From contig NZ_BLVP01000043.1 in assembly GCF_013340305.1 (NCBI RefSeq), positions 62,001 through 126,000 on the forward strand: 64,000 bases of DNA. The letters are read 5' to 3'. The notes below the pieces were generated by a model, which made no database searches, was not told the origin of the DNA, and saw only the letters and a list, made by a program, of their open reading frames with translations. The DNA is from Desulfovibrio psychrotolerans. GTDB lineage: Bacteria; Desulfobacterota; Desulfovibrionia; Desulfovibrionales; Desulfovibrionaceae. Numbering within the stretch: the first letter of the stretch is position 1; every line of letters starts with the position of its first letter. The position numbers and the translations under genes are program-made. Positions 1-64,000 of the stretch are shown here, piece after piece.

Positions 1-109
1 TTTGGGCCCGCAGGATGCCTTTGCTGAACGGGACAGCGGGATACGGGGGACACTGCGAAGCGTACACCGAACAGTGCCGGAGAACGAAGCCGCCCGGAGA
101 CGCAGTGGC

Positions 110-1021
110 TCAGATGCCGGAATAGGGATCATTATCCTTGGAGGATTCCGGCACGTGCTGCTGTTCCGTTTCCAGAATCGGGTCGTTGCGTTCAATATCC
201 GAATCCTTTACCGGCGCAGTCCGTTTGACAACCACCCCTAGGCGCTGCCCAAGATATTCCAGCCGCTTTTCCACCACCATGGGATTGGGGTATTCATCGC
301 GGATGCCCTGCAATAATGAAACAGCCTTTTCGGGCATATCCAGATGGTCGAAGACATCTGCAAGCAGGAGGGTGGCGATCATGCGCAGGTCCTGCTCTAT
401 GCCGGAAGATGCGAGCACCCCTTCCAGCATGGATTCGGCCTTGTCGTAGTTTTCCAGAAAGAAATGCGTCTGAGCGAGCCCGTACAGACACAGGGCATGT
501 TCCGCGGGCGGGGCATCGGTCTCCACACAGGAACGCAAGGCATCCAGTGCAAGGTCGTAGTCGCCGGTGGCAATATAGGCTTCACCTATGTTGCGGTAGG
601 CAACGGCATGGTCGAGAGAAGTGGTATCCGGGGCGGTGAGGAGCCGTTGCCAGACCTCCACTGCCTTGTCGAGCACGCGGTTTTCCATGGCAAGGGTTCC
701 GAGGCGGTGGAGAATGGACCGGGCCTTGTCTTCATCATCGGCGTATTCCAGATACATGGCTTCCAGAAGGTCGATGGCATCGTGCGGATTGTTGCGCACG
801 GCAAGGGCCATTTCCACAAGGCGGTTCCAGACCTCCCAGCGCGCTTCTCCGTCCTGATGGGCTTTGAGATAGCGCTCGTAGAGGCGTTCGGCTTCCAGAT
901 ACTGCCTATCAACATAGGCCCTGCGGGCCTGTGCAAGATCATCCTCGGCCTCCGGCATGCCGGAGCAGCCGGAGGCGAGGATGATTATAAGCACCAGTAC
1001 CAGAACGGTTGCGCGGGTCAT
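110..1021 (-). CDS. TPR-repeat lipoprotein downstream of gyrA
   Basis: A 303-residue protein starting with a short basic end, a hydrophobic segment and the lipobox LASGC (Cys19), so it should be a lipid-anchored envelope protein. The rest is helical and reads as tetratricopeptide-like repeats (for example ARRAYVDRQYLEAERLYERY and AYIATGDYDLALDALRSCV), followed by a polar tail. TPR lipoproteins usually scaffold protein complexes; no partner can be named here. Its ATG directly follows the gyrA stop with no spacer, so it is probably co-transcribed and translationally coupled with gyrA, an unusual partner for an envelope protein. Start and lipobox are clear; the function is unknown. Confidence 0.85.
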   Translation of the reverse strand: MTRATVLVLVLIIILASGCSGMPEAEDDLAQARRAYVDRQYLEAERLYERYLKAHQDGEARWEVWNRLVEMALAVRNNPHDAIDLLEAMYLEYADDEDKARSILHRLGTLAMENRVLDKAVEVWQRLLTAPDTTSLDHAVAYRNIGEAYIATGDYDLALDALRSCVETDAPPAEHALCLYGLAQTHFFLENYDKAESMLEGVLASSGIEQDLRMIATLLLADVFDHLDMPEKAVSLLQGIRDEYPNPMVVEKRLEYLGQRLGVVVKRTAPVKDSDIERNDPILETEQQHVPESSKDNDPYSGI

Positions 1022-3463
1022 CTATTCCTGTTCGTCCTGTATCAGTATCACATCGCGTTCCTGGACACGGTCGAACCCGACAACGCTGCCGCCCTCGTTG
1101 AGGGCAACCAGCCGCACGCCCTGCGTTGCACGGCCGACGCTGCGGACTTCGCTGATGTTCATGCGGATGATCTTGTTGTCTGAGGTAAGAAGGATGAGCT
1201 CATCCTCCAGCTGCACAGGAATGGCACCAAGCACGGGGCCGGTTTTGGGCGTGACCTTGAAGTTGATGATGCCCTTGCCGCCACGAGACTGGACACGGTA
1301 CAGCTCAAGCCGGGTACGTTTGCCGTAACCGCCCTGAGAAACGGTCATAATCTCGTTGGTCGTATCCTGCGCCAGAGTGACGCAGGCCACTACCTCATCA
1401 TTGCTGCGCAGGGCAATGCCCTTTACACCCGTGGCACCACGGCCCATGGGACGCACATCGTTGCAATGGAAGCGGATGGCTATGCCGTCCTGCGTGGTGA
1501 GCACCACATGGCAGTGTTCGTTTACCTCGCGCACCATGATGAGTTCGTCATCTTCACGCATGCCCACGGCAATGATGCCTGTGCGGCGTGCCTTGCCGTA
1601 GAGGTCTGCGCTGGACCGTTTGACCATGCCGCGCTTGGTGGCGAAGAGGAAGTACTTGTCTTCGTCAAAGGCACGCACAGAGAGCACGGTGGTAACAAAT
1701 TCGCTCTCTTCCAGCGGAAGCAGGTTTGCGATGTGCATGCCACGGGCCGTGCGGCCGCCCTCCGGCACCTGGTAGACCTTGAGCTGGAACATGCGGCCCT
1801 TGTTGGTGAAGAGCAGCAGGAACTGATGGTTGGTGGTGGTAAGGAAGTCCTGCACGAAGTCGCCGTCGCCGGTGTGCAGTCCGGCAATACCCTTCCCTCC
1901 CCTCTTCTGAGCCCGGTAGGATTCCAGCGTGGTGCGCTTGATGTAGCCACGGCGGGAAAGGGTGATAACCACGTCTTCATCCGGGATGAGGTCTTCTATG
2001 TCTATGCCGTCCAGTTCCGCCTCTATGTCCGTGCGGCGCTGGGTGGCGAACATGGACTTAAGTTCCGTGAGTTCATCGCGGATAACGCCCTGCAGCACGT
2101 CTCTGTTATCCAGAATGGAATTGAGCCACGTGATCTGCTTGAGCAGTTCTGTGTACTCGTCCACCAGTTTTTCGTGCTCAAGGTTGGTGAGGCGTTGCAG
2201 GCGCATATCCAGAATGGCCTGAGCCTGAATTTCGGAAAGACCGAACCGGTCCATGAGACCGTCCCGTGCGTCCTGCGGGGTGCCGGATGCACGGATGATG
2301 CGCACTACCTCATCGATATTATCCAGTGCGATGCGCAGGCCTTCCAGAATATGGGCACGGGCTTCGGCCTTACGCAGGTCGTAGCGGGTGCGCCGTATGA
2401 TGACCTCGCGGCGGTGATCGATGAAGTAGGACAGGGCACTCTTGAGGGTAAGCGTCTGCGGGCGGTTGCCCACAACGGCAAGCATATTAATGCCGAAGGA
2501 ACTTTCCAGCGGCGTATACTTGTACAGGGCGTTGATGACGATATCCGGTATGGTTCCGCGCTTAAGGTCTATGACCACGCGGATGCCCTTGCGGTCTGAT
2601 TCGTCGCGCAGGTCGGTTACGCCGTCTATCTTGCGGTCATTGACCAGCGCCGCGATCTTTTCCACAAGGCTGGCCTTGTTCAGGGCGTAAGGAATCTCGC
2701 GGATGACAATGGACTGGAAGCCCTTTTTGCGTTCCTCCACCTCCACCTTGCCGCGTATCTTCACGGTGCCGCGTCCGGTGGTATACGCATCGCGCAGTCC
2801 CTGCCCGGCGTAGCAAATACCGCCGGTGGGGAAATCCGGTCCCTTGACGTGACGCATAAGCTCTTCAATGCTGCAGTCGCGGTCGTCCAGAAGGACCAGA
2901 AGAGCGTCCACCAGTTCGCCCAGATTGTGGGGCGGAATATTGGTGGCCATGCCCACCGCAATACCGGACGAGCCGTTAAGCAGCAGGTTGGGCACCTTGG
3001 TGGGCAGAACCGAAGGTTCCAGGAGCGTGTTGTCGTAGTTGGCTTTGAATTCGACGGTTTCTTTGTCGATATCGCTGAGGAATTCCCCTGCGAGGCGGGA
3101 CATGCGTACTTCCGTGTAACGCATGGCTGCCGCGGCGTCGCCGTCTATGGAACCGAAGTTACCCTGACCGTCCACGAGCAGGTCGCGCATGGAAAAGGGC
3201 TGGGCCATGCGGACAATGGCATCGTACACGGCGGAATCACCATGGGGGTGATATTTACCGATGACGTCACCGACCACGCGGGCGGATTTTTTTGGCGCCC
3301 GGTTCCAGCCGTTGCCGAGTTCATGCTGGGCAAACAGTATGCGCCTGTGCACGGGCTTGAGCCCGTCGCGTACGTCCGGAATGGCGCGACCTATGATAAC
3401 ACTCAGAGAATACTCAAGATATGACTTCTTGAGTTCCTTTTCTATGCTTATTTGATTGGACAC
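1022..3463 (-). CDS. gyrA: DNA gyrase subunit A
   Basis: Breakage-reunion subunit of DNA gyrase, which introduces negative supercoils together with GyrB. The protein (813 aa, normal length) starts at a GTG preceded by GCGAGG, 14 bp after the gyrB stop; a longer open frame upstream has no ribosome-binding site. The catalytic tyrosine is Tyr116 in AMRYTEVR. The quinolone-determining segment [10 protein letters not shown] places Ser77 and Asp81 at the positions equivalent to E. coli Ser83 and Asp87, that is, the sensitive-type residues. The C-terminal beta-pinwheel carries a GyrA-box variant, QKRGGKG, which argues for GyrA rather than ParC. It is the fourth gene of the dnaA-dnaN-gyrB-gyrA origin block. 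Confidence 0.98.
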
Positions 3464-3476
3464 GTTCAGCCTCGCG

Positions 3477-7036
<3,560 letters not shown>

Positions 7037-7056
7037 AATGATCTCCTTGTAGTAGC

Positions 7057-7086
7057 AGTATAGGGTGTGCCTTTGTTGCTAGTGAA
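7057..7086 (-). promoter_or_regulatory. Candidate sigma70 promoter for dnaN-gyrB-gyrA
   Basis: Read on the minus strand: a TTCACT -35 element (4 of 6 consensus), an 18-bp spacer and a TATACT -10 element (5 of 6). The -10 lies about 20 bp before the dnaN ATG, so transcription would start just ahead of the AAGGAG ribosome site. It is the best promoter match in the dnaA-dnaN gap and suggests that dnaN-gyrB-gyrA and the lipoprotein can be transcribed independently of dnaA. Confidence 0.5.
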
Positions 7087-7172
7087 GGTATGTTGCTGAT
7101 ATTGTTTTAAAAATGTGGTGACAAATTGGAAGCATTTTAGGAACGCAAAATGCGTAACTTTATGGGTGCGGC

Positions 7173-8492
7173 TTATCCGTCTCTGGTAAGGCACTTTTTC
7201 TTCAGCTCGGTCACTAAAAGTTTCGTATCTTTGTTACTTTCCTGTAATTCTTTGACTTTTTTAACTGCATACATGGCTGTGGAGTGGTCTTTTCCTCCGA
7301 ACAGGCGACCCAGCGAGGGGTAAGAGCTGCCCAGCAGTTGCCTGCATATGAACATGGCCAGCTGGCGTGCCTGAACGACCTTTTGGTGCCTTTTTGAGCC
7401 GGTGATGTCTTTGGCGGTAAGGCTGAAATGTTCCGCTATGATGGTGATGACCGTTTCGGGCGTAATGGAACTGCCCTGCCGGTGGTCGGTATGGGCAAGG
7501 ATGTGCTCGAAGTCTTTGTCGGTGACATCTTTGCTCATGAGGTCGCGGAAGGCGGCCAGTTTGGTGAGCACCCCTTGCAGGTGGCGGAAATCCGGGAACC
7601 GCTGGCAGAGCATGAAAACCTGTTCTTTGGAAAGGCGCAGACGATCCTGCTTAAGCCGCTGCATGACAAAACGCACACGGATATCCAGATCTTGCGGTTT
7701 GATCTGGGCGATGAGGCCCCATTCCAGCCGGGAGCGTAGTTTCTGATCCATGAATTCGAATCCGGATATGGGACCGGACGAAGTGAAGACCATCTGGCGT
7801 CCGGCATCGTGCAGCATGTTGAACAGAAAAATCATCTCTTCCTGCAGCGCAGGGAAATCTTTGAACCGCTGGATATCGTCCAGAAGAAAATAGGCATGCC
7901 GGGCAAGGTGCCGCCGGGCGGCGTGGGTATCTGCCTGATAATCCGCCCCGTAGATGGCGGCAAGGTCTTCCACCGTGCCGAGGAAAATATATTCGGGATC
8001 GGTATGCCGGGCTATTTCATTGCCCATGGCGCGCAGCAGGTGGGTTTTTCCCGTGCCGCTGGCACCACAGAGGACAAAAGGGTTATAGCGGATAAGGCAC
8101 CCGGGTTTGGATACTTCGCGCGCGCTGAGGACCGGGAATTCGTTCTTCCGGTTGTGGAGAAACGTGTCGAAGATGAAGTCCTTGCCGTAGGGGAGATCGA
8201 GATTCTTCAGCCGCTGCAAGGGCAGGGAGCCGAACCTGTTGTTCTGGCTGCGCTGCGCGCACTGGGTGGAATAATCGAGCCTGTATCCTTCGCCCAGATA
8301 ATCTCTGAGGGAATGTTCGAACATGTTCTGTGCGTTCTGCTGGAACCAGTGGGCGAAAAAAGGGTGCGGGAAAAAAATGGACAGCCGTTTTTCGACGCTG
8401 CTCATGACAATGGACAGCGGGTCGAACCACTGGCGCAGGGCCTGCTCCGGAAAGCTGGCCGAAAGATGATCTCTGAGAGCCTTTTTTAGCAC
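7173..8492 (-). CDS. dnaA: Chromosomal replication initiator DnaA
   Basis: AAA+ ATPase that binds DnaA boxes at oriC and melts the origin. The GTG at 8492 begins LKKALRDHLSASFPEQALRQ, a typical domain I, giving 439 aa; the frame is open another 47 codons upstream but that part looks non-coding. Domain III has a divergent Walker A (GASGTGKTHLL instead of the usual GGVGLGKTHL) and Walker B (LLDDIQRF). Domain IV carries the DNA-recognition signature GGKDHSTAMYAV. The ribosome site is weak (AAAGAACG), so the start is inferred from homology. Being next to dnaN-gyrB-gyrA, it is taken as the origin-linked dnaA; members of this lineage may also carry shorter paralogues. Confidence 0.93.
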   Translation of the reverse strand: MLKKALRDHLSASFPEQALRQWFDPLSIVMSSVEKRLSIFFPHPFFAHWFQQNAQNMFEHSLRDYLGEGYRLDYSTQCAQRSQNNRFGSLPLQRLKNLDLPYGKDFIFDTFLHNRKNEFPVLSAREVSKPGCLIRYNPFVLCGASGTGKTHLLRAMGNEIARHTDPEYIFLGTVEDLAAIYGADYQADTHAARRHLARHAYFLLDDIQRFKDFPALQEEMIFLFNMLHDAGRQMVFTSSGPISGFEFMDQKLRSRLEWGLIAQIKPQDLDIRVRFVMQRLKQDRLRLSKEQVFMLCQRFPDFRHLQGVLTKLAAFRDLMSKDVTDKDFEHILAHTDHRQGSSITPETVITIIAEHFSLTAKDITGSKRHQKVVQARQLAMFICRQLLGSSYPSLGRLFGGKDHSTAMYAVKKVKELQESNKDTKLLVTELKKKCLTRDG

Positions 8493-8571
8493 GTAACGTT
8501 CTTTTATGACAGCAGGTTCAAAATAGCGACACCGGATAGAAACAGGCGGAGCCGATGGGCGGCGACCGGTG

Positions 8572-8580
8572 TTTTCCACA
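8572..8580 (+). promoter_or_regulatory. DnaA box TTTTCCACA
   Basis: Exact match to the TTWTNCACA consensus, 80 bp upstream of the dnaA start codon. It is suitable both for origin binding and for autoregulation of dnaA. Confidence 0.6.
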
Positions 8581-8699
8581 GGCCGGACAGCGAGAACGGC
8601 AACCTCACATGCATAGCAGAAAAGGTCTGGCAAGCCAAGCGGAGAACCGATGACGCCGTGAATTGCCGGAAGCGGGCGCAGGTAAGGGATTGATGGATT

Positions 8700-8721
8700 T
8701 GTGAAAAAGTCTAGACTTTTT
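8700..8721 (-). promoter_or_regulatory. DnaA box overlapping an 18-bp perfect palindrome
   Basis: Positions 8700-8708 read TTTTTCACA on the minus strand, matching TTWTNCACA. Positions 8704-8721 form a perfect palindrome centred on TCTAGA with A5/T5 flanks. The two share five bases, so a dimeric protein on the palindrome would compete with DnaA at this box. The palindrome could alternatively form a weak hairpin. Confidence 0.45.
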
Positions 8722-8988
8722 TAACAGAGCCGGATACCCTGACCGAGAGTGCCGGTTTTCTTTTGCCTGTTTCTGTGGTAGCGCAGAACGCGGCTTATCA
8801 CACGCCGCAACCCGGCATTCGGCTGGCGATGCTTTCGCCAGAGGAAACGGCAGAACCTTCTGTCTGCAAGTAAAACATTGATAAGTGCATACGGTAGTTG
8901 AAAATATACTTTTCGACGGCCAGTTCTACGATGTGGCGTTTTTTTGGTCCATGCCACCGAGTAATCCGTTTAACCGCCTTTCCGGCGC

Positions 8989-10323
8989 ATGGAACAGATG
9001 ATGAGCAGATTGAACCGCAGAAGAATTTCCGGCATTGGCAAGAAACCCCTTATGGCGGCAGGTTTGTGCATTGCCGCAGCATTGATTGCCGGAATATGGG
9101 GTTTTTCAGGATCCGGGACGGATGTGCCCGCCGAACAGCCGGTAGCCATGGAAAAATCTGCGGCGCCTGTACCGGAGGAACCCAAGGGACCGTTGCTGGA
9201 AGTGGTGGCTGCCTCGGTAAACAACGGACAGACCGCTTCTACCATTCTTTCTGATTGGCTGGGTACTTCGGATATTCACAATCTGGCGGAAGCCTGCAAG
9301 CCTGTGTTTGATCTGTGCCGTATACGCGCCGGACAGCCCTACAGGGTGCATACGGAAGACGGTGCCCTGACCCGGTGGGAATATGAGATAGATAACGACA
9401 AGTTTCTTGTGGTGGACATAGCCGCAGACGCGGAGAATGGCTCAAAAAGCTATGTGCCGCAGGTGCATGATATACACTATGATATGGAAACCGTGAGTGT
9501 TTCCGGCATTATCAACTCCAACCTGTTTGAAGCGGTGGAAAAGACAGGCGAAAATGCCGCTCTGGCCATTACGCTGGCGGATATTTTCGGGTGGGAAGTG
9601 GACTTTATCCGCGACCTGCGGCAGGGAGACAGTTTTTCTGCCGTGGTGGAAAAGCGGTTTCGTGACGGGGAATTCAAGGGCTACAGACGGGTGCTTGCCG
9701 CATCGTTCACCAACCAGGGAACGAGACATGAAGGCTACCGCATGGAAGACGAGCACGGCGTGGTGCAGTATTATAACGCGGAAGGCGGCAACCTGCGCAG
9801 GGCCTTCCTTAAGGCACCGCTCTCGTTCACACGTATTTCTTCCAATTTTTCCCACAGCCGTCTGCACCCGGTGCTAAAGACCTACCGCCCGCACCACGGT
9901 GTGGATTATGCCGCCCCCACGGGCACACCTGTGCTGGCCATTGGTGACGGCACCGTGACCAAGGTGGCCAGCGACCACGCCGCAGGCAAGTATGTGATGC
10001 TGCGCCATACCAACGGCTATGAGAGCGGGTATCTGCACTTTTCCAGCTTTGCCAAAGGGATGAAGGTGGGCAAGCGCGTGCGGCAGGGAGAGGTGATAGG
10101 CTATGTGGGGGCAACGGGATATGCAACCGGACCGCACCTGGATTTTCGCATGAAGAAGAACGGTGCGTATGTGAATCCCACCAAGGTGATAAGCCCGCGT
10201 TCCGAGCCTGTGAGCAAGAAGAAGATGGAAGAGTTTGCGAAACTTGTGGAGGCAATGCGGCTCAAGCTTGACGCTGAGACCGTGGCAGCCGGAACCGAGA
10301 CTGTTCCAAACAACGTTAATTAG
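8989..10323 (+). CDS. M23-family (LytM-type) murein endopeptidase, membrane anchored
   Basis: A predicted periplasmic zinc peptidase acting on peptidoglycan cross-links. The 444-aa protein has a basic N-terminus and a transmembrane segment at about residues 20-42 (PLMAAGLCIAAALIAGIWGF), a long OapA/LysM-like middle region, and a C-terminal M23 domain at about 295-395. Zinc-site motifs visible are HHGVDYAAP and GPHLDFRM (family consensus HxxxD and HxH; here the second is H-L-D, a substitution worth noting). The start could also be one of the ATGs at 8998 or 9001, because no strong ribosome site decides it. It is the first plus-strand gene after oriC. Confidence 0.88.
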   Translation: MEQMMSRLNRRRISGIGKKPLMAAGLCIAAALIAGIWGFSGSGTDVPAEQPVAMEKSAAPVPEEPKGPLLEVVAASVNNGQTASTILSDWLGTSDIHNLAEACKPVFDLCRIRAGQPYRVHTEDGALTRWEYEIDNDKFLVVDIAADAENGSKSYVPQVHDIHYDMETVSVSGIINSNLFEAVEKTGENAALAITLADIFGWEVDFIRDLRQGDSFSAVVEKRFRDGEFKGYRRVLAASFTNQGTRHEGYRMEDEHGVVQYYNAEGGNLRRAFLKAPLSFTRISSNFSHSRLHPVLKTYRPHHGVDYAAPTGTPVLAIGDGTVTKVASDHAAGKYVMLRHTNGYESGYLHFSSFAKGMKVGKRVRQGEVIGYVGATGYATGPHLDFRMKKNGAYVNPTKVISPRSEPVSKKKMEEFAKLVEAMRLKLDAETVAAGTETVPNNVN

Positions 10324-10346
10324 CTGAAAGTAAAATGAAAAATGGA

Positions 10347-10379
10347 AAAGCCTGCCCCGTAACGGAGCAGGCTTTTTTT
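10347..10379. terminator. Bidirectional rho-independent terminator
   Basis: The stem AAGCCTGC/GCAGGCTT is flanked by T-runs on both strands (TTTTTTT on plus; TTTTCCATTTTT on minus). It lies between the convergent M23 peptidase and mtnA genes and can serve both. Confidence 0.8.
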
Positions 10380-10447
10380 ATAGGTAATTGTGCGCAGGCT
10401 TATCGGTAGCTTTTTGGTATGCTGTGAGAAGTGCCCGGCAGGCCGCC

Positions 10448-11500
10448 CTACTCCAGTCCGGCATCGTTAAATGCCCGGGCAATGGATTCTGCGTAAGGGG
10501 GGCGCAGGATGCCTACCTCGGTGATGATGCCCGCGATGAGGGCGGCGGGGGTGGCATCGAAGGCGAAATTGAATACGGGGACACCGTCGGGCGTGATCTG
10601 CGTATCGCCCACGTGGGTGACTTCACGCGGGGTGCGGTCTTCTATGGGGGTGTGGTCGCCGGTGGGGGTGTTGCGGTCTATGGTGGAAAGCGGGGCTGCC
10701 ACATAGAAGGGGACGCCGTGTTCCCGCGCAAGCAACGCCACGGAATAGGTGCCTATCTTGTTCACGGCATCGCCGTTGGCGGCGATGCGGTCTGCACCGA
10801 CAACCACCTTTTGCACCATGCCGCGGCGCATGAGCAGACCGCAGGCGTTGTCGCAGGCGACGGTGACGGGGATGCCGTCTTCCTTGAGTTCATAGGCGGT
10901 GAGGCGGGCACCCTGCAGGAAGGGGCGGGTTTCGTTGGCGATGACGGAGATGTTCTTTTTGCCCGCGTCTATGGCGCCGCGGATGACGCCGAGGGCGGTG
11001 CCGTATCCTGCTGTGGCAAGGGCACCGGCGTTGCAGTGGGTCATGACGGTGTCGTCATCGTCTATGACCGCCGCACCGTGGGCACCCATGCGGGTGTTTA
11101 TGGCGATATCTTCCTTGTGGATGCGGGTGGCTTCCTGCAACCAGAGTTCGGCGAGGGTTTGCCTGTCTGCGGTGCTGTTGGCAGCCCAGAGCTTTTTCAT
11201 GCGCTCCACACCCCAGCGCAGGTTCACGGCGGTGGGGCGCGCTTCTGCGATGCTCTCCAGCCTGTGGGAGAGGGCGGTTTTCCAGTCTGCCTCGGCTGCC
11301 ACCTCACGCGCGGCAAGGGCGCATCCGTAGGCTGCGGTGACGCCTATGGCGGGCGCGCCGCGGACGACCATGGTTTGCAGGGCGTAGATGATATCCTGCG
11401 TGGTGCGGCACGGGAAGTCGTCTTCGCGGGCGGGCAGGTAGCGCTGGTCCAGCAGGATGAGGGCATTGTCTTGATGGGAATAGCGGATATGGCGTTCCAT
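10448..11500 (-). CDS. mtnA: S-methyl-5-thioribose-1-phosphate isomerase
   Basis: Isomerises 5-methylthioribose-1-phosphate to methylthioribulose-1-phosphate in methionine salvage. The 350-aa protein starts at the ATG at 11500, preceded by AAGAGGA with 6-bp spacing; the open frame extends upstream but without a ribosome site. Family motifs are [10 protein letters not shown] near the N-terminus, the catalytic cysteine in [17 protein letters not shown] and the catalytic aspartate in [12 protein letters not shown]. No other mtn gene is adjacent. A methylthioribose-related aldolase or alternative salvage route would have to lie elsewhere. It converges with the M23 gene. Confidence 0.95.
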
Positions 11501-11780
11501 GGGGTTCCTCTTGGGGGTTGGCATGTGGGCGCCGGAGCGCAGGCAGTGCACGCCTTGGATAGCGTCTTGGCGGGGGTCAGGCAAGGGGGAGATGTGTGTG
11601 AATGTGGAATGAAAAGTGCATAAAAGGCTGATACCGGCTGTGCATAGAGAACGGCGAGAAGATGGTAGGCGCAACGGGGTTGCGATACGGACGGACAATG
11701 CTGGCTGCGTGCTCGGGAAAGACATTTCATCAAGCAGGGGCAGTACTGTTTACGATAGTGTGTTCAGGCAAGGAATGACG

Positions 11781-13934
11781 ATGAAGATAGTTTATATTGC
11801 TTTTATTGAGCCGAACTATGCGCAGATATTTAAAAAATTTGCAGCGCAGGTTAATGGTCTTGAAAAGGCGGGATATAACATAACGGGGGTTGTGCTCGGA
11901 TCTAAAGGAGCTGACTACTCCAGAGATAATATTATACACATTGTACATGAGTATGATAAAAAATATTATTTTTCCGCTTGTATAAGTATGTTGGAGGAGT
12001 TGTCTCCGGATGTTGTGCTGTTCAGATATCCAGTTGCAGATAAAATGCTTTATGATTTTATGTGCAGTGTGCGATGTAAGGTTGTTTTTGAGCATAATAC
12101 TATTGAGGTTAACGAAGTTTCCGGCGCATCGCTTGAAGGTGAGTTGGTGTGGGGGGAGAAGTGTTTGAAGCGTGCTTCCGGCATTGTTGGAGTAACCCAT
12201 CAGATTTTATCACATCAGATTGAACGTAGCGGGGGGGATACGCCTGGGGTTGTTATCCCGAATGGTTGTTCCCCTGAAGGATATTCCCTGTGCCATGGAC
12301 CGGGAAAACGTGATGAAATACACATCTTTTGTGCGGCCCGGTTTTCCAAGTGGCATGGAATTGACAGGGTTATCCGGGGATTGGCTCACTATCAGTCTGA
12401 CCCCCGAGTTGTTTTACATATTGCGGGGGACGGTGAAGAGATTTCGTCTTTGCTGCATCTTGCAGAGGATGTGGGGGTGTCGGCCAATGTTGTGTATCAT
12501 GGCAAGCTTGCCAAAGAAGAGCTTGAGGCGTTGTCCGCAGGGTGCCAGCTGGGGATAGGCAGTCTGGCGTATCATCGGCTTGGTCTTACGGAGATATGCG
12601 CCCTTAAGCATCGTGAATATGCGATACAGGGGATTCCGTTTGTGTATGCCGGCAGTGACCCGGATTTTTCCGCTGAGCTGCCATTTGTGCTGAGAACACC
12701 GCTGGATGAATCGCCCATTGATATTGCCACGTTGGCAAAATTTGCTGAAAAGGTGAGCATCGCTGCGGGGATACGGGAGCAGGAGAGGGAGTATGCCCTG
12801 CATGTTCTCAGCTGGGATAGAAAAGCCGTAAAGCTAGGGGCGTTTTTACAGTCTGTTGCGCACGGCAGCAGTGTTGTCGGGGAGGCGTCTCCCATGGTTT
12901 CTGTTGTGCTATCATGCCAAAATGAAAGTATTCATTTTGCTGATGCATACAAAAGTGTTGCTCACCAGACATGGAAAGATTTAGAGATTATTGTTGTTCA
13001 TGATGGAAACAATGATGAATTGCTGGATACCTATAAAAGTTTGCTTGAAAGATATCCTGATGTCGCATCGCGTATTATTCAGCAAAATGAACCGGGACTT
13101 GCCGGGTCATATAATTCAGGAATAGAATCTGCAAAAGGAAAGTGGATTGTACCTTTACAGGCAGATAATTTGATCAGGCCGTTTTTTGTCAGTCTGGCTA
13201 TGGAACATGTAGTCAGGCGTCCTGAGCTTAATGTGGTCTCCTGTGCGGTGCAGATGTTCGGGCATGAAACTGGTGTGTGGACTCCCAAGCGCTACTCCCC
13301 TGATGTTCTTAAAGAGGAAAATACGTTTCCCGGCGCATCATTATTCAGGAAGAGTTTGTGGCAGAGAGCCGGAGGGTATGCATCTGGGCATCCGTGGGGG
13401 CTGGAGGAGTGGAATTTCTGGCTCCGGTGCATGCGTGTGGGGCTGGTAGCCAAGCAGCTGCCTGAGCCTGCCGCGCTGGTGCGTACGCATGCCGGCGAGA
13501 GCAGGACTGCCCGTCCGGACGTTCGCAGGGAAGAAAGCAGAGCCATGCATCAGACGATGCTGGCGGATATTTACGGCATTTTGCCGGTTATTGATGCCCA
13601 CACCGTGCTGGCGCGTCTGTCTAAGGAATCCGAGGAGCGCATACGGGAACGGACAGAAGCATGTCCGGACCTGCCTTATCCTTATTTCTGGCTGGGGCTT
13701 GCCCACGAAGGGCGTGGCGAACTGCCTGAGGCATTGGGGTATTACCTGAAAGCGGCAGGCGTATCTTCTTTTGAAGAATGGCAGCCATATATGCGGCTTG
13801 TTCTGGTGAACCGGCATCTTGGGCGGAAAAAGGCGGAGGAAGCATCTCTTCAGGCACTCATGGAGCGATGCCCTGAGGTGGGAAGGCTGCTTGCCATGGT
13901 CGGAAAGACAGTTGACCGTCCCGGAAATGCATAA
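11781..13934 (+). CDS. Two-domain glycosyltransferase (GT4-like plus GT2) with C-terminal helical repeats
   Basis: A 717-aa cytoplasmic protein; the ATG at 11781 follows AAGGA by 6 bp. Residues about 1-370 resemble a GT-B glycosyltransferase (GT4 type), with FEHNTIEVNE, ASGIVGVTHQI and EYAIQGIPFVYAGSD. Residues about 373-600 form a GT2 (GT-A) domain opening VSVVLSCQNE, though the usual DxD is replaced by LQADN. The last 100 residues contain TPR-like helices (YFWLGLAHEGRGELPEALGY). It is the first gene of the plus-strand glycan operon and probably adds two sugars in succession. Its first 1.5 kb is clearly AT-richer than flanking genes, suggesting horizontal origin. The N-terminal half is paralogous to the C-terminus of the gene ending at 23252. 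Confidence 0.85.
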   Translation: MKIVYIAFIEPNYAQIFKKFAAQVNGLEKAGYNITGVVLGSKGADYSRDNIIHIVHEYDKKYYFSACISMLEELSPDVVLFRYPVADKMLYDFMCSVRCKVVFEHNTIEVNEVSGASLEGELVWGEKCLKRASGIVGVTHQILSHQIERSGGDTPGVVIPNGCSPEGYSLCHGPGKRDEIHIFCAARFSKWHGIDRVIRGLAHYQSDPRVVLHIAGDGEEISSLLHLAEDVGVSANVVYHGKLAKEELEALSAGCQLGIGSLAYHRLGLTEICALKHREYAIQGIPFVYAGSDPDFSAELPFVLRTPLDESPIDIATLAKFAEKVSIAAGIREQEREYALHVLSWDRKAVKLGAFLQSVAHGSSVVGEASPMVSVVLSCQNESIHFADAYKSVAHQTWKDLEIIVVHDGNNDELLDTYKSLLERYPDVASRIIQQNEPGLAGSYNSGIESAKGKWIVPLQADNLIRPFFVSLAMEHVVRRPELNVVSCAVQMFGHETGVWTPKRYSPDVLKEENTFPGASLFRKSLWQRAGGYASGHPWGLEEWNFWLRCMRVGLVAKQLPEPAALVRTHAGESRTARPDVRREESRAMHQTMLADIYGILPVIDAHTVLARLSKESEERIRERTEACPDLPYPYFWLGLAHEGRGELPEALGYYLKAAGVSSFEEWQPYMRLVLVNRHLGRKKAEEASLQALMERCPEVGRLLAMVGKTVDRPGNA

Positions 13935-13952
13935 AGACGCCAGGGGGCAGAG

Positions 13953-15044
13953 GTGAAGATAGTATCGCTGGTCGGTGCACGGCCACAATTTATCAAAGAA
14001 GCCATTCTCAATGCTGAGGTAGTGGCAACGCATGCGTGGACGCATGTTCTTGTGCATTCAGGGCAGCATTACGATGCGCGAATGTCGGATGTTTTTTTTG
14101 ATGAGCTGGGAATTCCCCCTCCGCAGTATCATCTTGGTGTGGGGTCGGGAAGCCATGCGGAAATGACCGCGGCAATGTTGCTTGGAGCGGAAAGAGTGCT
14201 CAAGGCAGAAGCGCCGGATGCCCTGCTTGTCTACGGAGACACGAATACCACGCTGGCCGGGGCGTTGGCCGCTGCCAAGCTGAATATTCCGATTATCCAT
14301 GTTGAGGCGGGTATCCGGCAGCAGCCGGAAAGCATGCCCGAAGAAATTAACCGGGTGGTTACGGACAGGCTTTCTGCATTGTTATGCTGCTGTTCAACGC
14401 TGGCGGCGGAGAATTTGGCGCGGGAGGGCTGTAAGGCGGCGGTTGCGGTGACGGGCGATATAATGTGCGACCTGTATAAACGCATGGAGCCGCGCATTGC
14501 TGTTCTGGAACCGTGGCTTCCGCTGGGCGTGTCGCCAGAGAAGTTTATTGTGGCAACCATCCACAGGGATTTTAATACAAACCGCGCAGAACCGCTCAGG
14601 GAGATACTGGCAGGACTGAACCGGCTGAGCCGAGAGGCTGCATTGCCCGTTCTGCTCCCGTTGCACCCCGGCACAAGGAAGTGCATTGCCCGGTTTGATC
14701 TGGATGGACATGTAGGGGCACTGCAGGTGCTGCCGCCCCTTGGCTATGTGGAACTTATGGCACTGGTCAGGGCATCTGCCTGTGTTGTGACAGACAGTGG
14801 CGGATTGCAGAAGGAGGCGTATTACGCCGGACGGCGTGCGGTTGTGATCATGCCCGACACCGGCTGGCGTGAGCTGACGGACTGCGGGTGGAACATTTTG
14901 TCAAAACCCGACGCGGGCGAGATTGCTCTTGCAGGGGCAGCGGCTATGCTGCAGGCGCAGTACCCGGAAAACATGTACGGGGCTGGCGATGCTGCACGGA
15001 ATATTGTGGGTTTTGTGAAAGACAGACTGGGCGGGAAACGATGA
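13953..15044 (+). CDS. Non-hydrolysing UDP-N-acetylglucosamine 2-epimerase family (WecB/WbpI-like)
   Basis: Predicted to epimerise C2 of a UDP-2-acetamido sugar. The 363-aa protein begins at a GTG 18 bp after the preceding gene, with AGGGGG as ribosome site. Family hallmarks are MKIVSLVGARPQFIK at the N-terminus, YGDTNTTLAGALAA, HVEAGIR, MPEEINRVVTD and LLPLHPGTRK (the catalytic Asp, Glu, Glu and His of the family). Because the operon also has WbpD-, WbpE- and WbpB-like genes, the likely substrate is UDP-2,3-diacetamido-glucuronic acid (WbpI role) rather than plain UDP-GlcNAc (WecB role). The substrate is an inference from context. Confidence 0.88.
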   Translation: MKIVSLVGARPQFIKEAILNAEVVATHAWTHVLVHSGQHYDARMSDVFFDELGIPPPQYHLGVGSGSHAEMTAAMLLGAERVLKAEAPDALLVYGDTNTTLAGALAAAKLNIPIIHVEAGIRQQPESMPEEINRVVTDRLSALLCCCSTLAAENLAREGCKAAVAVTGDIMCDLYKRMEPRIAVLEPWLPLGVSPEKFIVATIHRDFNTNRAEPLREILAGLNRLSREAALPVLLPLHPGTRKCIARFDLDGHVGALQVLPPLGYVELMALVRASACVVTDSGGLQKEAYYAGRRAVVIMPDTGWRELTDCGWNILSKPDAGEIALAGAAAMLQAQYPENMYGAGDAARNIVGFVKDRLGGKR

Positions 15045-17947
15045 ACGCGGAACTTCTTGAACAGGCTGTGAAGGGGCTGGAAAGCACCGGGAAGCGGCCG
15101 AAGAACCTGCATGCAGCAGTTATTGATTACCTGACAAATACGGGGGAATCGGCTGTTCTTGTTGATTGGCTTATGCAGTCACACCGTTCAGAAGGCTCTG
15201 TTAAGGCTCCTGAGCTTGATAAGCCCTTAATCTCTGTTGTTATTCCGTGCTACAACCATGCTGAGTATCTGCCTGATTGCATAAGAAGCGTTGTGAGCCA
15301 GTCTTTTTCAGAGCTGGAGATTATTGTCATAAACGACGGGAGTTCTGATAATACGGAGAGTGTGGCAAAGGCGTGCATAGATGCGTATCCGCAGCACAGA
15401 ATACGGTATTATGCACAGCCCAACTCCGGGCTTGTTGCCTCGCGGAACAAAGGGATAACGCGGGCAAAAGGAGAGTTTATTCTCCCCCTGGACGCCGACG
15501 ACCTGATTGCTCCGTCGTTTCTGGCACAGACGGTTCCCGTGCTCATGGCGCATGCTCATTTCGGGTATGTGAGCACCAAAGCGCTCTTTTTTGGGGATGT
15601 GAACAAGATCTGGCCGGCTCAGGAATTTAATCCGCTGTCGTTTTTCTTCATGAACCAGCAGACGTGCACGACATTATTCAGAAAAAGCATGTGGAGAGAA
15701 CTGCACGGCTACCGTTCGGAAATGGTGCATGGGTATGAGGATTGGGAGTTTTGGATTCGTGCCACGCAACAGGGCTGGGCAGGAGCACAGATTGCTGAGC
15801 CGCTGTTTTTTTACCGCCGGAAGAAACAGTCTATGCTGATGGATTCCCGCAGCAAAGACGTTATGATCAAGGAACAGATCGTTCGCCTGAACCCCGCTGT
15901 CTATGATGCGTCTATTCTGCCGCAGGTACAGGACGAACTGACGCGTCCCAACTGGATTCCGCCCCGGCTCATCCGTGAGAATATTGCCATTCGCAGGCGG
16001 CAGGCAGCGGGAGAAGAACCGCTGAACCACAATGGGATTGCGGCGCAGCAGGAAGCATTGGCTGAGAGGGTGCGCAAGGCGATAGCCTACATTGTTCCGG
16101 AGATTGCCCCGTACATAGCGCAGGCAAAGCCGGCGGGGGCTGCTGATGCTTTTGCCGCACTTGCCCGGCAGATTATTGCCCGCACCCATAAGTTTTTTGA
16201 GCTTCAGAGTCCTGAGCGTGCCGTTGAAATGGCGGCAATACTGCTTGCCCAGTATCCGCTGGAAAAACTGGCGGTAACACATGCCATGCAAACGCTTGCC
16301 CGGGCAGGGAACATTGCGCCGGCACACGCACTGGGCGGCTTTTACCTGTCACTGTGGCACTGGGACAGGGATATCCTTGAGTTTTTTTCGCAACTGTTCA
16401 GCATTCAGGCAAGTATTGCAGAATCCCCGGCTCAGAAGCTGGGGCTGTATGAAGGGGCGGCCCTGTTTGCGCCCCACTCCTCACGGGCGTTCGGTGAACT
16501 GTATGCGTTTGAAGTGCAGGCGGGCATGCTGTCTGTTGCAGAGCGGACGCTGTGTCAGGCCATGGGCTTTTCTCATACCCTTACCGACCTTGCTGCCCCT
16601 TCTGCACCTGCCCCATGTTCCGCCACCCGGAATACGGCCCGCGAGCGGAAGCACATATGGTACGTCGCAGACGGATTTGGTGCCTCGAACAGCGGAGTGA
16701 ACGGCGTGACTCAGGCAAGGTTTATGACCTTGGCTTCCCTGCTCTACAACGATGATCTTTGCGATATAACAATTATCACCCCCATGGATCTGGGGCTGCC
16801 CGGCGCCATTGCCGAATTTGCCCGTCATTGCCACGCCCTGAGAGACAAGCAGAATCCGCCATGGCCCGAATGGATACCCACGGTGCGCAGAAATGCTCAT
16901 TCTGCTATGGGGATTACCGAGCAGTCCTTCATGCAGGGGGAATGGCTTCCCTGCAGGCTGCCCGGCAGCAAGCCGGACCTGATCATCATTGAAGGAGTGA
17001 GGAGGCTGCCCCATGATTATCTGCAGGAGCTGGGGCTGCCCTTTGCGTGTCCGACAGTCTATATGAACCACAACTCCCCGTTCCACTTCGCCGCCGATAT
17101 TACGGACGACAGTTCTCTTGCCGCGATGGTGGATGCCTTGCGAAACTACACCGTGAATATCTGTGTGGCTGAAAACGTGACAAAGGAGTGGCAGGCTATT
17201 CCGGAGCTTGCACACAACAAGTCGCTGACCATTCACAATTGCATCCGGGAAGATGAGGCGGCCGAGGTTGCCGCCAAGTCTGCAGCGCAAACCCGTGCAA
17301 AGCTTGGCCTGCCGGAGAATGCCTTTTTGATCATATGTCTTGCGAGCATTCAGGTGCGCAAGGGGCAAGATATTCTTCTTGATGCCATGGGCGCAATAGT
17401 TGCGGAAATTCCTGACGCGCAGCTTCTTCTGGTGGGGCCGGTGCTTCCCGGTTTCGGAGGGGAGGGCATTGTGCAGCAGGCGCAGCGTTCACCGCATGCA
17501 GACCGGATTCATATTCTGGGCCCCCGTGACAATGCGCTGGAGTATCTCTACGCCGCTGACCTGTCTGTGCTCCCTTCACGGGGAGAGGCCCTGCCGCTCT
17601 CCATACTTGAAGGAATGGTGCTTGGCACTCCGTGTGTGGCTTCTGATGTAAACGGGATCCCTGAGCTTGTTGTCCATGGAGAGACGGGCTACATGTTCCC
17701 GCTTGCTCAGCCCCATATGCTCGCGGAGTATGTGATTGCCCTTGCAAGAGATTCTGCAAGCCTTGCATCTATGGCTGAAAAAGGGCGGGAGCGGTATTGG
17801 AAGCATTTTTCACGCGAAAAGCATGTGCAAAGATGGCGTGAAGTGCTCATGGAGATCTTTGCTTGTCATAGTTCCGACGCAGAATCCCATCAGAGGGATT
17901 GTGCGCAGCCGGATGCAAAGGATTTTTCTGCGCGTTTGCATCGCTGA
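15041..17947 (+). CDS. Bifunctional GT2-GT4 glycosyltransferase
   Basis: A 968-aa soluble protein whose ATG overlaps the epimerase stop by 4 bp (ATGA). An N-terminal GT2 domain spans about residues 60-300, with LISVVIPCYNHAEYL, IINDGSSDNTE-like nucleotide-binding sequence, the acidic LDADD, and HGYEDWEFWIR. A middle helical region follows, then a GT4 domain at about 550-950 with ICLASIQVRKGQDILL, RIHILGPRDN and the donor-binding GEALPLSILEGMVLGTPC. It should transfer two different sugars. It lies between the epimerase and the acetyltransferase, so it may use the diacetamido uronic acid made by its neighbours. The donor sugars cannot be read from sequence. Confidence 0.87.
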   Translation: MNAELLEQAVKGLESTGKRPKNLHAAVIDYLTNTGESAVLVDWLMQSHRSEGSVKAPELDKPLISVVIPCYNHAEYLPDCIRSVVSQSFSELEIIVINDGSSDNTESVAKACIDAYPQHRIRYYAQPNSGLVASRNKGITRAKGEFILPLDADDLIAPSFLAQTVPVLMAHAHFGYVSTKALFFGDVNKIWPAQEFNPLSFFFMNQQTCTTLFRKSMWRELHGYRSEMVHGYEDWEFWIRATQQGWAGAQIAEPLFFYRRKKQSMLMDSRSKDVMIKEQIVRLNPAVYDASILPQVQDELTRPNWIPPRLIRENIAIRRRQAAGEEPLNHNGIAAQQEALAERVRKAIAYIVPEIAPYIAQAKPAGAADAFAALARQIIARTHKFFELQSPERAVEMAAILLAQYPLEKLAVTHAMQTLARAGNIAPAHALGGFYLSLWHWDRDILEFFSQLFSIQASIAESPAQKLGLYEGAALFAPHSSRAFGELYAFEVQAGMLSVAERTLCQAMGFSHTLTDLAAPSAPAPCSATRNTARERKHIWYVADGFGASNSGVNGVTQARFMTLASLLYNDDLCDITIITPMDLGLPGAIAEFARHCHALRDKQNPPWPEWIPTVRRNAHSAMGITEQSFMQGEWLPCRLPGSKPDLIIIEGVRRLPHDYLQELGLPFACPTVYMNHNSPFHFAADITDDSSLAAMVDALRNYTVNICVAENVTKEWQAIPELAHNKSLTIHNCIREDEAAEVAAKSAAQTRAKLGLPENAFLIICLASIQVRKGQDILLDAMGAIVAEIPDAQLLLVGPVLPGFGGEGIVQQAQRSPHADRIHILGPRDNALEYLYAADLSVLPSRGEALPLSILEGMVLGTPCVASDVNGIPELVVHGETGYMFPLAQPHMLAEYVIALARDSASLASMAEKGRERYWKHFSREKHVQRWREVLMEIFACHSSDAESHQRDCAQPDAKDFSARLHR

Positions 17948-18049
17948 CGGGCGGGTGCGGGCGTACTACATACTTTTTGATCTCATGGCGTGTACTGCAT
18001 GCAGGTGCAGTCTGAAGGACAAAGAACGCGATACGACAGAGAGGCTCAC

Positions 18050-18616
18050 ATGATTTCTATTCACCCCACTGCCTGCGTTGATGAGGATGTGACTATCGGC
18101 GAAGGCTGCCGCGTCTGGCATTTTTCGCACATCCTTTCAGGAAGCCGCATCGGAGAGAACTGCAATATAGGGCAGAATGTGGTTATCGGCCCGCGGGTGC
18201 AGATAGGCAGCGGGTGTAAGATTCAGAATAATGTGAGTGTTTACAGCGGAGTGACGCTGGAAGATGATGTTTTTTGCGGACCAAGCATGGTGTTTACCAA
18301 TGTCTGGAATCCGCGGGCGCATATCCGCCGGATGGACGAGATGCGGCCCACCCTTGTGCGCAAAGGGGCGAGTCTGGGAGCCAACTGCACCATTGTCTGC
18401 GGGGTGACCATTGGGCGATACGCATTGGTGGGGGCAGGGGCGGTGATAACAAAAGATATTCCTGACCATGCGCTTGTGTATGGGAATCCCGGCCGGCACA
18501 AGGGATGGGTTTGCGAGTGCGGGGAAAAACTGGACACTAAGCTTGTTTGCCCGGTATGTAACTTGCATTTTAGAATGCGTGAAGCTGGGGAACATCATGG
18601 TCTGGAGGGTATTTGA
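18050..18616 (+). CDS. Hexapeptide-repeat N-acetyltransferase (WbpD-like)
   Basis: Left-handed beta-helix acyltransferase of 188 aa; the ATG at 18050 follows GAGG by 5 bp. Repeats of the type [28 protein letters not shown] and [14 protein letters not shown] are plain, and WHFSHI is typical of the WbpD group, which acetylates the 3-amino group of UDP-GlcNAc(3NH2)A. The C-terminus adds a zinc-ribbon-like CECGEK...CPVC pair of cysteine knuckles beyond the usual fold. It is followed by the aminotransferase and oxidoreductase that would make its substrate. Confidence 0.88.
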
Positions 18617-18618
18617 GT

Positions 18619-19788
18619 ATGGAGTTCATCGATCTTAGTCGCCAGCAGAAGCGCATTGCAGAAGCCATACGGCTCCGGACAGAGGCGGTGTTTTCCCATG
18701 GGCATTATATCATGGGGCCTGAGGTGAAGGAGCTTGAGTCCCGATTGGCAGAGTATGCGGGAAGCAGGCACTGCCTGTCGTGTTCATCCGGCAGTGACGC
18801 GCTGCTCATGCTGCTTATGGCGTGGGAAGTGGGGCCCGGAGACGCGGTTTTTGTTCCGGCATTTACTTTTTTTGCCACGGCGGAGATGCCCGCCCTGCTG
18901 GGCGCAACCCCCATTTTTGTGGACATAGACCCGGTAACGTTCAACATGGACCCTGCCTGCCTTGCCCGCGCGGTGCAGGCGGTGAAATTACAGGATGTGT
19001 CATTGCATCCGCTGCCCCCTGCGGCATTGGAAGCGGCGCCGTTGCGTGCCCGGTGTGTTATTCCCGTTGACCTGTTCGGGCAGGCTGCCGCGTATGAGCA
19101 GATTCTGCCCCTTGCCGAATCAGAAGGTCTGCTGGTGCTGGAAGACGGCGCACAGGCATTTGGCGGAACATGGATGGGGAAGCGCGTGTGCGGTCTTGGT
19201 TGTCACGGCGCGGCCACATCGTTCTTTCCGGCAAAGCCGCTGGGGTGCTATGGGGACGGAGGGGCCATTTTCACCGATGACGATGCCCTTGCCGCTGAAC
19301 TTGCTTCTGTGCGCGTTCATGGCAAGGGAACGGATAAGTATGACAATCGCCGTATAGGCATCAATGGCAGGCTGGACACGATGCAGGCTGCCATTTTGCT
19401 GCCCAAGCTGGATATTTTTGCAGAAGAGCTGGAGCGCAGGGAACAGGTTGCGGCGTGGTATGCCCGGGGGCTTTCGGACGCTTGCGGCGTAACTGTGCCA
19501 CGATTGGCAGGCGGGAGGACAAGCGTGTTCGCCCAGTATACCATACGTGTGCCACAGGGGCGGAGTGATCTGGCCAGTGCTTTGAAAGAGCAGGGTATTC
19601 CTACCAATATCTATTATCCCAAGCCGTTGCATGTGCAGGGAGCCTTTGCGGAGCACGGACTTGCCGCCGATGCGTTTCCTGTGGCGGCGCAAAGTTGCGA
19701 AGAGGTGCTCTCGCTGCCTTTCCATCCCTACATGGAAAGGGACGAGGTGGAGCGTGTGTGTGCTGTTATTTCGGACCATTGTAGTTAG
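18619..19788 (+). CDS. DegT/DnrJ/EryC1 aminotransferase (WbpE-like)
   Basis: PLP-dependent sugar aminotransferase, 389 aa, predicted to convert a UDP-3-keto-uronic acid into the 3-amino sugar. The ATG at 18619 has GGAGGG 9 bp upstream; a TTG six bases earlier is also in frame. Motifs are CSSGSDALLMLL (phosphate-binding turn), PAFTFFATAE, EDGAQAFGG and the Schiff-base lysine in SFFPAKPLGCYGDGG. The neighbouring WbpB-like and WbpD-like genes support a 2,3-diamino-uronic acid pathway. A second, only distantly similar family member sits in the facing operon (23283-24434). Confidence 0.9.
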   Translation: MEFIDLSRQQKRIAEAIRLRTEAVFSHGHYIMGPEVKELESRLAEYAGSRHCLSCSSGSDALLMLLMAWEVGPGDAVFVPAFTFFATAEMPALLGATPIFVDIDPVTFNMDPACLARAVQAVKLQDVSLHPLPPAALEAAPLRARCVIPVDLFGQAAAYEQILPLAESEGLLVLEDGAQAFGGTWMGKRVCGLGCHGAATSFFPAKPLGCYGDGGAIFTDDDALAAELASVRVHGKGTDKYDNRRIGINGRLDTMQAAILLPKLDIFAEELERREQVAAWYARGLSDACGVTVPRLAGGRTSVFAQYTIRVPQGRSDLASALKEQGIPTNIYYPKPLHVQGAFAEHGLAADAFPVAAQSCEEVLSLPFHPYMERDEVERVCAVISDHCS

Positions 19789-19800
19789 CTGGAGGGGCGT

Positions 19801-20856
19801 ATGCTGTACCAGAATATCAAGAACCGGAAGATCAAGGTGGCGCTGGTGGGCTGTGGGCGCATTGCGGGTAAGCACTTTGAAGCAATTGCGGCGCACTCTG
19901 AAGATTTGGAATTGGTGGCCGTGTGCGACGACAATCTGGAAACGCTTGAGGCCTATGCCCGGAAGTATCAGGCCCGGCCTTATGGCAGCTACGCCAGATT
20001 GGTGGCGGAATGTGACTGCGATATGGTGATCTTGTGCACGCCTTCCGGTTTGCATTCGCAGCAGACCATAGAGGCGGCGAGGCACAGGAAGCATGTCATG
20101 AGCGAAAAGCCCATGGCGACACGCTGGAAAGATGGTCTTGCCATGGTGCAGGCCTGCGATGAGGCGCGCGTGCGGCTTTTCATCGTGAAACAGAACCGCC
20201 GGAACGCCACAATTCAGTTGCTCAAGCGGGCAATAGACGAAAAGCGTTTCGGGCGCATTTATATGGTGCAGGTAAACGTGTTCTGGACACGGCCGCAGGC
20301 ATATTATGATTCTGCCAAGTGGCGCGGCACGTGGGAAATGGACGGCGGGGCCTTTATGAATCAGGCCAGCCACTATATTGATCTGCTGGACTGGCTTATC
20401 GGGCCGGTGGCGGATGTGCAGGCCATGACCGGATCGCTTGCGCGGGACATTGAAGTGGAAGATTCCGGGGTAATTAACGTGCGCTGGCGTACCGGAGCAC
20501 TGGGCTCCGTGGCCGTTTCCATGCTGACCTATCCCAAGAACCTTGAAGGCTCCATCACCATTATCGGGGAGAAGGGCACGGCGCGCATAGGCGGCGTGGC
20601 TGTGAACGAGGTGCAGCTGTGGGATTTTGCCGAACCCCGTGACTATGATGCCGACCTGTCCAGTGCCTCGTATGAGACGACATCTGTGTACGGCTTCGGA
20701 CACCCTTTGTACTACAAGAATGTTGTTGATACGCTGCGCGGGAATGCGGAACCGGAAACCGACGGCAGAGAAGGCCTGAAGTCGCTGGAAGTGCTTATTG
20801 CCGCCTACATATCCGCCCGTGACAGAAGAACGATTTCTCTGCCGCTGGAGTATTGA
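19801..20856 (+). CDS. Gfo/Idh/MocA oxidoreductase (WbpB-like)
   Basis: NAD-dependent sugar dehydrogenase, 351 aa, with a strong GGAGG 5 bp before the ATG. The N-terminal Rossmann fold is IKVALVGCGRIAGKHFEAI; the EKPMA motif (SEKPMATRW) of the family follows, then the C-terminal beta-sheet domain with GGAFMNQASHYIDLL carrying the conserved histidine. Sequence and context match WbpB/WlbA, which oxidise C3 of UDP-GlcNAcA for transamination. The partner dehydrogenase that makes UDP-GlcNAcA (WbpA type) is absent from the window. The C-terminus also contains TRPQAYYDSAKWRGTW, typical of this subgroup. Confidence 0.9.
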   Translation: MLYQNIKNRKIKVALVGCGRIAGKHFEAIAAHSEDLELVAVCDDNLETLEAYARKYQARPYGSYARLVAECDCDMVILCTPSGLHSQQTIEAARHRKHVMSEKPMATRWKDGLAMVQACDEARVRLFIVKQNRRNATIQLLKRAIDEKRFGRIYMVQVNVFWTRPQAYYDSAKWRGTWEMDGGAFMNQASHYIDLLDWLIGPVADVQAMTGSLARDIEVEDSGVINVRWRTGALGSVAVSMLTYPKNLEGSITIIGEKGTARIGGVAVNEVQLWDFAEPRDYDADLSSASYETTSVYGFGHPLYYKNVVDTLRGNAEPETDGREGLKSLEVLIAAYISARDRRTISLPLEY

Positions 20857-20972
20857 TTCTGCGAGTGTGGCCCGGACATGGGGGAAGTGTAAAAACCCCC
20901 ACGTTGGTCTTGGATGAACAGAGAGATGTTCAGGGATATATTGCCAAGTGCTCAGTCGAAGGAACGTTTGCC

Positions 20973-23252
20973 ATGATATATTGGTTTAATCCACAGTCCA
21001 TACAGCTTGGAATGCGTGTTGAGCTGCCGATAGGCAGACGGGAAGAGCTTATACTCGATGGAGACTGGGATAAGGATGTGATGCCCTTTGAGAAATCTGT
21101 TAATTTTTATGGATCGTTCAAGCAGCGTCTTTCAGGAGTCCCCTGGGAGGAAACGGAATATTTTAAGAAAAATGTGGATCAGATTGAATCCGGAATGACC
21201 AAATGGGGCTGTAAAGACAGAGAGGAGTTTCTTACCAGGTGCTACAGTCTGGAAAAGGTATACGTTTCCATAAAAGACAATGGGTATATTCAAATAGGAG
21301 ACGTAGATTGCATATCCATTGCATTGGATAGATATGGGAGGCCACTTTTCTGCAATGGCCGGCACAGGCTTTCGATTGCCAAATTGCTCAACTTGCCCTC
21401 CGTTCCGGTACGAATACTTGCTCGTCACCGGAATTGGGTTGATTTTTGTAACAAGGTGGATGCGTACGCCCAGAGTACGGTTGGAAAGGTTTATGCCCCT
21501 TTGGCCCATCCGGATTTGATAGACAGGGGCGCCCTGCACAAGGCGCGAACGCAGCATATCATTGAGAACATGCTTCCGTCCTCGCAGACGGTGATGGATA
21601 TAGGCTCACACTGGGGCTATCTTCCGACTCTCATTGAGCAGACGGGAAGGCACTGTGTGGCTGTGGAGCAAAGCCAGCGGTTTCTCTATTTCATGAACGG
21701 GTTGCGTAAGGCGAATGGTCTTTCTTTTGATGTGGTTTCTGAAGATGTGTTTCGCTACGTGGGCACGGGGAAAAAGTTTGATACCGTGCTGGCCCTTGCC
21801 ATTTTTCATCACTTTTTGAAAACCGAAGAGCAGCACGAAGCCCTGCGGACGATGCTGCGCAACCTTGAAATGGAAGAACTCTTCCTTTTAACACACGCCC
21901 ATAATGAAGCGCAAATGCGCGGTGCTTACGTAAATTATGCCCCGGAAGAGTTTGCTCAGTTCATTGTGGACAATTCCTGTCTGGACTGGATTGTACCACT
22001 GGCCTCATTTGACGGGCGAGTTCTGTATCGCATAGGAAAGAAGGCGAATGAACATACCTATCTTAAGTATGATGATGATTTTAAGATTGTTTTTTTTGCG
22101 TTTGCCAATGGAAATACGCCGCATATATTAGACAAGGTAAACGGACAGTTTAAAGGACTTCGATCCTGCCATCCCAACAGCATGTGCGTGGTTATGGGAG
22201 AAGGAAGCGATGACGTGGATGTCTCGCGCTACGACTTTAATTATATAGATTTGCGTCATATTCCAGACGGCTGTCAGAATAAGGGGTCCATTGCGGTGAC
22301 TCTTTTGCGCAAGCTCGCGCCGGATGTGGTGTATATGCGTTATTCCGTTGCAGATGAGCACCTTGTTTTACTATGCCGTTCCATTCCTAACATAATTCTT
22401 GAGCATCAGACAAAAGAGCTGGACGAGTTGATTCATCTCGACAAAGATCTGTACCTTCGCGAGCTTGCAATGGGAACGCCTTGCCTGCACCGTGCGGCGG
22501 GAATTGTTGGGGTGACACCGGAAATTGCCCGCTATGAGCGGGCACGTTCTGGAGGACGAGTCACTACACGGGCGATGGGCAACGGTATCGCCCCGGATGC
22601 GCATCCCCTTTCCAAGCGCCCCAAGCCTGCCGGACGGATAGAGGGGCTTGTGGTGGCCGAATTCCGTTACTGGCACGGGCTTGACAGGCTAATCGCCGGA
22701 TTTGCAGCCGCCCCCTCTGTCGCACGGAAGATGCTGATTCATGTTGTCGGGTCTGGAGCCGCTCTGGAAGGATACCGAGACCAGATATGTGCCTGCGGAC
22801 TTGAAGATTGCTTTGTGTTTCATGGCGCACTGACGCCGGAGCAGGTTGATCCTTTGGCAGACAGGTGCGCCTTTGCTGTTGGGGTGCTGGCTCCGGGACG
22901 CAAGCGACTTACGGAGACTGCGGCGTTGCAGCATCGGGAATACGCCTTGAGGGGGCTGCCTTTTCTATTCGCCGGGAGCGATGTTGATTTTTTAGCCCGA
23001 CAGCCATTTTGTCATGTAATTCCCGATGATGAAAGTCCTGTCGACATGTTGGCTATGCTTGGCTTCGCAAAGCAAGCATTACAGAAGCCCGCATTGCGGC
23101 TGCATGCCAGAGAGTACGCTCTGCAAAATTTGGATTGGGCGGTGAAGATGCAAATTCCGGTCTCCTTGTGCCGATACGTTATGGCAAAGAATCATTCCCC
23201 AAGGCAGAGCGTTGCCGACGGTACAACAGGAAACCGCCTGCAAGATTCCTAG
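20973..23252 (+). CDS. ParB-like / SAM methyltransferase / GT4-like glycosyltransferase fusion
   Basis: A 759-aa three-part protein. Residues about 1-150 hold a ParB/sulfiredoxin-like region with ILDGDWD, WEETEYF and FCNGRHRLSIAKLL (128-141). Residues about 200-350 are a class I methyltransferase (VMDIGSHWGYLPTL, CVAVEQS). Residues about 370-740 are a GT-B domain resembling the first gene of this operon (EHQTKELDEL, AAGIVGVTPEIARYE, EYALRGLPFLFAGSD). The chosen ATG has AAGGA 9 bp upstream; an in-frame TTG at 20853 overlapping the previous stop is the alternative. It is the last gene of the operon. Its middle is AT-rich. A role in transferring and methylating a terminal sugar is a guess. Confidence 0.78.
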   Translation: MIYWFNPQSIQLGMRVELPIGRREELILDGDWDKDVMPFEKSVNFYGSFKQRLSGVPWEETEYFKKNVDQIESGMTKWGCKDREEFLTRCYSLEKVYVSIKDNGYIQIGDVDCISIALDRYGRPLFCNGRHRLSIAKLLNLPSVPVRILARHRNWVDFCNKVDAYAQSTVGKVYAPLAHPDLIDRGALHKARTQHIIENMLPSSQTVMDIGSHWGYLPTLIEQTGRHCVAVEQSQRFLYFMNGLRKANGLSFDVVSEDVFRYVGTGKKFDTVLALAIFHHFLKTEEQHEALRTMLRNLEMEELFLLTHAHNEAQMRGAYVNYAPEEFAQFIVDNSCLDWIVPLASFDGRVLYRIGKKANEHTYLKYDDDFKIVFFAFANGNTPHILDKVNGQFKGLRSCHPNSMCVVMGEGSDDVDVSRYDFNYIDLRHIPDGCQNKGSIAVTLLRKLAPDVVYMRYSVADEHLVLLCRSIPNIILEHQTKELDELIHLDKDLYLRELAMGTPCLHRAAGIVGVTPEIARYERARSGGRVTTRAMGNGIAPDAHPLSKRPKPAGRIEGLVVAEFRYWHGLDRLIAGFAAAPSVARKMLIHVVGSGAALEGYRDQICACGLEDCFVFHGALTPEQVDPLADRCAFAVGVLAPGRKRLTETAALQHREYALRGLPFLFAGSDVDFLARQPFCHVIPDDESPVDMLAMLGFAKQALQKPALRLHAREYALQNLDWAVKMQIPVSLCRYVMAKNHSPRQSVADGTTGNRLQDS

Positions 23253-23282
23253 CGGTTGCGGTTAGGGTGATGATACCGCGCA

Positions 23283-24434
23283 TCAGGGGCGGGGGTCATC
23301 CTCGCATGCGCGCAAAAGAACCGTGCACACGTGGTCTATCTGCTCTTCGCTCATGCCGTGGAAGACAGGAAGCGTTATCGACAGATCCTCGCTGCGCATG
23401 GCAACCGGAAAAGCCGCTGCGGACAAGCCGTATTTGTTTGCATAGTAGGTAAGCCTGGGTATGGCCTGTGTTCCCGGGCGGCTTTCTATGGACGCCTGTT
23501 GCAGGGTATCCATGATTCTGTTGCGTTTTTCCACTGTTGCGTCCTTAAGGCACACGACGTAGGACTGCCAGGTGTGCGCTGCCAATGGCGCGGCCTGTGG
23601 CAACCGCAGGCTTTGGCAGGAGCACAGGCGCTTGCTGTAACACAGGGCAATGCGTTGCCGTTCCTGAAGAATATTTTTCATCTTGCGCAGCTGGGCTACG
23701 CCCACGGCAGCCTGAATGTCTGACATGCGGTAATTGTAGCCGCATTCTGCTATTTCGGGCATTTGCCAACTGTGGGACATGTGGGACAGCGGCTGAGGAG
23801 TGATGCCGTGATTTCGCAGCACCTTGATTTTGTAAGCGATTTCTTCTGAGTTGGTGGTTACCATCCCACCTTCGCCGGTGGTGATGACTTTGCGGGGATG
23901 GAACGAAAAGCAGCCCACGTCTCCCGCTGCTCCTGCATTTTCCCCTGCCCGGCTGGCACCGGCAGCGCAGGCGGCATCTTCGATGACGCACAGGGTATGC
24001 CGCGCCGCTATCTCGCGTATACGAGGCATGTCTGCCATTGCTCCGAAGAGATGCACCGCTATGACAGCCTTTGTTCTGTGGGTAATCAGATCGCCGAGCA
24101 GGTCTGCGTTGATGTTGAAATCGTGGGGGGCAATATCAGCAAAAACCGGTTTTGCCCCGACATATTCCACGGCATTGGCGGTGGAAACCCAGCTGAAGGC
24201 GGGCACGATGACTTCATCCCCTGCGGAAACGCCGGCCGCCACAAGGGCAAGGTGCAGAGCCGTGGTGCACGAGGTGACGGCGAAGGCGTGACGGACACCG
24301 TGCATCTGTGCAAAAGACTCCTCGAATTCGCGCACAAAGGGCCCCTGAGTCACATGCCCGGACCGCAGGCACTGTTCGACGCAGGCGAGTTCGTTTTCGT
24401 CGAAGACGGGGCGTATAAGCGGAAAATCTGCCAT
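23283..24434 (-). CDS. DegT/DnrJ/EryC1 family aminotransferase
   Basis: PLP-dependent sugar aminotransferase, 383 aa. Motifs are SGHVTQGPFVREFE, TSCTTALHLALVAAG, PAFSWVSTANAVEY, EDAACAAGA, and the PLP lysine in FHPRKVITTGEGGM. The GxVTQG-type start and the FHPRK context place it with 4-amino-sugar transaminases such as PseC/ArnB/DesI rather than with WbpE, so it probably makes a second amino sugar. It is the last gene of the eight-gene minus operon, 2 bp after the epimerase, and converges on the plus operon with only 30 bp between stops and no clear terminator. Confidence 0.9.
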   Translation of the reverse strand: MADFPLIRPVFDENELACVEQCLRSGHVTQGPFVREFEESFAQMHGVRHAFAVTSCTTALHLALVAAGVSAGDEVIVPAFSWVSTANAVEYVGAKPVFADIAPHDFNINADLLGDLITHRTKAVIAVHLFGAMADMPRIREIAARHTLCVIEDAACAAGASRAGENAGAAGDVGCFSFHPRKVITTGEGGMVTTNSEEIAYKIKVLRNHGITPQPLSHMSHSWQMPEIAECGYNYRMSDIQAAVGVAQLRKMKNILQERQRIALCYSKRLCSCQSLRLPQAAPLAAHTWQSYVVCLKDATVEKRNRIMDTLQQASIESRPGTQAIPRLTYYANKYGLSAAAFPVAMRSEDLSITLPVFHGMSEEQIDHVCTVLLRACEDDPRP

Positions 24435-24436
24435 GG

Positions 24437-25390
24437 CTATTTCATCTTGCTGTAATGTTCTGCCGTGCGCAAAATGCCTTCTTCCAGATCAACCTGCGCT
24501 TCAAATCCCAGAATATCCCGCGCCTTGTCCACGCAAGGGATGCGGAGTTCGATATCCACGCTGGGGGCGGGGGCGAACTGAATATTTGACTTGGAGTTAA
24601 GGACGCGGATGACCGTGTTGGCCAGACCGTAGATGGTCTGGATACTGCGCGCGTTGCCGATGTTGAAGGATTCGCCTACGGCGGCATCGTTTTCTATGCA
24701 GCGCATGGTGCCTTCCACCATGTCGTCCAGATAGCACCATGCGCGGATCTGGGTGCCTTCTCCGAAGACGGTGATGGGTTCGTTGGCTAGAGCCTTTTGA
24801 ACGAAGATTTTCAGGGCGCCCTCGCCAATCTGGCCGGGACCGTAGATATTAAACGGCCTTACCACGCAGGTTGGGACGTTGAACTCCCTGTAGTAGGCAA
24901 CCGCAAGATGCTCTTCCGCGAGCTTGCTGACGGCATATGTCCAGCGCGCCTGACCGGAGGCACCTATGACGCTCTGGTCATTTTCTTTGGACGTAAGGGC
25001 GCAGGAGCCGAAGACCTCGCTTGTTGAGAAGCACACTACCCGCTTGCAGCCGGGGTTTTCTACTGCCGCCTTGAGCACGTTGGCGGAGCCGATGAAGTTG
25101 ACCTCCATGGTGCGGGTGGGCTTGAGGCAGACGGTGCGTATACCGGCTATGCCGGCGCAGTGGATGATGTAGTCCGCATCCTGCGCTGCCCGGGCCACGT
25201 CTTCGTAATTCAGTACGTCGCCTTTGACCACAGTGATGTTAGGGTGCTGCGAATACTCTTTCTGCCCCAGAGAGTCTCTTGAAAAGTTATCCAGAACAAC
25301 AACCTGGTTGTCTTTTACCAGACGACCGACCAGAGATGATCCGATAAAGCCTGCACCGCCAGTAATGCATATTCTTTTGCCTGTGATCAT
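24437..25390 (-). CDS. NAD-dependent nucleotide-sugar epimerase/dehydratase (extended SDR)
   Basis: A 317-aa extended short-chain dehydrogenase with the NAD motif ITGGAGFIGSSL, a FSTSEVFG segment, the catalytic Tyr/Lys pair in WTYAVSKLAEE, and RPFNIYGPGQ. Such enzymes make 4-epimers, 4-keto-6-deoxy sugars or decarboxylated uronic acids; the sequence alone does not decide, though the segment after YGPGQ and the absence of RMS-type decarboxylase signatures favour a 4-epimerase. AGGA lies 6 bp before the ATG. Its product is probably used by the adjacent aminotransferase or the glycosyltransferase on the other side. Confidence 0.88.
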   Translation of the reverse strand: MITGKRICITGGAGFIGSSLVGRLVKDNQVVVLDNFSRDSLGQKEYSQHPNITVVKGDVLNYEDVARAAQDADYIIHCAGIAGIRTVCLKPTRTMEVNFIGSANVLKAAVENPGCKRVVCFSTSEVFGSCALTSKENDQSVIGASGQARWTYAVSKLAEEHLAVAYYREFNVPTCVVRPFNIYGPGQIGEGALKIFVQKALANEPITVFGEGTQIRAWCYLDDMVEGTMRCIENDAAVGESFNIGNARSIQTIYGLANTVIRVLNSKSNIQFAPAPSVDIELRIPCVDKARDILGFEAQVDLEEGILRTAEHYSKMK

Positions 25391-25397
25391 AATAGTC

Positions 25398-26777
25398 CTA
25401 CACTGTTCTGCCGTACGTTGCTTTTTTTCCCGTGAGAACCCAAGGTCCTTCTTCCTGCAAGGAGTTGTTGTCCCATCGGGGCACCTCTGTATTCTCCGTC
25501 GGTGATACCAAACCGGCGGCGACCAATCGTGTTACGTCCGTGGACTCGTGCGTTCCATGGTTCAAAAATATTAGCCTTGTCATTTCACGAAGATATTCAG
25601 GGCAAGGCTCGTGGGCAATGGCATCTGCATTGGCGGTGAAAAGGACGGGGTATAGGTCGCAGTCGTTTTTTCCCGCTCTTTCAATGCTTTGCAGCATGTA
25701 TTCCGCGACACTTGCCGGGCTGCCATACCCATCGTTTATATATTCCCGCGCGGAGGCGGCAAGCCGTATCCGTAACGGCAGGTCTTGTATGACCTGCCGC
25801 ACCGTCTCTTTGATGGTGGATACGGAAATATGGGTAACGGGCCTGTTGCGGGGCAGAGGCGATGCCGCATCTTTGTGGCCCCCCAGCACAACACACCCGC
25901 TGGCCATGCCTTCATAAGCCAGCGTGCCGCACCCGCAGGACAACTGATCAATTAAAATATCTGCTTCTGCAAGCTCCGCGCGAATGACTTCATGCGGCAT
26001 ATTCCTGAGCACCTTGAGATGGAAATGTACCCCGTCATCCCGCAGTTGCTGCAGGCAGTCCAGAATAATGTCTGACCGCTTGAAGCGCATGTTGGAAGGG
26101 GCGTGAACGATGACAGGAGCTTGTCTGCGCGGTACCTTGAAAGAGAAATCGCGCACATCGAAAATCGGCCCGGTCTGAAAGTAGGGACGTATTCCCAGTG
26201 TCTGGCTGGGCGGCCCGCTGATTATGGAATCGGCATACATTTCTGCCATACGGGTTGTATGCAGCTTGTTTGCAAACGTGGGGTGATATCTGTCCAGGCC
26301 GAAGACGTTATATTCGGAGGAGCAGTCTGCGGGCGGAGTTTGCCTGTCCTGTTCGTAGTTCGGATATTCGCTGCCGTGGGCCTGCCAGAAAATCTGTGCA
26401 AGTTCCGTATCTCTGACCTCGGACCCGCACTGCCTTGCAATGACGGTTTTTCCCAGCGATTTGAGAACGGGAAGGTCTACCATTCTCGGGAACAGTGATG
26501 TACCGGCCATAAATATGAAAATGTCGTACCGCTTAACAAAATTTGCAAACGCTTTTGTTGTTTTTATCCCAACCCGACCGTTTGATTTTGGGAAGAAGGA
26601 TGTCTGTTCAAGAAATGGCAGATCATCATAGGTGTATTCCATTTCCCTGTAAAACGCGTTTCTGCCGTTGCGCAGGACAACACTGTCTGCCTCGTAGCCG
26701 AGCTCCCGGAATCCCCTAGTGAGATTGTAGGTGTATTTTGCTATTTCGGCACAGCCGATGAGTATTTTGGGGGGCAT
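25398..26777 (-). CDS. Putative glycosyltransferase (GT-B fold)
   Basis: A 459-aa protein with no transmembrane segment. The N-terminus (ILIGCAEIAKYTYNLTRGFR) and the C-terminal nucleotide-sugar half (VIVHAPSNMRFKRSDIILD, ADILIDQLSCGCGTLAYEGMA) read as a GT-B glycosyltransferase. The LAYEGMASGCVVLGG stretch corresponds to the donor-site EAMASG motif of GT4 enzymes. A further 60 residues beyond the catalytic domain have no recognisable fold. It sits 7 bp upstream of the epimerase in the same operon. Donor and acceptor are unknown. Confidence 0.75.
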   Translation of the reverse strand: MPPKILIGCAEIAKYTYNLTRGFRELGYEADSVVLRNGRNAFYREMEYTYDDLPFLEQTSFFPKSNGRVGIKTTKAFANFVKRYDIFIFMAGTSLFPRMVDLPVLKSLGKTVIARQCGSEVRDTELAQIFWQAHGSEYPNYEQDRQTPPADCSSEYNVFGLDRYHPTFANKLHTTRMAEMYADSIISGPPSQTLGIRPYFQTGPIFDVRDFSFKVPRRQAPVIVHAPSNMRFKRSDIILDCLQQLRDDGVHFHLKVLRNMPHEVIRAELAEADILIDQLSCGCGTLAYEGMASGCVVLGGHKDAASPLPRNRPVTHISVSTIKETVRQVIQDLPLRIRLAASAREYINDGYGSPASVAEYMLQSIERAGKNDCDLYPVLFTANADAIAHEPCPEYLREMTRLIFLNHGTHESTDVTRLVAAGLVSPTENTEVPRWDNNSLQEEGPWVLTGKKATYGRTV

Positions 26778-26802
26778 ATCGTGTTATCTGCCGTATGGCC
26801 GT

Positions 26803-28608
26803 TTATTTGATGAGCAGGGCAACCCACGTCTTAAGCAGGCCTTCTTCGTAGTCGGGAGCGGGGTCTGCGGCCTCCGGCCGACCGAAAAAGCTTTGGAGCC
26901 GCCACAGGCAATTGCTGTATCCGGCATGTTTTGCGGTTTCGAGAAATTCTTCCGGATAATGGCAGGACCATTTATTGGTTTCCGGCATGATGGCGGCCTG
27001 TGCTGCCGCCTGCTGCTGCCGGGACAGGTCCAGTCCGAGCTGGCTGGCACAGAGGCAGAGGTGGCGCAGGCAATGCGTGCCCACCAGCTGCTTTAATTCC
27101 GGCGAATAGGCGCGCACAACCTCTGCCATTCGGGTGGGAACAGTTTCCATGATGCGGTCAAGAATTTCTGCCCGATCTGTGCGTAGGATGTTCTGATGGT
27201 CCTCTGCGGACGTAAGATAGTTCTGTAGTACCTGCGTGCCCCCTACCCTTCTGTGGAAGGTGTTCCAGAGCAGGCGGGAATAATTTTCTGCGTTCATGCC
27301 TTTTTTGATTATGGCATGTTGATAGAAGCCGTCTCCGTTCACAGTGATAAGCACGGTCGCGTTTTTTTGTGCATACCGATTGAACAGCACCAGCACCCTG
27401 TCGTGCTCCACAAGATGGATGACGCCACGGGCGCAGATAACATTGAAGAGTTCTTTTTCAAAAAGTTTATCCTCAAGACTGCCCGGCACAAACGAGATGT
27501 TGTCTATCTGAAGTGCATGGGCCACACGGATTCCTGTATCCAGAGCTTTCTGGTTTGTGTCCATGCAGACCGCATGGGTAAACCGCTCACTCGCGGGAAA
27601 GCACAGGTTCCCTGCGCCGCCGCCAGCATCCAGCAGTGTGCCTCCTGTGAGGCCCAGCGCGTGTATTACATCGGAAAAATAGGAAATCTTTTCTCTGTCG
27701 AACTGGGTCTTGTAGTAATTGTCCAGATCCAGAGATTCTGTTTGTACGCAGGTTTTGCCGATTCTCCGAACCTCCTGCTCAAGGGGCTTGTTTGCCTCCT
27801 CATCAAGAAGTTCCGTCAGGGGAACCACCGCAACCTGTCCCGCAGTCTGCATTTCTGCCAGCAGAGCCAGTGCAGCCATGCCGTCGCGGCGGAGTAATGG
27901 AGCGGTCGCGCCATCGTTCTCCTTGCCTCTGGTGCCCCAATGCGTGAAGAATACTACGTTCTGCTCGTTGGCAATTGCCTGCTCAAGAGACCGGCGGGTG
28001 ATGAGCTCATGCATGGTCCATGCATTTGTCGTCCATGATGGTGCATATCGGGTGAAGGTTTGAATCGCATCTCCTGAAGGCGTCCGCTCCGGTACGATGG
28101 TGCGGTACGGCTCCTGAAGGGTGTGGCGCAGACGGTGGGAGAGCCAGAAATATTCCACGCCGTAGTCTTTTATCGCATCCAGAATGTAGTGCTCGGAGTA
28201 GGGCAGGTCGCCTTGCTGGTAGGTGCGCGACCCCTGCCCGGCAATATTGTGAACGTGGTTGCTGCTTCCGTGATTGGACCAGATGCGTATGTGTATGCCG
28301 TGCGAGTCCAGATAATCCAGAGCCCGTTTTATGTCGTCGATTGCGGGGTAGAGTGGGGTGCGTCCATAGGCACCTATGCCATGGAGCGTATCTATGCGCC
28401 CTTCTTTAAGCGCACCGAGAAGGTTGTCGTGGTTTGTCCCTTTCCGGGCTGTGGATTCCCTGAACAGAGCCATATCCGAATCTTCAGGGGAGAACAGCCA
28501 GAACGAATCCCCTGCAGGCAGACCCAGAGTCTCCAGCACGCCATGCACATACTGGTAGCCAGCCCATGTCATCTGGTCACAATCGTTCGCGAACGCAATC
28601 TTTATCAT
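26803..28608 (-). CDS. Polysaccharide-deacetylase-like / SAM methyltransferase fusion
   Basis: A 601-aa protein; the ATG at 28608 has GGGAG 6 bp upstream. Residues about 1-260 look like a NodB-type polysaccharide deacetylase fold: an early acidic FANDCDQ, a histidine cluster WSNHGSSNHVHN and VVFFTHWG near the end. The assignment is from pattern only, and the histidine spacing is not the textbook HxxxH. Residues about 300-440 are a class I methyltransferase with TLLDAGGGAGNLCF and ICARGVIHLVEH. The remaining 160 residues are helical. It may process a sugar attached to a carrier; the fusion is not one I know as a described enzyme. Confidence 0.65.
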   Translation of the reverse strand: MIKIAFANDCDQMTWAGYQYVHGVLETLGLPAGDSFWLFSPEDSDMALFRESTARKGTNHDNLLGALKEGRIDTLHGIGAYGRTPLYPAIDDIKRALDYLDSHGIHIRIWSNHGSSNHVHNIAGQGSRTYQQGDLPYSEHYILDAIKDYGVEYFWLSHRLRHTLQEPYRTIVPERTPSGDAIQTFTRYAPSWTTNAWTMHELITRRSLEQAIANEQNVVFFTHWGTRGKENDGATAPLLRRDGMAALALLAEMQTAGQVAVVPLTELLDEEANKPLEQEVRRIGKTCVQTESLDLDNYYKTQFDREKISYFSDVIHALGLTGGTLLDAGGGAGNLCFPASERFTHAVCMDTNQKALDTGIRVAHALQIDNISFVPGSLEDKLFEKELFNVICARGVIHLVEHDRVLVLFNRYAQKNATVLITVNGDGFYQHAIIKKGMNAENYSRLLWNTFHRRVGGTQVLQNYLTSAEDHQNILRTDRAEILDRIMETVPTRMAEVVRAYSPELKQLVGTHCLRHLCLCASQLGLDLSRQQQAAAQAAIMPETNKWSCHYPEEFLETAKHAGYSNCLWRLQSFFGRPEAADPAPDYEEGLLKTWVALLIK

Positions 28609-28648
28609 TCTGCTCTCCCAAAAAGCGTTACTCCGGGTAACGGTGCTC

Positions 28649-28684
28649 CGGTTGACCCGGTTAATCAGGTTGGCCCGGTTGATT
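28649..28684. repeat. 9-bp tandem repeat, four units
   Basis: The unit is CGGTTGACC with variants CGGTTAATC, AGGTTGGCC and CGGTTGATT. It spans the C-terminal codons of the methyltransferase gene and the 52-bp gap to the next gene. Confidence 0.7.
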
Positions 28685-29836
28685 CGGGACATGCACAGCA
28701 ACCGCGTAGGCCTTCATTTTTTCTTGAACGGCTTGCCAGTAGACAGGGCTGATTGCCAGAGCGAGGTCTGTGACGTTCATCTTCTTCATATCTTCCGGGC
28801 CGATGACCGGAATCGTATCAATATCTCTTCCCCACACGTTTGGATTCTCATCCACGAAACAAGCAATGTCTGGTTTGCAATCGAGCAGTAGATGCGCCAT
28901 GGACCCTATGGGGGATGTGCCGAAGACAGCAGCTCTGCCTCCCTTTTTCCGGGCGGAGAAGACCGCCTGCCGCACGCATTCTATGGTGCTGATGGCTGTC
29001 TGCTCGCATGCTTCAGCCACTCGCAGGGCTTGTGCCACGCATTCGGCAGAGGGCATCTGGCTTCGTTCCTGAAGCGACTGTGCCTGATAGAACATGACTC
29101 CGTCATTGTTTTCCGCAAATGTTCCGAAACCGGCTGCGGCGCTTAATGCTTTAAGCAGAGAAGGTGTCAGCTTGTTGATGTGGTCGGCGCAGAAGAGATC
29201 GCCCGGCAATTTTTCGAAGTTCGGGTGCTGCATCAGCAGCACACCGTCTTCTGTAAGGTGGCTGCGTATCCATTCCAGCGCATGCAGGGGGTTGGCGACG
29301 TGTTCCAGCACGGATGTGACCACGATCATATCGAACGTGGCATCGGTATCTACAAGATAATACGGAGTGTTGTACGCGGCGTGCAGCGTAACTTGCTGCC
29401 GGAGGGATGAGAAGCCGTCTCCGGGTTCTATGGCGGTTATCTCCCAGCGGGGATACCGCGCCTGAAAACAGGCAAGAAAGGCTCCGGTTCCCGCGCCGAA
29501 ATCCAGCAGGCGTCCGAATTCCGGGGGCTGGTACAGATCGAGGAAGGTATCAAGGGCCTTTTGATGGCTGCTTACCACCGTTCCGGAAGAAAAGTTAAGC
29601 AGCTGGGGTTTGGGTTTCCATGTGGCGTTGCTGTATACCTGCTCTTCAATGCCCCTGACGCCCCGGGCGTTGAAAATGCACCCGCAGGCGGTGCAGACCC
29701 GGTTGTCCAGCACCACGTCGTCTAGGAAGAACATTTGTGACGTTATGCACCGCCCGGCATACTCCGGATACAGCTTCCGGTATTGGAAAGCGCCGCACAC
29801 CGGACAGGCAACAGGGGTTTCTGCCTTAAGGTTCAT
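28661..29836 (-). CDS. NDP-sugar C-methyltransferase-type SAM methyltransferase
   Basis: A 391-aa protein with the three-part layout of sugar C-methyltransferases: an N-terminal zinc-binding part with CPVCG and CTACG (about residues 11-55), a central SAM domain with LLDFGAGTGAFLACF and VVTSVLEHVANP, and a C-terminal Rossmann-like part (RAAVFGTSPIGSMAHLLLDC). This layout is known from C-3/C-5 methyltransferases of deoxysugars. Its final codons (VPNQPGQPD) are encoded by a 9-bp tandem repeat, so the C-terminus may vary between strains. It is 8 bp downstream of the radical SAM gene. Confidence 0.8.
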   Translation of the reverse strand: MNLKAETPVACPVCGAFQYRKLYPEYAGRCITSQMFFLDDVVLDNRVCTACGCIFNARGVRGIEEQVYSNATWKPKPQLLNFSSGTVVSSHQKALDTFLDLYQPPEFGRLLDFGAGTGAFLACFQARYPRWEITAIEPGDGFSSLRQQVTLHAAYNTPYYLVDTDATFDMIVVTSVLEHVANPLHALEWIRSHLTEDGVLLMQHPNFEKLPGDLFCADHINKLTPSLLKALSAAAGFGTFAENNDGVMFYQAQSLQERSQMPSAECVAQALRVAEACEQTAISTIECVRQAVFSARKKGGRAAVFGTSPIGSMAHLLLDCKPDIACFVDENPNVWGRDIDTIPVIGPEDMKKMNVTDLALAISPVYWQAVQEKMKAYAVAVHVPNQPGQPD

Positions 29837-29844
29837 GGTTAAAC

Positions 29845-31158
29845 CTACTTCGCTGCAGTTTTGGAGTTATCTACCCAACTGCCCTGAATATCTTCGATAT
29901 TGCTGTAGATGGACCAGCAACGCATGCAGCCGTAGTACGCGCCGTGTTTGCGCAGAGTGATCCGTTGCTCCCGCATGGTTTTGCCGTTCCAGATATCAAG
30001 CAGAGAATGCTCCATGACGTTGCCCAAGGAAGGGAGGATGCACTGCGGAAGCGGCTTGATATGCCCTTCAGGATTAATAAACAGGGTATGCCAGTGGGTT
30101 TCGCACCGGCTGGACGGATAGACGCCCGCCTCGTCCGAGAGACAGAAGTCCAGATTGGGGGCTGTAAAATCCGGGCGGAAGTTGATACGCGCGCCCCGAG
30201 AGATGTAGCGATCTTCAATATATGCCTTTTGCTTGAGGAGAACGGCGGGTTCGATCTTGCTCAGGTCTACATACTGGGCGCTGGTTTCTTCTACGGTTGC
30301 TCCGCTTATCTCCGCGTGATGTTCATTGTGCATCTGCACCATTTTTTTGGAAATGTAGTTGAACATGTAGACCCCGATGAACATCTCATCAAGAAGGCCA
30401 AGCCGGTCAAGATCATCGATAAAGGCACCGAGATGCTGGTAGTTTTTATCGTTGACCGTGAAGTAGCACCCGAGTTGCATATCAAGGCCGCGTTCCCGGC
30501 GCATGTCTGCAAGCATTCTCAGGCCGGTGGTGATCTGTTTGTACGCTCCCTTCACGCCGCACAGGGAATCGTGCACGGCTTCCGGGCCGTCCAGAGAAAC
30601 ACGCAGGGCATCAATTTCCAGCGCTGCCAGACGGTCTGCAAACTTGGGAAGCAACAGGCCATTGGTGAGCATGGAGAAGGGCAGATTCTTCTCTTTGGTG
30701 TACTCGATAAAGGGGATTAGCTGGGAATAGAGCAGGGACTCCATCCAGGGGATGCGGATGGTGGGCCTGTACCATGCGGATTCGTCAATAACCCTTTTGC
30801 ACACGTCGAGCGGCAGCTCCAGCTTGGCGCGTGGGTTGATGACGTTATGCAGCACCTTGGTGTTGCTGCTTCCTTCTTCTTCTGCTCTGCCGTGGCTTAA
30901 GTCGCAATACGAGCACTTAAGGTTGCAGCGGTTGTTTACGCAGAAATTGATCGTGTGCGGAGGGAGAGAATACCCGTCTTCGCTGGTCTCGTACACGGAG
31001 GATTGAAGAAGGTGCAGTGCCCTGCTTGTTTTGTAAAGAGGGACGCCAAGACCGTGCATATAGTTCACATAATTAGCATAGGCGTTCCGGGCGCGGGTTC
31101 CGCTCTCGGTCAATCCGGAATCTGTGAGCCATTCTTGGGGAGACGTACTTTGAAACAT
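29845..31158 (-). CDS. Radical SAM protein with SPASM-like C-terminus
   Basis: A 437-aa radical SAM enzyme. The ATG at 31158 has AGGAG 6 bp upstream. The [4Fe-4S]-SAM motif CxxxCxxC is RCNLKCSYCD (about residues 76-85), with flanking TINFCVNN. The C-terminus has several cysteines spaced as in SPASM/twitch auxiliary-cluster domains (RCETHW, QCILPSLGN, YYGCMRCWS) and INPEGHIKPL, a common SPASM landmark. SPASM proteins modify peptides, sugars or amino acids. Neighbouring sugar enzymes point to a sugar or sugar-linked substrate (dehydrogenation or epimerisation). The actual reaction is unknown. Confidence 0.88.
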   Translation of the reverse strand: MFQSTSPQEWLTDSGLTESGTRARNAYANYVNYMHGLGVPLYKTSRALHLLQSSVYETSEDGYSLPPHTINFCVNNRCNLKCSYCDLSHGRAEEEGSSNTKVLHNVINPRAKLELPLDVCKRVIDESAWYRPTIRIPWMESLLYSQLIPFIEYTKEKNLPFSMLTNGLLLPKFADRLAALEIDALRVSLDGPEAVHDSLCGVKGAYKQITTGLRMLADMRRERGLDMQLGCYFTVNDKNYQHLGAFIDDLDRLGLLDEMFIGVYMFNYISKKMVQMHNEHHAEISGATVEETSAQYVDLSKIEPAVLLKQKAYIEDRYISRGARINFRPDFTAPNLDFCLSDEAGVYPSSRCETHWHTLFINPEGHIKPLPQCILPSLGNVMEHSLLDIWNGKTMREQRITLRKHGAYYGCMRCWSIYSNIEDIQGSWVDNSKTAAK

Positions 31159-31172
31159 CCTCTTCTCCTGCT

Positions 31173-32252
31173 TCAGCAACTGTTACCTAGGTTCTGCTCT
31201 TCCGGAAGAAAGGTTTCCTCCAGCCGGCGCATAACTATTCCCTGATTGTACGCAAAGCGGACAGGTATATCCTCATTCAACACGTGCCGCCTGATCAGGC
31301 AGTCCGGCTCGTTGAAGCCGACCAGTGCCCTGAGCGAGGTGGTGCCGGAAAAGCGGGGGTTAATTTCAAACACCCACACTTTGTTGTCAAAATAACGACA
31401 CTGAATGTTCAGTGGTCCAGCAGAGCCGATTGACGTTGCAATCTCTTCACATGTGGCGGTCACTTCAGGATAGGGGCCGATAGCTCCCTGGGAAATGCCG
31501 CTGCTGATAACCAGCATGTCTCCAAGCTCTCTGCGTTCTGTTCTGTTCGGCACCCTCAGCCTGCGGCTCAGCGCTAAATTCAGGTTTCTGTGCACCGCAA
31601 TGGAGTTCAGAAATGTGCCGTTCATATCGCTGAGTATGCCCACGGTGTACTCGCCTGCCGCCGTGCCTACATACTCCTGCGCGATGAACTCCGGATAAGT
31701 CTTTAGCAAAAAACGTGCAAAAAGACTCGCTTCTTCTTTGTTCTGGACGATTACGGTGTCAACTGATCCTCCTCCGCCCGTAGAGGGCTTGAACACCACA
31801 GGATAGCTAGCAAAACTTGCCGCCTGTTCTTCGCTGCGCACGCGCACGTACCATGGCACGCAAAAACCCTTGCCGGAAAGCATTTCAAATGTGGCCACCT
31901 TGTCCAGACAGGCGGTGATGACCCCGGAAGGGTTTATGGGCAGGAAAATGCCCATGTCGCGGAACACGTTCCTGTTCCGGCTTATTTCCACCAGCTCCGC
32001 TTCCGACCCCGGAAACAGGGCCTGAACCCTATGTTTTTTGCACAGGCTCACCAATTGTTCGATGTAGTCCGCCGCCCTGGCCGGCGGGAGCGTTGCGGGT
32101 ACGTTTACCAGTCCGAATCCCGTACTGTGTGGGCACGAGTCTGTGCCGATGATATGATACGGAGTTTGTGCAGCGCGCAGTGCCTTGACAATCTGCTCGC
32201 CGATGGAGGCACCGCCGACTCCGGTGACGCAAACGGGGATAGGGGAGATCAT
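31173..32252 (-). CDS. ATP-grasp ligase-family protein
   Basis: A 359-aa protein with an N-terminal Rossmann-like preATP domain (VCVTGVGGASIGEQIV) and an ATP-grasp fold resembling the carbamoyl-phosphate synthase large subunit: VVFKPSTGGGGSVDTV (nucleotide loop), FIAQEYVG, and the metal-binding VFEINPRFSG. Such enzymes join a carboxylate to an amine or thiol through an acyl phosphate. AAAGGAG lies 5 bp before the ATG, and it overlaps the upstream gene by 4 bp. Since the facing operon makes a uronic acid, amidation of that carboxylate is a plausible but untested role. Confidence 0.85.
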   Translation of the reverse strand: MISPIPVCVTGVGGASIGEQIVKALRAAQTPYHIIGTDSCPHSTGFGLVNVPATLPPARAADYIEQLVSLCKKHRVQALFPGSEAELVEISRNRNVFRDMGIFLPINPSGVITACLDKVATFEMLSGKGFCVPWYVRVRSEEQAASFASYPVVFKPSTGGGGSVDTVIVQNKEEASLFARFLLKTYPEFIAQEYVGTAAGEYTVGILSDMNGTFLNSIAVHRNLNLALSRRLRVPNRTERRELGDMLVISSGISQGAIGPYPEVTATCEEIATSIGSAGPLNIQCRYFDNKVWVFEINPRFSGTTSLRALVGFNEPDCLIRRHVLNEDIPVRFAYNQGIVMRRLEETFLPEEQNLGNSC

Positions 32253-32953
32253 GGAAACTCCTTTATTGTGCCAGCAAAGGCTGGGGGGCGTCTGTCAAGG
32301 CATGCCCGGACGAGCGGGTGTGCCTGTTGTCGTAACCGATCGGAACAGGCAAACGGAAGGCGGATAATCTCTGCCGACAGAGAGGGCAGGTCCAGAATAG
32401 CCAGCGAGAGCAGGTCGCCCCTGTCTCTGGGAAGACCGCAGGAGCCCGGATTAAGCAGCAGGGCGCGTTCCGTATGGTGCAAATGCGGCCTGTGCGTGTG
32501 TCCTGTCAGAATGCAATCCACATCCTTGTCGGAGACCAAGTCGCCAATGTCATGTCCGTAGCCTTCCAGCGGGGCACCTGGGGTGCCGTGCACGAGCAGC
32601 AGGCGGACCCCCGCAATCTCCAGCGTGCGTTCCGGACCGACCCGTTCTATATGCCGCTGCCACGACCCGGAAACAGGTGTGCCAATGCGTTTCAGTCCAT
32701 AGAGGGCATCCTTATCGGGAGGAAGAGGAAGTCTGCCCAGAAGCATGGCGTCGTGATTGCCCATGACGCATTGGGCATTGTGACGCATAAGCAGGCGGGT
32801 TACGGCACCGGCATGAGGGAAGTAGCCTACGGCATCTCCCAGAAAGAGCACGCTGTCGACAGAGCGGGTCTGCATATAGCGCAGGCACTGCATCAGCGCG
32901 GCAATGTTGCCGTGCGCATCGCTGATAACTCCTAACCTGATGGCCTGCACCAT
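32249..32953 (-). CDS. YfcE/MJ0936-type metallophosphoesterase
   Basis: Calcineurin-like phosphoesterase of 234 aa with all five metal-site blocks: GVISDAHGN, LFLGDAVGYF, VMGNHD, LLVHGTPG and LTGHTHRP. These proteins hydrolyse phosphodiesters or phosphomonoesters; small stand-alone forms are often of unknown substrate. It is the first gene of the minus operon and overlaps the ATP-grasp gene by 4 bp, so a role on a phosphorylated sugar intermediate is likely. No strong ribosome site is visible before the ATG, and the 197-bp upstream gap must hold the operon promoter. Confidence 0.9.
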   Translation of the reverse strand: MVQAIRLGVISDAHGNIAALMQCLRYMQTRSVDSVLFLGDAVGYFPHAGAVTRLLMRHNAQCVMGNHDAMLLGRLPLPPDKDALYGLKRIGTPVSGSWQRHIERVGPERTLEIAGVRLLLVHGTPGAPLEGYGHDIGDLVSDKDVDCILTGHTHRPHLHHTERALLLNPGSCGLPRDRGDLLSLAILDLPSLSAEIIRLPFACSDRLRQQAHPLVRACLDRRPPAFAGTIKEFP

Positions 32954-33150
32954 ACGAGCAACCGTGCCTTGTTGACGGACTGTATCCTGTTTACGGCATG
33001 ACGGGTAAATTTCTATGGCCGAACGTCTGCGATAAAGGATTGGACGGGAGAGGTACCGCCTGAGCTGGCGGTGTTATTCCGCTTACTGCCCCGCGATGCC
33101 TGAAGAGCGCACGCGGCAATCCGGTTCATGGCGTTCATCCGGTCAATCCG

Positions 33151-33840
33151 CTACGCCGTCTGGAAGGTGCGGCGTGCGGAGAGCCAGTCTTCTTCGAAAT
33201 CCACCTCTATGCATTTATGCACGGAGATGTCCACGGGTCTGAAGAGGACGTTTTCGCCGATGATGATTTCCATGCCCTTTTCAAAGTAGTCGTTATCATC
33301 GCAGCGGCGCAGGGCTTCCACAAACCGGGGGAGGTCGTGCCTGCCGATGACGTTTATGCCTACTGCTTCGCCTGCCGCATCGGGCACCTGTTTGGAGATG
33401 GTGGCCACGAAGCCCTGTGCGTTGAGGGTGTATTTCACCTCTTCTTCTCCGCATTTCTTGGTGTCCACGCAGATGAGGTTGCAGATGCGGTTGTTGTCCT
33501 TCTGCGCCAGCACATCATGCAGGACGGCTTTTTCGAACACCACATCTCCGTTTACCCAGAGAATGTCGTCATCCAGATCCTGCAGGGCACAGAGCAGGCT
33601 CTTGGACGTGTTGGTGATGTAGTAGTTGGGATTGTAACGATAGTAGACATCGGGGAACTGCTCCATGATCAGCGTCATCTTGAAGCCCACGACGATGATG
33701 ATTTCCCGGATGCCTGCCTCTTTGAGCAGCCGAATCTGGCGGCCCATGATGCTCTCCCCGTAGGGCAGCACGGAAAGCGACTTGGGGTAGGGGCGGCTGA
33801 GCCTGCTTCCTATGCCTGCGGCCAGTATGACAGCTTTCAT
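33151..33840 (-). CDS. Sugar/choline-phosphate nucleotidyltransferase family protein
   Basis: A 229-aa nucleotidyltransferase with the signature AVILAAGIGSRL, PKSL, a metal-binding ILWVNGDVV and a terminal EVDFEEDW. The short length and EVDFEEDW end resemble LicC-like CTP:phosphocholine cytidylyltransferases more than 290-aa RmlA types. GGGAG lies 7 bp before the ATG. It is immediately downstream of a CDP-glycerol-phosphotransferase-like gene, so it may make the CDP-activated alcohol used there. The substrate is inferred from the pair only. Confidence 0.82.
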   Translation of the reverse strand: MKAVILAAGIGSRLSRPYPKSLSVLPYGESIMGRQIRLLKEAGIREIIIVVGFKMTLIMEQFPDVYYRYNPNYYITNTSKSLLCALQDLDDDILWVNGDVVFEKAVLHDVLAQKDNNRICNLICVDTKKCGEEEVKYTLNAQGFVATISKQVPDAAGEAVGINVIGRHDLPRFVEALRRCDDNDYFEKGMEIIIGENVLFRPVDISVHKCIEVDFEEDWLSARRTFQTA

Positions 33841-33868
33841 GCGGTTTCTCCCTGCTTAGAGTCAGCGT

Positions 33869-33901
33869 AAAGCCAGTTTAGAGCCAGTTTAGAGCCAATT
33901 T
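33869..33901. repeat. 11-bp tandem repeat, three units
   Basis: Three copies of AGAGCCAGTTT-like units lie in the 59-bp gap between the nucleotidyltransferase and the phosphotransferase genes, ending in the latter's stop codon. Confidence 0.6.
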
Positions 33902-35075
33902 ATAGGTAATTGGAAACGATATGCGCGCCCAGCCGTTCTGCGGCGCGGCCGTCGTGGTGCGTGAACGCCTTGTCCCGCAGTGCACGGCGGGGGCCTGAAA
34001 AATCGTCTCTGCCCTGCACCAGAACCTCTTCAAGGGCGGTGTAGAGATCATCTTCGCTTACAGCCTTGCGCCCGGGGGTCATGGAATCGTAATCGAACAG
34101 CAGTTCCCTGTTTCTGGTGGTATATGCTTCGTAATCGTACGGGTAGAAGATGAGGGGGCGGTCCAGCAGCAGGAAGTCGAAATAGATGGAAGAGTAGTCG
34201 GTAAGCAGGGCATCGCACAGGCTCAGAAGGGGGTAGGCGTCGCTCTTGGGGGCCACGAGGCGCAGGTTGGGGTGCACGTAGGCGCCGGTTCCTTCCACAT
34301 AGGGGTGGAACTTGCACAGGAACAGGATGTTGTGCCTGTGGCAGAAGGCTGCGAGGCGGCCGGGGTGTATGGCACCGTCTGCAAAAGGATCGCCGCCGAT
34401 GTCGCGGAACGTGGGCATGAAGAACAGGGTTTTTCCCCCCTGCTTGCGGAATTTGACCAGTTCTGCGTAGAGGTCGCTGTCTGCGTTGATCATGTCGTAT
34501 TTGGAGGGGCGTCGCTGCAACATGTCGTTGCGGGGGTAGCCGCATTCCACGAAATGGCGGGCGCGGAACGCCTTGGAAAAGGCGTGTTCCGTGAAATAGG
34601 GCGAGGTGGACACCACCGCCTCGTATCCCGAATAGGCTTTGGTGAGTTTTTCTGCCTTTTCCGGGGTCATGTTCACTGAGGAGCGGATTTCCGGAAAGCC
34701 GATGGCCTTGAGCGGAATGCCGTGCCACAGCTGGATGACCTTGGCGTTTTCGAGCAGGGCGCAGAGGGATTCGTGCTGCTTCCACTCGAAGTCGTCGCAT
34801 ATGACGAGACTGGCCATGGCCATGACCGGGCCTGCATCCGGGGAAAAGGCCCACATGACGGGAAGGCCGCTTGTGGCCAGCTGGGCTGCGTCTTCCCTTT
34901 CAAAGGCCATATAGACGCACTGCAACTGGGGCTGCTTCTGCACGCAGTGCAGGAAGAAGTATTTCACGTTGTCGATGAACGTGTTGCCGGATTTGCCGAA
35001 GAAGACGACCAGATTATTCTGCTTGGGGATGGCGGCCGCCATTCTGGCGATATGTTCAAGTTCTGGATTCTGCAT
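33900..35075 (-). CDS. CDP-glycerol glycerophosphotransferase family protein
   Basis: A 391-aa TagB/TagF-like polyol-phosphate transferase. Family motifs are QLWHGIPLKAIGF, FMPTFRD, FLCKFHPYVEG and LLTDYSSIYFDFLLLDRP, the last carrying the conserved TDYSS. In Gram-positive bacteria these build teichoic acids; in Gram-negatives they add glycerol- or ribitol-phosphate, or related groups, to surface glycans. No membrane segment is present. It is paired with the downstream nucleotidyltransferase. The ribosome site is poor, but the ATG fits the domain start. Confidence 0.88.
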   Translation of the reverse strand: MQNPELEHIARMAAAIPKQNNLVVFFGKSGNTFIDNVKYFFLHCVQKQPQLQCVYMAFEREDAAQLATSGLPVMWAFSPDAGPVMAMASLVICDDFEWKQHESLCALLENAKVIQLWHGIPLKAIGFPEIRSSVNMTPEKAEKLTKAYSGYEAVVSTSPYFTEHAFSKAFRARHFVECGYPRNDMLQRRPSKYDMINADSDLYAELVKFRKQGGKTLFFMPTFRDIGGDPFADGAIHPGRLAAFCHRHNILFLCKFHPYVEGTGAYVHPNLRLVAPKSDAYPLLSLCDALLTDYSSIYFDFLLLDRPLIFYPYDYEAYTTRNRELLFDYDSMTPGRKAVSEDDLYTALEEVLVQGRDDFSGPRRALRDKAFTHHDGRAAERLGAHIVSNYL

Positions 35076-35413
35076 GGTTCGTGAGTGTGCTGCTGGCTTA
35101 GGGTTGCTGTCTGCCGTCCGGTGTCAATAATTCAGCCGGAGCGGCGGGCCTGCCATGACTATGCAATATTCGGGCAAATGTTGTGTGCCATGTGGCGGCG
35201 TTGTGTGCAAGCCGTACGGCTGAGCCGCGTGTAATAGGGACGGCGTGCCGTGTGCAATGAGAACGGCGGTGCCGTGTGCGGGCATCTCTCCCGCAGGGTT
35301 GCAAAGCCGTTGCCCGTTGTGCGGCTTCGCGCTATTCTTGTCGGCATGCCCGTATATACTGCCGCACACGTCCGTTTTCGGCTCTGCTCCGCCCCGTATG
35401 AGGAGCATGCCGC
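35076..35413. other. Intergenic gap before the diguanylate cyclase
   Basis: Divergent promoter region of 338 bp. It contains several GTGTGC words, including a near-duplicated block ACGGCGTGCCGTGTGC / ACGGCGGTGCCGTGTGC around 35239-35280. No gene, RNA or convincing promoter spacing was found. Confidence 0.5.
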
Positions 35414-36658
35414 ATGAATGCCGTATTCAAGCTGCTCATGGCGCTGGTGGTTCCCGTGCTTCTGCTGGCGGGGGCCTTCTTTCTGGCCGCAGACCTTGCC
35501 CGTCTGCCCGATGCTTTGCGGCCGCTTTTGCCCTGGCTGCCCTACATTTTCTGCTTTTCCGGCGCGGCACTGGCGTGGAGGTTCAAGCGCAGCCGCAGTG
35601 TGTTTCTGCTTCTGCTGCTGGCCGGGGGCTGCTGGATAACCACCAGCTTTCTGCCGGAAGCCACGGCGGCGGTGCTGAACGTGCAGCTGGGATATGCGGC
35701 CACCTGTTTTCTGCTGCCGCTGAACTTCGGGATTCTGCAATTTCTGGAAGACAGGGGCGTGCTCACGGGCTGGGGCATGCTACACTTCGGGGCCATTTTC
35801 GCGCAGGCCGTGGGTGTGCTGGTGCTTATGGCATCCGCAAGCCTGTTTGCTCCGCAGTTTGCGGCAACGGTGCTGGGCAGGGCGCAGGACATTGTTTACC
35901 TGCGCCTGCTGCCGGAATGGTTTGATGCGTGGACCTTTATTCCGCAGGCGGCACTGCTGCTGGCCCTTGTGGTGGTTCTGGGCCTGCTGGTGCATCTGGC
36001 TTTGGCACCCATGGCCCGGGATGCCATGCACGGGGCGCTTATCACCACCATTGTCTGCGCCATGGCGGGGCTGCACCATGTGGCGCAGAGCGGGCAGGCT
36101 GCCGTGTTCTTCAGCGCCGGGGCCATTATCGTAACGCTTTCGCTGTTTCAGGAGTCTTACTCCATGGCCTTTGCGGACGAGCTGACGGGCCTGCCCGCCA
36201 GACGCGCGCTTATGGCGGACTGCAAGAAGCTGGGCCGCAAGTACGCCATTGCCATGTGTGACATAGACCACTTTAAGAAATTTAACGACACCTACGGGCA
36301 TGACGTGGGAGACGATGTGCTGCGCATGGTGGCGGGGCATCTTGCGCGGGTGACGGGTGGGGGCCGGGCCTACCGTTACGGGGGCGAGGAGTTTACGGTG
36401 CTGTTTCCCAAAGCCACGGCGGCGGAGGCGGTGCCGCATCTGGATGCCCTGCGGCAGTCCATTGCCGGTGCCGAGTTCCGCATCCGCGGCCCGTTGCCCA
36501 AGAAGGCACGGGGAAAGAGCGTGGTTTCCGTGACCATGTCCGTAGGAGTGGCGGAACGCACGGACGAGGCGGCCACGACAGAAGCGGTGATAAAACGCGC
36601 CGACAACGCCCTGTACAAGGCCAAGAAGGCAGGAAGGAACAAGGTGGTGGCGGGGTGA
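35414..36658 (+). CDS. Membrane diguanylate cyclase (GGDEF)
   Basis: Synthesises cyclic di-GMP. The 414-aa protein has about six to seven hydrophobic helices over residues 5-245, then a GGDEF domain (about 255-412) starting DELTGLPARRAL, with DIDHFKKFNDTYGHDVGD and the active site YGGEEFTVLFP, which should be catalytically competent. The RxxD inhibitory I-site expected five residues ahead of GGEEF is missing (TGGG is found there), so product inhibition is unlikely. GAGGAG precedes the ATG by 9 bp. The membrane part shows no known sensor domain. Confidence 0.92.
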   Translation: MNAVFKLLMALVVPVLLLAGAFFLAADLARLPDALRPLLPWLPYIFCFSGAALAWRFKRSRSVFLLLLLAGGCWITTSFLPEATAAVLNVQLGYAATCFLLPLNFGILQFLEDRGVLTGWGMLHFGAIFAQAVGVLVLMASASLFAPQFAATVLGRAQDIVYLRLLPEWFDAWTFIPQAALLLALVVVLGLLVHLALAPMARDAMHGALITTIVCAMAGLHHVAQSGQAAVFFSAGAIIVTLSLFQESYSMAFADELTGLPARRALMADCKKLGRKYAIAMCDIDHFKKFNDTYGHDVGDDVLRMVAGHLARVTGGGRAYRYGGEEFTVLFPKATAAEAVPHLDALRQSIAGAEFRIRGPLPKKARGKSVVSVTMSVGVAERTDEAATTEAVIKRADNALYKAKKAGRNKVVAG

Positions 36659-36702
36659 GGTTTTTTCTGTTTTGAGGATGGTCCGGCAGAAGCCCGAAAG
36701 AA

Positions 36703-36740
36703 ACACCCCCGCACGGTATTCATGCGGGGGTGTGTTGTTT
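36703..36740. terminator. Terminator hairpin between convergent genes
   Basis: An 11-bp perfect stem, ACACCCCCGCA/TGCGGGGGTGT, with a 9-nt loop, followed by GTTGTTT on plus and TTTCTTTC on minus. It can end both the diguanylate cyclase and the oxidoreductase operon. Confidence 0.7.
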
Positions 36741-36830
36741 GTACTGCGTGCAGCCTGGCCCGGCCGTATGGACCAAAACGTATGGCCAAAGTCAGGTGGC
36801 CAGCGCGCGGAACGGGAATGCCGCCCGTTC

Positions 36831-37385
36831 TTATTTCATCAAACCTGCCACGTGGTCTGCGCCTGCCTGCAGGGCGTCTGCGTTTTTGGCGATGAGGTGG
36901 CTGTAGTGGGCGCTGATGACGGAGGAAAGGGAGGCCTTTACCACGTCCAGCGGCACCACGCCCGTGGCCTGCACGTAGGCACCGAGGGCTACCATGTTGG
37001 CCATACGGGTGTTGCCCAGCGTGTCTGCTATTTCATTGGCGGGCACGGCGAAGCTCTTTACGCGGGGGTCGGCCTGCGCCGCGTCCACCAGCGAGGAGTT
37101 CAGAATCTGCACGCCGCCGTCCAGCATGCGGGGCTGGAACTTGTCCATGGAGGGCTGGTTCATCACGATGAGCGATTTGGGCCGCTGGATGATGGGTGAA
37201 CCTATGTCTTCCGAAGAGATGACCACGGTGCAGTTGGCGGTGCCGCCGCGCATTTCCGGGCCGTATACGGGGATGTAGGTTACTTCCAGTCCCGCTTCCA
37301 TGCCCGCGTACGCGAGCAGGTTGCCGATGAGCATGACGCCCTGTCCGCCGAATCCGGCGATGATAACGTCCTGATAGAGGCTCAT
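36831..37385 (-). CDS. 2-oxoacid:ferredoxin oxidoreductase gamma subunit (KorC/VorA-like)
   Basis: Gamma subunit (184 aa) of the CoA-acylating 2-oxoacid:ferredoxin oxidoreductase. It opens DVIIAGFGGQGVMLIGN, the family signature, and has YGPEMRGGTANCTV, another hallmark. The ATG overlaps the beta-subunit stop by one base. It is the last gene of a delta-alpha-beta-gamma operon. These enzymes supply reduced ferredoxin while oxidatively decarboxylating 2-oxoglutarate or branched-chain 2-oxoacids; substrate choice is not readable here. Confidence 0.92.
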   Translation of the reverse strand: MSLYQDVIIAGFGGQGVMLIGNLLAYAGMEAGLEVTYIPVYGPEMRGGTANCTVVISSEDIGSPIIQRPKSLIVMNQPSMDKFQPRMLDGGVQILNSSLVDAAQADPRVKSFAVPANEIADTLGNTRMANMVALGAYVQATGVVPLDVVKASLSSVISAHYSHLIAKNADALQAGADHVAGLMK

Positions 37386-38206
37386 TATTTGACCTCCTTA
37401 GCGGATTTTCCGGCGGATTCGGAAAGGTCGGCTTCCGGCATGCATTCGCGTGCGCCTTCTGCCGTTACATCCTTGAATACGGCCAGCGGGAAGTAGGGGA
37501 TCATTTCCTCGGTGATGCGCTTGTTGGCGGCAACGGCGTCCATGCGCCAGTTGGTGGGGCAGCCGGAGAGCAGCTCCACGAAACCGAAGCCGATGCCCTG
37601 CTGCTGCACCTCGAACGCCTTGCGGATGGCCTTTTTGGCGCGGCGGATGTTCTTTACGCTGTCCAGCGAGGCGCGTTCGCAGTAGGCGGTGCCGCCCAGA
37701 CCGCCGATGATCTCACTCATGCGGATGGGCGCGCCTTCGCGGTCTGCGCAGCGTCCGCCGGGACAGGTGGTGGTCTTCTGCCCGATGAGGGTGGTGGGAG
37801 CCATCTGCCCGCCGGTCATGCCGTAGACGGTGTTGTTGACGAACACCACGGAGATGCGCTCGCCCCGGTTGGCAGCGTGCACTATCTCTGCCATGCCGAT
37901 GGAGGCGAGGTCGCCGTCGCCCTGATAGGTGAACACGAACTTATCCTTGCGGGCGCGCTTGAGCCCCGTGGCAACGGCGGGGGCGCGTCCGTGGGGCGCT
38001 TCCACCGCGTCTACGTTCAGGTAGTTGTAGATGAACACGGAACAGCCGATGGAGCCCACGCACAGCGTGTCATCCACAAGGCCCATTTCCGTCAGCACCT
38101 CGCCCACAAGGCGGTGCGCAATGCCGTGATGGCAGCCGGGGCAGTAATGGGTTGCCCGGTCTATCATGATTTCGGGAGCCTGAAAGACTATCTGTTCTGC
38201 TGACAT
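37385..38206 (-). CDS. 2-oxoacid:ferredoxin oxidoreductase beta subunit (thiamine diphosphate binding)
   Basis: TPP-binding subunit, 273 aa. It shows HYCPGCHHGIAHRL (cluster/TPP-region cysteines), TYQGDGDLASIGMAEIVHAA (the GDG...N TPP-Mg motif, with the following VFVNNTVYGMTGGQMAPTT) and a third group around CPGGRC. GGAGG lies 7 bp before the ATG, 3 bp after the alpha-subunit stop. It pairs with the alpha subunit to form the catalytic core. Confidence 0.93.
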   Translation of the reverse strand: MSAEQIVFQAPEIMIDRATHYCPGCHHGIAHRLVGEVLTEMGLVDDTLCVGSIGCSVFIYNYLNVDAVEAPHGRAPAVATGLKRARKDKFVFTYQGDGDLASIGMAEIVHAANRGERISVVFVNNTVYGMTGGQMAPTTLIGQKTTTCPGGRCADREGAPIRMSEIIGGLGGTAYCERASLDSVKNIRRAKKAIRKAFEVQQQGIGFGFVELLSGCPTNWRMDAVAANKRITEEMIPYFPLAVFKDVTAEGARECMPEADLSESAGKSAKEVK

Positions 38207-38209
38207 GGC

Positions 38210-39277
38210 CTACCTCCCCAACCGCGCGAGAATGGGGTCTGTGAAGTCGTCTGAACCGGGAAGGTTGCCCGGCATGTGTCCGTGGAAGTCTGAGTCGCCG
38301 TATTTGCGGATGGAAAGGCGCACATCTTCCACCATCTGGCCGCAGTTATGCTCTATGGTGAGGAACTTTTTGCCCTGACGGGCAAGATCTTCCAGCACGG
38401 CGGCGGGGAAGGGGTAGAGCGTGAGCGGGCGCACAAGGCCGACCTTGTGGCCTTCTGCCCGCAGCCTGCGGATGGAGGATTTGACGATGCGACCGATGGA
38501 GCCGTAGGCCACCACCACCAGTTCCGCGTCGTCGCAGGCGAACACATCTGCACGGGCTTCTGCCTGCATGGCGGTGTACTTTTCCTGCAGGCGTATGTTC
38601 TGGCCCGCCAGTGCGCCCTCTTCCAGAAACAGGGATTTGAGCAGGCGTTTTTCGCGGCCCCTGGCCCCTGAGAGGCACCAGTCTTCCGCGCCGTAGTTGT
38701 TGATGGTTTCCGGCACCCACGGCGTGACGGGTTCCTTCATCTGGCCCACAATGGCATCACCCAGCACCAGAACCGGGTTGCGGTATTTGAAGGCCAGATC
38801 AAAGGCTTCTATCATCATGTCGTAGGCTTCCTGACAGGTGCCGGGAGCCAGCACGAGGGTGCGGTAGTCGCCGTGACCGCCGCCGCGCGTGGACTGGAAA
38901 TAGTCGCCCTGCGAGGTGCCGATGTCGCCGAGGCCGGGACCGCCGCGGTTGATGTTCACGATCACGGCGGGCAGGTCGGAACCGGCAAGATAGGAGATGG
39001 CCTCCTGCATGAGCGAGATGCCCGGCGAGGAAGAGGTGGTCATGGCGCGCGCACCGCCCGCCGCCGCGCCCAGCAGCATGTTTGCGGAGGCTACCTCTGA
39101 CTCGGCCTGCACGAACTGGCCACCCACGGCGGGAAGCTCTGTGGAAAGAAATTCCGGGATGTCGTTCTGGGGGGTGATGGGATAGCCGAAGTAGCAGGTA
39201 AGCCCTGCCGCCAGCGCGCCGCGGGCGATGGCTTCGTTGCCCTTGATGAAGATGCGTTTTGTCTGAGTTGCGGACAT
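38210..39277 (-). CDS. 2-oxoacid:ferredoxin oxidoreductase alpha subunit (KorA/VorB-like)
   Basis: Alpha subunit, 355 aa, with KGNEAIARGALAAGLTCYFG, YPITPQNDIPEF, TSSSPGISLMQEAISYL, RGGPGLGDIGTSQGDYF and GGHGDYRTLVLAP. The compact, separate alpha chain with GNEA start is of the type often named VorB (2-oxoisovalerate) or KorA (2-oxoglutarate); I cannot decide which. In anaerobic sulfate reducers such enzymes serve amino-acid catabolism or an incomplete TCA pathway. It starts 1 bp after the delta ferredoxin stop. Confidence 0.92.
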   Translation of the reverse strand: MSATQTKRIFIKGNEAIARGALAAGLTCYFGYPITPQNDIPEFLSTELPAVGGQFVQAESEVASANMLLGAAAGGARAMTTSSSPGISLMQEAISYLAGSDLPAVIVNINRGGPGLGDIGTSQGDYFQSTRGGGHGDYRTLVLAPGTCQEAYDMMIEAFDLAFKYRNPVLVLGDAIVGQMKEPVTPWVPETINNYGAEDWCLSGARGREKRLLKSLFLEEGALAGQNIRLQEKYTAMQAEARADVFACDDAELVVVAYGSIGRIVKSSIRRLRAEGHKVGLVRPLTLYPFPAAVLEDLARQGKKFLTIEHNCGQMVEDVRLSIRKYGDSDFHGHMPGNLPGSDDFTDPILARLGR

Positions 39278-39278
39278 G

Positions 39279-39506
39279 TTACTTCTTCTCCTTCTTCTCG
39301 CGGTAGACGGTTATCGCAAGATCAGGGCATATGAGCGCGCACGAGGCGCAGCCCGTACACTTTTCCATGTCCTCGGCCTTGACCTCTGCCACCTTGTAGC
39401 CCTGCTTGTTGAAGCGGGAAGACTGGCAGATGATCTCCACAGGGCATACGGTCGTACAGAGAAGGCAGCCTTTGCACCTCTCATCGCGAAATTCTACCCG
39501 TGCCAT
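39279..39506 (-). CDS. 2-oxoacid:ferredoxin oxidoreductase delta subunit (2[4Fe-4S] ferredoxin)
   Basis: A 75-aa ferredoxin-like subunit with two CxxCxxCxxxC clusters, CKGCLLCTTVCP and CTGCASCALICP, that pass electrons from the TPP core. First gene of the operon; AGAGG lies 8 bp before the ATG. The lysine-rich tail (REKKEKK) is typical. Confidence 0.93.
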   Translation of the reverse strand: MARVEFRDERCKGCLLCTTVCPVEIICQSSRFNKQGYKVAEVKAEDMEKCTGCASCALICPDLAITVYREKKEKK

Positions 39507-39653
39507 TCATAACACCTCTAGGTTAAGGATGTCGCCTTGCCCGGCAGGAAGAAAAGGCCGCCCGGCGGCGTACGCGGGCCGCACGCCTGCTCTGGGAAGC
39601 ACGCTGCGGCCGGAACGTTTCCGTGACACGGGAGCATTGCCCGCGCACGGCAC

Positions 39654-39706
39654 AAAAAAAACGGTTACCCCCCGCCACGCCCTTGCGGGACCTCCATGCG
39701 GGGTGC
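39654..39706 (-). terminator. Candidate terminator after queA
   Basis: On the minus strand, ACCCCGC pairs with GCGGGG(G)GT around a long loop, followed by AACCG and a run of eight T. It lies about 30 bp downstream of the queA stop and before the ferredoxin-oxidoreductase operon. The imperfect stem makes this moderate. Confidence 0.5.
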
Positions 39707-39732
39707 CCGCCATGTCAGGCCGATTCCCTCTG

Positions 39733-40914
39733 CTACAGAATGAGCATGGAATCGCCGTAGCTGAACACCCGAAAACCGCTGCCTATGGCCTCTGCGTACG
39801 CCTGAAGCATGCGTTCGCGCCCGGCAAGGGCGCTGACCATCATGAGCAGGGACGATTCCGGCAGATGGAAGTTGGTTATCACGTGGTCCGTCACCTTAAA
39901 CGTAAATCCGGGATAAATAAAGATGTCGGTCCACCCGGAAAACGGGCCTATGGTGCCGGTCTGGGCGAACGCGCCTTCCAGCACGCGGGTGGAGGTGGTG
40001 CCCACCGTGACCACGGGGCGGCCTTCCGCCTTGGCTGTGCGGATGGCGAGTGCCGTTTCCGGTGAAATTTCCATGTATTCGCGGTGCATGACATGCTGGC
40101 GGATATCTGCGCTGCGCACGGGGCTGAAGGTACCGTAGCCCACGTAAAGCGTGACCTCTGCCCAGCCGAAGCCCTGCCGGGCAAGGTCTGCCCGCTGGGC
40201 ATCGGTGAAGTGCAGGCCTGCGGTGGGTGCGGCAACGGACCCCAGCCGTTCTTCTCTGGCGTAGACGGTCTGGTAGCGTTCGCGGTCTTCTGCGCTGTCC
40301 GGTGTGTCGGGTGTGTCGGGTGAGCCGGGGTTACCTGCCGGGCGCTTGATGTAGGGCGGCAGCGGCAGGTGGCCCTGCGCCAGAAAGAGCGCCTTGAGGT
40401 CGCCGCGCCAGAAGAGGCGCACGGCGCAGCGGCCGAATTCGCCGGGGGCGGTTACCACCAGCCGCAGGTTTGGCCCGAAGGTGACCTGTTCGCCGGGTTT
40501 GACCCGCTTGGACATGCGCAGCAGGCCTTCTGCGGGTGCGCTGTGCCAGCCGTGGGCATGGGGGGCCTTGTCCGGCATATTTTGGGCAGGCACAGCCTGT
40601 TCCGCGGCAGCCTGCTCCGTTACAAAGGGCAGGGGCGTGAGCAGGAGAAATTCCACCCTGCCGCCCGAAGGACGGGTGCCGTACAGCCGTGCGGGCAGCA
40701 CCTTGGAGTTGTTTGCCACAAGCAGCGCGCCGGTAGGGAGCCAGTCCGCAAGGTCTGCGAAACGGGAACAGGTGTTCCGCCCGGTTGTGCGGTCCACCAC
40801 GAACAGGCGGGAGGCACCGCGGCGGTCTGCGGGGTGCTGGGCGATCTGTTCTTCCGGCAGGGGGTAAGTGTAGGCCTGCAGCCGGAAGTCTGCCGGTATG
40901 TGCGCGTCCGTCAT
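39733..40914 (-). CDS. queA: S-adenosylmethionine:tRNA ribosyltransferase-isomerase
   Basis: Makes epoxyqueuosine from preQ1-tRNA using the ribosyl part of SAM. Family motifs are RLQAYTYPLPEEQIAQHP, LLVANNSKVLPARLYG, VAAPTAGLHFT, VTLYVGYGTFSPVR and GGTSSTRV-like VGTTSTRVLE, ending ITNFHLPESSLLMMVSALAG. At 393 aa it is longer than the usual 340-360 because of two low-complexity inserts: TEQAAAEQAVPAQNMPDKAP and GSPDTPDTPDSAED (the second from a 9-bp repeat, 40297-40332). The start is uncertain: none of the in-frame ATGs upstream of FRLQ has a good ribosome site, and the frame is open to a TTG at 41295. Confidence 0.9.
   Translation of the reverse strand: MTDAHIPADFRLQAYTYPLPEEQIAQHPADRRGASRLFVVDRTTGRNTCSRFADLADWLPTGALLVANNSKVLPARLYGTRPSGGRVEFLLLTPLPFVTEQAAAEQAVPAQNMPDKAPHAHGWHSAPAEGLLRMSKRVKPGEQVTFGPNLRLVVTAPGEFGRCAVRLFWRGDLKALFLAQGHLPLPPYIKRPAGNPGSPDTPDTPDSAEDRERYQTVYAREERLGSVAAPTAGLHFTDAQRADLARQGFGWAEVTLYVGYGTFSPVRSADIRQHVMHREYMEISPETALAIRTAKAEGRPVVTVGTTSTRVLEGAFAQTGTIGPFSGWTDIFIYPGFTFKVTDHVITNFHLPESSLLMMVSALAGRERMLQAYAEAIGSGFRVFSYGDSMLIL
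40297..40332. repeat. 9-bp tandem repeat inside queA
   Basis: Four units of GTCGGGTGT-like sequence encode the PDTPDTPDS linker insert. Confidence 0.7.
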
Positions 40915-41439
40915 ATGTGTGTCCGTCATATCTGCTTCTGGCATATGTGCATCGGGCATGTGCGTGGCGGGTGCGGTATCCGTTACAGCCGTGGTATCCC
41001 TGATGTCTCCGCTATTCGCGATATTGCGGGGGGGCGGGGTGCGCGGAGCGGATGCGGCGGACAAGGTGACCGTGGAAGCGGTGGAAGCCGTGGAATCTGG
41101 GGAAGCCGTGGTCGCCGGGGCGTCCGAGCAAGCCGCCGTCGTCGCCGGGGAGCCAGTGGAATCGGTGGGCTTTGGGGCTTTTCCGAAAATCGCTGTTGTA
41201 TCGGTGGTATGCGGGCTCATGGAACTCGTATGTGGGTAGTGCGCCGTGGTGGCGCGGTCATGTGTAAGGGTGCTGTGCGGCTTTACGTAATGCAAGTGGA
41301 ACCATAGAGCATTCTTCGGACAGGAAAAATTGCAGTTTACGCCGCAATCCGTTATGGGAGGATAGCGATGTTGCTGTGCCGCGGGTAAGCCCGTGCGTAC
41401 ACCCTATTCGTTCAAGACTCAATCCCCAAGGAGTTACGA
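40915..41439. other. Repeat-rich spacer upstream of queA
   Basis: The stretch between queA and the divergent lipoprotein gene. The queA frame stays open through it for 127 codons but encodes only Thr/Ala/Pro/Ser low complexity and pentapeptide repeats (HMPDA, HMPEA, DMTDT, HMTDA), so it is either an N-terminal extension or non-coding. It includes a 9-bp repeat at 41072-41125 and a tiny frame with a good ribosome site at 41368-41388. Confidence 0.5.
41072..41125. repeat. 9-bp tandem repeat, six units
   Basis: Units of GTGGAAGCC with substitutions (GTGGAAGCG, GTGGAATCT, GGGGAAGCC, GTGGTCGCC, GGGGCGTCC) lie upstream of queA. Confidence 0.7.
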
Positions 41440-42003
41440 ATGCGAACCAGACTGATTTTGCTGTTCATGATGCTGTGCGTTGCCCTTGCCGGGTGCTCCG
41501 GCTCGGCTGCCTCGCGCAGCGCAGGCGCAGACCCCGTGGAAGGAACCAGTTCCACGTCCAACCAGTACCGCTATGTGGACTATGACGACATCTCCATTCC
41601 CACGCAGATGACCTACAGGGCCAATGATTCGTTTTTCATCGGCACCGGGTCGGACAAGCTGGGACTGATGTTCTTTACCGGGCGTGTGGAGTTCCGCTCT
41701 CTTGCCAACACGTTGATCGTCAATATGTCCAATGACGGCTGGACGCTGAACTTCAACTTTGTTTCCTCGCCGCGCAGCGTGCTCATCTTCAGCAAGGCCA
41801 ACCGGTTCTGCGTTATGAAGATAACCGACGGCACCACCCGCACGGAGCTTTCTGTGGACGTGTATCCCATCAACGGGCAGGAGCGGGTGATGCGGCCCGT
41901 TGTCGCGCCGCCCGCGCAGAACAGCGGCGGGTTTTTTAACAGCGCGCCCCCGTCTTCATCGGGCGATTCCGCCCCTCTGCGGGAACAAGGACTGAGCCAG
42001 TAG
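41440..42003 (+). CDS. Predicted lipoprotein of unknown function
   Basis: A 187-aa protein with signal peptide and lipobox LAGC (Cys18, in ALAGCSGSAA); AAGGAG lies 7 bp before the ATG. The mature part begins with a Ser/Ala linker, then a compact 110-residue domain with alternating hydrophobic pattern (NTLIVNMSNDGWTLNFNF, PRSVLIFSKANRFCVMKI), probably a beta-rich fold, and ends with a Ser/Pro/Gly-rich tail. I do not recognise the family. Its stop overlaps the coaBC start, so it is co-transcribed with coaBC and may simply share the promoter. Confidence 0.85.
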   Translation: MRTRLILLFMMLCVALAGCSGSAASRSAGADPVEGTSSTSNQYRYVDYDDISIPTQMTYRANDSFFIGTGSDKLGLMFFTGRVEFRSLANTLIVNMSNDGWTLNFNFVSSPRSVLIFSKANRFCVMKITDGTTRTELSVDVYPINGQERVMRPVVAPPAQNSGGFFNSAPPSSSGDSAPLREQGLSQ

Positions 42004-43226
42004 TGCTTACTCATCTTGCGTTCAAGGGCTATCTGGGACGGCGTATGCACCTTGGTGTGTGCGGGTCCATTGCCGCGTACAAGGCGCTGGATCTGGTGCG
42101 CATGTTCCGCGACACGGGCGCGGACGTGGGTGCCACGCTGACCGATGCCGCCCGGAAGTTTGTGACCCCCCTGAGCTTTGAGGCTCTGGGGGCGTCACCC
42201 GTTCATGGGGCCATGTTCCCGGCGGAAGACGGGGGGAGCGAGCACGTGTTCGGGCATCTTATGCCGGGAGAATCGTGCCACGCCTTTCTCATCGCCCCGG
42301 CAACGGCGTCCACGCTGGCGCGGCTGGCGTGCGGGCTGGCGGACGACATGCTCTCGTGTCAGGCACTGGCGTTTCCCGCGCCGCTGGTCATTGCGCCTGC
42401 CATGAACCCGCGCATGTGGCACAACGCCGCCACGCAGGAAAACTGGGCGCGGCTGAAGGCGCGCGGGCACGTGTGCATTGAGCCGGGCTGCGGGCGCACC
42501 GCCTGCATGGAAGAGGGACAGGGGCGGCTTGCGGACCTGAACGAGATATATCTGTACGGGCTGCGCGCCATGACCCCGCAGGATCTTGCGGGAAAGAGGG
42601 TGATGATAACCCTTGGCCCCACGCGGGAGAAGTGGGACGGGGTGCGTTTCTGGTCCAATCCCTCCACGGGTACCATGGGAGCGTGTTTTGCCGTGGCCGC
42701 GTGGCTGCGCGGGGCAACGGTGCACGCGGTGGCCGGTCCCGGCGTGCCGTGGCTGCCTGCCATGGTGCAGCGGCATGATGTGGCCTCTGCCCGTCAGATG
42801 TTCGAGGCGGCGGAAGGGTTGTGGCCCGCCATGGACATAGGTGTGTTTACGGCGGCTGTGGCCGATTACAGCCCCGTGCCCTACGGTGATGAGAAGTTCA
42901 AGAAGGGCGGGGCGGAAGAACTGGTGGTGCGGTTTACCCCCACCACGGATATTCTGAAGACGCTGGGCGCGGCCAAGGGCGCGCATCAGCGCATTGTGGG
43001 CTTTGCGGCGGAAACGAGCGCCATGCCGGAGAACGCGCGCAAGAAGCTGCGCGCCAAGAACGCGGACATGGTGGTGGGCAATATTGTGGGCAGGCCCGAT
43101 TCCGGTTTTCAGTCGCCCACCAATGAGGTATTTGTCACCGACCGCAACGGGCGGCAGGAAGAATGGCCTGTGCAGCCCAAAACCGAGGTGGCGTGGAGAG
43201 TGCTGGATTGGCTGTTGCAACTGTGA
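42003..43226 (+). CDS. coaBC: Bifunctional phosphopantothenoylcysteine decarboxylase / phosphopantothenate-cysteine ligase
   Basis: Two consecutive steps of coenzyme A synthesis in one 407-aa protein. The CoaC flavoprotein half shows LGVCGSIAAYKALDLV, the active-site histidine region EHVFGHL, the PAMN motif in APAMNPRMWHN and ATASTLARLACG. The CoaB half starts near residue 196 with VMITLGPTREKWDGVRFWSN, replacing the common GGTREPID, then STGTMG and NADMVVGN. A GTG at 42003 overlaps the previous stop; an ATG at 42045 is the alternative start. Motif deviations (GPTREKWD) are compatible with activity but noteworthy. Confidence 0.93.
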   Translation: MLTHLAFKGYLGRRMHLGVCGSIAAYKALDLVRMFRDTGADVGATLTDAARKFVTPLSFEALGASPVHGAMFPAEDGGSEHVFGHLMPGESCHAFLIAPATASTLARLACGLADDMLSCQALAFPAPLVIAPAMNPRMWHNAATQENWARLKARGHVCIEPGCGRTACMEEGQGRLADLNEIYLYGLRAMTPQDLAGKRVMITLGPTREKWDGVRFWSNPSTGTMGACFAVAAWLRGATVHAVAGPGVPWLPAMVQRHDVASARQMFEAAEGLWPAMDIGVFTAAVADYSPVPYGDEKFKKGGAEELVVRFTPTTDILKTLGAAKGAHQRIVGFAAETSAMPENARKKLRAKNADMVVGNIVGRPDSGFQSPTNEVFVTDRNGRQEEWPVQPKTEVAWRVLDWLLQL

Positions 43227-44191
43227 TGCTGCGCGAGTCGCTGCGACCGTGGTTTAATGCGGGGCTTGAGTTTGTGCTGGACGAGCACGGACTCTTTGCT
43301 GCTGCCCGTGCTCAGGCTGCCGCAGGGCAGGGCCCGGTGCTACCTGCAACGTCTCCAGTTGCGTCTCCTGCTCCGTACCCTGGTGCGCATGCGGGACAGC
43401 AAACCGGATCGCAGCCGGGATCGCCGGGATCGCAAGAAAAACCGCAACCTGTTGCAGCACGGGGCGCACAGCCCAAGGGGGCGTCCAATGTTACGCCCAC
43501 CGGACAGGCTGGCGCGCAGGCGGGAGCGCGGCGGCAGCCGCCTTCTTCCGTGCGGCCCCCGGCGCAGGATGGCCCGGCCATACATCCCACCGCCGTGCCC
43601 CCGGAGGAATGGCCCGCCCAATGGCAGCAGATATGGGGCAAGGTGCGCGTGCCCAGCCCTGTGGTGTGGACTTACTGGAGCCTTGGCGAAGACCTGTGCG
43701 GCACGGCCAACCCGGAGCGGGGCGCGTTGCTGCGCCGGATAATAGGCGCACTGCAACTGCCTGCCGGGTCCAGCGTGTTCTGGCCCGTGGCGTTGCCTGA
43801 ACGTTCCTCTGGCACCCCTGACACGCCCAATACCCCTGGCACGCCAAATACGCAGGGGGCTGCGGAGGCATCCGGCGCTGCGGGAACGGGGACACCCGCC
43901 GGAGTCACTCCCGTGCGGGAAGGAACCCTTGCGGCCACGCCGGAACTGATTGCCGCCCCGGAAATATTCCTTGCCGGGCTGCGCCGCATTCGCCCGCGCT
44001 ACTGCATTACCTTTGGTTCACGGGCGCTGAAATCCTTTGCCCCTGCAACCGGACTTGCCCCCTATACCTTTACACAATTTTTGGGGCACAGGCTGCTTGC
44101 CCTGCCGGATATTGACATTCTGCTCAAGAATCCGGCCCCGCTGCCCGCCGTTACCGCGTTTTTACGCGAAGCGGTGAAGCTGCGGGCGTAG
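43226..44191 (+). CDS. Conserved-looking protein of unknown function, possibly uracil-DNA-glycosylase-like
   Basis: A 321-aa protein whose ATG overlaps the coaBC stop (TGATG). A short N-terminal helix (RESLRPWFNAGLEFVLDEHG) is followed by about 80 residues of Pro/Gly/Ala/Gln linker, a globular part from about residue 130 (VVWTYWSLGEDLCG, ALLRRIIGALQLP), a second low-complexity linker made by a 9-bp repeat (43814-43858) and a final part, FLAGLRRIRPRYCITFGSRAL. The last motif recalls the distal part of family 4/5 uracil-DNA glycosylases (a segment where a main-chain position is read as P-x-hydrophobic-G), but the catalytic N-terminal motif is not evident. Function unassigned. Confidence 0.8.
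   Translation: MLRESLRPWFNAGLEFVLDEHGLFAAARAQAAAGQGPVLPATSPVASPAPYPGAHAGQQTGSQPGSPGSQEKPQPVAARGAQPKGASNVTPTGQAGAQAGARRQPPSSVRPPAQDGPAIHPTAVPPEEWPAQWQQIWGKVRVPSPVVWTYWSLGEDLCGTANPERGALLRRIIGALQLPAGSSVFWPVALPERSSGTPDTPNTPGTPNTQGAAEASGAAGTGTPAGVTPVREGTLAATPELIAAPEIFLAGLRRIRPRYCITFGSRALKSFAPATGLAPYTFTQFLGHRLLALPDIDILLKNPAPLPAVTAFLREAVKLRA
43814..43858. repeat. 9-bp tandem repeat, five units
   Basis: Units alternate ACCCCTGAC and ACGCCCAAT types, encoding PDTPNTPGTPNTQ inside the protein of unknown function. Confidence 0.75.
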
Positions 44192-44228
44192 GTGCCCGCG
44201 TTACGCCCTGCCCGACTCGGAGTTTGAA

Positions 44229-44711
44229 ATGTGTACCGAGCTGAAGAAAAGCGCGCAGAAGGTGCAGCAGGTGCTGGACAGCTTTGGCCTTGCGCTGCAG
44301 GTGAAGGAATTTTCCGCATCCACCCGCACCTCGCAGGAGGCGGCGGACGCCATAGGCTGCCAGGTGGGGCAGATTGCCAAATCACTGGTATTCCGGGGCA
44401 AGGAGAGCGGCAGGCCCATTCTGGTAATAGCCAGCGGTGCCAACCGTGTGGATGAAAAGGCCGTGCGGGCGCACATAGGGGAAAAGCCGGACAAGGCCGA
44501 TGCCGCCTTTGTGCTGGAGCATACGGGGTATGCCATCGGGGGGATTCCGCCTGTGGGTCATGCCGGGGAGATGGTGACCGTGGTGGATGAGGACCTGCTG
44601 CAGTATGACGAGATATGGGCCGCAGCAGGAACCCCCAATGCCGTGTTCCGCCTGACGCCGCAGATGCTGCTGGAAATGACCAAGGGGACAGTGCTGGCTG
44701 TGCGGAAGTAG
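44229..44711 (+). CDS. YbaK/EbsC-family aminoacyl-tRNA deacylase
   Basis: A 160-aa protein of the YbaK/ProX superfamily, which hydrolyses mischarged tRNAs such as Cys- or Ala-tRNA(Pro). It shows QIAKSLVFRGK (the catalytic-lysine region), GANRVDEKAV, TGYAIGGIPPVGH and the C-terminal AAGTPNAVFRLTPQ. The GGIPPVGH loop is diagnostic. No proS neighbour is present. Which mischarged tRNA it clears cannot be told. Confidence 0.92.
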   Translation: MCTELKKSAQKVQQVLDSFGLALQVKEFSASTRTSQEAADAIGCQVGQIAKSLVFRGKESGRPILVIASGANRVDEKAVRAHIGEKPDKADAAFVLEHTGYAIGGIPPVGHAGEMVTVVDEDLLQYDEIWAAAGTPNAVFRLTPQMLLEMTKGTVLAVRK

Positions 44712-44821
44712 TGTCTGCCAGTGGGGTTGCTGTCGGACGAGTTGTCGGGTGACCTGACGGTAGGGCTTGGGAAAGAAGAGTATTACAGCCGGTTCGGATT
44801 GTTCCGGCGTATGAACAGCTT

Positions 44822-44850
44822 CGGGCCGCACGGCAATGCCGTGCGGCCCG
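44822..44850. terminator. Strong hairpin between convergent genes
   Basis: A perfect 13-bp stem, CGGGCCGCACGGC/GCCGTGCGGCCCG, with a 3-nt AAT loop. It lies between the YbaK gene (plus) and the His-rich gene (minus). Neither side has a T-run, so it may act as a transcript end-stabiliser or a rho-dependent stop rather than a classical terminator. Confidence 0.6.
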
Positions 44851-44890
44851 TTATGCGTATGGTGCGCTGAGAATATGGCCGGAGTACAGG

Positions 44891-45211
44891 TTAGCCGTGG
44901 GGGTGGTCGTGCCCGTTGCCGCTACTGTGGGCATGGGCTTCGTCCGCATTGTGCGATTCGTGGCTGTGGCTATGCTGGTGTTCGTGGTCTGTATCATGGT
45001 AGTGCGAATGGTCGTGCCCGTGCCGGTGCTCATGACTGTGCATATGCGTATGCTCATGGCTGTGCCGGGTGCCGTCTGCATGGGTGTGTTCGTGCACATG
45101 GGAGTGCTCATGCTCGTGGGCATGTGCGTGGTCTTCTGCCGCGCCGTGGGGGTGAACGTGGCTGTGTACGCGGAATTCACCCTTGGTTCCGCATCCGCAA
45201 TTGGTGCACAT
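44891..45211 (-). CDS. Stand-alone His-rich protein with HypB-like CxxCGC start
   Basis: A 106-aa protein, about one third histidine. It begins MCTNCGCG, the high-affinity nickel site found at the N-terminus of the hydrogenase maturation GTPase HypB, then consists almost wholly of H-x-H repeats (EHEHSHVHEHTH and similar). AAGGAGG sits 5 bp before the ATG, so it is well translated, and it ends 40 bp before a strong hairpin with no GTPase sequence following. It is therefore not a truncated hypB by local frameshift but a separate metal-binding protein, presumably for Ni or Zn storage or delivery. That role is inferred from composition. Confidence 0.85.
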   Translation of the reverse strand: MCTNCGCGTKGEFRVHSHVHPHGAAEDHAHAHEHEHSHVHEHTHADGTRHSHEHTHMHSHEHRHGHDHSHYHDTDHEHQHSHSHESHNADEAHAHSSGNGHDHPHG

Positions 45212-45882
45212 GGGTGCCTCCTTCTGTTGTGTCTGCCGGTATTTGCCGGTACTTGGCGGTAAATATCGTGAGTGGTTGTATTCTGCTGTACGCGTGTCTG
45301 GGGCTGCCGGTTGCCGCTTCCGGCATGGGCGGCGGCGCAAACTACCCGCCATGCCCATGCCCGGAATGGGGCAGAAAAAGTGACCGGACGTGCGCCCGCT
45401 CTCCATATTCATAAGCATAGGCGTTGCGTGCAAACAGTCAATTCCGCACGCAAAAGTATTCCGTGCTGATACCGTGGCATGACGTGGTGGTGCGTGTTAC
45501 CGGGGAAGCGGAGACGGGCAGGGAATATGTGCCGTCAGGCGTGTTGTCAGGGAGTATGCGCGGCCACGCATATACTTCCATCGCTTTTGGGAGGTGCGCA
45601 GGTTGGCCCGGAAAAGGGTTCCCGTTGCCGGGAAGGCAGGTATAACGCTGTGTTAAAGGTGAAAGCAGGCCGCAGTCTGTCGTCTGTTGTCTGGCATCAG
45701 GTTCCGCTTTTGCCGCCCGTTTCCACTTGATTCTACCCGGTTCCACCATTGCCATCCGTTATCTGGTGTCGTGCGCACCGTATGCCCCACGAAGGGATGC
45801 TGCCCCACGAAGGGTGGTACCGTACGAAGGGTACTGCCAGACGAAGGGGGCAGCCGGATGAGGTTAACCGGGCGGAGAGGCA
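45212..45882. other. Gene-free 670-bp region
   Basis: Between the His-rich gene and arfB. No convincing coding or RNA gene was seen. It includes imperfect 10-bp repeats at 45235-45264 next to the His-rich gene (GCCGGTATTT/GCCGGTACTT/GGCGGTAAAT) and a 17-18-bp repeat at 45785-45850. Confidence 0.5.
45785..45850. repeat. 17-18-bp tandem repeat with ACGAAGGG core, four copies
   Basis: ACGAAGGG occurs at 45789, 45807, 45824 and 45841 (spacings 18, 17, 17), the first two embedded in the longer word TGCCCCACGAAGGG. Confidence 0.7.
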
Positions 45883-46311
45883 TCAATCGTTGTCTGCCAC
45901 CTTGCCGCGCGTGCGCTTGATGCCGCTGCGGCGTTTTTTGGAATCCACGCGGCGGACCTTGGAGGCAAGGGTGGGGCGGGTGGGTTTGCGTGGAATGCGC
46001 GGCTTGAGCGCCCGCTGCAGCAGGGAGATGAGACGTGCAAGGGCCTCCCGCCGGTTGGCGTGCTGGCTGCGTTGCGTTTCGCACGAAACCGCAACAATGC
46101 CTTCCTTGTCGGCATATCCGGAAAGTTTTTCCAGTATTTTAGCGCGTTGCCATTCGTTGAGCGAAGGGGAGGCTGCTGCGTTGAAGCGGACCGTAATGCG
46201 GGAGCTTGTGGTGTTTACATGCTGCCCGCCGGGCCCGGAGGCACGCGAGGCGGTATAGGTGAATTCTTCTTCCGGTATGGTCAGGTCCGGAAGAATGATG
46301 ATGGGTTCCAT
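45883..46311 (-). CDS. arfB: Alternative ribosome-rescue peptidyl-tRNA hydrolase ArfB
   Basis: A codon-independent release factor that frees stalled ribosomes. The 142-aa protein holds the catalytic GGQ motif in ASGPGGQHVNTTSSRITVRF (about residues 25-40) and a long basic tail (KPTRPTLASKVRRVDSKKRR) that enters the empty mRNA channel, as in E. coli YaeJ. There is no anticodon-like or SPF/PxT domain. GAGGA lies 9 bp before the ATG. A composite hairpin sits about 20-65 nt upstream of the start (46333-46376). Confidence 0.93.
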   Translation of the reverse strand: MEPIIILPDLTIPEEEFTYTASRASGPGGQHVNTTSSRITVRFNAAASPSLNEWQRAKILEKLSGYADKEGIVAVSCETQRSQHANRREALARLISLLQRALKPRIPRKPTRPTLASKVRRVDSKKRRSGIKRTRGKVADND

Positions 46312-46660
46312 ATGCTGATTCCTCTGTCATGCCGCAGGCAACACGATACCGGGCGACGTTTTTCGGGTCGCCTGCGGTGCGCCTGCTCCATTAATTTGCT
46401 CTATCAATCGGGCACGTCAAAATGGCGCATCTAATGGGCGTTTCAATCTGCCCGATCAGTATCGCTGATCAGTAAGGCTGCCTGCTATGCCTGCCCCAAG
46501 ACACTCTGCCGACAGGCTGCCCCAAGACAGTCTGTTAAAGACCGCGTTGCCGGGCGCGTGCAGCCTCTGCCTGCCGTGCAGGTGACACAGGCAACACACA
46601 GAGGGCAGTGGGGCAGGGCGCATTGCCGCTACGCAGCAGAGTGCTTTCTTGCAGGTGCTG
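46312..46660. other. Gap between arfB and the PilZ gene
   Basis: Holds the arfB leader hairpin, an inverted repeat GATCAG/CTGATC at 46454-46470, and two copies of CTGCCCCAAGACA(C/G)TCTG at 46491-46508 and 46517-46534. No gene seen. Confidence 0.45.
46333..46376 (-). promoter_or_regulatory. Composite hairpin in the arfB leader
   Basis: On the minus strand, CGCAGGC pairs with GCCTGCG and an inner GGCGAC pairs with GTCGCC. The two stems share three bases, so they nest or compete. It ends 21 nt before the arfB start. Confidence 0.35.
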
Positions 46661-47068
46661 TTACGGATTATCCTGCACGGCCTTGTTGATGAGGCGTTGC
46701 AGGGCCGACTGGGTGTCGGAGTCTATGTCCAGAAAACGCAGGCCGATGACGTAGCTGCCGCCGGAACGGTCTACCCACGCCACCTCTGCGATGGCGTTCA
46801 GGTGCTGGTCCACATCATTTTCATAATGCTTGTAGAAGCCGCCGGAGTATTTGTTCAGGGTGGGTATGTGCACCCGCACCTGCACCTTGGCTCCCTGCTC
46901 GAAGAGATAGGGCGACTCCAGGCACAGCCCGCCGGTGCTTATGTCCACGCAGGTGGTGTCCACTCTTGGCTGCGAGGCCATGGGAAACTTGAATTCAAAG
47001 GCCTGTACGGAAAACGGCTTGGGGAGCCGGATAAAATCACGTCGATCATCGGTGGTCAAGCGTGTCAT
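46661..47068 (-). CDS. PilZ-domain protein
   Basis: A 135-aa single-domain PilZ protein, a likely c-di-GMP receptor. The ATG at 47068 has GAGGAG 5 bp upstream. The binding motifs are present: DRRDFIRLP (RxxxR type) near residue 9 and CVDISTGGL (D/NxSxxG) near residue 41, and later YVIGLRFLDI. c-di-GMP may come from cyclases such as the one at 35414-36658. No partner gene is adjacent, so the output is unknown. Confidence 0.9.
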   Translation of the reverse strand: MTRLTTDDRRDFIRLPKPFSVQAFEFKFPMASQPRVDTTCVDISTGGLCLESPYLFEQGAKVQVRVHIPTLNKYSGGFYKHYENDVDQHLNAIAEVAWVDRSGGSYVIGLRFLDIDSDTQSALQRLINKAVQDNP

Positions 47069-47162
47069 TGCTGCTCCTCGGTACGTCGGATGGTTGCAAA
47101 GGGCAGGACCGGTTGCCTGCGGCGTTCTTTGTCGTGCCGGTTCTGCCGATAAGGTCATTTGG

Positions 47163-47216
47163 GCTACGTGGGCCACGCAGGCCACGCAGGTCCTTCAGGC
47201 CGCTCAGGCCAGCCAT
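47163..47216. repeat. 9-bp tandem repeat, six units
   Basis: The unit GCCACGCAG (two exact copies) is followed by diverged GTCCTTCAG, GCCGCTCAG and GCCAGCCAT, with a weak first unit. Confidence 0.65.
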
Positions 47217-47465
47217 GTCGGCCCGTCTGCCGGTCTGAAGGAGAGTATGGCAGGAACGGTGGCTGACGGGCCCGTTTCGCATGCAGCATACCAAAGGGGG
47301 CGGGCTTCTGACAACCGCCGGGTTGTTTCGGGCAGGAGAAGAGTTGCGTTGCCGTGCAGTGAAAGGAGGAAGCCACAGCCGCAGGTGGCTGACACAGGCG
47401 GGCTGCGGAGCGTATGGCGATGGCGGCAGGAGGCGAAGAAAGAAAATCAGGCATGTAAGTGACCA

Positions 47466-47493
47466 TTGACTTATAGGCGGGGAGGACTATATC
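47466..47493 (+). promoter_or_regulatory. Candidate sigma70 promoter of the NifX-like gene
   Basis: TTGACT, a 16-bp spacer and TATATC, about 110 bp upstream of the NifX-like ATG. The -35 is nearly consensus, the -10 weaker. Confidence 0.4.
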
Positions 47494-47605
47494 TGCATTC
47501 GCGGCGCGTGAAACAGCGCGCGTCCTTTCTGCGTTCTGCCGCGTTAACACCGTGCGGCGGACGCCTTCATACTCCAACGGAACCGCTACAGACAGGAGAA
47601 CGCAC

Positions 47606-47974
47606 ATGAAGATTGCCATTCCCTCCCGGCAGGGCCTTGTGGACGAACACTTCGGGCACTGCGAGGCATTCACCATTCTGACGCTGGACGAAACCAGACA
47701 AATTGTGAAAGAAGAATTTCTCACGCCGCCTCCCGGTTGCGGCTGCAAGTCTAACATTGTGCCCGTTCTTGCCGACCTGGGCGTAAAGGTGCTGCTTGCA
47801 GGCAACATGGGGCAGGGGGCTGTTAACAAGCTTGAGGAATCGGGTATTGCCGTCTTCCGTGGCGCAAGCGGCACGGTGCGTACCGTGGCCGAGCAGTGGA
47901 TTGCCGGCACCCTGACAACCAATAACGAAATATGCGCGGCACACCACGGACACGAGGGGTGCGGCAACCATTAA
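47606..47974 (+). CDS. NifX/NifB-family (dinitrogenase FeMo-cofactor biosynthesis superfamily) protein
   Basis: A 122-aa protein with ACAGGAG before its ATG. It opens MKIAIPSRQGLVDEHFGHCE and has the metal-site GCGCKSN and the LLAGNMGQGAVNKLEESGI loop typical of the superfamily that holds NifX, the C-terminal part of NifB and the orange protein ORP. The C-terminus is His/Cys-rich (CAAHHGHEGCGNH), unusual and possibly metal binding. No nif genes are nearby, so nitrogen fixation is not implied. A molybdenum/iron-cluster role as for ORP-type proteins of Desulfovibrio is possible. Confidence 0.85.
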   Translation: MKIAIPSRQGLVDEHFGHCEAFTILTLDETRQIVKEEFLTPPPGCGCKSNIVPVLADLGVKVLLAGNMGQGAVNKLEESGIAVFRGASGTVRTVAEQWIAGTLTTNNEICAAHHGHEGCGNH

Positions 47975-47986
47975 CAGGATACATGC

Positions 47987-48472
47987 ATGAGTAACTGCCC
48001 CTGCGGCTCCGGCCAGACACTGGAAACCTGCTGCGGTCCCCTTATACGGGAAGGAAAACCCGCAACCTCGGCTGTGGCGCTGATGCGCTCGCGCTATACG
48101 GCGCATGTGCTGGGAGAGTATCAATACCTGAATACCTCCATGTATGCGCCGGAACGGTCGGAAGATTCCATTGAGGACATTAAGGAATGGTCTTCCAAGC
48201 TGGAGTGGAAGGGGTTGGATATTCTTTCCACCTCGGGCGGCAACGAGAACGATACGGAAGGCGAGGTGGAGTTTGTGGCCCACTACGCCCTTTCCGGTGT
48301 TCCGCAGCAGCTGCATGAGCATAGCACCTTCCGCAAGGAAGGCGAACGCTGGCTCTATGTGGACGGCAAGGTGCGCGGGCACGAGACCTACCGGCGCGAA
48401 GCCCCCAAGGTGGGACGGAACGAACCGTGCCCGTGCGGCTCGGGCAAGAAATTCAAGAAGTGCTGCGGCTAG
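47987..48472 (+). CDS. YchJ-family protein with SEC-C motifs
   Basis: A 161-aa protein framed by two zinc-binding SEC-C-like motifs: [14 protein letters not shown] at the N-terminus and [14 protein letters not shown] at the C-terminus, with the YchJ domain ([20 protein letters not shown], and the aromatic YDxxHxW-like region) in between. It follows the NifX-like gene by 12 bp, likely co-transcribed. Function is unknown in general; it is a small cytoplasmic zinc protein. Confidence 0.9.
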
Positions 48473-48604
48473 TACGGGCAGGGGCATTGCAGGCCGTATA
48501 CGACCGATAGGAGCGTATACGTTCTGACGAATCTAGGCGCGGGCCGCGAACCGGCCCGGGACAGGATTGCGGCTGCCCGCCAAAGCACCCCGTGCGCATG
48601 AACA

Positions 48605-48644
48605 AGGCCCCCCGGAACCGTGCCTTTGGCCGGACGGGGGGCCT
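48605..48644 (+). terminator. Hairpin after ychJ
   Basis: AGGCCCCCCG pairs with CGGGGGGCCT (10 bp) around a 20-nt loop, downstream of the ychJ stop. There is no T-run, so only a possible terminator. Confidence 0.45.
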
Positions 48645-48699
48645 GTCCCGTCCTGATATCCCGATGTTCTGATGTCCCGCAGGACGCGTGCGCGTGGAT

Positions 48700-48739
48700 C
48701 GGTATGTGTCGGCACGTGTCGGTACGTGCCGGGGCGTGA
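48700..48739. repeat. 10-bp repeat, four units
   Basis: CGGTATGTGT, CGGCACGTGT, CGGTACGTGC, CGGGGCGTGA, starting 74 bp before the next gene; the period is close to one helical turn. Confidence 0.6.
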
Positions 48740-48773
48740 CAGGCGCACACGAAACAGGCTACACACCCATACC

Positions 48774-49130
48774 ATGAGTAAAGGCACCCCCAGCAAGGCC
48801 ATCCGCCGCTTCTGTCTCGCCTGTCAGGGCGCGTCGGTCCAGCGTGTTACCGCGTGCGAGGACTGCGACTGCGTGCTCTACCCCTATCGTTCCGGAGAGG
48901 ACACCCCGGAGGCGCAGACGCCCCCTGTGCGGGTCATACGCCGTTTTTGCCTGATCTGCTGCGGCAACACGTACGGTGAGGCAAGGGCGGAGGTGCGGGG
49001 CTGCGCTGCGCGCGAATCGTGCGCGCTGTGGTCTTTTCGCTTCGGCTGTACGCCGCAGGTATGGCACCGTATGCGGCTGCGCCGCACCGCTCCGCAACCG
49101 TTGCTGCTGCCGGGGTTCAGGAAGAAATAG
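48774..49130 (+). CDS. Small protein with duplicated RRFCLxC cysteine motif
   Basis: A 118-aa protein beginning MSKGTPSKAIRRFCLACQG. It has two copies of the same motif: IRRFCLACQG...CEDCDCVLYPYRSG and IRRFCLICCG...CAARESCALWSFRFG. Each has four to five cysteines and the C-x-LxxYRxG-type end seen in single-copy form in small proteins found in phage and other mobile regions. They probably bind zinc. A direct tandem duplication of the unit is the likely origin. Function unknown. The ribosome site is weak. Confidence 0.8.
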   Translation: MSKGTPSKAIRRFCLACQGASVQRVTACEDCDCVLYPYRSGEDTPEAQTPPVRVIRRFCLICCGNTYGEARAEVRGCAARESCALWSFRFGCTPQVWHRMRLRRTAPQPLLLPGFRKK

Positions 49131-49183
49131 GGACGCCGCGCCGCCTTTGTTCCGCCTGTCGCGCGGGCGGTCATTCCGGCGGC

Positions 49184-49199
49184 TGTGATGCACGTCACA
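49184..49199. promoter_or_regulatory. CRP/FNR-superfamily operator, perfect TGTGA-N6-TCACA
   Basis: A perfect inverted repeat, TGTGA TGCACG TCACA, 80 bp before the HPP-family start codon. The pattern is that of the CRP/FNR superfamily, which includes HcpR of sulfate reducers. Whether a -35/-10 lies next to it is unclear. Confidence 0.6.
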
Positions 49200-49279
49200 G
49201 CACGGCGGGCTGCCCCGTGCTACACCAGCCCTGCACGTACAACACAAGGCTGGGCATCACTTTGCAATATTTCAGAAAA

Positions 49280-49795
49280 ATGTGCGGCTGCGGCTGCAAC
49301 CCCTGCACCATAAGCCTTACGGAAACCCTGTGGTCCTTTTTGGGCGCGCTGCTGGGCATGGGGGCGGTGGGTTATGTACAGTATGTCATGCTGGCGGGTA
49401 CGGACGGGGTGCTGCTCATAGGCTCGTTCGGCGCGTCTGCCGTGCTGCTGTTCGGTGTGCCCAATGCGCCACTCTCGCAGCCGCGCAACCTTGTGGGCGG
49501 GCATGTGCTCTCTGCGCTGGTGGGGGTGTTTTTTGCCGCGCACGTGCCCCTGCCGTGGCTTGCGGCGGCGCTGGCGGTGGCAACGGCCATTGCGGTTATG
49601 CATCTCACCGCCACCCTGCATCCGCCCGGAGGCGCCACGGCCCTTATTGCGGTTATCGGCAGCGGCGATATTCATGCTCTGGGCTATGCCTACGCGCTGA
49701 TGCCCGCGCTCAGCGGGGCACTTATCCTGCTGGTGGCGGCGCTGCTGGTGAACAATATTCCGGCCACGCGCAGGTATCCGCAATACTGGAACTAG
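49280..49795 (+). CDS. HPP-family membrane protein
   Basis: A 171-aa integral membrane protein with five hydrophobic helices and the name-giving HPPGGATALIAV motif (about residue 113). The HPP family includes plant chloroplast proteins reported to move nitrite. Start: the ATG at 49280 has only a weak ribosome site; homologues usually begin a few residues earlier, as YFRKM precedes this ATG in frame, so a TTG at 49262 is possible. The N-terminal MCGCGCNPC is unusually cysteine-rich. The perfect CRP/FNR-type site upstream suggests a regulated gene, possibly in nitrosative stress. Confidence 0.85.
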   Translation: MCGCGCNPCTISLTETLWSFLGALLGMGAVGYVQYVMLAGTDGVLLIGSFGASAVLLFGVPNAPLSQPRNLVGGHVLSALVGVFFAAHVPLPWLAAALAVATAIAVMHLTATLHPPGGATALIAVIGSGDIHALGYAYALMPALSGALILLVAALLVNNIPATRRYPQYWN

Positions 49796-49797
49796 CG

Positions 49798-50154
49798 GGC
49801 GGCAGGCGGTGTACGACCTGTTCTGTGTGGTTTTGCCTGCTCATTTTCGGGCGCATTGCGTATGGCTTGCCCCCGTCGGCCCGGTTGCGTGGAAACAGGC
49901 GCTACGCGGTTCTGTGCGGGGTCTGCCCGGCTTTGGTTCTGTGCGGTCCTGCCCAGTCCTGTAGGCTCTGTACGGGCAAATTACATTTGAATGATCGGGC
50001 GATTCGGATTACACCCCTTGCCGTAGGTGCGGTTTTACGCACGCGGCAGCACCGCAGGCCAAGGCAGGACGGCAGCGCCGTATCCGCCGCACTGCGGCAG
50101 TGCCGCATCCGATACCGAATCCGCACCGTAACCGGTTAAGCAAAGGAGACTTTC
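49798..50154. other. Gap before ybaB-recR
   Basis: A 357-bp spacer. It contains hairpins (GTGCG/CGCAC near 50028 and GCACTGC/GCAGTGC near 50092) but no recognisable SRP RNA or dnaX, which often lie here in other bacteria. Confidence 0.5.
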
Positions 50155-50466
50155 ATGCGCGGAATGAACGATATGCTGCGTCAGGCGCAGCAGATGCAGC
50201 GCAAGATGACGGAATTGCAGGATCAGCTCGGCACCCGCACCGTGGAGGCCACCAGCGGAGGCGGCATGGTGGCCGTGGTGTGCAACGGCAAGCAGGACAT
50301 TCTGTCCATAAAGATTGACCCCGCCGCCGTGGACCCCAGCGATGTGGACATGTTGCAGGATCTGGTGCTGACCGCCATCAACGAAGCCATTCGGCAGTCC
50401 AAGGCCATGGTGGAGAAAGAGATGGGGGCCATTACCGGCGGGATGAAGATTCCCGGCCTGTTCTAG
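50155..50466 (+). CDS. ybaB: YbaB/EbfC nucleoid-associated protein
   Basis: A 103-aa DNA-binding protein of the YbaB/EbfC family, with AAAGGAG before the ATG. The N-terminal helix MLRQAQQMQRKMTELQDQL, the central SGGGMVAVVCNGKQDI and the C-terminal MGAITGGMKIPGLF are family hallmarks. It precedes recR, the conserved ybaB-recR arrangement, with a 21-bp gap. Confidence 0.95.
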   Translation: MRGMNDMLRQAQQMQRKMTELQDQLGTRTVEATSGGGMVAVVCNGKQDILSIKIDPAAVDPSDVDMLQDLVLTAINEAIRQSKAMVEKEMGAITGGMKIPGLF

Positions 50467-50487
50467 CCGGTTCCCGGAAGACAGTAC

Positions 50488-51093
50488 GTGCAAAGACTGC
50501 CCGAACCGCTCAAGCTTCTTGTGGAGCAACTTTCCCGGCTGCCGGGGCTTGGTCCCAAGTCTGCCCTGCGGCTGGCCATGACCCTGCTCAAATGGCCGGA
50601 GAACAATACCCGCAGCCTTGGCAAGGCCATTTACGAACTGCGCGACAAGCTGCACCTGTGCTCGCTGTGCGGGTCGCTGACCGATGTTGACCCCTGCGCC
50701 ATCTGCACCGATACGGGACGCAGCCGGGATACCCTGTGCCTTGTCTCGGAATGGGATTCGCTGCTGGCGCTGGAAGACGGCGGATTTTACAAGGGACAGT
50801 ACATGATTCTGGGCGGGCTTATTGCCCCGCTGGACAATGTGACTCCCGAGCAGCTTGAACTGAACAGGTTACAACGCCGTCTTGCCGAAGGCGAGATAAC
50901 CGAGCTTATCTTTGCGCTGGGCACCACCATGGAGGCGGAAAACACCGCCGCCTACGTGAAGCAGCTTGTGGCGGCACGGTTTCCGCACATCCGCGTGACC
51001 CGCCTTGCACAGGGGATTCCCCTGGGTTCGGAGGTGAAGTTTGTGGACAAGGAAACCCTGCGCCAGTCGCTCAACTACAGGCAGGATGTGTAA
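50488..51093 (+). CDS. recR: Recombination mediator RecR
   Basis: Part of the RecFOR pathway that loads RecA on gapped DNA. The 201-aa protein begins at a GTG after GGAAG. It has the helix-hairpin-helix LPGLGPKSALRLAM, the C4 zinc finger CSLCGSLTDVDPCAIC, and a TOPRIM domain (VSEWDSLLALEDGGFYKG, YMILGGLIAP). Length is normal. It forms an operon with ybaB. Confidence 0.96.
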   Translation: MQRLPEPLKLLVEQLSRLPGLGPKSALRLAMTLLKWPENNTRSLGKAIYELRDKLHLCSLCGSLTDVDPCAICTDTGRSRDTLCLVSEWDSLLALEDGGFYKGQYMILGGLIAPLDNVTPEQLELNRLQRRLAEGEITELIFALGTTMEAENTAAYVKQLVAARFPHIRVTRLAQGIPLGSEVKFVDKETLRQSLNYRQDV

Positions 51094-51124
51094 GCGCAGC
51101 TTCCCCGCAAGGAATGTTCAACCT

Positions 51125-51152
51125 CCGGTACACCAGTGTGTGCCGGGGGTTT
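51125..51152 (+). terminator. First copy of a duplicated 28-bp hairpin
   Basis: CCGGTACAC-CAGT-GTGTGCCGG (9-bp stem with one G-U pair) then GGG and TTT, 32 bp after recR. An identical 28-bp copy lies at 51313-51340. Confidence 0.6.
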
Positions 51153-51312
51153 GAAGTATGAAGGCAAAGAGTTTTTGTTTTTCTGCCTCCGGCGGGCAGG
51201 GACCAGGCGGCCCCTGCACCCCGCATAAGCGAGGTACATCCGTTTCCTGACTTCAGACCCGGCTTTACGGAAATACATTTTCGAAAACAAGGTTTGTCGG
51301 CTAGTTGCAGCC

Positions 51313-51340
51313 CCGGTACACCAGTGTGTGCCGGGGGTTT
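51313..51340 (+). terminator. Second copy of the 28-bp hairpin with T-rich tail
   Basis: Same 28 bp as the copy at 51125, here extended to an 11-bp stem and followed by TTTTGTTTTG, a good rho-independent terminator for plus-strand transcription. Confidence 0.65.
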
Positions 51341-51386
51341 TGTTTTGTGGTGCATCGGCAGAAGGCGAAGATGAGCCGGAGAATCG

Positions 51387-52688
51387 TTAAAACAGGAGGG
51401 AAGGCAGGTACAGGCTGAGCGGAGGATAGAGGCTTACCAGCGCCAGATTCAGCAGCAGCGCCAGCAGGAAGGGGAGCACGGCGCGGCTTATGGCTTCCAG
51501 CCGGACGGAGGCGATGGAGCAGGAGACAATGAGGCACACCCCCATGGGCGGGGTGAGCATGCCGATGGCAAGGTTCATCACCACGATGACGCCAAGGTGG
51601 ATGACATCTATGCCCAGAGCGGGCAGCACGGGCAGCAGTACGGGCACAAAGAGGATGAGGGCGGCCGTGGTTTCCAGAATGATGCCCGCGCAGAGGAGCA
51701 TGCCGTTTATGATGAGGAGCAGCAGGAGCGGGTTTTCGGTGATGCCCAGCAGACCTTGCGCAATGGCGGCGGGGAGATCGCGGATGGCCATGAACCATGA
51801 AAAGACCGATGCCGTGCAGATGATGAACAGGATGATGGCTGAGGTGATGCCAGACTGCAGCACCAGCCCCGGCAGGGAGGAGAGCGGCAGTTCCCGGTAG
51901 ACAAACAGGCCGATGAACAGGGCGTAGAACACGGCAATGGCGGCGGATTCTGTGGCGGTGAACATGCCCCCGGCAATGCCGCCCAGAATGATGAGCGGCG
52001 CACCCAGCGCCCATGTGGCCTTTGTCAGCGCGATGCGCAGGGCGCGGCTGCTGAACGGGCGTTCGGAACGCCAGCCGTTACGGCGGGCATGCCACACGCA
52101 CACGGCCATGAGCGATGCCCCGATGAGCAGTCCCGGCAGTACGCCCGCCGCAAAAAGCCTGCCGATGGAGGCTCCGGTAAGCACGCCGAAGATGATCATG
52201 GGGATGGAGGGCGGGATGACCACGCCCACCGAACCTGCCGCCGCCTGCACCGCGCCGGAGAAGGCGGGGGAGTAGCCCCGCCGCACCATGGCCGGGATGA
52301 GGATGGTGCCCACGGCGGCGGTATCTGCCGCTGCGGAACCGGAGATGCCCGCGAAGAACATGGCGGACAGCACGGAAACCGCCGCGAGTCCGCCGGGGAG
52401 GTGCCCCACCAGCGCGTCTGCCACGGCCACTATGCGCCGGGATATGCCCCCCGCGCCCATGAGGTTGCCCGCGATGATGAACAGCGGCACGGCCATGAGG
52501 GGAAAGGAATCTGCCCCGGCATACAGCCGCTGGACCACCAGCATGAGGTTCATGTCGCCCTGCACCATGAAGGCGGCCACCGCGCTAACTCCCACGGCCA
52601 CGGCAATGGGCGTGTTCAGGAGGAACAGGGGCACCAGCAGGCCGAACAGGACCCACGCGGCATCGGGCATGGAAAAGAGGCCGGTCAC
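51387..52688 (-). CDS. dctM: TRAP transporter large permease DctM
   Basis: Large membrane subunit (433 aa, about 12 helices) of a tripartite ATP-independent periplasmic transporter for a carboxylate or similar solute. Signatures are FIIAGNLMGAGGISRRIV, FFAGISGSAAADTAAVG, VIPPSIPMIIFGVL and MGVCLIVSC. The dctQ stop overlaps its start (ATGA). The substrate cannot be told; it is set by the DctP upstream. Confidence 0.93.
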   Translation of the reverse strand: MTGLFSMPDAAWVLFGLLVPLFLLNTPIAVAVGVSAVAAFMVQGDMNLMLVVQRLYAGADSFPLMAVPLFIIAGNLMGAGGISRRIVAVADALVGHLPGGLAAVSVLSAMFFAGISGSAAADTAAVGTILIPAMVRRGYSPAFSGAVQAAAGSVGVVIPPSIPMIIFGVLTGASIGRLFAAGVLPGLLIGASLMAVCVWHARRNGWRSERPFSSRALRIALTKATWALGAPLIILGGIAGGMFTATESAAIAVFYALFIGLFVYRELPLSSLPGLVLQSGITSAIILFIICTASVFSWFMAIRDLPAAIAQGLLGITENPLLLLLIINGMLLCAGIILETTAALILFVPVLLPVLPALGIDVIHLGVIVVMNLAIGMLTPPMGVCLIVSCSIASVRLEAISRAVLPFLLALLLNLALVSLYPPLSLYLPSLLF

Positions 52689-53362
52689 AGTGCGCCTCCG
52701 GGTGATTTTCCGGTTGTTTCGCCAGTTATTTCACCAGTTGTTTTTGAAGCTGCGTCTCTTCTTGTCTCACAGGTATGGGGCCGGGGGGATGCAAGGGGGC
52801 ACAGCAGGAAGACCAGACTGTGCACCGCCATGACGCAGCCGCTGAGGGGGATGGCAAGAAAGGGCAGGCTGCGTGAAATGCCGAGGGAGGCTGTGGTCTG
52901 CGGGGCCAGAAACGCCGAAAACCGGAAGCCGTATATGGCCATGACGCAGAAAAGGAACAGGCACGCGGCATGTGCCAGTGCGGCGCAGGCCATTCTGCCC
53001 CGGCCGGAAAGGCGTGCGGTGAGCGTATCCATGCCGATATGCGCACCGGTGCGGTAGGCCACGGCAGCGCCGAAAAAGGTGGTCTGCACCAGCAGCACCC
53101 TGCCCAGTTCCTCTGACCAGAACAGGGAATGATTGAGCGCGTAGCGGAAGAACACCTGCGCGCCGATGACCGCCACCATGCCTGCGCAGCTCAGGAACAG
53201 CAGGCTGCGGCACAGGGTGTCGAGCAGGGTTGCCACCTGTTGCAGCGCGGCAAAGGGGCGCGCCAGTGCACGTTGTGCGGCGGTACGCACCGGCCCTGCC
53301 GGGGTGGTTTGTGCGCGGTTGTTCTGCCGTGTGGTGTTTGCGGGTGATTCCGGCGTGTTCAC
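52685..53362 (-). CDS. dctQ: TRAP transporter small permease DctQ
   Basis: Small membrane subunit, 225 aa, four helices (SLLFLSCAGMVAVIGAQVFF, VAYRTGAHIGM region and two more) with the family RYALNHSLFWSEELGRVLLV. A GTG at 53362 has GGGA 8 bp upstream; the frame runs further up to a TTG without ribosome site. The N-terminal 45 residues are a polar Thr/Asn/Gln-rich extension and the C-terminus has a TTGEITGETTGK repeat from a 12-bp unit (52710-52745), both outside the conserved fold. Confidence 0.88.
   Translation of the reverse strand: MNTPESPANTTRQNNRAQTTPAGPVRTAAQRALARPFAALQQVATLLDTLCRSLLFLSCAGMVAVIGAQVFFRYALNHSLFWSEELGRVLLVQTTFFGAAVAYRTGAHIGMDTLTARLSGRGRMACAALAHAACLFLFCVMAIYGFRFSAFLAPQTTASLGISRSLPFLAIPLSGCVMAVHSLVFLLCPLASPRPHTCETRRDAASKTTGEITGETTGKSPGGAL
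52710..52745. repeat. 12-bp tandem repeat in dctQ
   Basis: Three units, CCGGTTGTTTCG, CCAGTTATTTCA, CCAGTTGTTTTT, encoding TTGE-type tetrapeptides. Confidence 0.65.
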
Positions 53363-53711
53363 TGCCTGTTCCCTGTATGTTCCTGAAGTGTTCAGAAAAA
53401 TACGTGTGATATCGGCGCATTGATACAATTATGAACATTCCGGAAACGTGTTGCGGGGTGTGCCTGTTGCCATTGTTCCCACTGTTCTCAATGTTCCTGA
53501 TGTTACTAATGTTCCCAATGTCACCAGTGTTCCTATTGTTCCTAACTCGTTTAGCTGCCCGCCGGAACAAGGAAAAAGAGCCGGGCGCGACGGACGGTGC
53601 GGCGTAGCGGCGTTTATCCAGCACCTGCGCAGCGTTAGCGCGGCATATGCGCTGCGTATACCCGGCGTATGGCTGGTATGCTCAACTATCCGGAAAGACG
53701 CATTGCCGGGG
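53363..53711. other. Gap with nonanucleotide repeat between dctP and dctQ
   Basis: A 349-bp gap inside the TRAP operon, mostly non-coding, with the 9-bp array at 53472-53543. No promoter or terminator was convincing. Confidence 0.5.
53472..53543. repeat. 9-bp tandem repeat, eight units
   Basis: The units, variants of AATGTTCCC (ATTGTTCCC, ACTGTTCTC, AATGTTCCT and others), run for 72 bp. Confidence 0.75.
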
Positions 53712-54692
53712 TTACTGCGCGATGGCTTCCCGTAAGCCGCGCAGCAGTTCGCGGATGCGCGGCGCGGCGAAGATGTCCATCTCTTCCAGACGGGCCGACC
53801 GTTCGCGGAAGGATGCCATGTCCGGCTGCTCCACTACCTGCATGCCCTGAGCGCGCATTTCTTCCAGATAGGCGGCCTCCTGCGAGCGGTTCCACGCCCG
53901 CTGGTACTGTGCCGCCTCGCGCATGCATTCCACGATGAGGGTTTTGTCCGCATCTGCAAGGCGGTTGAACCAGCCGAGGTTGGCAACAGCGATGTGGGCG
54001 GAGTAGACGTGCCCGGTGAGAGAGAGGTGTTTTTGCACCTCAAACAGCTTGTACACGGAGAGCACCCACAGCGGGTTTTCCTGCGCGTCCAGCGTGCCCT
54101 GTTGCAGTTCGGAATAGATGGGCCAGCCCATGGGGGTGGGGTTGGCACCCAGCGCGCGCCAGAGTTCGCGGTGGAAGGTGGATTCCATGACCCGGATTTT
54201 CAGTCCCGCCACATCGTTGGCGGCGGTGACGGGGCGCACGGAGTTGGAAAGGTGGCGGAAACCGTTTTCTGAAAAGGCAAGGCCCTTGAAACCGGCCTTT
54301 TCCAGCTCGTTCAGCACGGCGGTGCCCATCTGCCCGTCCAGCACACGGTCTGCGGTGGCGTGGTCCGGGAACAGGAAGGGAAAGGAGAGCACGCGCACCT
54401 CCGGAACCATGGTGTCGAAGGGGCCTTCTGTAATGATGCCCATCTGCACCGCGCCGAGCTGAATCTGCTGCAGCATTTCGGTTTCCGTCCCCAGTGCCCC
54501 GGAATGGAAAATCTTGACGCTCCATGCGCCGCCGGAACGCTGCTCCAGCAGCCGGGCGAACTGTTCCGCTGCCACATGCTGCGCGGAGCCGGGCTTGGTC
54601 ACCACGGTAAGGCCTATCTGCGCGGCTGCGGCTGGCAGGGCCATGAGCATGAGCGCCAGACAGCAGGCAAGGGTGCGGAAAAAGGCAGTCAT
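53712..54692 (-). CDS. dctP: TRAP transporter substrate-binding protein DctP
   Basis: Periplasmic solute receptor, 326 aa. The signal peptide [20 protein letters not shown] is followed by AAAAQ (signal peptidase I site). The family signature is [10 protein letters not shown] and [25 protein letters not shown], which includes the Arg and Gln/Asp ligands of the carboxylate site. AGGAG lies 5 bp before the ATG. It is the first gene of dctPQM, although a 349-bp repeat-rich gap separates it from dctQ. Confidence 0.92.
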
Positions 54693-54903
54693 GGTGTCTC
54701 CTGAAAAGGCTGAGTGTTGCCTGAAAGGTTGGGCGGCGGTGCCTGAACAGCTTACCGCGCCTTGGCAGTGCTAACAAGTGCTGCGTATTGTCTGGTCTGA
54801 TGACCGTATGCCGCGCGGGCGCGGTTGACGCCGGAGCCATAAAAGCTTACCGATAGGTTACGATAGAGCGTGTACTTATACCATATTGGAAAGAAAGGGT
54901 GCC

Positions 54904-56322
54904 ATGAGCGAAAAGACCTTTACCCACAAAGAGCTTGGCAGGCTGCTGGGCGTTTCTGAAACCACGGTGAAAAGCTACCGCCGCAAGTTTCCTGACTGCA
55001 TTCCCGTGGCCAACGAGGGCAAGCCCATCCGGTTTACGGAGCAGGCGGGCGCGGTGTGCCTGCGCATCCGCGAGCTCTTTGGCCGGGGTATGGCCGTGCC
55101 GGAGGTGCGGGCCCGGCTGGAAAAGGATTTTCCGTGGATAGGCCCCGCGCCTGAACCGGAACAGGAGCAGGCCCCCGTCATGCCTGCGGGCGGCCCCATG
55201 GAAGTGGAGCTGCCGCAGGACTATACGCAGGCCATGAGCAATCTGGCAAAGAGCATGGTGAACCTGACCATGAAGCAGGACGCCATTGTCCGGCGCATGG
55301 ATGCCATGGAAGGCACGCTGGAGAGGCTGGCGCAGGTTCTTGCCCCGAAGGCGGCCGCAGGGACGTCAGGCGGGACGTTTGCCGGGACTGCAGACGGAGC
55401 CGGGAACGGAGCCACCGGTCCGAACATGTACTCCCTGCCCGGTGCCGAGGCGTGGATGGCCCGTGCCAACGCCCTGCTGGAGCGTCTGGAGGGGGCAGCC
55501 CTTGCCGCCGCACCCTTTGCCGGAACTGCGGATTCGCCTGCTGTGTCATCTGAGCGGGCTCCGGAGCAGCGTTCTTCCGCGTCCGGGGAACGTGCAGAGG
55601 CTTCCGGGAACAGCACAGAGGCATCTGCTGTGCCCGGTGAGTCCGTTGGTGAGTCCGGTGGCGAGTCCGGCCTTGGGGCAACGCCGTCTGACCTTGCGCA
55701 GAACGCATCCGTCCAAACATCCGGCCAAACATCCGCTTCGCCATCCGGCCAATCGTCTGATCAGTCTTCTGGCCAATCTTCTGATCGGGCATCCGCTCCG
55801 GCGCAGGCACCGTCGGAACGTCCTCTCGGCAAGGTGGTGCGTATACGAAATGCGTACGGAGATGTAAACGAATATACGCTGGAAACAGCGGACGCCGTGT
55901 CTGACCCGGCACAGGCAGAGCCTGAGAGCGGTGCGCGGCCTGTTGTGGCTGCCGGTCCGCAGGAGCCGCCGCGTTCCCTGCTCACCATGCCGCTGGTCAT
56001 ACAGTCACCGGAAGGCGAGTTTCTGGGAGTGGCGGGCAGGACGAGGGGCAGGTTCTCCATAAACGACCTGAAGGCCATGCTCATGAGTCATTATACCGGC
56101 CTGTTACGGTACACTTCTAATTGGCAACTTACCGATAACGGATGGCTCATGACGCTGGAACAGAAGGATGCGCCGGAGTCGCATACCCTTGCCCTGCTGG
56201 TGGAACAGACCACGACGCCGCGGGGAAACAATGTGGCGCTTATCGAACACTTGATGATTAACGGCCGGGACGAGAATCCTGTGGAGATGTATAATTTCAT
56301 CAACAGGATATACGAGCAGTAG
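54904..56322 (+). CDS. MerR-like HTH protein with long linker and novel C-terminal domain
   Basis: A 472-aa protein; ATG at 54904. Residues 1-75 are a MerR-type winged helix (FTHKELGRLLGVSETTVKSYRR, then GKPIRFTEQAG). A coiled-coil-like segment follows (MSNLAKSMVNLTMKQDAIV). A 200-residue low-complexity linker (Ser/Gly/Ala/Gln, built by 12-bp repeats at 55707-55802) leads to a well-conserved-looking globular C-terminal domain from about residue 350 (PLVIQSPEGEFLGVAGR, NFINRIYEQ at the very end). That domain is unknown to me. No effector cysteine cluster is seen. It is divergent from dctP and could regulate it. Confidence 0.82.
   Translation: MSEKTFTHKELGRLLGVSETTVKSYRRKFPDCIPVANEGKPIRFTEQAGAVCLRIRELFGRGMAVPEVRARLEKDFPWIGPAPEPEQEQAPVMPAGGPMEVELPQDYTQAMSNLAKSMVNLTMKQDAIVRRMDAMEGTLERLAQVLAPKAAAGTSGGTFAGTADGAGNGATGPNMYSLPGAEAWMARANALLERLEGAALAAAPFAGTADSPAVSSERAPEQRSSASGERAEASGNSTEASAVPGESVGESGGESGLGATPSDLAQNASVQTSGQTSASPSGQSSDQSSGQSSDRASAPAQAPSERPLGKVVRIRNAYGDVNEYTLETADAVSDPAQAEPESGARPVVAAGPQEPPRSLLTMPLVIQSPEGEFLGVAGRTRGRFSINDLKAMLMSHYTGLLRYTSNWQLTDNGWLMTLEQKDAPESHTLALLVEQTTTPRGNNVALIEHLMINGRDENPVEMYNFINRIYEQ
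55707..55802. repeat. 12-bp tandem repeat, eight units
   Basis: Units of the type ATCCGGCCAATC, with TTCTGATCAGTC variants, encode Gln/Ser/Gly tetrapeptides in the linker of the MerR-like protein. Confidence 0.7.
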
Positions 56323-56803
56323 CAAGGCGGTGCGCCGCACGGGCTGTTGCAAAATGCGGTCGGCGGTGCTGCCGCGAGGTGCCCGGTGGCAGTGGGTGCT
56401 AGGATGCGCCCCGCGCCCTTTTGAAAACCGGCCTGAACGGCGCGTGGTGCTTGCCCGCAACGCCATAAGGCCTGACCTGTTCCGGCAAAGCCCGGCTGCT
56501 TGCGGGCGGGTGCCTTAATTCTTCCCGCCGCCGTGAATGCCGGACGGAGCCATGCCCCGCCGGTACTGCACGCTCTGGCCCGCCCCTTCCCATACAATGG
56601 TACGATGGTACGATAATGCGATGGTACGATGGTACAGTGATGCGGTGGTGCGGTGATGGGGGGGCTGTTGCGGACCTTGACGAACGGGGCGCGGCATGGA
56701 AGAAGGACGCGCCTGCACAGGCATTGCCGTGCGGTACTGCGCCCGTATTCCCGCATTTCCGTATCCCGCAGACAATTTTTCCGGTCAGACTCAGAGGATA
56801 GTG
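56323..56803. other. Gap with octanucleotide repeat
   Basis: Between the MerR-like gene and the EamA exporter, 481 bp. The main feature is the 8-bp repeat at 56596-56659. The remainder has no coding sign on either strand. Confidence 0.5.
56596..56659. repeat. 8-bp tandem repeat, eight units
   Basis: GATGGTAC occurs in three exact copies, with AATGGTAC, GATAATGC, AGTGATGC, GGTGGTGC and GGTGATGG variants. Confidence 0.75.
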
Positions 56804-57682
56804 ATGAACCTTCGCGCGGATTCCGCCATGCTGCCCTCCGTGGCGTTGTTTACGGCCATGATGCTGTGGGCCAGTTCCTACATTGCCATGAAGGTTGCCG
56901 TGGGCGGGTATGATCCCATTGTGGTGGTGTTTTTCCGTATGCTGCTGGGCACCTGCACCTTCGGTCTTGCGTGGCGGCAACTCAGGCGGGTGCGGCTGCG
57001 CAAAGGAGACTGGAAGCCCCTGCTGCTCATGGCGTTGTGCGAACCGTGCATCTATTTCATCTTGGAAGCCTACGCCTTGCGCTACACCTCTGCCTCGCAG
57101 GCAGGGATGATTGCCTCGTCCATGCCTATCTTCGTGGCGCTGGGAGCCTTCTTTTTTCTTGGGGAGCGGCTTTCCCGCAGGGTCTGGGGCGGCTTTCTGC
57201 TCGCCAGCAGCGGCGTGGTGTGGCTCTCTCTTGCCGGGGAATCCACGGAAAGCGCGCCCAATCCGCTGCTCGGCAATACGCTGGAAACTCTGGCCATGGC
57301 GTCTGCCGCCGTCTATGTGGTCATAGCCAAGCGGCTTTCTGCCTATTATCCTCCCCTGTTCATCACCGCCGCCCAGTGCACGGCGGGGACTGTGTTCTTC
57401 TTTCCCCTGCTCTTTCTGCCCACCACGCAGATGCCTGCGGAGTTTCCGCCGGATGCCACGCTCAGCGTGGTCTATCTGGGCACGGTCATCACCATCGGGG
57501 CATACGGCCTGTATAACTACGGGGTGAGCAAGATTCCGGCGGGACAGGCAGGGGCATGGATTAACCTCATTCCCGTGGCGACCCTTGTGATGGGGTGGCT
57601 CATTCTGGGCGAAACGCTTACGCCTACCCAGTATCTGGCGTCCGTTCTGGTGTTGCTGGGTGTGTATCTTACCCAGCGATAG
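56804..57682 (+). CDS. EamA-family (DMT) transporter
   Basis: A 292-aa inner-membrane transporter with about ten helices in two EamA halves (LFTAMMLWASSYIAMKVAVGG at the start of the first; TLAMASAAVYVVIAKRLSAY at the start of the second). GAGG lies 6 bp before the ATG; a GTG 3 bp upstream is also possible. Members export amino acids or metabolites; the substrate is unknown. It is followed by a terminator hairpin at 57764-57789. Confidence 0.88.
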   Translation: MNLRADSAMLPSVALFTAMMLWASSYIAMKVAVGGYDPIVVVFFRMLLGTCTFGLAWRQLRRVRLRKGDWKPLLLMALCEPCIYFILEAYALRYTSASQAGMIASSMPIFVALGAFFFLGERLSRRVWGGFLLASSGVVWLSLAGESTESAPNPLLGNTLETLAMASAAVYVVIAKRLSAYYPPLFITAAQCTAGTVFFFPLLFLPTTQMPAEFPPDATLSVVYLGTVITIGAYGLYNYGVSKIPAGQAGAWINLIPVATLVMGWLILGETLTPTQYLASVLVLLGVYLTQR

Positions 57683-57763
57683 ACGGTTCTGTGCAGCGTT
57701 GCGGCTGCGTCGGCATTCCATGTCTTCATGATATGCATGTACACGTATGCATTTTCATAAGCG

Positions 57764-57789
57764 GAAACGGTGTTTCTGCCGTTTCTTTC
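57764..57789 (+). terminator. Terminator hairpin after the EamA gene
   Basis: Stem GAAACGG/CCGTTTC with an 8-nt loop and TTTCG following, 81 bp after the stop. Confidence 0.5.
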
Positions 57790-57810
57790 GTGCGATGGGA
57801 ACGGATTTCC

Positions 57811-57840
57811 GTGACAAAATGCGGAAGGCTGGTGTATACT
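57811..57840 (+). promoter_or_regulatory. Candidate sigma70 promoter of the ADP-ribosylglycohydrolase
   Basis: GTGACA, an 18-bp spacer and TATACT, with the -10 about 55 bp before the ATG at 57896. The -10 is 5 of 6 consensus. Confidence 0.5.
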
Positions 57841-57895
57841 GACGTCTATGTATTGCAACCGCCTGTAACAATTCCCCTTGCAACGGAGATTGCAT

Positions 57896-58798
57896 ATGGC
57901 CAACCTGCATGCCGCCATTCTGACATCGCTTGCCGCAGATTCGCTGGCAATGGGCGCGCACTGGGAGTACGACCAGAAACGCATTGAAGACGCGCTGGGG
58001 CGGGTATCCACGCTGCTGCCGCCCACGCTGACCCAGTACCACCCCAACCGGGGAGCGGGCGACCTTTCCCACTACGGGGATCAGGTGCTGGTGCTGCTGG
58101 ATACCGTAACCGCCGCCGGGCGGTTTGACCTGCATGCTTTCTGCACCGCATGGCAGGCGCGGATGAAGGATTATGACGGGTATCTGGACCGCGCCACCCG
58201 CGAAACCCTGCGTAATCTTGACGAGGGGCTGCCTCCCGAGCGGTCCGGTGCGCTTTCTTCCGATTTTTCCGCGGCCGCACGCATTGCCCCGCTGTTCACC
58301 GTGCACGGGGATGATGCGGCGGCCCTTGTGGCTGCCGCCCGTGCCCAGACCCTGATGACGCATAATTCTCCACTGGTGGCGGACGGGGCGGAGTTTTTTG
58401 CCCGCACCGTGCTCGGGGTGCTGGGCGGTGCCACCGTGCGCGAGGCACTGGACGCGGCGGCAGAGGCCGGATACGCGCACCTGCCCGCCGAAGACTGGCT
58501 GGCCTTTACCTACCTTTCTGCCGACGAGGACGCCCGCATGGCCATTGCCCGGTTCGGGCAGTCGTGCGGCATGAAGGCTGCCTTTCACGGGGTGGTGCAT
58601 CTGGTGACCCGCTACGAGGACACCCCGCAGGATGCGCTGGTGGAGAACGTGATGGCGGGGGGCGACTCCTGCGCCCGTGGGCTTATGGCGGGCCTTATTC
58701 TGGGGGCGCGCCACGGTGAACTGGCCTGTGCGCCCGCGTGGTGCAACGGGCTGACCTGCCTGCCGTTCCTGCGGCAGTGCCTTGGCCGGGTTCTCTAG
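57896..58798 (+). CDS. ADP-ribosylglycohydrolase-family protein
   Basis: A 300-aa metalloenzyme of the DraG/ADP-ribosylglycohydrolase fold, with GGAG 8 bp before the ATG. It shows an N-terminal SLAADSLAMGAHWEYDQ (variant of the GDALG block), GAGDLSHYGDQVL (first metal site) and GGDSCARGLMAGLILGA (second metal site, where the classic GGDTD reads GGDSC). These deviations match a subgroup whose substrates are unknown. No DraT or nif genes lie nearby, so nitrogenase regulation is not implied. Confidence 0.87.
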   Translation: MANLHAAILTSLAADSLAMGAHWEYDQKRIEDALGRVSTLLPPTLTQYHPNRGAGDLSHYGDQVLVLLDTVTAAGRFDLHAFCTAWQARMKDYDGYLDRATRETLRNLDEGLPPERSGALSSDFSAAARIAPLFTVHGDDAAALVAAARAQTLMTHNSPLVADGAEFFARTVLGVLGGATVREALDAAAEAGYAHLPAEDWLAFTYLSADEDARMAIARFGQSCGMKAAFHGVVHLVTRYEDTPQDALVENVMAGGDSCARGLMAGLILGARHGELACAPAWCNGLTCLPFLRQCLGRVL

Positions 58799-59191
58799 GG
58801 TGCGTCTCCGGGCAGATCCCCTGTCACGGGTTGCTGCTCTGCGTTCCGGCGGATGTTGGTTTACGCATCGTTTGGGTAGCCTCCTCTCTTGCCCGGTTCT
58901 TTCTGGCATCTTGGGTATTCTCTGACACGTCTTTGGATCGGGGCGCCGCGTCTTCCTTCCTTCTGGCCTTGCCTGAAGCAACCACACTGCAGTCTGCCGC
59001 ATGGCGTTTCTGCTGACATTTCAGGCGGGCTGCCTGCCTGTGCCGGTTCCGGCGCGGTGTCCGGCGGGGCAGGGCGAACTCCGCGTGACATGCGGCTGTT
59101 TATGGGTAACAATTCCGCCACGCCGAAGGAGTAAGGCTGCCGGGAAGAAACATGATACCGCCCGATACGGACAACCGCGCTCTGCGCACAT
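58799..59191. other. Gap before the methyltransferase
   Basis: A 393-bp spacer. No gene, repeat or RNA was recognised. Confidence 0.5.
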
Positions 59192-59956
59192 ATGGATGCC
59201 AGCATGTGGAATGACAAGGACACCGTCCGCCGCTACGAAGAATGGTATGATACGCCGGAGGGCGCGTTTGCCCTGCGTGCGGAGAGGCGGCTGCTGGAGT
59301 TTCTTATTTCCGGCTGGCCTCGGCGGGGGCATTCGTTTCTGGATGTGGGCTGCGGGCCGGGACTGGCGCTTGAAACCCTGTATGAGACAGGGTTTGACGT
59401 GACCGGGCTTGATGCCTCGCCCGCCATGCTGGCTGCGGCACGCAGGCGCATGGGACAGCGGGCGGACCTGCACGTGGGCAATGCCGAGCATCTGCCCTTT
59501 GCGGACAGTCAGTTCGACTATGTGTGCCTGCTCACCGTGCTGGAATTTGCAGAGAATCCGCAACGCGTGCTGGAAGAGGCCTTTCGCGTGGCGGCACGCG
59601 GGGTGGTGGTGACCATGCTGAATAAATGGTCGCTGTATTATCTCACCCGTGGCCTGTGCCCCTGCAATGATGCCTCCATGCTCTGCAAGGCCACATGGTT
59701 CACGCCGGTGCGCATGCGTTCCATGGTGCGCAGGGCGGCAGGCGCAAAAATGCCGCTGACCATGCGCTCTGTGCTGCCCGGCCCGCCGCTGACATGGCGC
59801 AGGAGCATGCCGTGGCGTTATTTGAACACCATGCTGCTGCCTTACGGACTGGGTTCCTACGCGGGCATTCGCGTGGATTTGTGCAATGTGGAGACCTTTA
59901 CCCCGATAGGCGCGCGCACCAAGCCCGTGGCCGTTAAGCCTGTTCCCAGCCCGTAG
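59192..59956 (+). CDS. Class I SAM-dependent methyltransferase
   Basis: A 254-aa methyltransferase of the Methyltransf_11 type. SAM motif I is FLDVGCGPGLALETL; then VTGLDASPAML and VGNAEHLPFADSQFDYV (post-I acidic region) and VCLLTVLEFAENP. The C-terminus (MPWRYLNTMLLPYGLGSYAGIR) is basic and hydrophobic. The substrate is unknown. The start is chosen as the first ATG; an ATG 12 bp later is as likely because no clear ribosome site is seen. Confidence 0.85.
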   Translation: MDASMWNDKDTVRRYEEWYDTPEGAFALRAERRLLEFLISGWPRRGHSFLDVGCGPGLALETLYETGFDVTGLDASPAMLAAARRRMGQRADLHVGNAEHLPFADSQFDYVCLLTVLEFAENPQRVLEEAFRVAARGVVVTMLNKWSLYYLTRGLCPCNDASMLCKATWFTPVRMRSMVRRAAGAKMPLTMRSVLPGPPLTWRRSMPWRYLNTMLLPYGLGSYAGIRVDLCNVETFTPIGARTKPVAVKPVPSP

Positions 59957-60143
59957 CGGTTTTCTGCCGCGTCTCTTCCGACATAGGTTTTTCTTCCGCC
60001 GGTTTGCGTCCGCCGGGGCCGGATGCGTTTACACTTTTGACAATTCCGCACCATTGGACTATGCAGTGCTGTTTCTGCGCCTTCTGCGCGGAACGGCGCG
60101 CCGGGCGCGCGATGCAACGCATAAGATTCCGGGATAGGTTCAT

Positions 60144-61382
60144 ATGAGCACCGTACAGAAAATCAAGGGTTTCGCGGACATGTTCTCGCCGGAGAGCGAT
60201 GCCTTTACCTTTATGGAAGGCGTGGGGCGCGAGGTGTTCGGCAGCTACGGCTACACCGAGCTGCGTACGCCCATTCTGGAGCGCACCGAGCTGTTCAAGC
60301 GCTCCATAGGCGATGAAACCGACGTGGTGCAGAAGGAAATGTATACCTTCGACGACCGCAAGGGGCGCTCGCTGACCATGCGGCCCGAGGCCACGGCGGG
60401 AGTTATGCGGGCATACATAGAAGCCAATGTGCATGCGCAGGAACAGGTTGCCAAGCTGTTTACCTTTGGTCCCATGTTCCGGTACGAGCGGCCGCAGAAG
60501 GGGCGCATGCGCCAGTTCCACCAGATAAACTGCGAATGTCTGGGGCCTGACGAGCCGTATGCCGATGCGGAAGTCATTCTTATGCTCATGACCTTTCTTA
60601 CCCGCATAGGCCTGACAGAGCTTTCGCTGGAGATAAATTCCCTTGGCTGCCGCGAATGCCGCCCGCAGTATAATGCCGCGCTCAAGGCGTTTTTTGCGGG
60701 GCTGGATGCTGGTGCCCTGTGCGAGGACTGCCGCCGCCGCATGGAAACCAACCCCCTGCGCGTGCTGGACTGCAAGGTGCCGGGCTGCAAGGCGCTGACC
60801 AAGGATGCGCCCACCATTGTGGAGCACACCTGCGCCGTCTGCACGGACCACCACGCCAAGGTGCTGGCCGTGCTGGACCGGGCCGCCATTCCCTATGTGC
60901 AGAACGTGCGGCTGGTGCGCGGGCTGGATTACTACAACCGTACCACCTTTGAGGTGGTTTCCGGTTCCATAGGCGCGCAGGCGTCGGTGGCCGGTGGCGG
61001 GCGGTATGACGGCCTTATCCGCCAGCTTGGCGGGCCGGACGTGCCGGGTGTGGGATTTGCCTGTGGCATGGAGCGTCTGGCGCTTATGCTCGGAGAGCGC
61101 ACGGTTGCGCAGCCGGACTTTTTCATCGCCATTCTGGACCCTGCGGGGCTGGAAACCGCGCTTATGCTGGCGCAGACCCTGCGCACGGCGGGCAGGACCG
61201 GCGAGACAGCCTTTGCGGCCAAATCCATGAAGGCCCAGATGCGGCAGGCAGGGCGCAAGAACGCCCGCAAGGTGCTTATCATAGGCGGCGACGAGCTGGC
61301 GAACGGCACGGTTGTGGTCAAGGACATGGCCTCCGGTGAACAGGCCGTGGTGCCCGTGGCGGATATTGCCGCGCACGTGTAA
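60144..61382 (+). CDS. hisS: Histidyl-tRNA synthetase
   Basis: Class II aminoacyl-tRNA synthetase charging tRNA(His), 412 aa, normal bacterial length. Motif 2 is LFTFGPMFRYERPQKGRMRQF; the histidine-A box is VRLVRGLDYYNRTTFEV; motif 3 region is GVGFACGMERLALML. The C-terminal anticodon domain includes QTLRTAGRTGETAF. It starts MSTVQKIKGFADMF, as expected. It precedes aspS in a common hisS-aspS pairing with a 302-bp gap. Confidence 0.97.
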   Translation: MSTVQKIKGFADMFSPESDAFTFMEGVGREVFGSYGYTELRTPILERTELFKRSIGDETDVVQKEMYTFDDRKGRSLTMRPEATAGVMRAYIEANVHAQEQVAKLFTFGPMFRYERPQKGRMRQFHQINCECLGPDEPYADAEVILMLMTFLTRIGLTELSLEINSLGCRECRPQYNAALKAFFAGLDAGALCEDCRRRMETNPLRVLDCKVPGCKALTKDAPTIVEHTCAVCTDHHAKVLAVLDRAAIPYVQNVRLVRGLDYYNRTTFEVVSGSIGAQASVAGGGRYDGLIRQLGGPDVPGVGFACGMERLALMLGERTVAQPDFFIAILDPAGLETALMLAQTLRTAGRTGETAFAAKSMKAQMRQAGRKNARKVLIIGGDELANGTVVVKDMASGEQAVVPVADIAAHV

Positions 61383-61684
61383 GCCGCCTCGCCTGACCGG
61401 CTGGATTGTAAAGATTATACAGGGTCTGCATAGCGGACCATCCGGATAGTTGAGAAACCCAGTGTTTCGAATTTCCCCATTCACGGTAAGCCGGGGCAGA
61501 AGTCAAAAAACGGTTTTTCTCGCTTACGTGGGGTGCAGGGGGCTCAGCTCCCTGCCCGCCGGCGGCAAAAGAAACACAAAATGCTTTGTTATCAGCCTGA
61601 GCGGCCCGCAGAACGGGTTGCCTTAACAAACGATACAACAAACTTAACAGGACAAGACTGTCCGCAGGTCATGAGGAAATGACA
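61383..61684. other. hisS-aspS spacer with hairpins
   Basis: Holds stem-loops at 61423-61439 (GGTCTGC/GCGGACC) and 61535-61555 (GCAGGG...CCCTGC), plus AAAAACGGTTTTT near 61507. The 61535 hairpin and its flanks (CCGCCGGCGGC) resemble dispersed GC-rich intergenic elements of Desulfovibrio; that is recollection, not a comparison. Confidence 0.45.
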
Positions 61685-63505
61685 ATGAGCGACCAGATCG
61701 TGGATATTCAGCAGGATCACCAGCAGTACGTTGAGCCCCTTGGTAACTGGGTTCGCACCCACAATTGCTGCGAGCTGAATGCCAATAATATCGGCGCGGA
61801 AGTCTGCCTTATGGGCTGGGTGCAGTTTCGCCGTGACCATGGCGGGCTTATCTTCATTGACCTGCGCGACCGCGCGGGGCTTACACAGGTGGTCTTCAGC
61901 CCGGATTTTAACGCCGCCGCCCATGAGAACGCCTATATTCTGCGTACGGAATACGTGCTTGCCGTAAAGGGCGTGGTGCGCCACCGCCCGGAAGGCATGA
62001 CCAACCCCAACATGGTGACGGGCGAGGTGGAAGTGTATGTTTCTGAATGGAAGCTGCTGAACACCGCGCGTACCACGCCTTTTCAGATTGAAGACCGGGT
62101 GGATGCCTCCGAAAACCTGCGTCTGGAATACCGCTATCTTGACCTGCGCCGTCCCAAGCTGGCCCGCAACTTCATCCTGCGCAACCGCGCCGCGCAGGCG
62201 GTGCGCCGGTATCTGGACGAACTGAATTTCCTTGAGGTGGAAACGCCGTGCCTTACCAAGTCCACGCCGGAAGGTGCGCGCGACTTTCTGGTGCCCAGCC
62301 GCGTCAATCAGGGCATGTTCTACGCGTTGCCGCAGTCGCCCCAGATTTTCAAGCAGTTGCTGATGGTGGCGGGCATGGACCGCTATTATCAGATTGTGCG
62401 CTGCTTCCGCGATGAAGACCTGCGTGCGGACCGCCAGCCGGAATTCACCCAGATTGATATCGAAATGAGCTTTGTGGACGAGGCGCAGGTGCAGACCATG
62501 GCCGAAGGGCTGGTTGCCCGCGTGTTCAAGGAGTGTCTGGACGTGGAGCTTACGGCTCCCTTCCCGCGTATGACCTATGAAGACGCCATGCGCGACTACG
62601 GCGTGGACAAGCCGGATACCCGGTTTGACCTGAAGCTGAAGGAAGTGAGCGGCATCTTCCGTGAGTCCGAGTTCAAGGTGTTTGCCAAGGCTGAGATGGT
62701 GAAGGCCATGCGCATTCCGGGCGGGGGAGAGCTTTCCCGCAAGGAAATTGATGTGTTCACCGACTTTGTGAAGATATACGGCGCACAGGGGCTTGCGTGG
62801 ATCAAGATCAAGGCGGACGAGTGGCAGTCGCCCTTTGCCAAGTTCCTTTCCGACGGCGAAAAGCAGAACCTGACCGAGGCACTGGGGCTTGAGGTGGGTG
62901 ATATTGTGTTCTTTCAGGCGGGTGCGCCGGATATGTGCAACAGCGCGCTGGGCAATCTGCGGCTGGAAGTGGCGCGCCGGTTCGGGCTTATTCCGGAGAA
63001 CACCTTCAATTTCCTGTGGGTGACAGATTTCCCGCTGTTTGAGTACGATGCGGAAGAAAAGCGCTATGTGGCCTGCCACCATCCCTTCACCGCCGTGCAG
63101 GTGGGACAGGAGGAGCTGATGGTTTCTGACCCCGGCAAGGCCAAAGCCCGCGCCTATGACCTTGTGCTGAACGGCAGCGAGGTGGGCGGCGGTTCCATAC
63201 GCATACACAACCGGGCGCAGCAGGAACACATGTTTGACGCGCTGGGCTTCAGCCGCGAGGAAGCGCAGAAGCAGTTCGGGTTCCTTATGGACGCCTTTGA
63301 ATTTGGCGCGCCGCCCCACGGCGGTATTGCCTTTGGCATGGACCGGCTGGTGATGCTGCTCACGGGGTCGCCGTCCATACGCGATGTTATTGCCTTCCCC
63401 AAGACGCAGAAGGCCACCTGCCTGATGACGGACGCGCCTTCTGAGGTTTCCGCACGTCAGTTGCGCGAGCTTGGTCTGCGGCTGCGTGAGGCCAAGACGG
63501 AGTAA
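61685..63505 (+). CDS. aspS: Aspartyl-tRNA synthetase
   Basis: Class II synthetase charging tRNA(Asp) (possibly also tRNA(Asn) if no asnS exists), 606 aa, the bacterial-type length with a GAD insertion domain. It shows the N-terminal OB-fold (CLMGWVQFRRDHGGLIFIDL), motif 2 CFRDEDLRADRQPEFTQIDI, and the C-terminal GIAFGMDRLVMLLTGSPSIR. Start at ATG 61685 (MSDQIVDIQ), with GAGG 8 bp upstream; an ATG 6 bp earlier has a poorer spacing. Confidence 0.97.
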   Translation: MSDQIVDIQQDHQQYVEPLGNWVRTHNCCELNANNIGAEVCLMGWVQFRRDHGGLIFIDLRDRAGLTQVVFSPDFNAAAHENAYILRTEYVLAVKGVVRHRPEGMTNPNMVTGEVEVYVSEWKLLNTARTTPFQIEDRVDASENLRLEYRYLDLRRPKLARNFILRNRAAQAVRRYLDELNFLEVETPCLTKSTPEGARDFLVPSRVNQGMFYALPQSPQIFKQLLMVAGMDRYYQIVRCFRDEDLRADRQPEFTQIDIEMSFVDEAQVQTMAEGLVARVFKECLDVELTAPFPRMTYEDAMRDYGVDKPDTRFDLKLKEVSGIFRESEFKVFAKAEMVKAMRIPGGGELSRKEIDVFTDFVKIYGAQGLAWIKIKADEWQSPFAKFLSDGEKQNLTEALGLEVGDIVFFQAGAPDMCNSALGNLRLEVARRFGLIPENTFNFLWVTDFPLFEYDAEEKRYVACHHPFTAVQVGQEELMVSDPGKAKARAYDLVLNGSEVGGGSIRIHNRAQQEHMFDALGFSREEAQKQFGFLMDAFEFGAPPHGGIAFGMDRLVMLLTGSPSIRDVIAFPKTQKATCLMTDAPSEVSARQLRELGLRLREAKTE

Positions 63506-63613
63506 GGTTTTCTAAACCACCGTCCGGGACGGAACAATTCGGGAAGACGGCCGCGCCGCCACGGGGGAGTCCGGGCGGAAGACCGTCTTCTCGCATATGC
63601 ACGGGAGGATGGG

Positions 63614-64000
63614 ATGCTTGTTATTCTGGTCAGTTTTGCCTTTGCCTTCGGGCTTGTGCTCTCGCGGGTGGGGCTGCCGCCCATGGTGGGCTTTTTGGTG
63701 GCCGGTTTCGCCTATAACATGGCGGGGCTGACCCCGCCCCCCGGGCTGGACTTTGTGGCGGATCTGGGCATTACGCTGCTCCTGTTCTCCATAGGGCTGA
63801 AGCTGGATGTGCGCGGGCTGCTGAAGGCGGAAATATGGGCAAGCACGACGGTCCAGATGATCGTCACCACCGTGTTTATGTGCGGCGTTCTGCTGCTGCT
63901 TCAGTTCGGGCTGGGCGCGCCGTTCATGGAAATGTCGCTGGCCACGGTGGTCATACTCGGCTTTGCGCTGTCCTTTTCCAGCACGGTGTTCGCGGTGAAG
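63614..64000 (+). CDS. Cation:proton antiporter (CPA2/KefB-like), N-terminal part only
   Basis: Truncated by the window edge after 129 codons. GGGAGG lies 5 bp before the ATG. The translation shows repeated hydrophobic helices with RVGLPPMVGFLVAGF, the LDFVADLGITLLLFSIGLKLD block and GFALSFSSTVFAVK, all typical of the CPA2 Na+/H+ or K+/H+ exchangers such as KefB/YbaL. Whether a TrkA-N domain follows cannot be seen. Confidence 0.88.
   Translation, partial: MLVILVSFAFAFGLVLSRVGLPPMVGFLVAGFAYNMAGLTPPPGLDFVADLGITLLLFSIGLKLDVRGLLKAEIWASTTVQMIVTTVFMCGVLLLLQFGLGAPFMEMSLATVVILGFALSFSSTVFAVK

Follow-up and report, generated by a model that had tools for sequence, protein, structure and literature searches.

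A Desulfovibrio fusion of a ParB/sulfiredoxin-fold domain, a WbdD-like methyltransferase and a glycosyltransferase as a candidate glycan-capping enzyme

A three-domain fusion within a run of glycan genes

We analysed a window of 64,000 nucleotides from the 3.8 Mb genome of Desulfovibrio psychrotolerans, in which an ORF runs uninterrupted from an ATG at 20973 to a stop at 23252. The frame is open upstream as far as a TTG at 20853; the ATG is supported as the start by relatives, which share its MIYW methionine as their first residue. The first-pass annotation had read this ORF as a fusion of a ParB/sulfiredoxin (Srx)-like domain, a methyltransferase and a glycosyltransferase (GT), and the ORF, Pfam matches and the architecture of relatives bear out all three (Table 1). 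The fusion is real rather than a product of chance or frame error, as the architecture is kept by three full-length relatives from another genus of the Desulfovibrionaceae, whose first domains are 47–54% identical to this one. A fourth relative (first domain 43% identical) bears two extra GT modules.

Genes on the plus strand form a single run leading up to the fusion, with more glycan genes beyond it on the opposite strand as far as 35.1 kb. One gene of the run presumably encodes a DegT/DnrJ/EryC1-type aminotransferase. In relatives, the fusion gene is immediately followed by, or fused to, a homologue of the GT2-GT4 gene, while two Halobaculum plasmids likewise carry a Gfo/Idh/MocA gene immediately before the first domain. 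A gene that groups with those for glycosyltransferases, nucleotide-sugar enzymes, sugar aminotransferases or flippases was present nearby in 35 of 46 loci, a raw count from greedy gene calling that misses genes in GC-rich loci; locus L018 scored none, though its annotation lists glycan genes. The DNA of the first domain has a GC content of 45.5%, compared with 58.2% for the window, and the domain was not found in nine genomes sampled from this genus, which together fit its horizontal gain.

Two other features were observed on the minus strand of the window. A 632-aa ORF (26803–28701) has about 350 residues without a Pfam match followed by a class I methyltransferase domain, every listed Pfam hit lying within residues ~340–454. 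Genes for Radical SAM/SPASM, ATP-grasp, calcineurin-like phosphoesterase, MobA-like NTP transferase and CDP-glycerol glycerophosphotransferase-like proteins stand in a row at 29845–35075, possibly for phosphoglycerol or amino-acid decoration.

Table 1 Features of the fusion gene, the genes leading up to it and one relative. Positions are those of the window unless another locus is named.
Feature	Position	Strand	Basis
GT4-GT2 fusion; GT4 is a paralogue of the triple fusion's GT; likely start near 11781	11616..13934	+	
UDP-GlcNAc 2-epimerase-like	13953..15044	+	
GT2-GT4 fusion	15041..17947	+	Pfam scan, relatives' loci
Hexapeptide-repeat acetyltransferase, WbpD-like by context	18050..18616	+	Pfam scan
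Aminotransferase, WbpE-like by context	18613..19788	+	sequence read directly
Gfo/Idh/MocA oxidoreductase, WbpB-like by context, adjoins the fusion upstream	19801..20856	+	
Triple-fusion protein, 759 aa	20973..23252	+	start backed by relatives
N-terminal domain, residues 1–186	20973..21530	+	ParB/Srx fold core ~83–155 (AF2, Foldseek)
GDWD motif, residues 30–33	21060..21071	+	column counts, 39 members
WEETEYF motif, residues 58–64	21144..21164	+	column counts, 39 members
NGRHR, residues 128–132, P-motif GxxR	21354..21368	+	column counts, 39 members
Class I SAM methyltransferase, WbdD-like, residues 190–365	21540..22067	+	Pfam, profile, fold
FHHF, residues 278–281; H279/H280 align with WbdD H132/H133	21804..21815	+	alignment
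R349, aligned with WbdD R203	22017..22019	+	MAFFT and global hhalign agree
GT-B/GT4-type glycosyltransferase, residues ~369–735	22077..23177	+	weak Pfam match and paralogue
Locus L014: polypeptide of 1704 aa (N-domain, methyltransferase, GT4, GT2, GT4)	9594–14708 of L014	+	

The first domain adopts a predicted ParB/Srx fold

An AlphaFold2 model of the first domain, built from 39 sequences, reached a pLDDT of 92.4 and contains the core of the ParB/Srx superfamily (Box I helix, two strands, and the GxxR helix and strand). Using Foldseek against the PDB, we found that 40 of its top 42 matches were Srx, ParB, KorB, Noc, SbnI, PadC or Pnob8 ParB; ranks 39 and 42, both the protein Atu1540, were not counted as ParB/Srx-fold. 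The shared part is a core of ~70 residues, which explains why the best E value was just 8.5e-3, with none below 1e-3 and low TM-scores; SbnI, for example, was superimposed at 2.4 Å over 56 columns. The ParB/Srx assignment of the first-pass annotation, which was to stand or fall by structure prediction, therefore held for residues ~83–155, whereas the GDWD and WEETEYF motifs that it had cited in support sit outside this core, in a family-specific N-terminal extension.

At the cut-offs of Pfam and NCBIfam, the first ~190 residues matched no family, and none of the 39 members matched PF02195 (ParB) even at E ≤ 0.1. The helix-turn-helix and C-terminal dimerisation domains of ParB-type proteins are absent, the remaining chain being methyltransferase and GT. 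SbnI and SerK are small-molecule kinases with the ParB/Srx fold that act on free serine. Weak NCBIfam matches were obtained to SbnI in five members (best E 2.6e-4) and to SerK in two (best E 5.3e-3), and none to ParB families. Where the alignment is shown, these matches span ~40 residues around Box II, and they stay well below the equivalog cut-offs (best 20.4 versus 350 bits for SbnI, 15.9 versus 380 for SerK). SbnI was also the best natural match of the family profile in the PDB, at a non-significant E of 0.037. Fold, GxHR P-motif and weak sequence similarity thus link the first domain to SbnI and SerK, while its distance from their family cut-offs, the GDWD/WEET extension and the glycan context set it apart.

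G129 and R132 of the P-motif, which lies in NGRHRLSIAKLL (residues 128–139 of the fusion protein), are invariant in 39/39 members, and in other ParB-fold proteins the P-motif arginine is required for NTP binding (PMC12704722). W58 is kept in 38 members; residue 33 is Asp in 38 and Glu in one, and hence acidic throughout. D33 is a candidate catalytic acid, its equivalence to the catalytic acid of SerK and SbnI being a guess from the sequence.

The methyltransferase resembles WbdD and shares its phosphate-methylation residues

WbdD caps the chains of E. coli O9a by phosphorylating the terminal mannose and then methylating that phosphate. The second domain of the fusion (residues ~190–365) passes the Pfam cut-offs of Methyltransf_25 and Methyltransf_11, and the top matches of its profile in the PDB were four WbdD sequences (E 2.5e-5), followed by PH0226 (4.9e-5). 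With a model of the first two domains (pLDDT 93.4, pTM 0.88), WbdD took Foldseek ranks 1–4 and 8 among 1080 matches at E ≤ 0.001. In an alignment of ten sequences, for which the WbdD letters were checked against the PDB entry, WbdD H132, H133, R203, R36 and D82 align with the invariant residues H279, H280, R349, R192 and E232, and the His-His-Arg set is unchanged in 12/12 intact relatives (this alignment plus L013 and G758). H132, H133 and R203 are essential to phosphate methylation by WbdD (PMC3482155). Judged by alignment, the methyltransferase is WbdD-like and carries these phosphate-methylation residues.

As a small control, 17 other methyltransferases of the genome were compared. An arginine alone fills the R349 column in 9 of them, making the terminal alignment noisy, but none has the combination of HH and R, which is accordingly the only unusual element. 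The pair could nevertheless bind a different group. His pairs also occur in other class I methyltransferases, NodS and RebM having two His or two Tyr at the site of the WbdD pair (PMC3482155), and the epimerase, acetyltransferase, aminotransferase and Gfo/Idh/MocA genes before the fusion form a wbp-like set suggestive of a diacetamido-uronic acid, so that the enzyme might methylate a carboxylate or hydroxyl, such as the carboxyl of this sugar, with the basic residues binding that group. We consider this quite improbable, given that WbdD is the top match by both profile and fold and that the pair persists in relatives at whose loci wbp-like genes were not seen.

No eukaryotic-type protein kinase domain was found in the chain by Pfam and NCBIfam scans. 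The GT domain (residues ~370–735) scored 18.6 bits against Glycos_transf_1 (PF00534), below the cut-off of 26.4, but it aligns at 37% identity over 361 aa with a GT encoded by a neighbouring gene, which clears the cut-off (35.2 bits). An EX7E motif in the fusion GT was dropped as evidence on finding that relatives lack it. The cap-recognition domain Wzt_C, which applies to O9a export and not to all caps, was not found in the genome.

The first domain recurs alone and fused to the methyltransferase

The first-pass annotation asked whether the fusion or its parts occur elsewhere, and triple, two-domain and stand-alone forms were all found. Short stand-alone proteins of ~220–330 aa, which it had also described, are common in haloarchaea and were recovered by profile search from Nanohaloarchaea and a few bacteria. 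The first domain with the methyltransferase (408–478 aa) occurs in WOR-3, Stahlbacteria, Muiribacterium, Nealsonbacteria, Desulfobacterales and one unclassified bacterium, and the triple form in Desulfovibrionaceae. This spread is a lower bound, as the contig scan of genomes used one strict pattern; L022 and L047 of the profile search are the same places as two hits of an earlier search for Desulfovibrio relatives. In a quick tree with many weak forks, the triple fusions form one group (SH-aLRT 97) within the two-domain forms, and one long-branch stand-alone row falls among the fused rows.

No copy of this methyltransferase type was found apart from the first domain: each of the 12 carrier genomes has a single, fused copy, and it was absent from every other of 395 genomes of the phylum. 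G758 holds a further fused copy, which we rejected as a case of separate genes because it reads as one gene interrupted by N runs in the assembly. The methyltransferase had no match in plasmids. The first domain had none in phages or, with a single sequence as query, in viral contigs; a viral contig fragment (L058) recovered by alignment search encodes a portion of the first domain, at the border of the retrieved sequence.

Some loci differ in copy number or in the motif. L034, L035, L037, L055 and L016 each contain the first domain twice. Remoter relatives in L015 (8631–9431), L016 (7100–7972) and L017 (8890–9585) read KGLHRLAMA or RGRHRLAAA where GRHRLSIAK would stand, and in two of them GDWD is present, with the order unchanged. 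Further neighbouring gene groups are common to L015 and L016.

In L014, GEHK replaces GRHR in the N-domain and the methyltransferase has lost DIG and FHHF, while the GT parts are retained. This joint decay, a single case, is suggestive of a joint function of the first two domains. With the fusion to methyltransferase and GT, it points to reactions that follow one another on a single glycan acceptor, and speaks against a first domain whose substrate is a free small molecule (such as serine, glycerol or a sugar) that is attached to the glycan after phosphorylation. The closest named kinases do act on free serine, and the region also holds genes for an NTP transferase and a CDP-glycerol glycerophosphotransferase-like protein, but we regard such a role as very unlikely.

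The ParB/Srx domain might instead bind a nucleotide and act as a switch or scaffold, regulating the methyltransferase or GT without phosphate transfer; a CTPase or scaffolding role had been suggested in the first-pass annotation. A fusion of a ParB fold with a SAM methyltransferase has been found to bind ATP, without a claim of kinase activity (PMC12704722), and the identity of the nucleotide is not readable from sequence. In many haloarchaea, however, the domain stands alone, with this methyltransferase absent from the fetched loci, which is easier to reconcile with an enzyme than with a regulator of the methyltransferase. Its weak relatives are kinases and not ParB, and the methyltransferase has the phosphate-binding residues of WbdD. 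These observations favour an enzymatic kinase role, and we judge a switch or scaffold unlikely.

Discussion

We put at about even the chance that the fusion is a WbdD-like glycan-capping enzyme with the ParB/Srx-fold domain as putative kinase. In the order of reactions that we infer, this domain would bind a nucleotide via the GxHR loop and phosphorylate a hydroxyl of a growing surface glycan. The methyltransferase would then methylate that phosphate, held by H279, H280 and R349 as in WbdD, while the GT would add sugar to the same glycan, placing elongation and capping on one polypeptide.

WbdD (E. coli O9a/K. pneumoniae O3) has the closest solved methyltransferase, the aligned HH and R, and a similar glycan-gene setting, but in WbdD a eukaryotic-type protein kinase follows the methyltransferase, with a coiled-coil ruler, whereas in the fusion the ParB/Srx domain comes first and the GT last. 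K. pneumoniae O7 offers a precedent in ORF6 (methyltransferase-kinase-coiled coil-GT2-GT2), a single chain that unites GT modules with a methyl-phosphate terminator whose kinase is unrelated to that of WbdD. ORF6 differs from the fusion in having an AmiN-like kinase, a CgnL-like methyltransferase and GTs of the GT2 type (PMC11231755). With two unrelated kinases already partnering a methyltransferase, in WbdD and O7 ORF6, a third such combination is plausible. ParB-CTPase-fold fusions with SAM methyltransferases were surveyed by Kaljevic et al. 2025 with PF02195 at the gathering cut-off (PMC12704722); there, too, the two domains are joined, but the present members lie outside that family.

More tentatively, and somewhat short of probable, the first domain may represent a new class of ParB/sulfiredoxin-fold kinases that act on glycans in Bacteria and haloarchaea. 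It would be the third unrelated type of kinase to be combined with a phosphate methyltransferase in making methyl-phosphate caps. Our literature search, which covered few subscription papers, did not link the ParB fold to glycan kinases. If the new class is real, a fold associated with DNA segregation and the phosphorylation of serine would have a further role as a kinase of surface glycans, in bacteria as well as archaea. A protein group without a Pfam or NCBIfam family would gain a testable function, and the finding that methyl-phosphate termination employs unrelated kinases would be extended.
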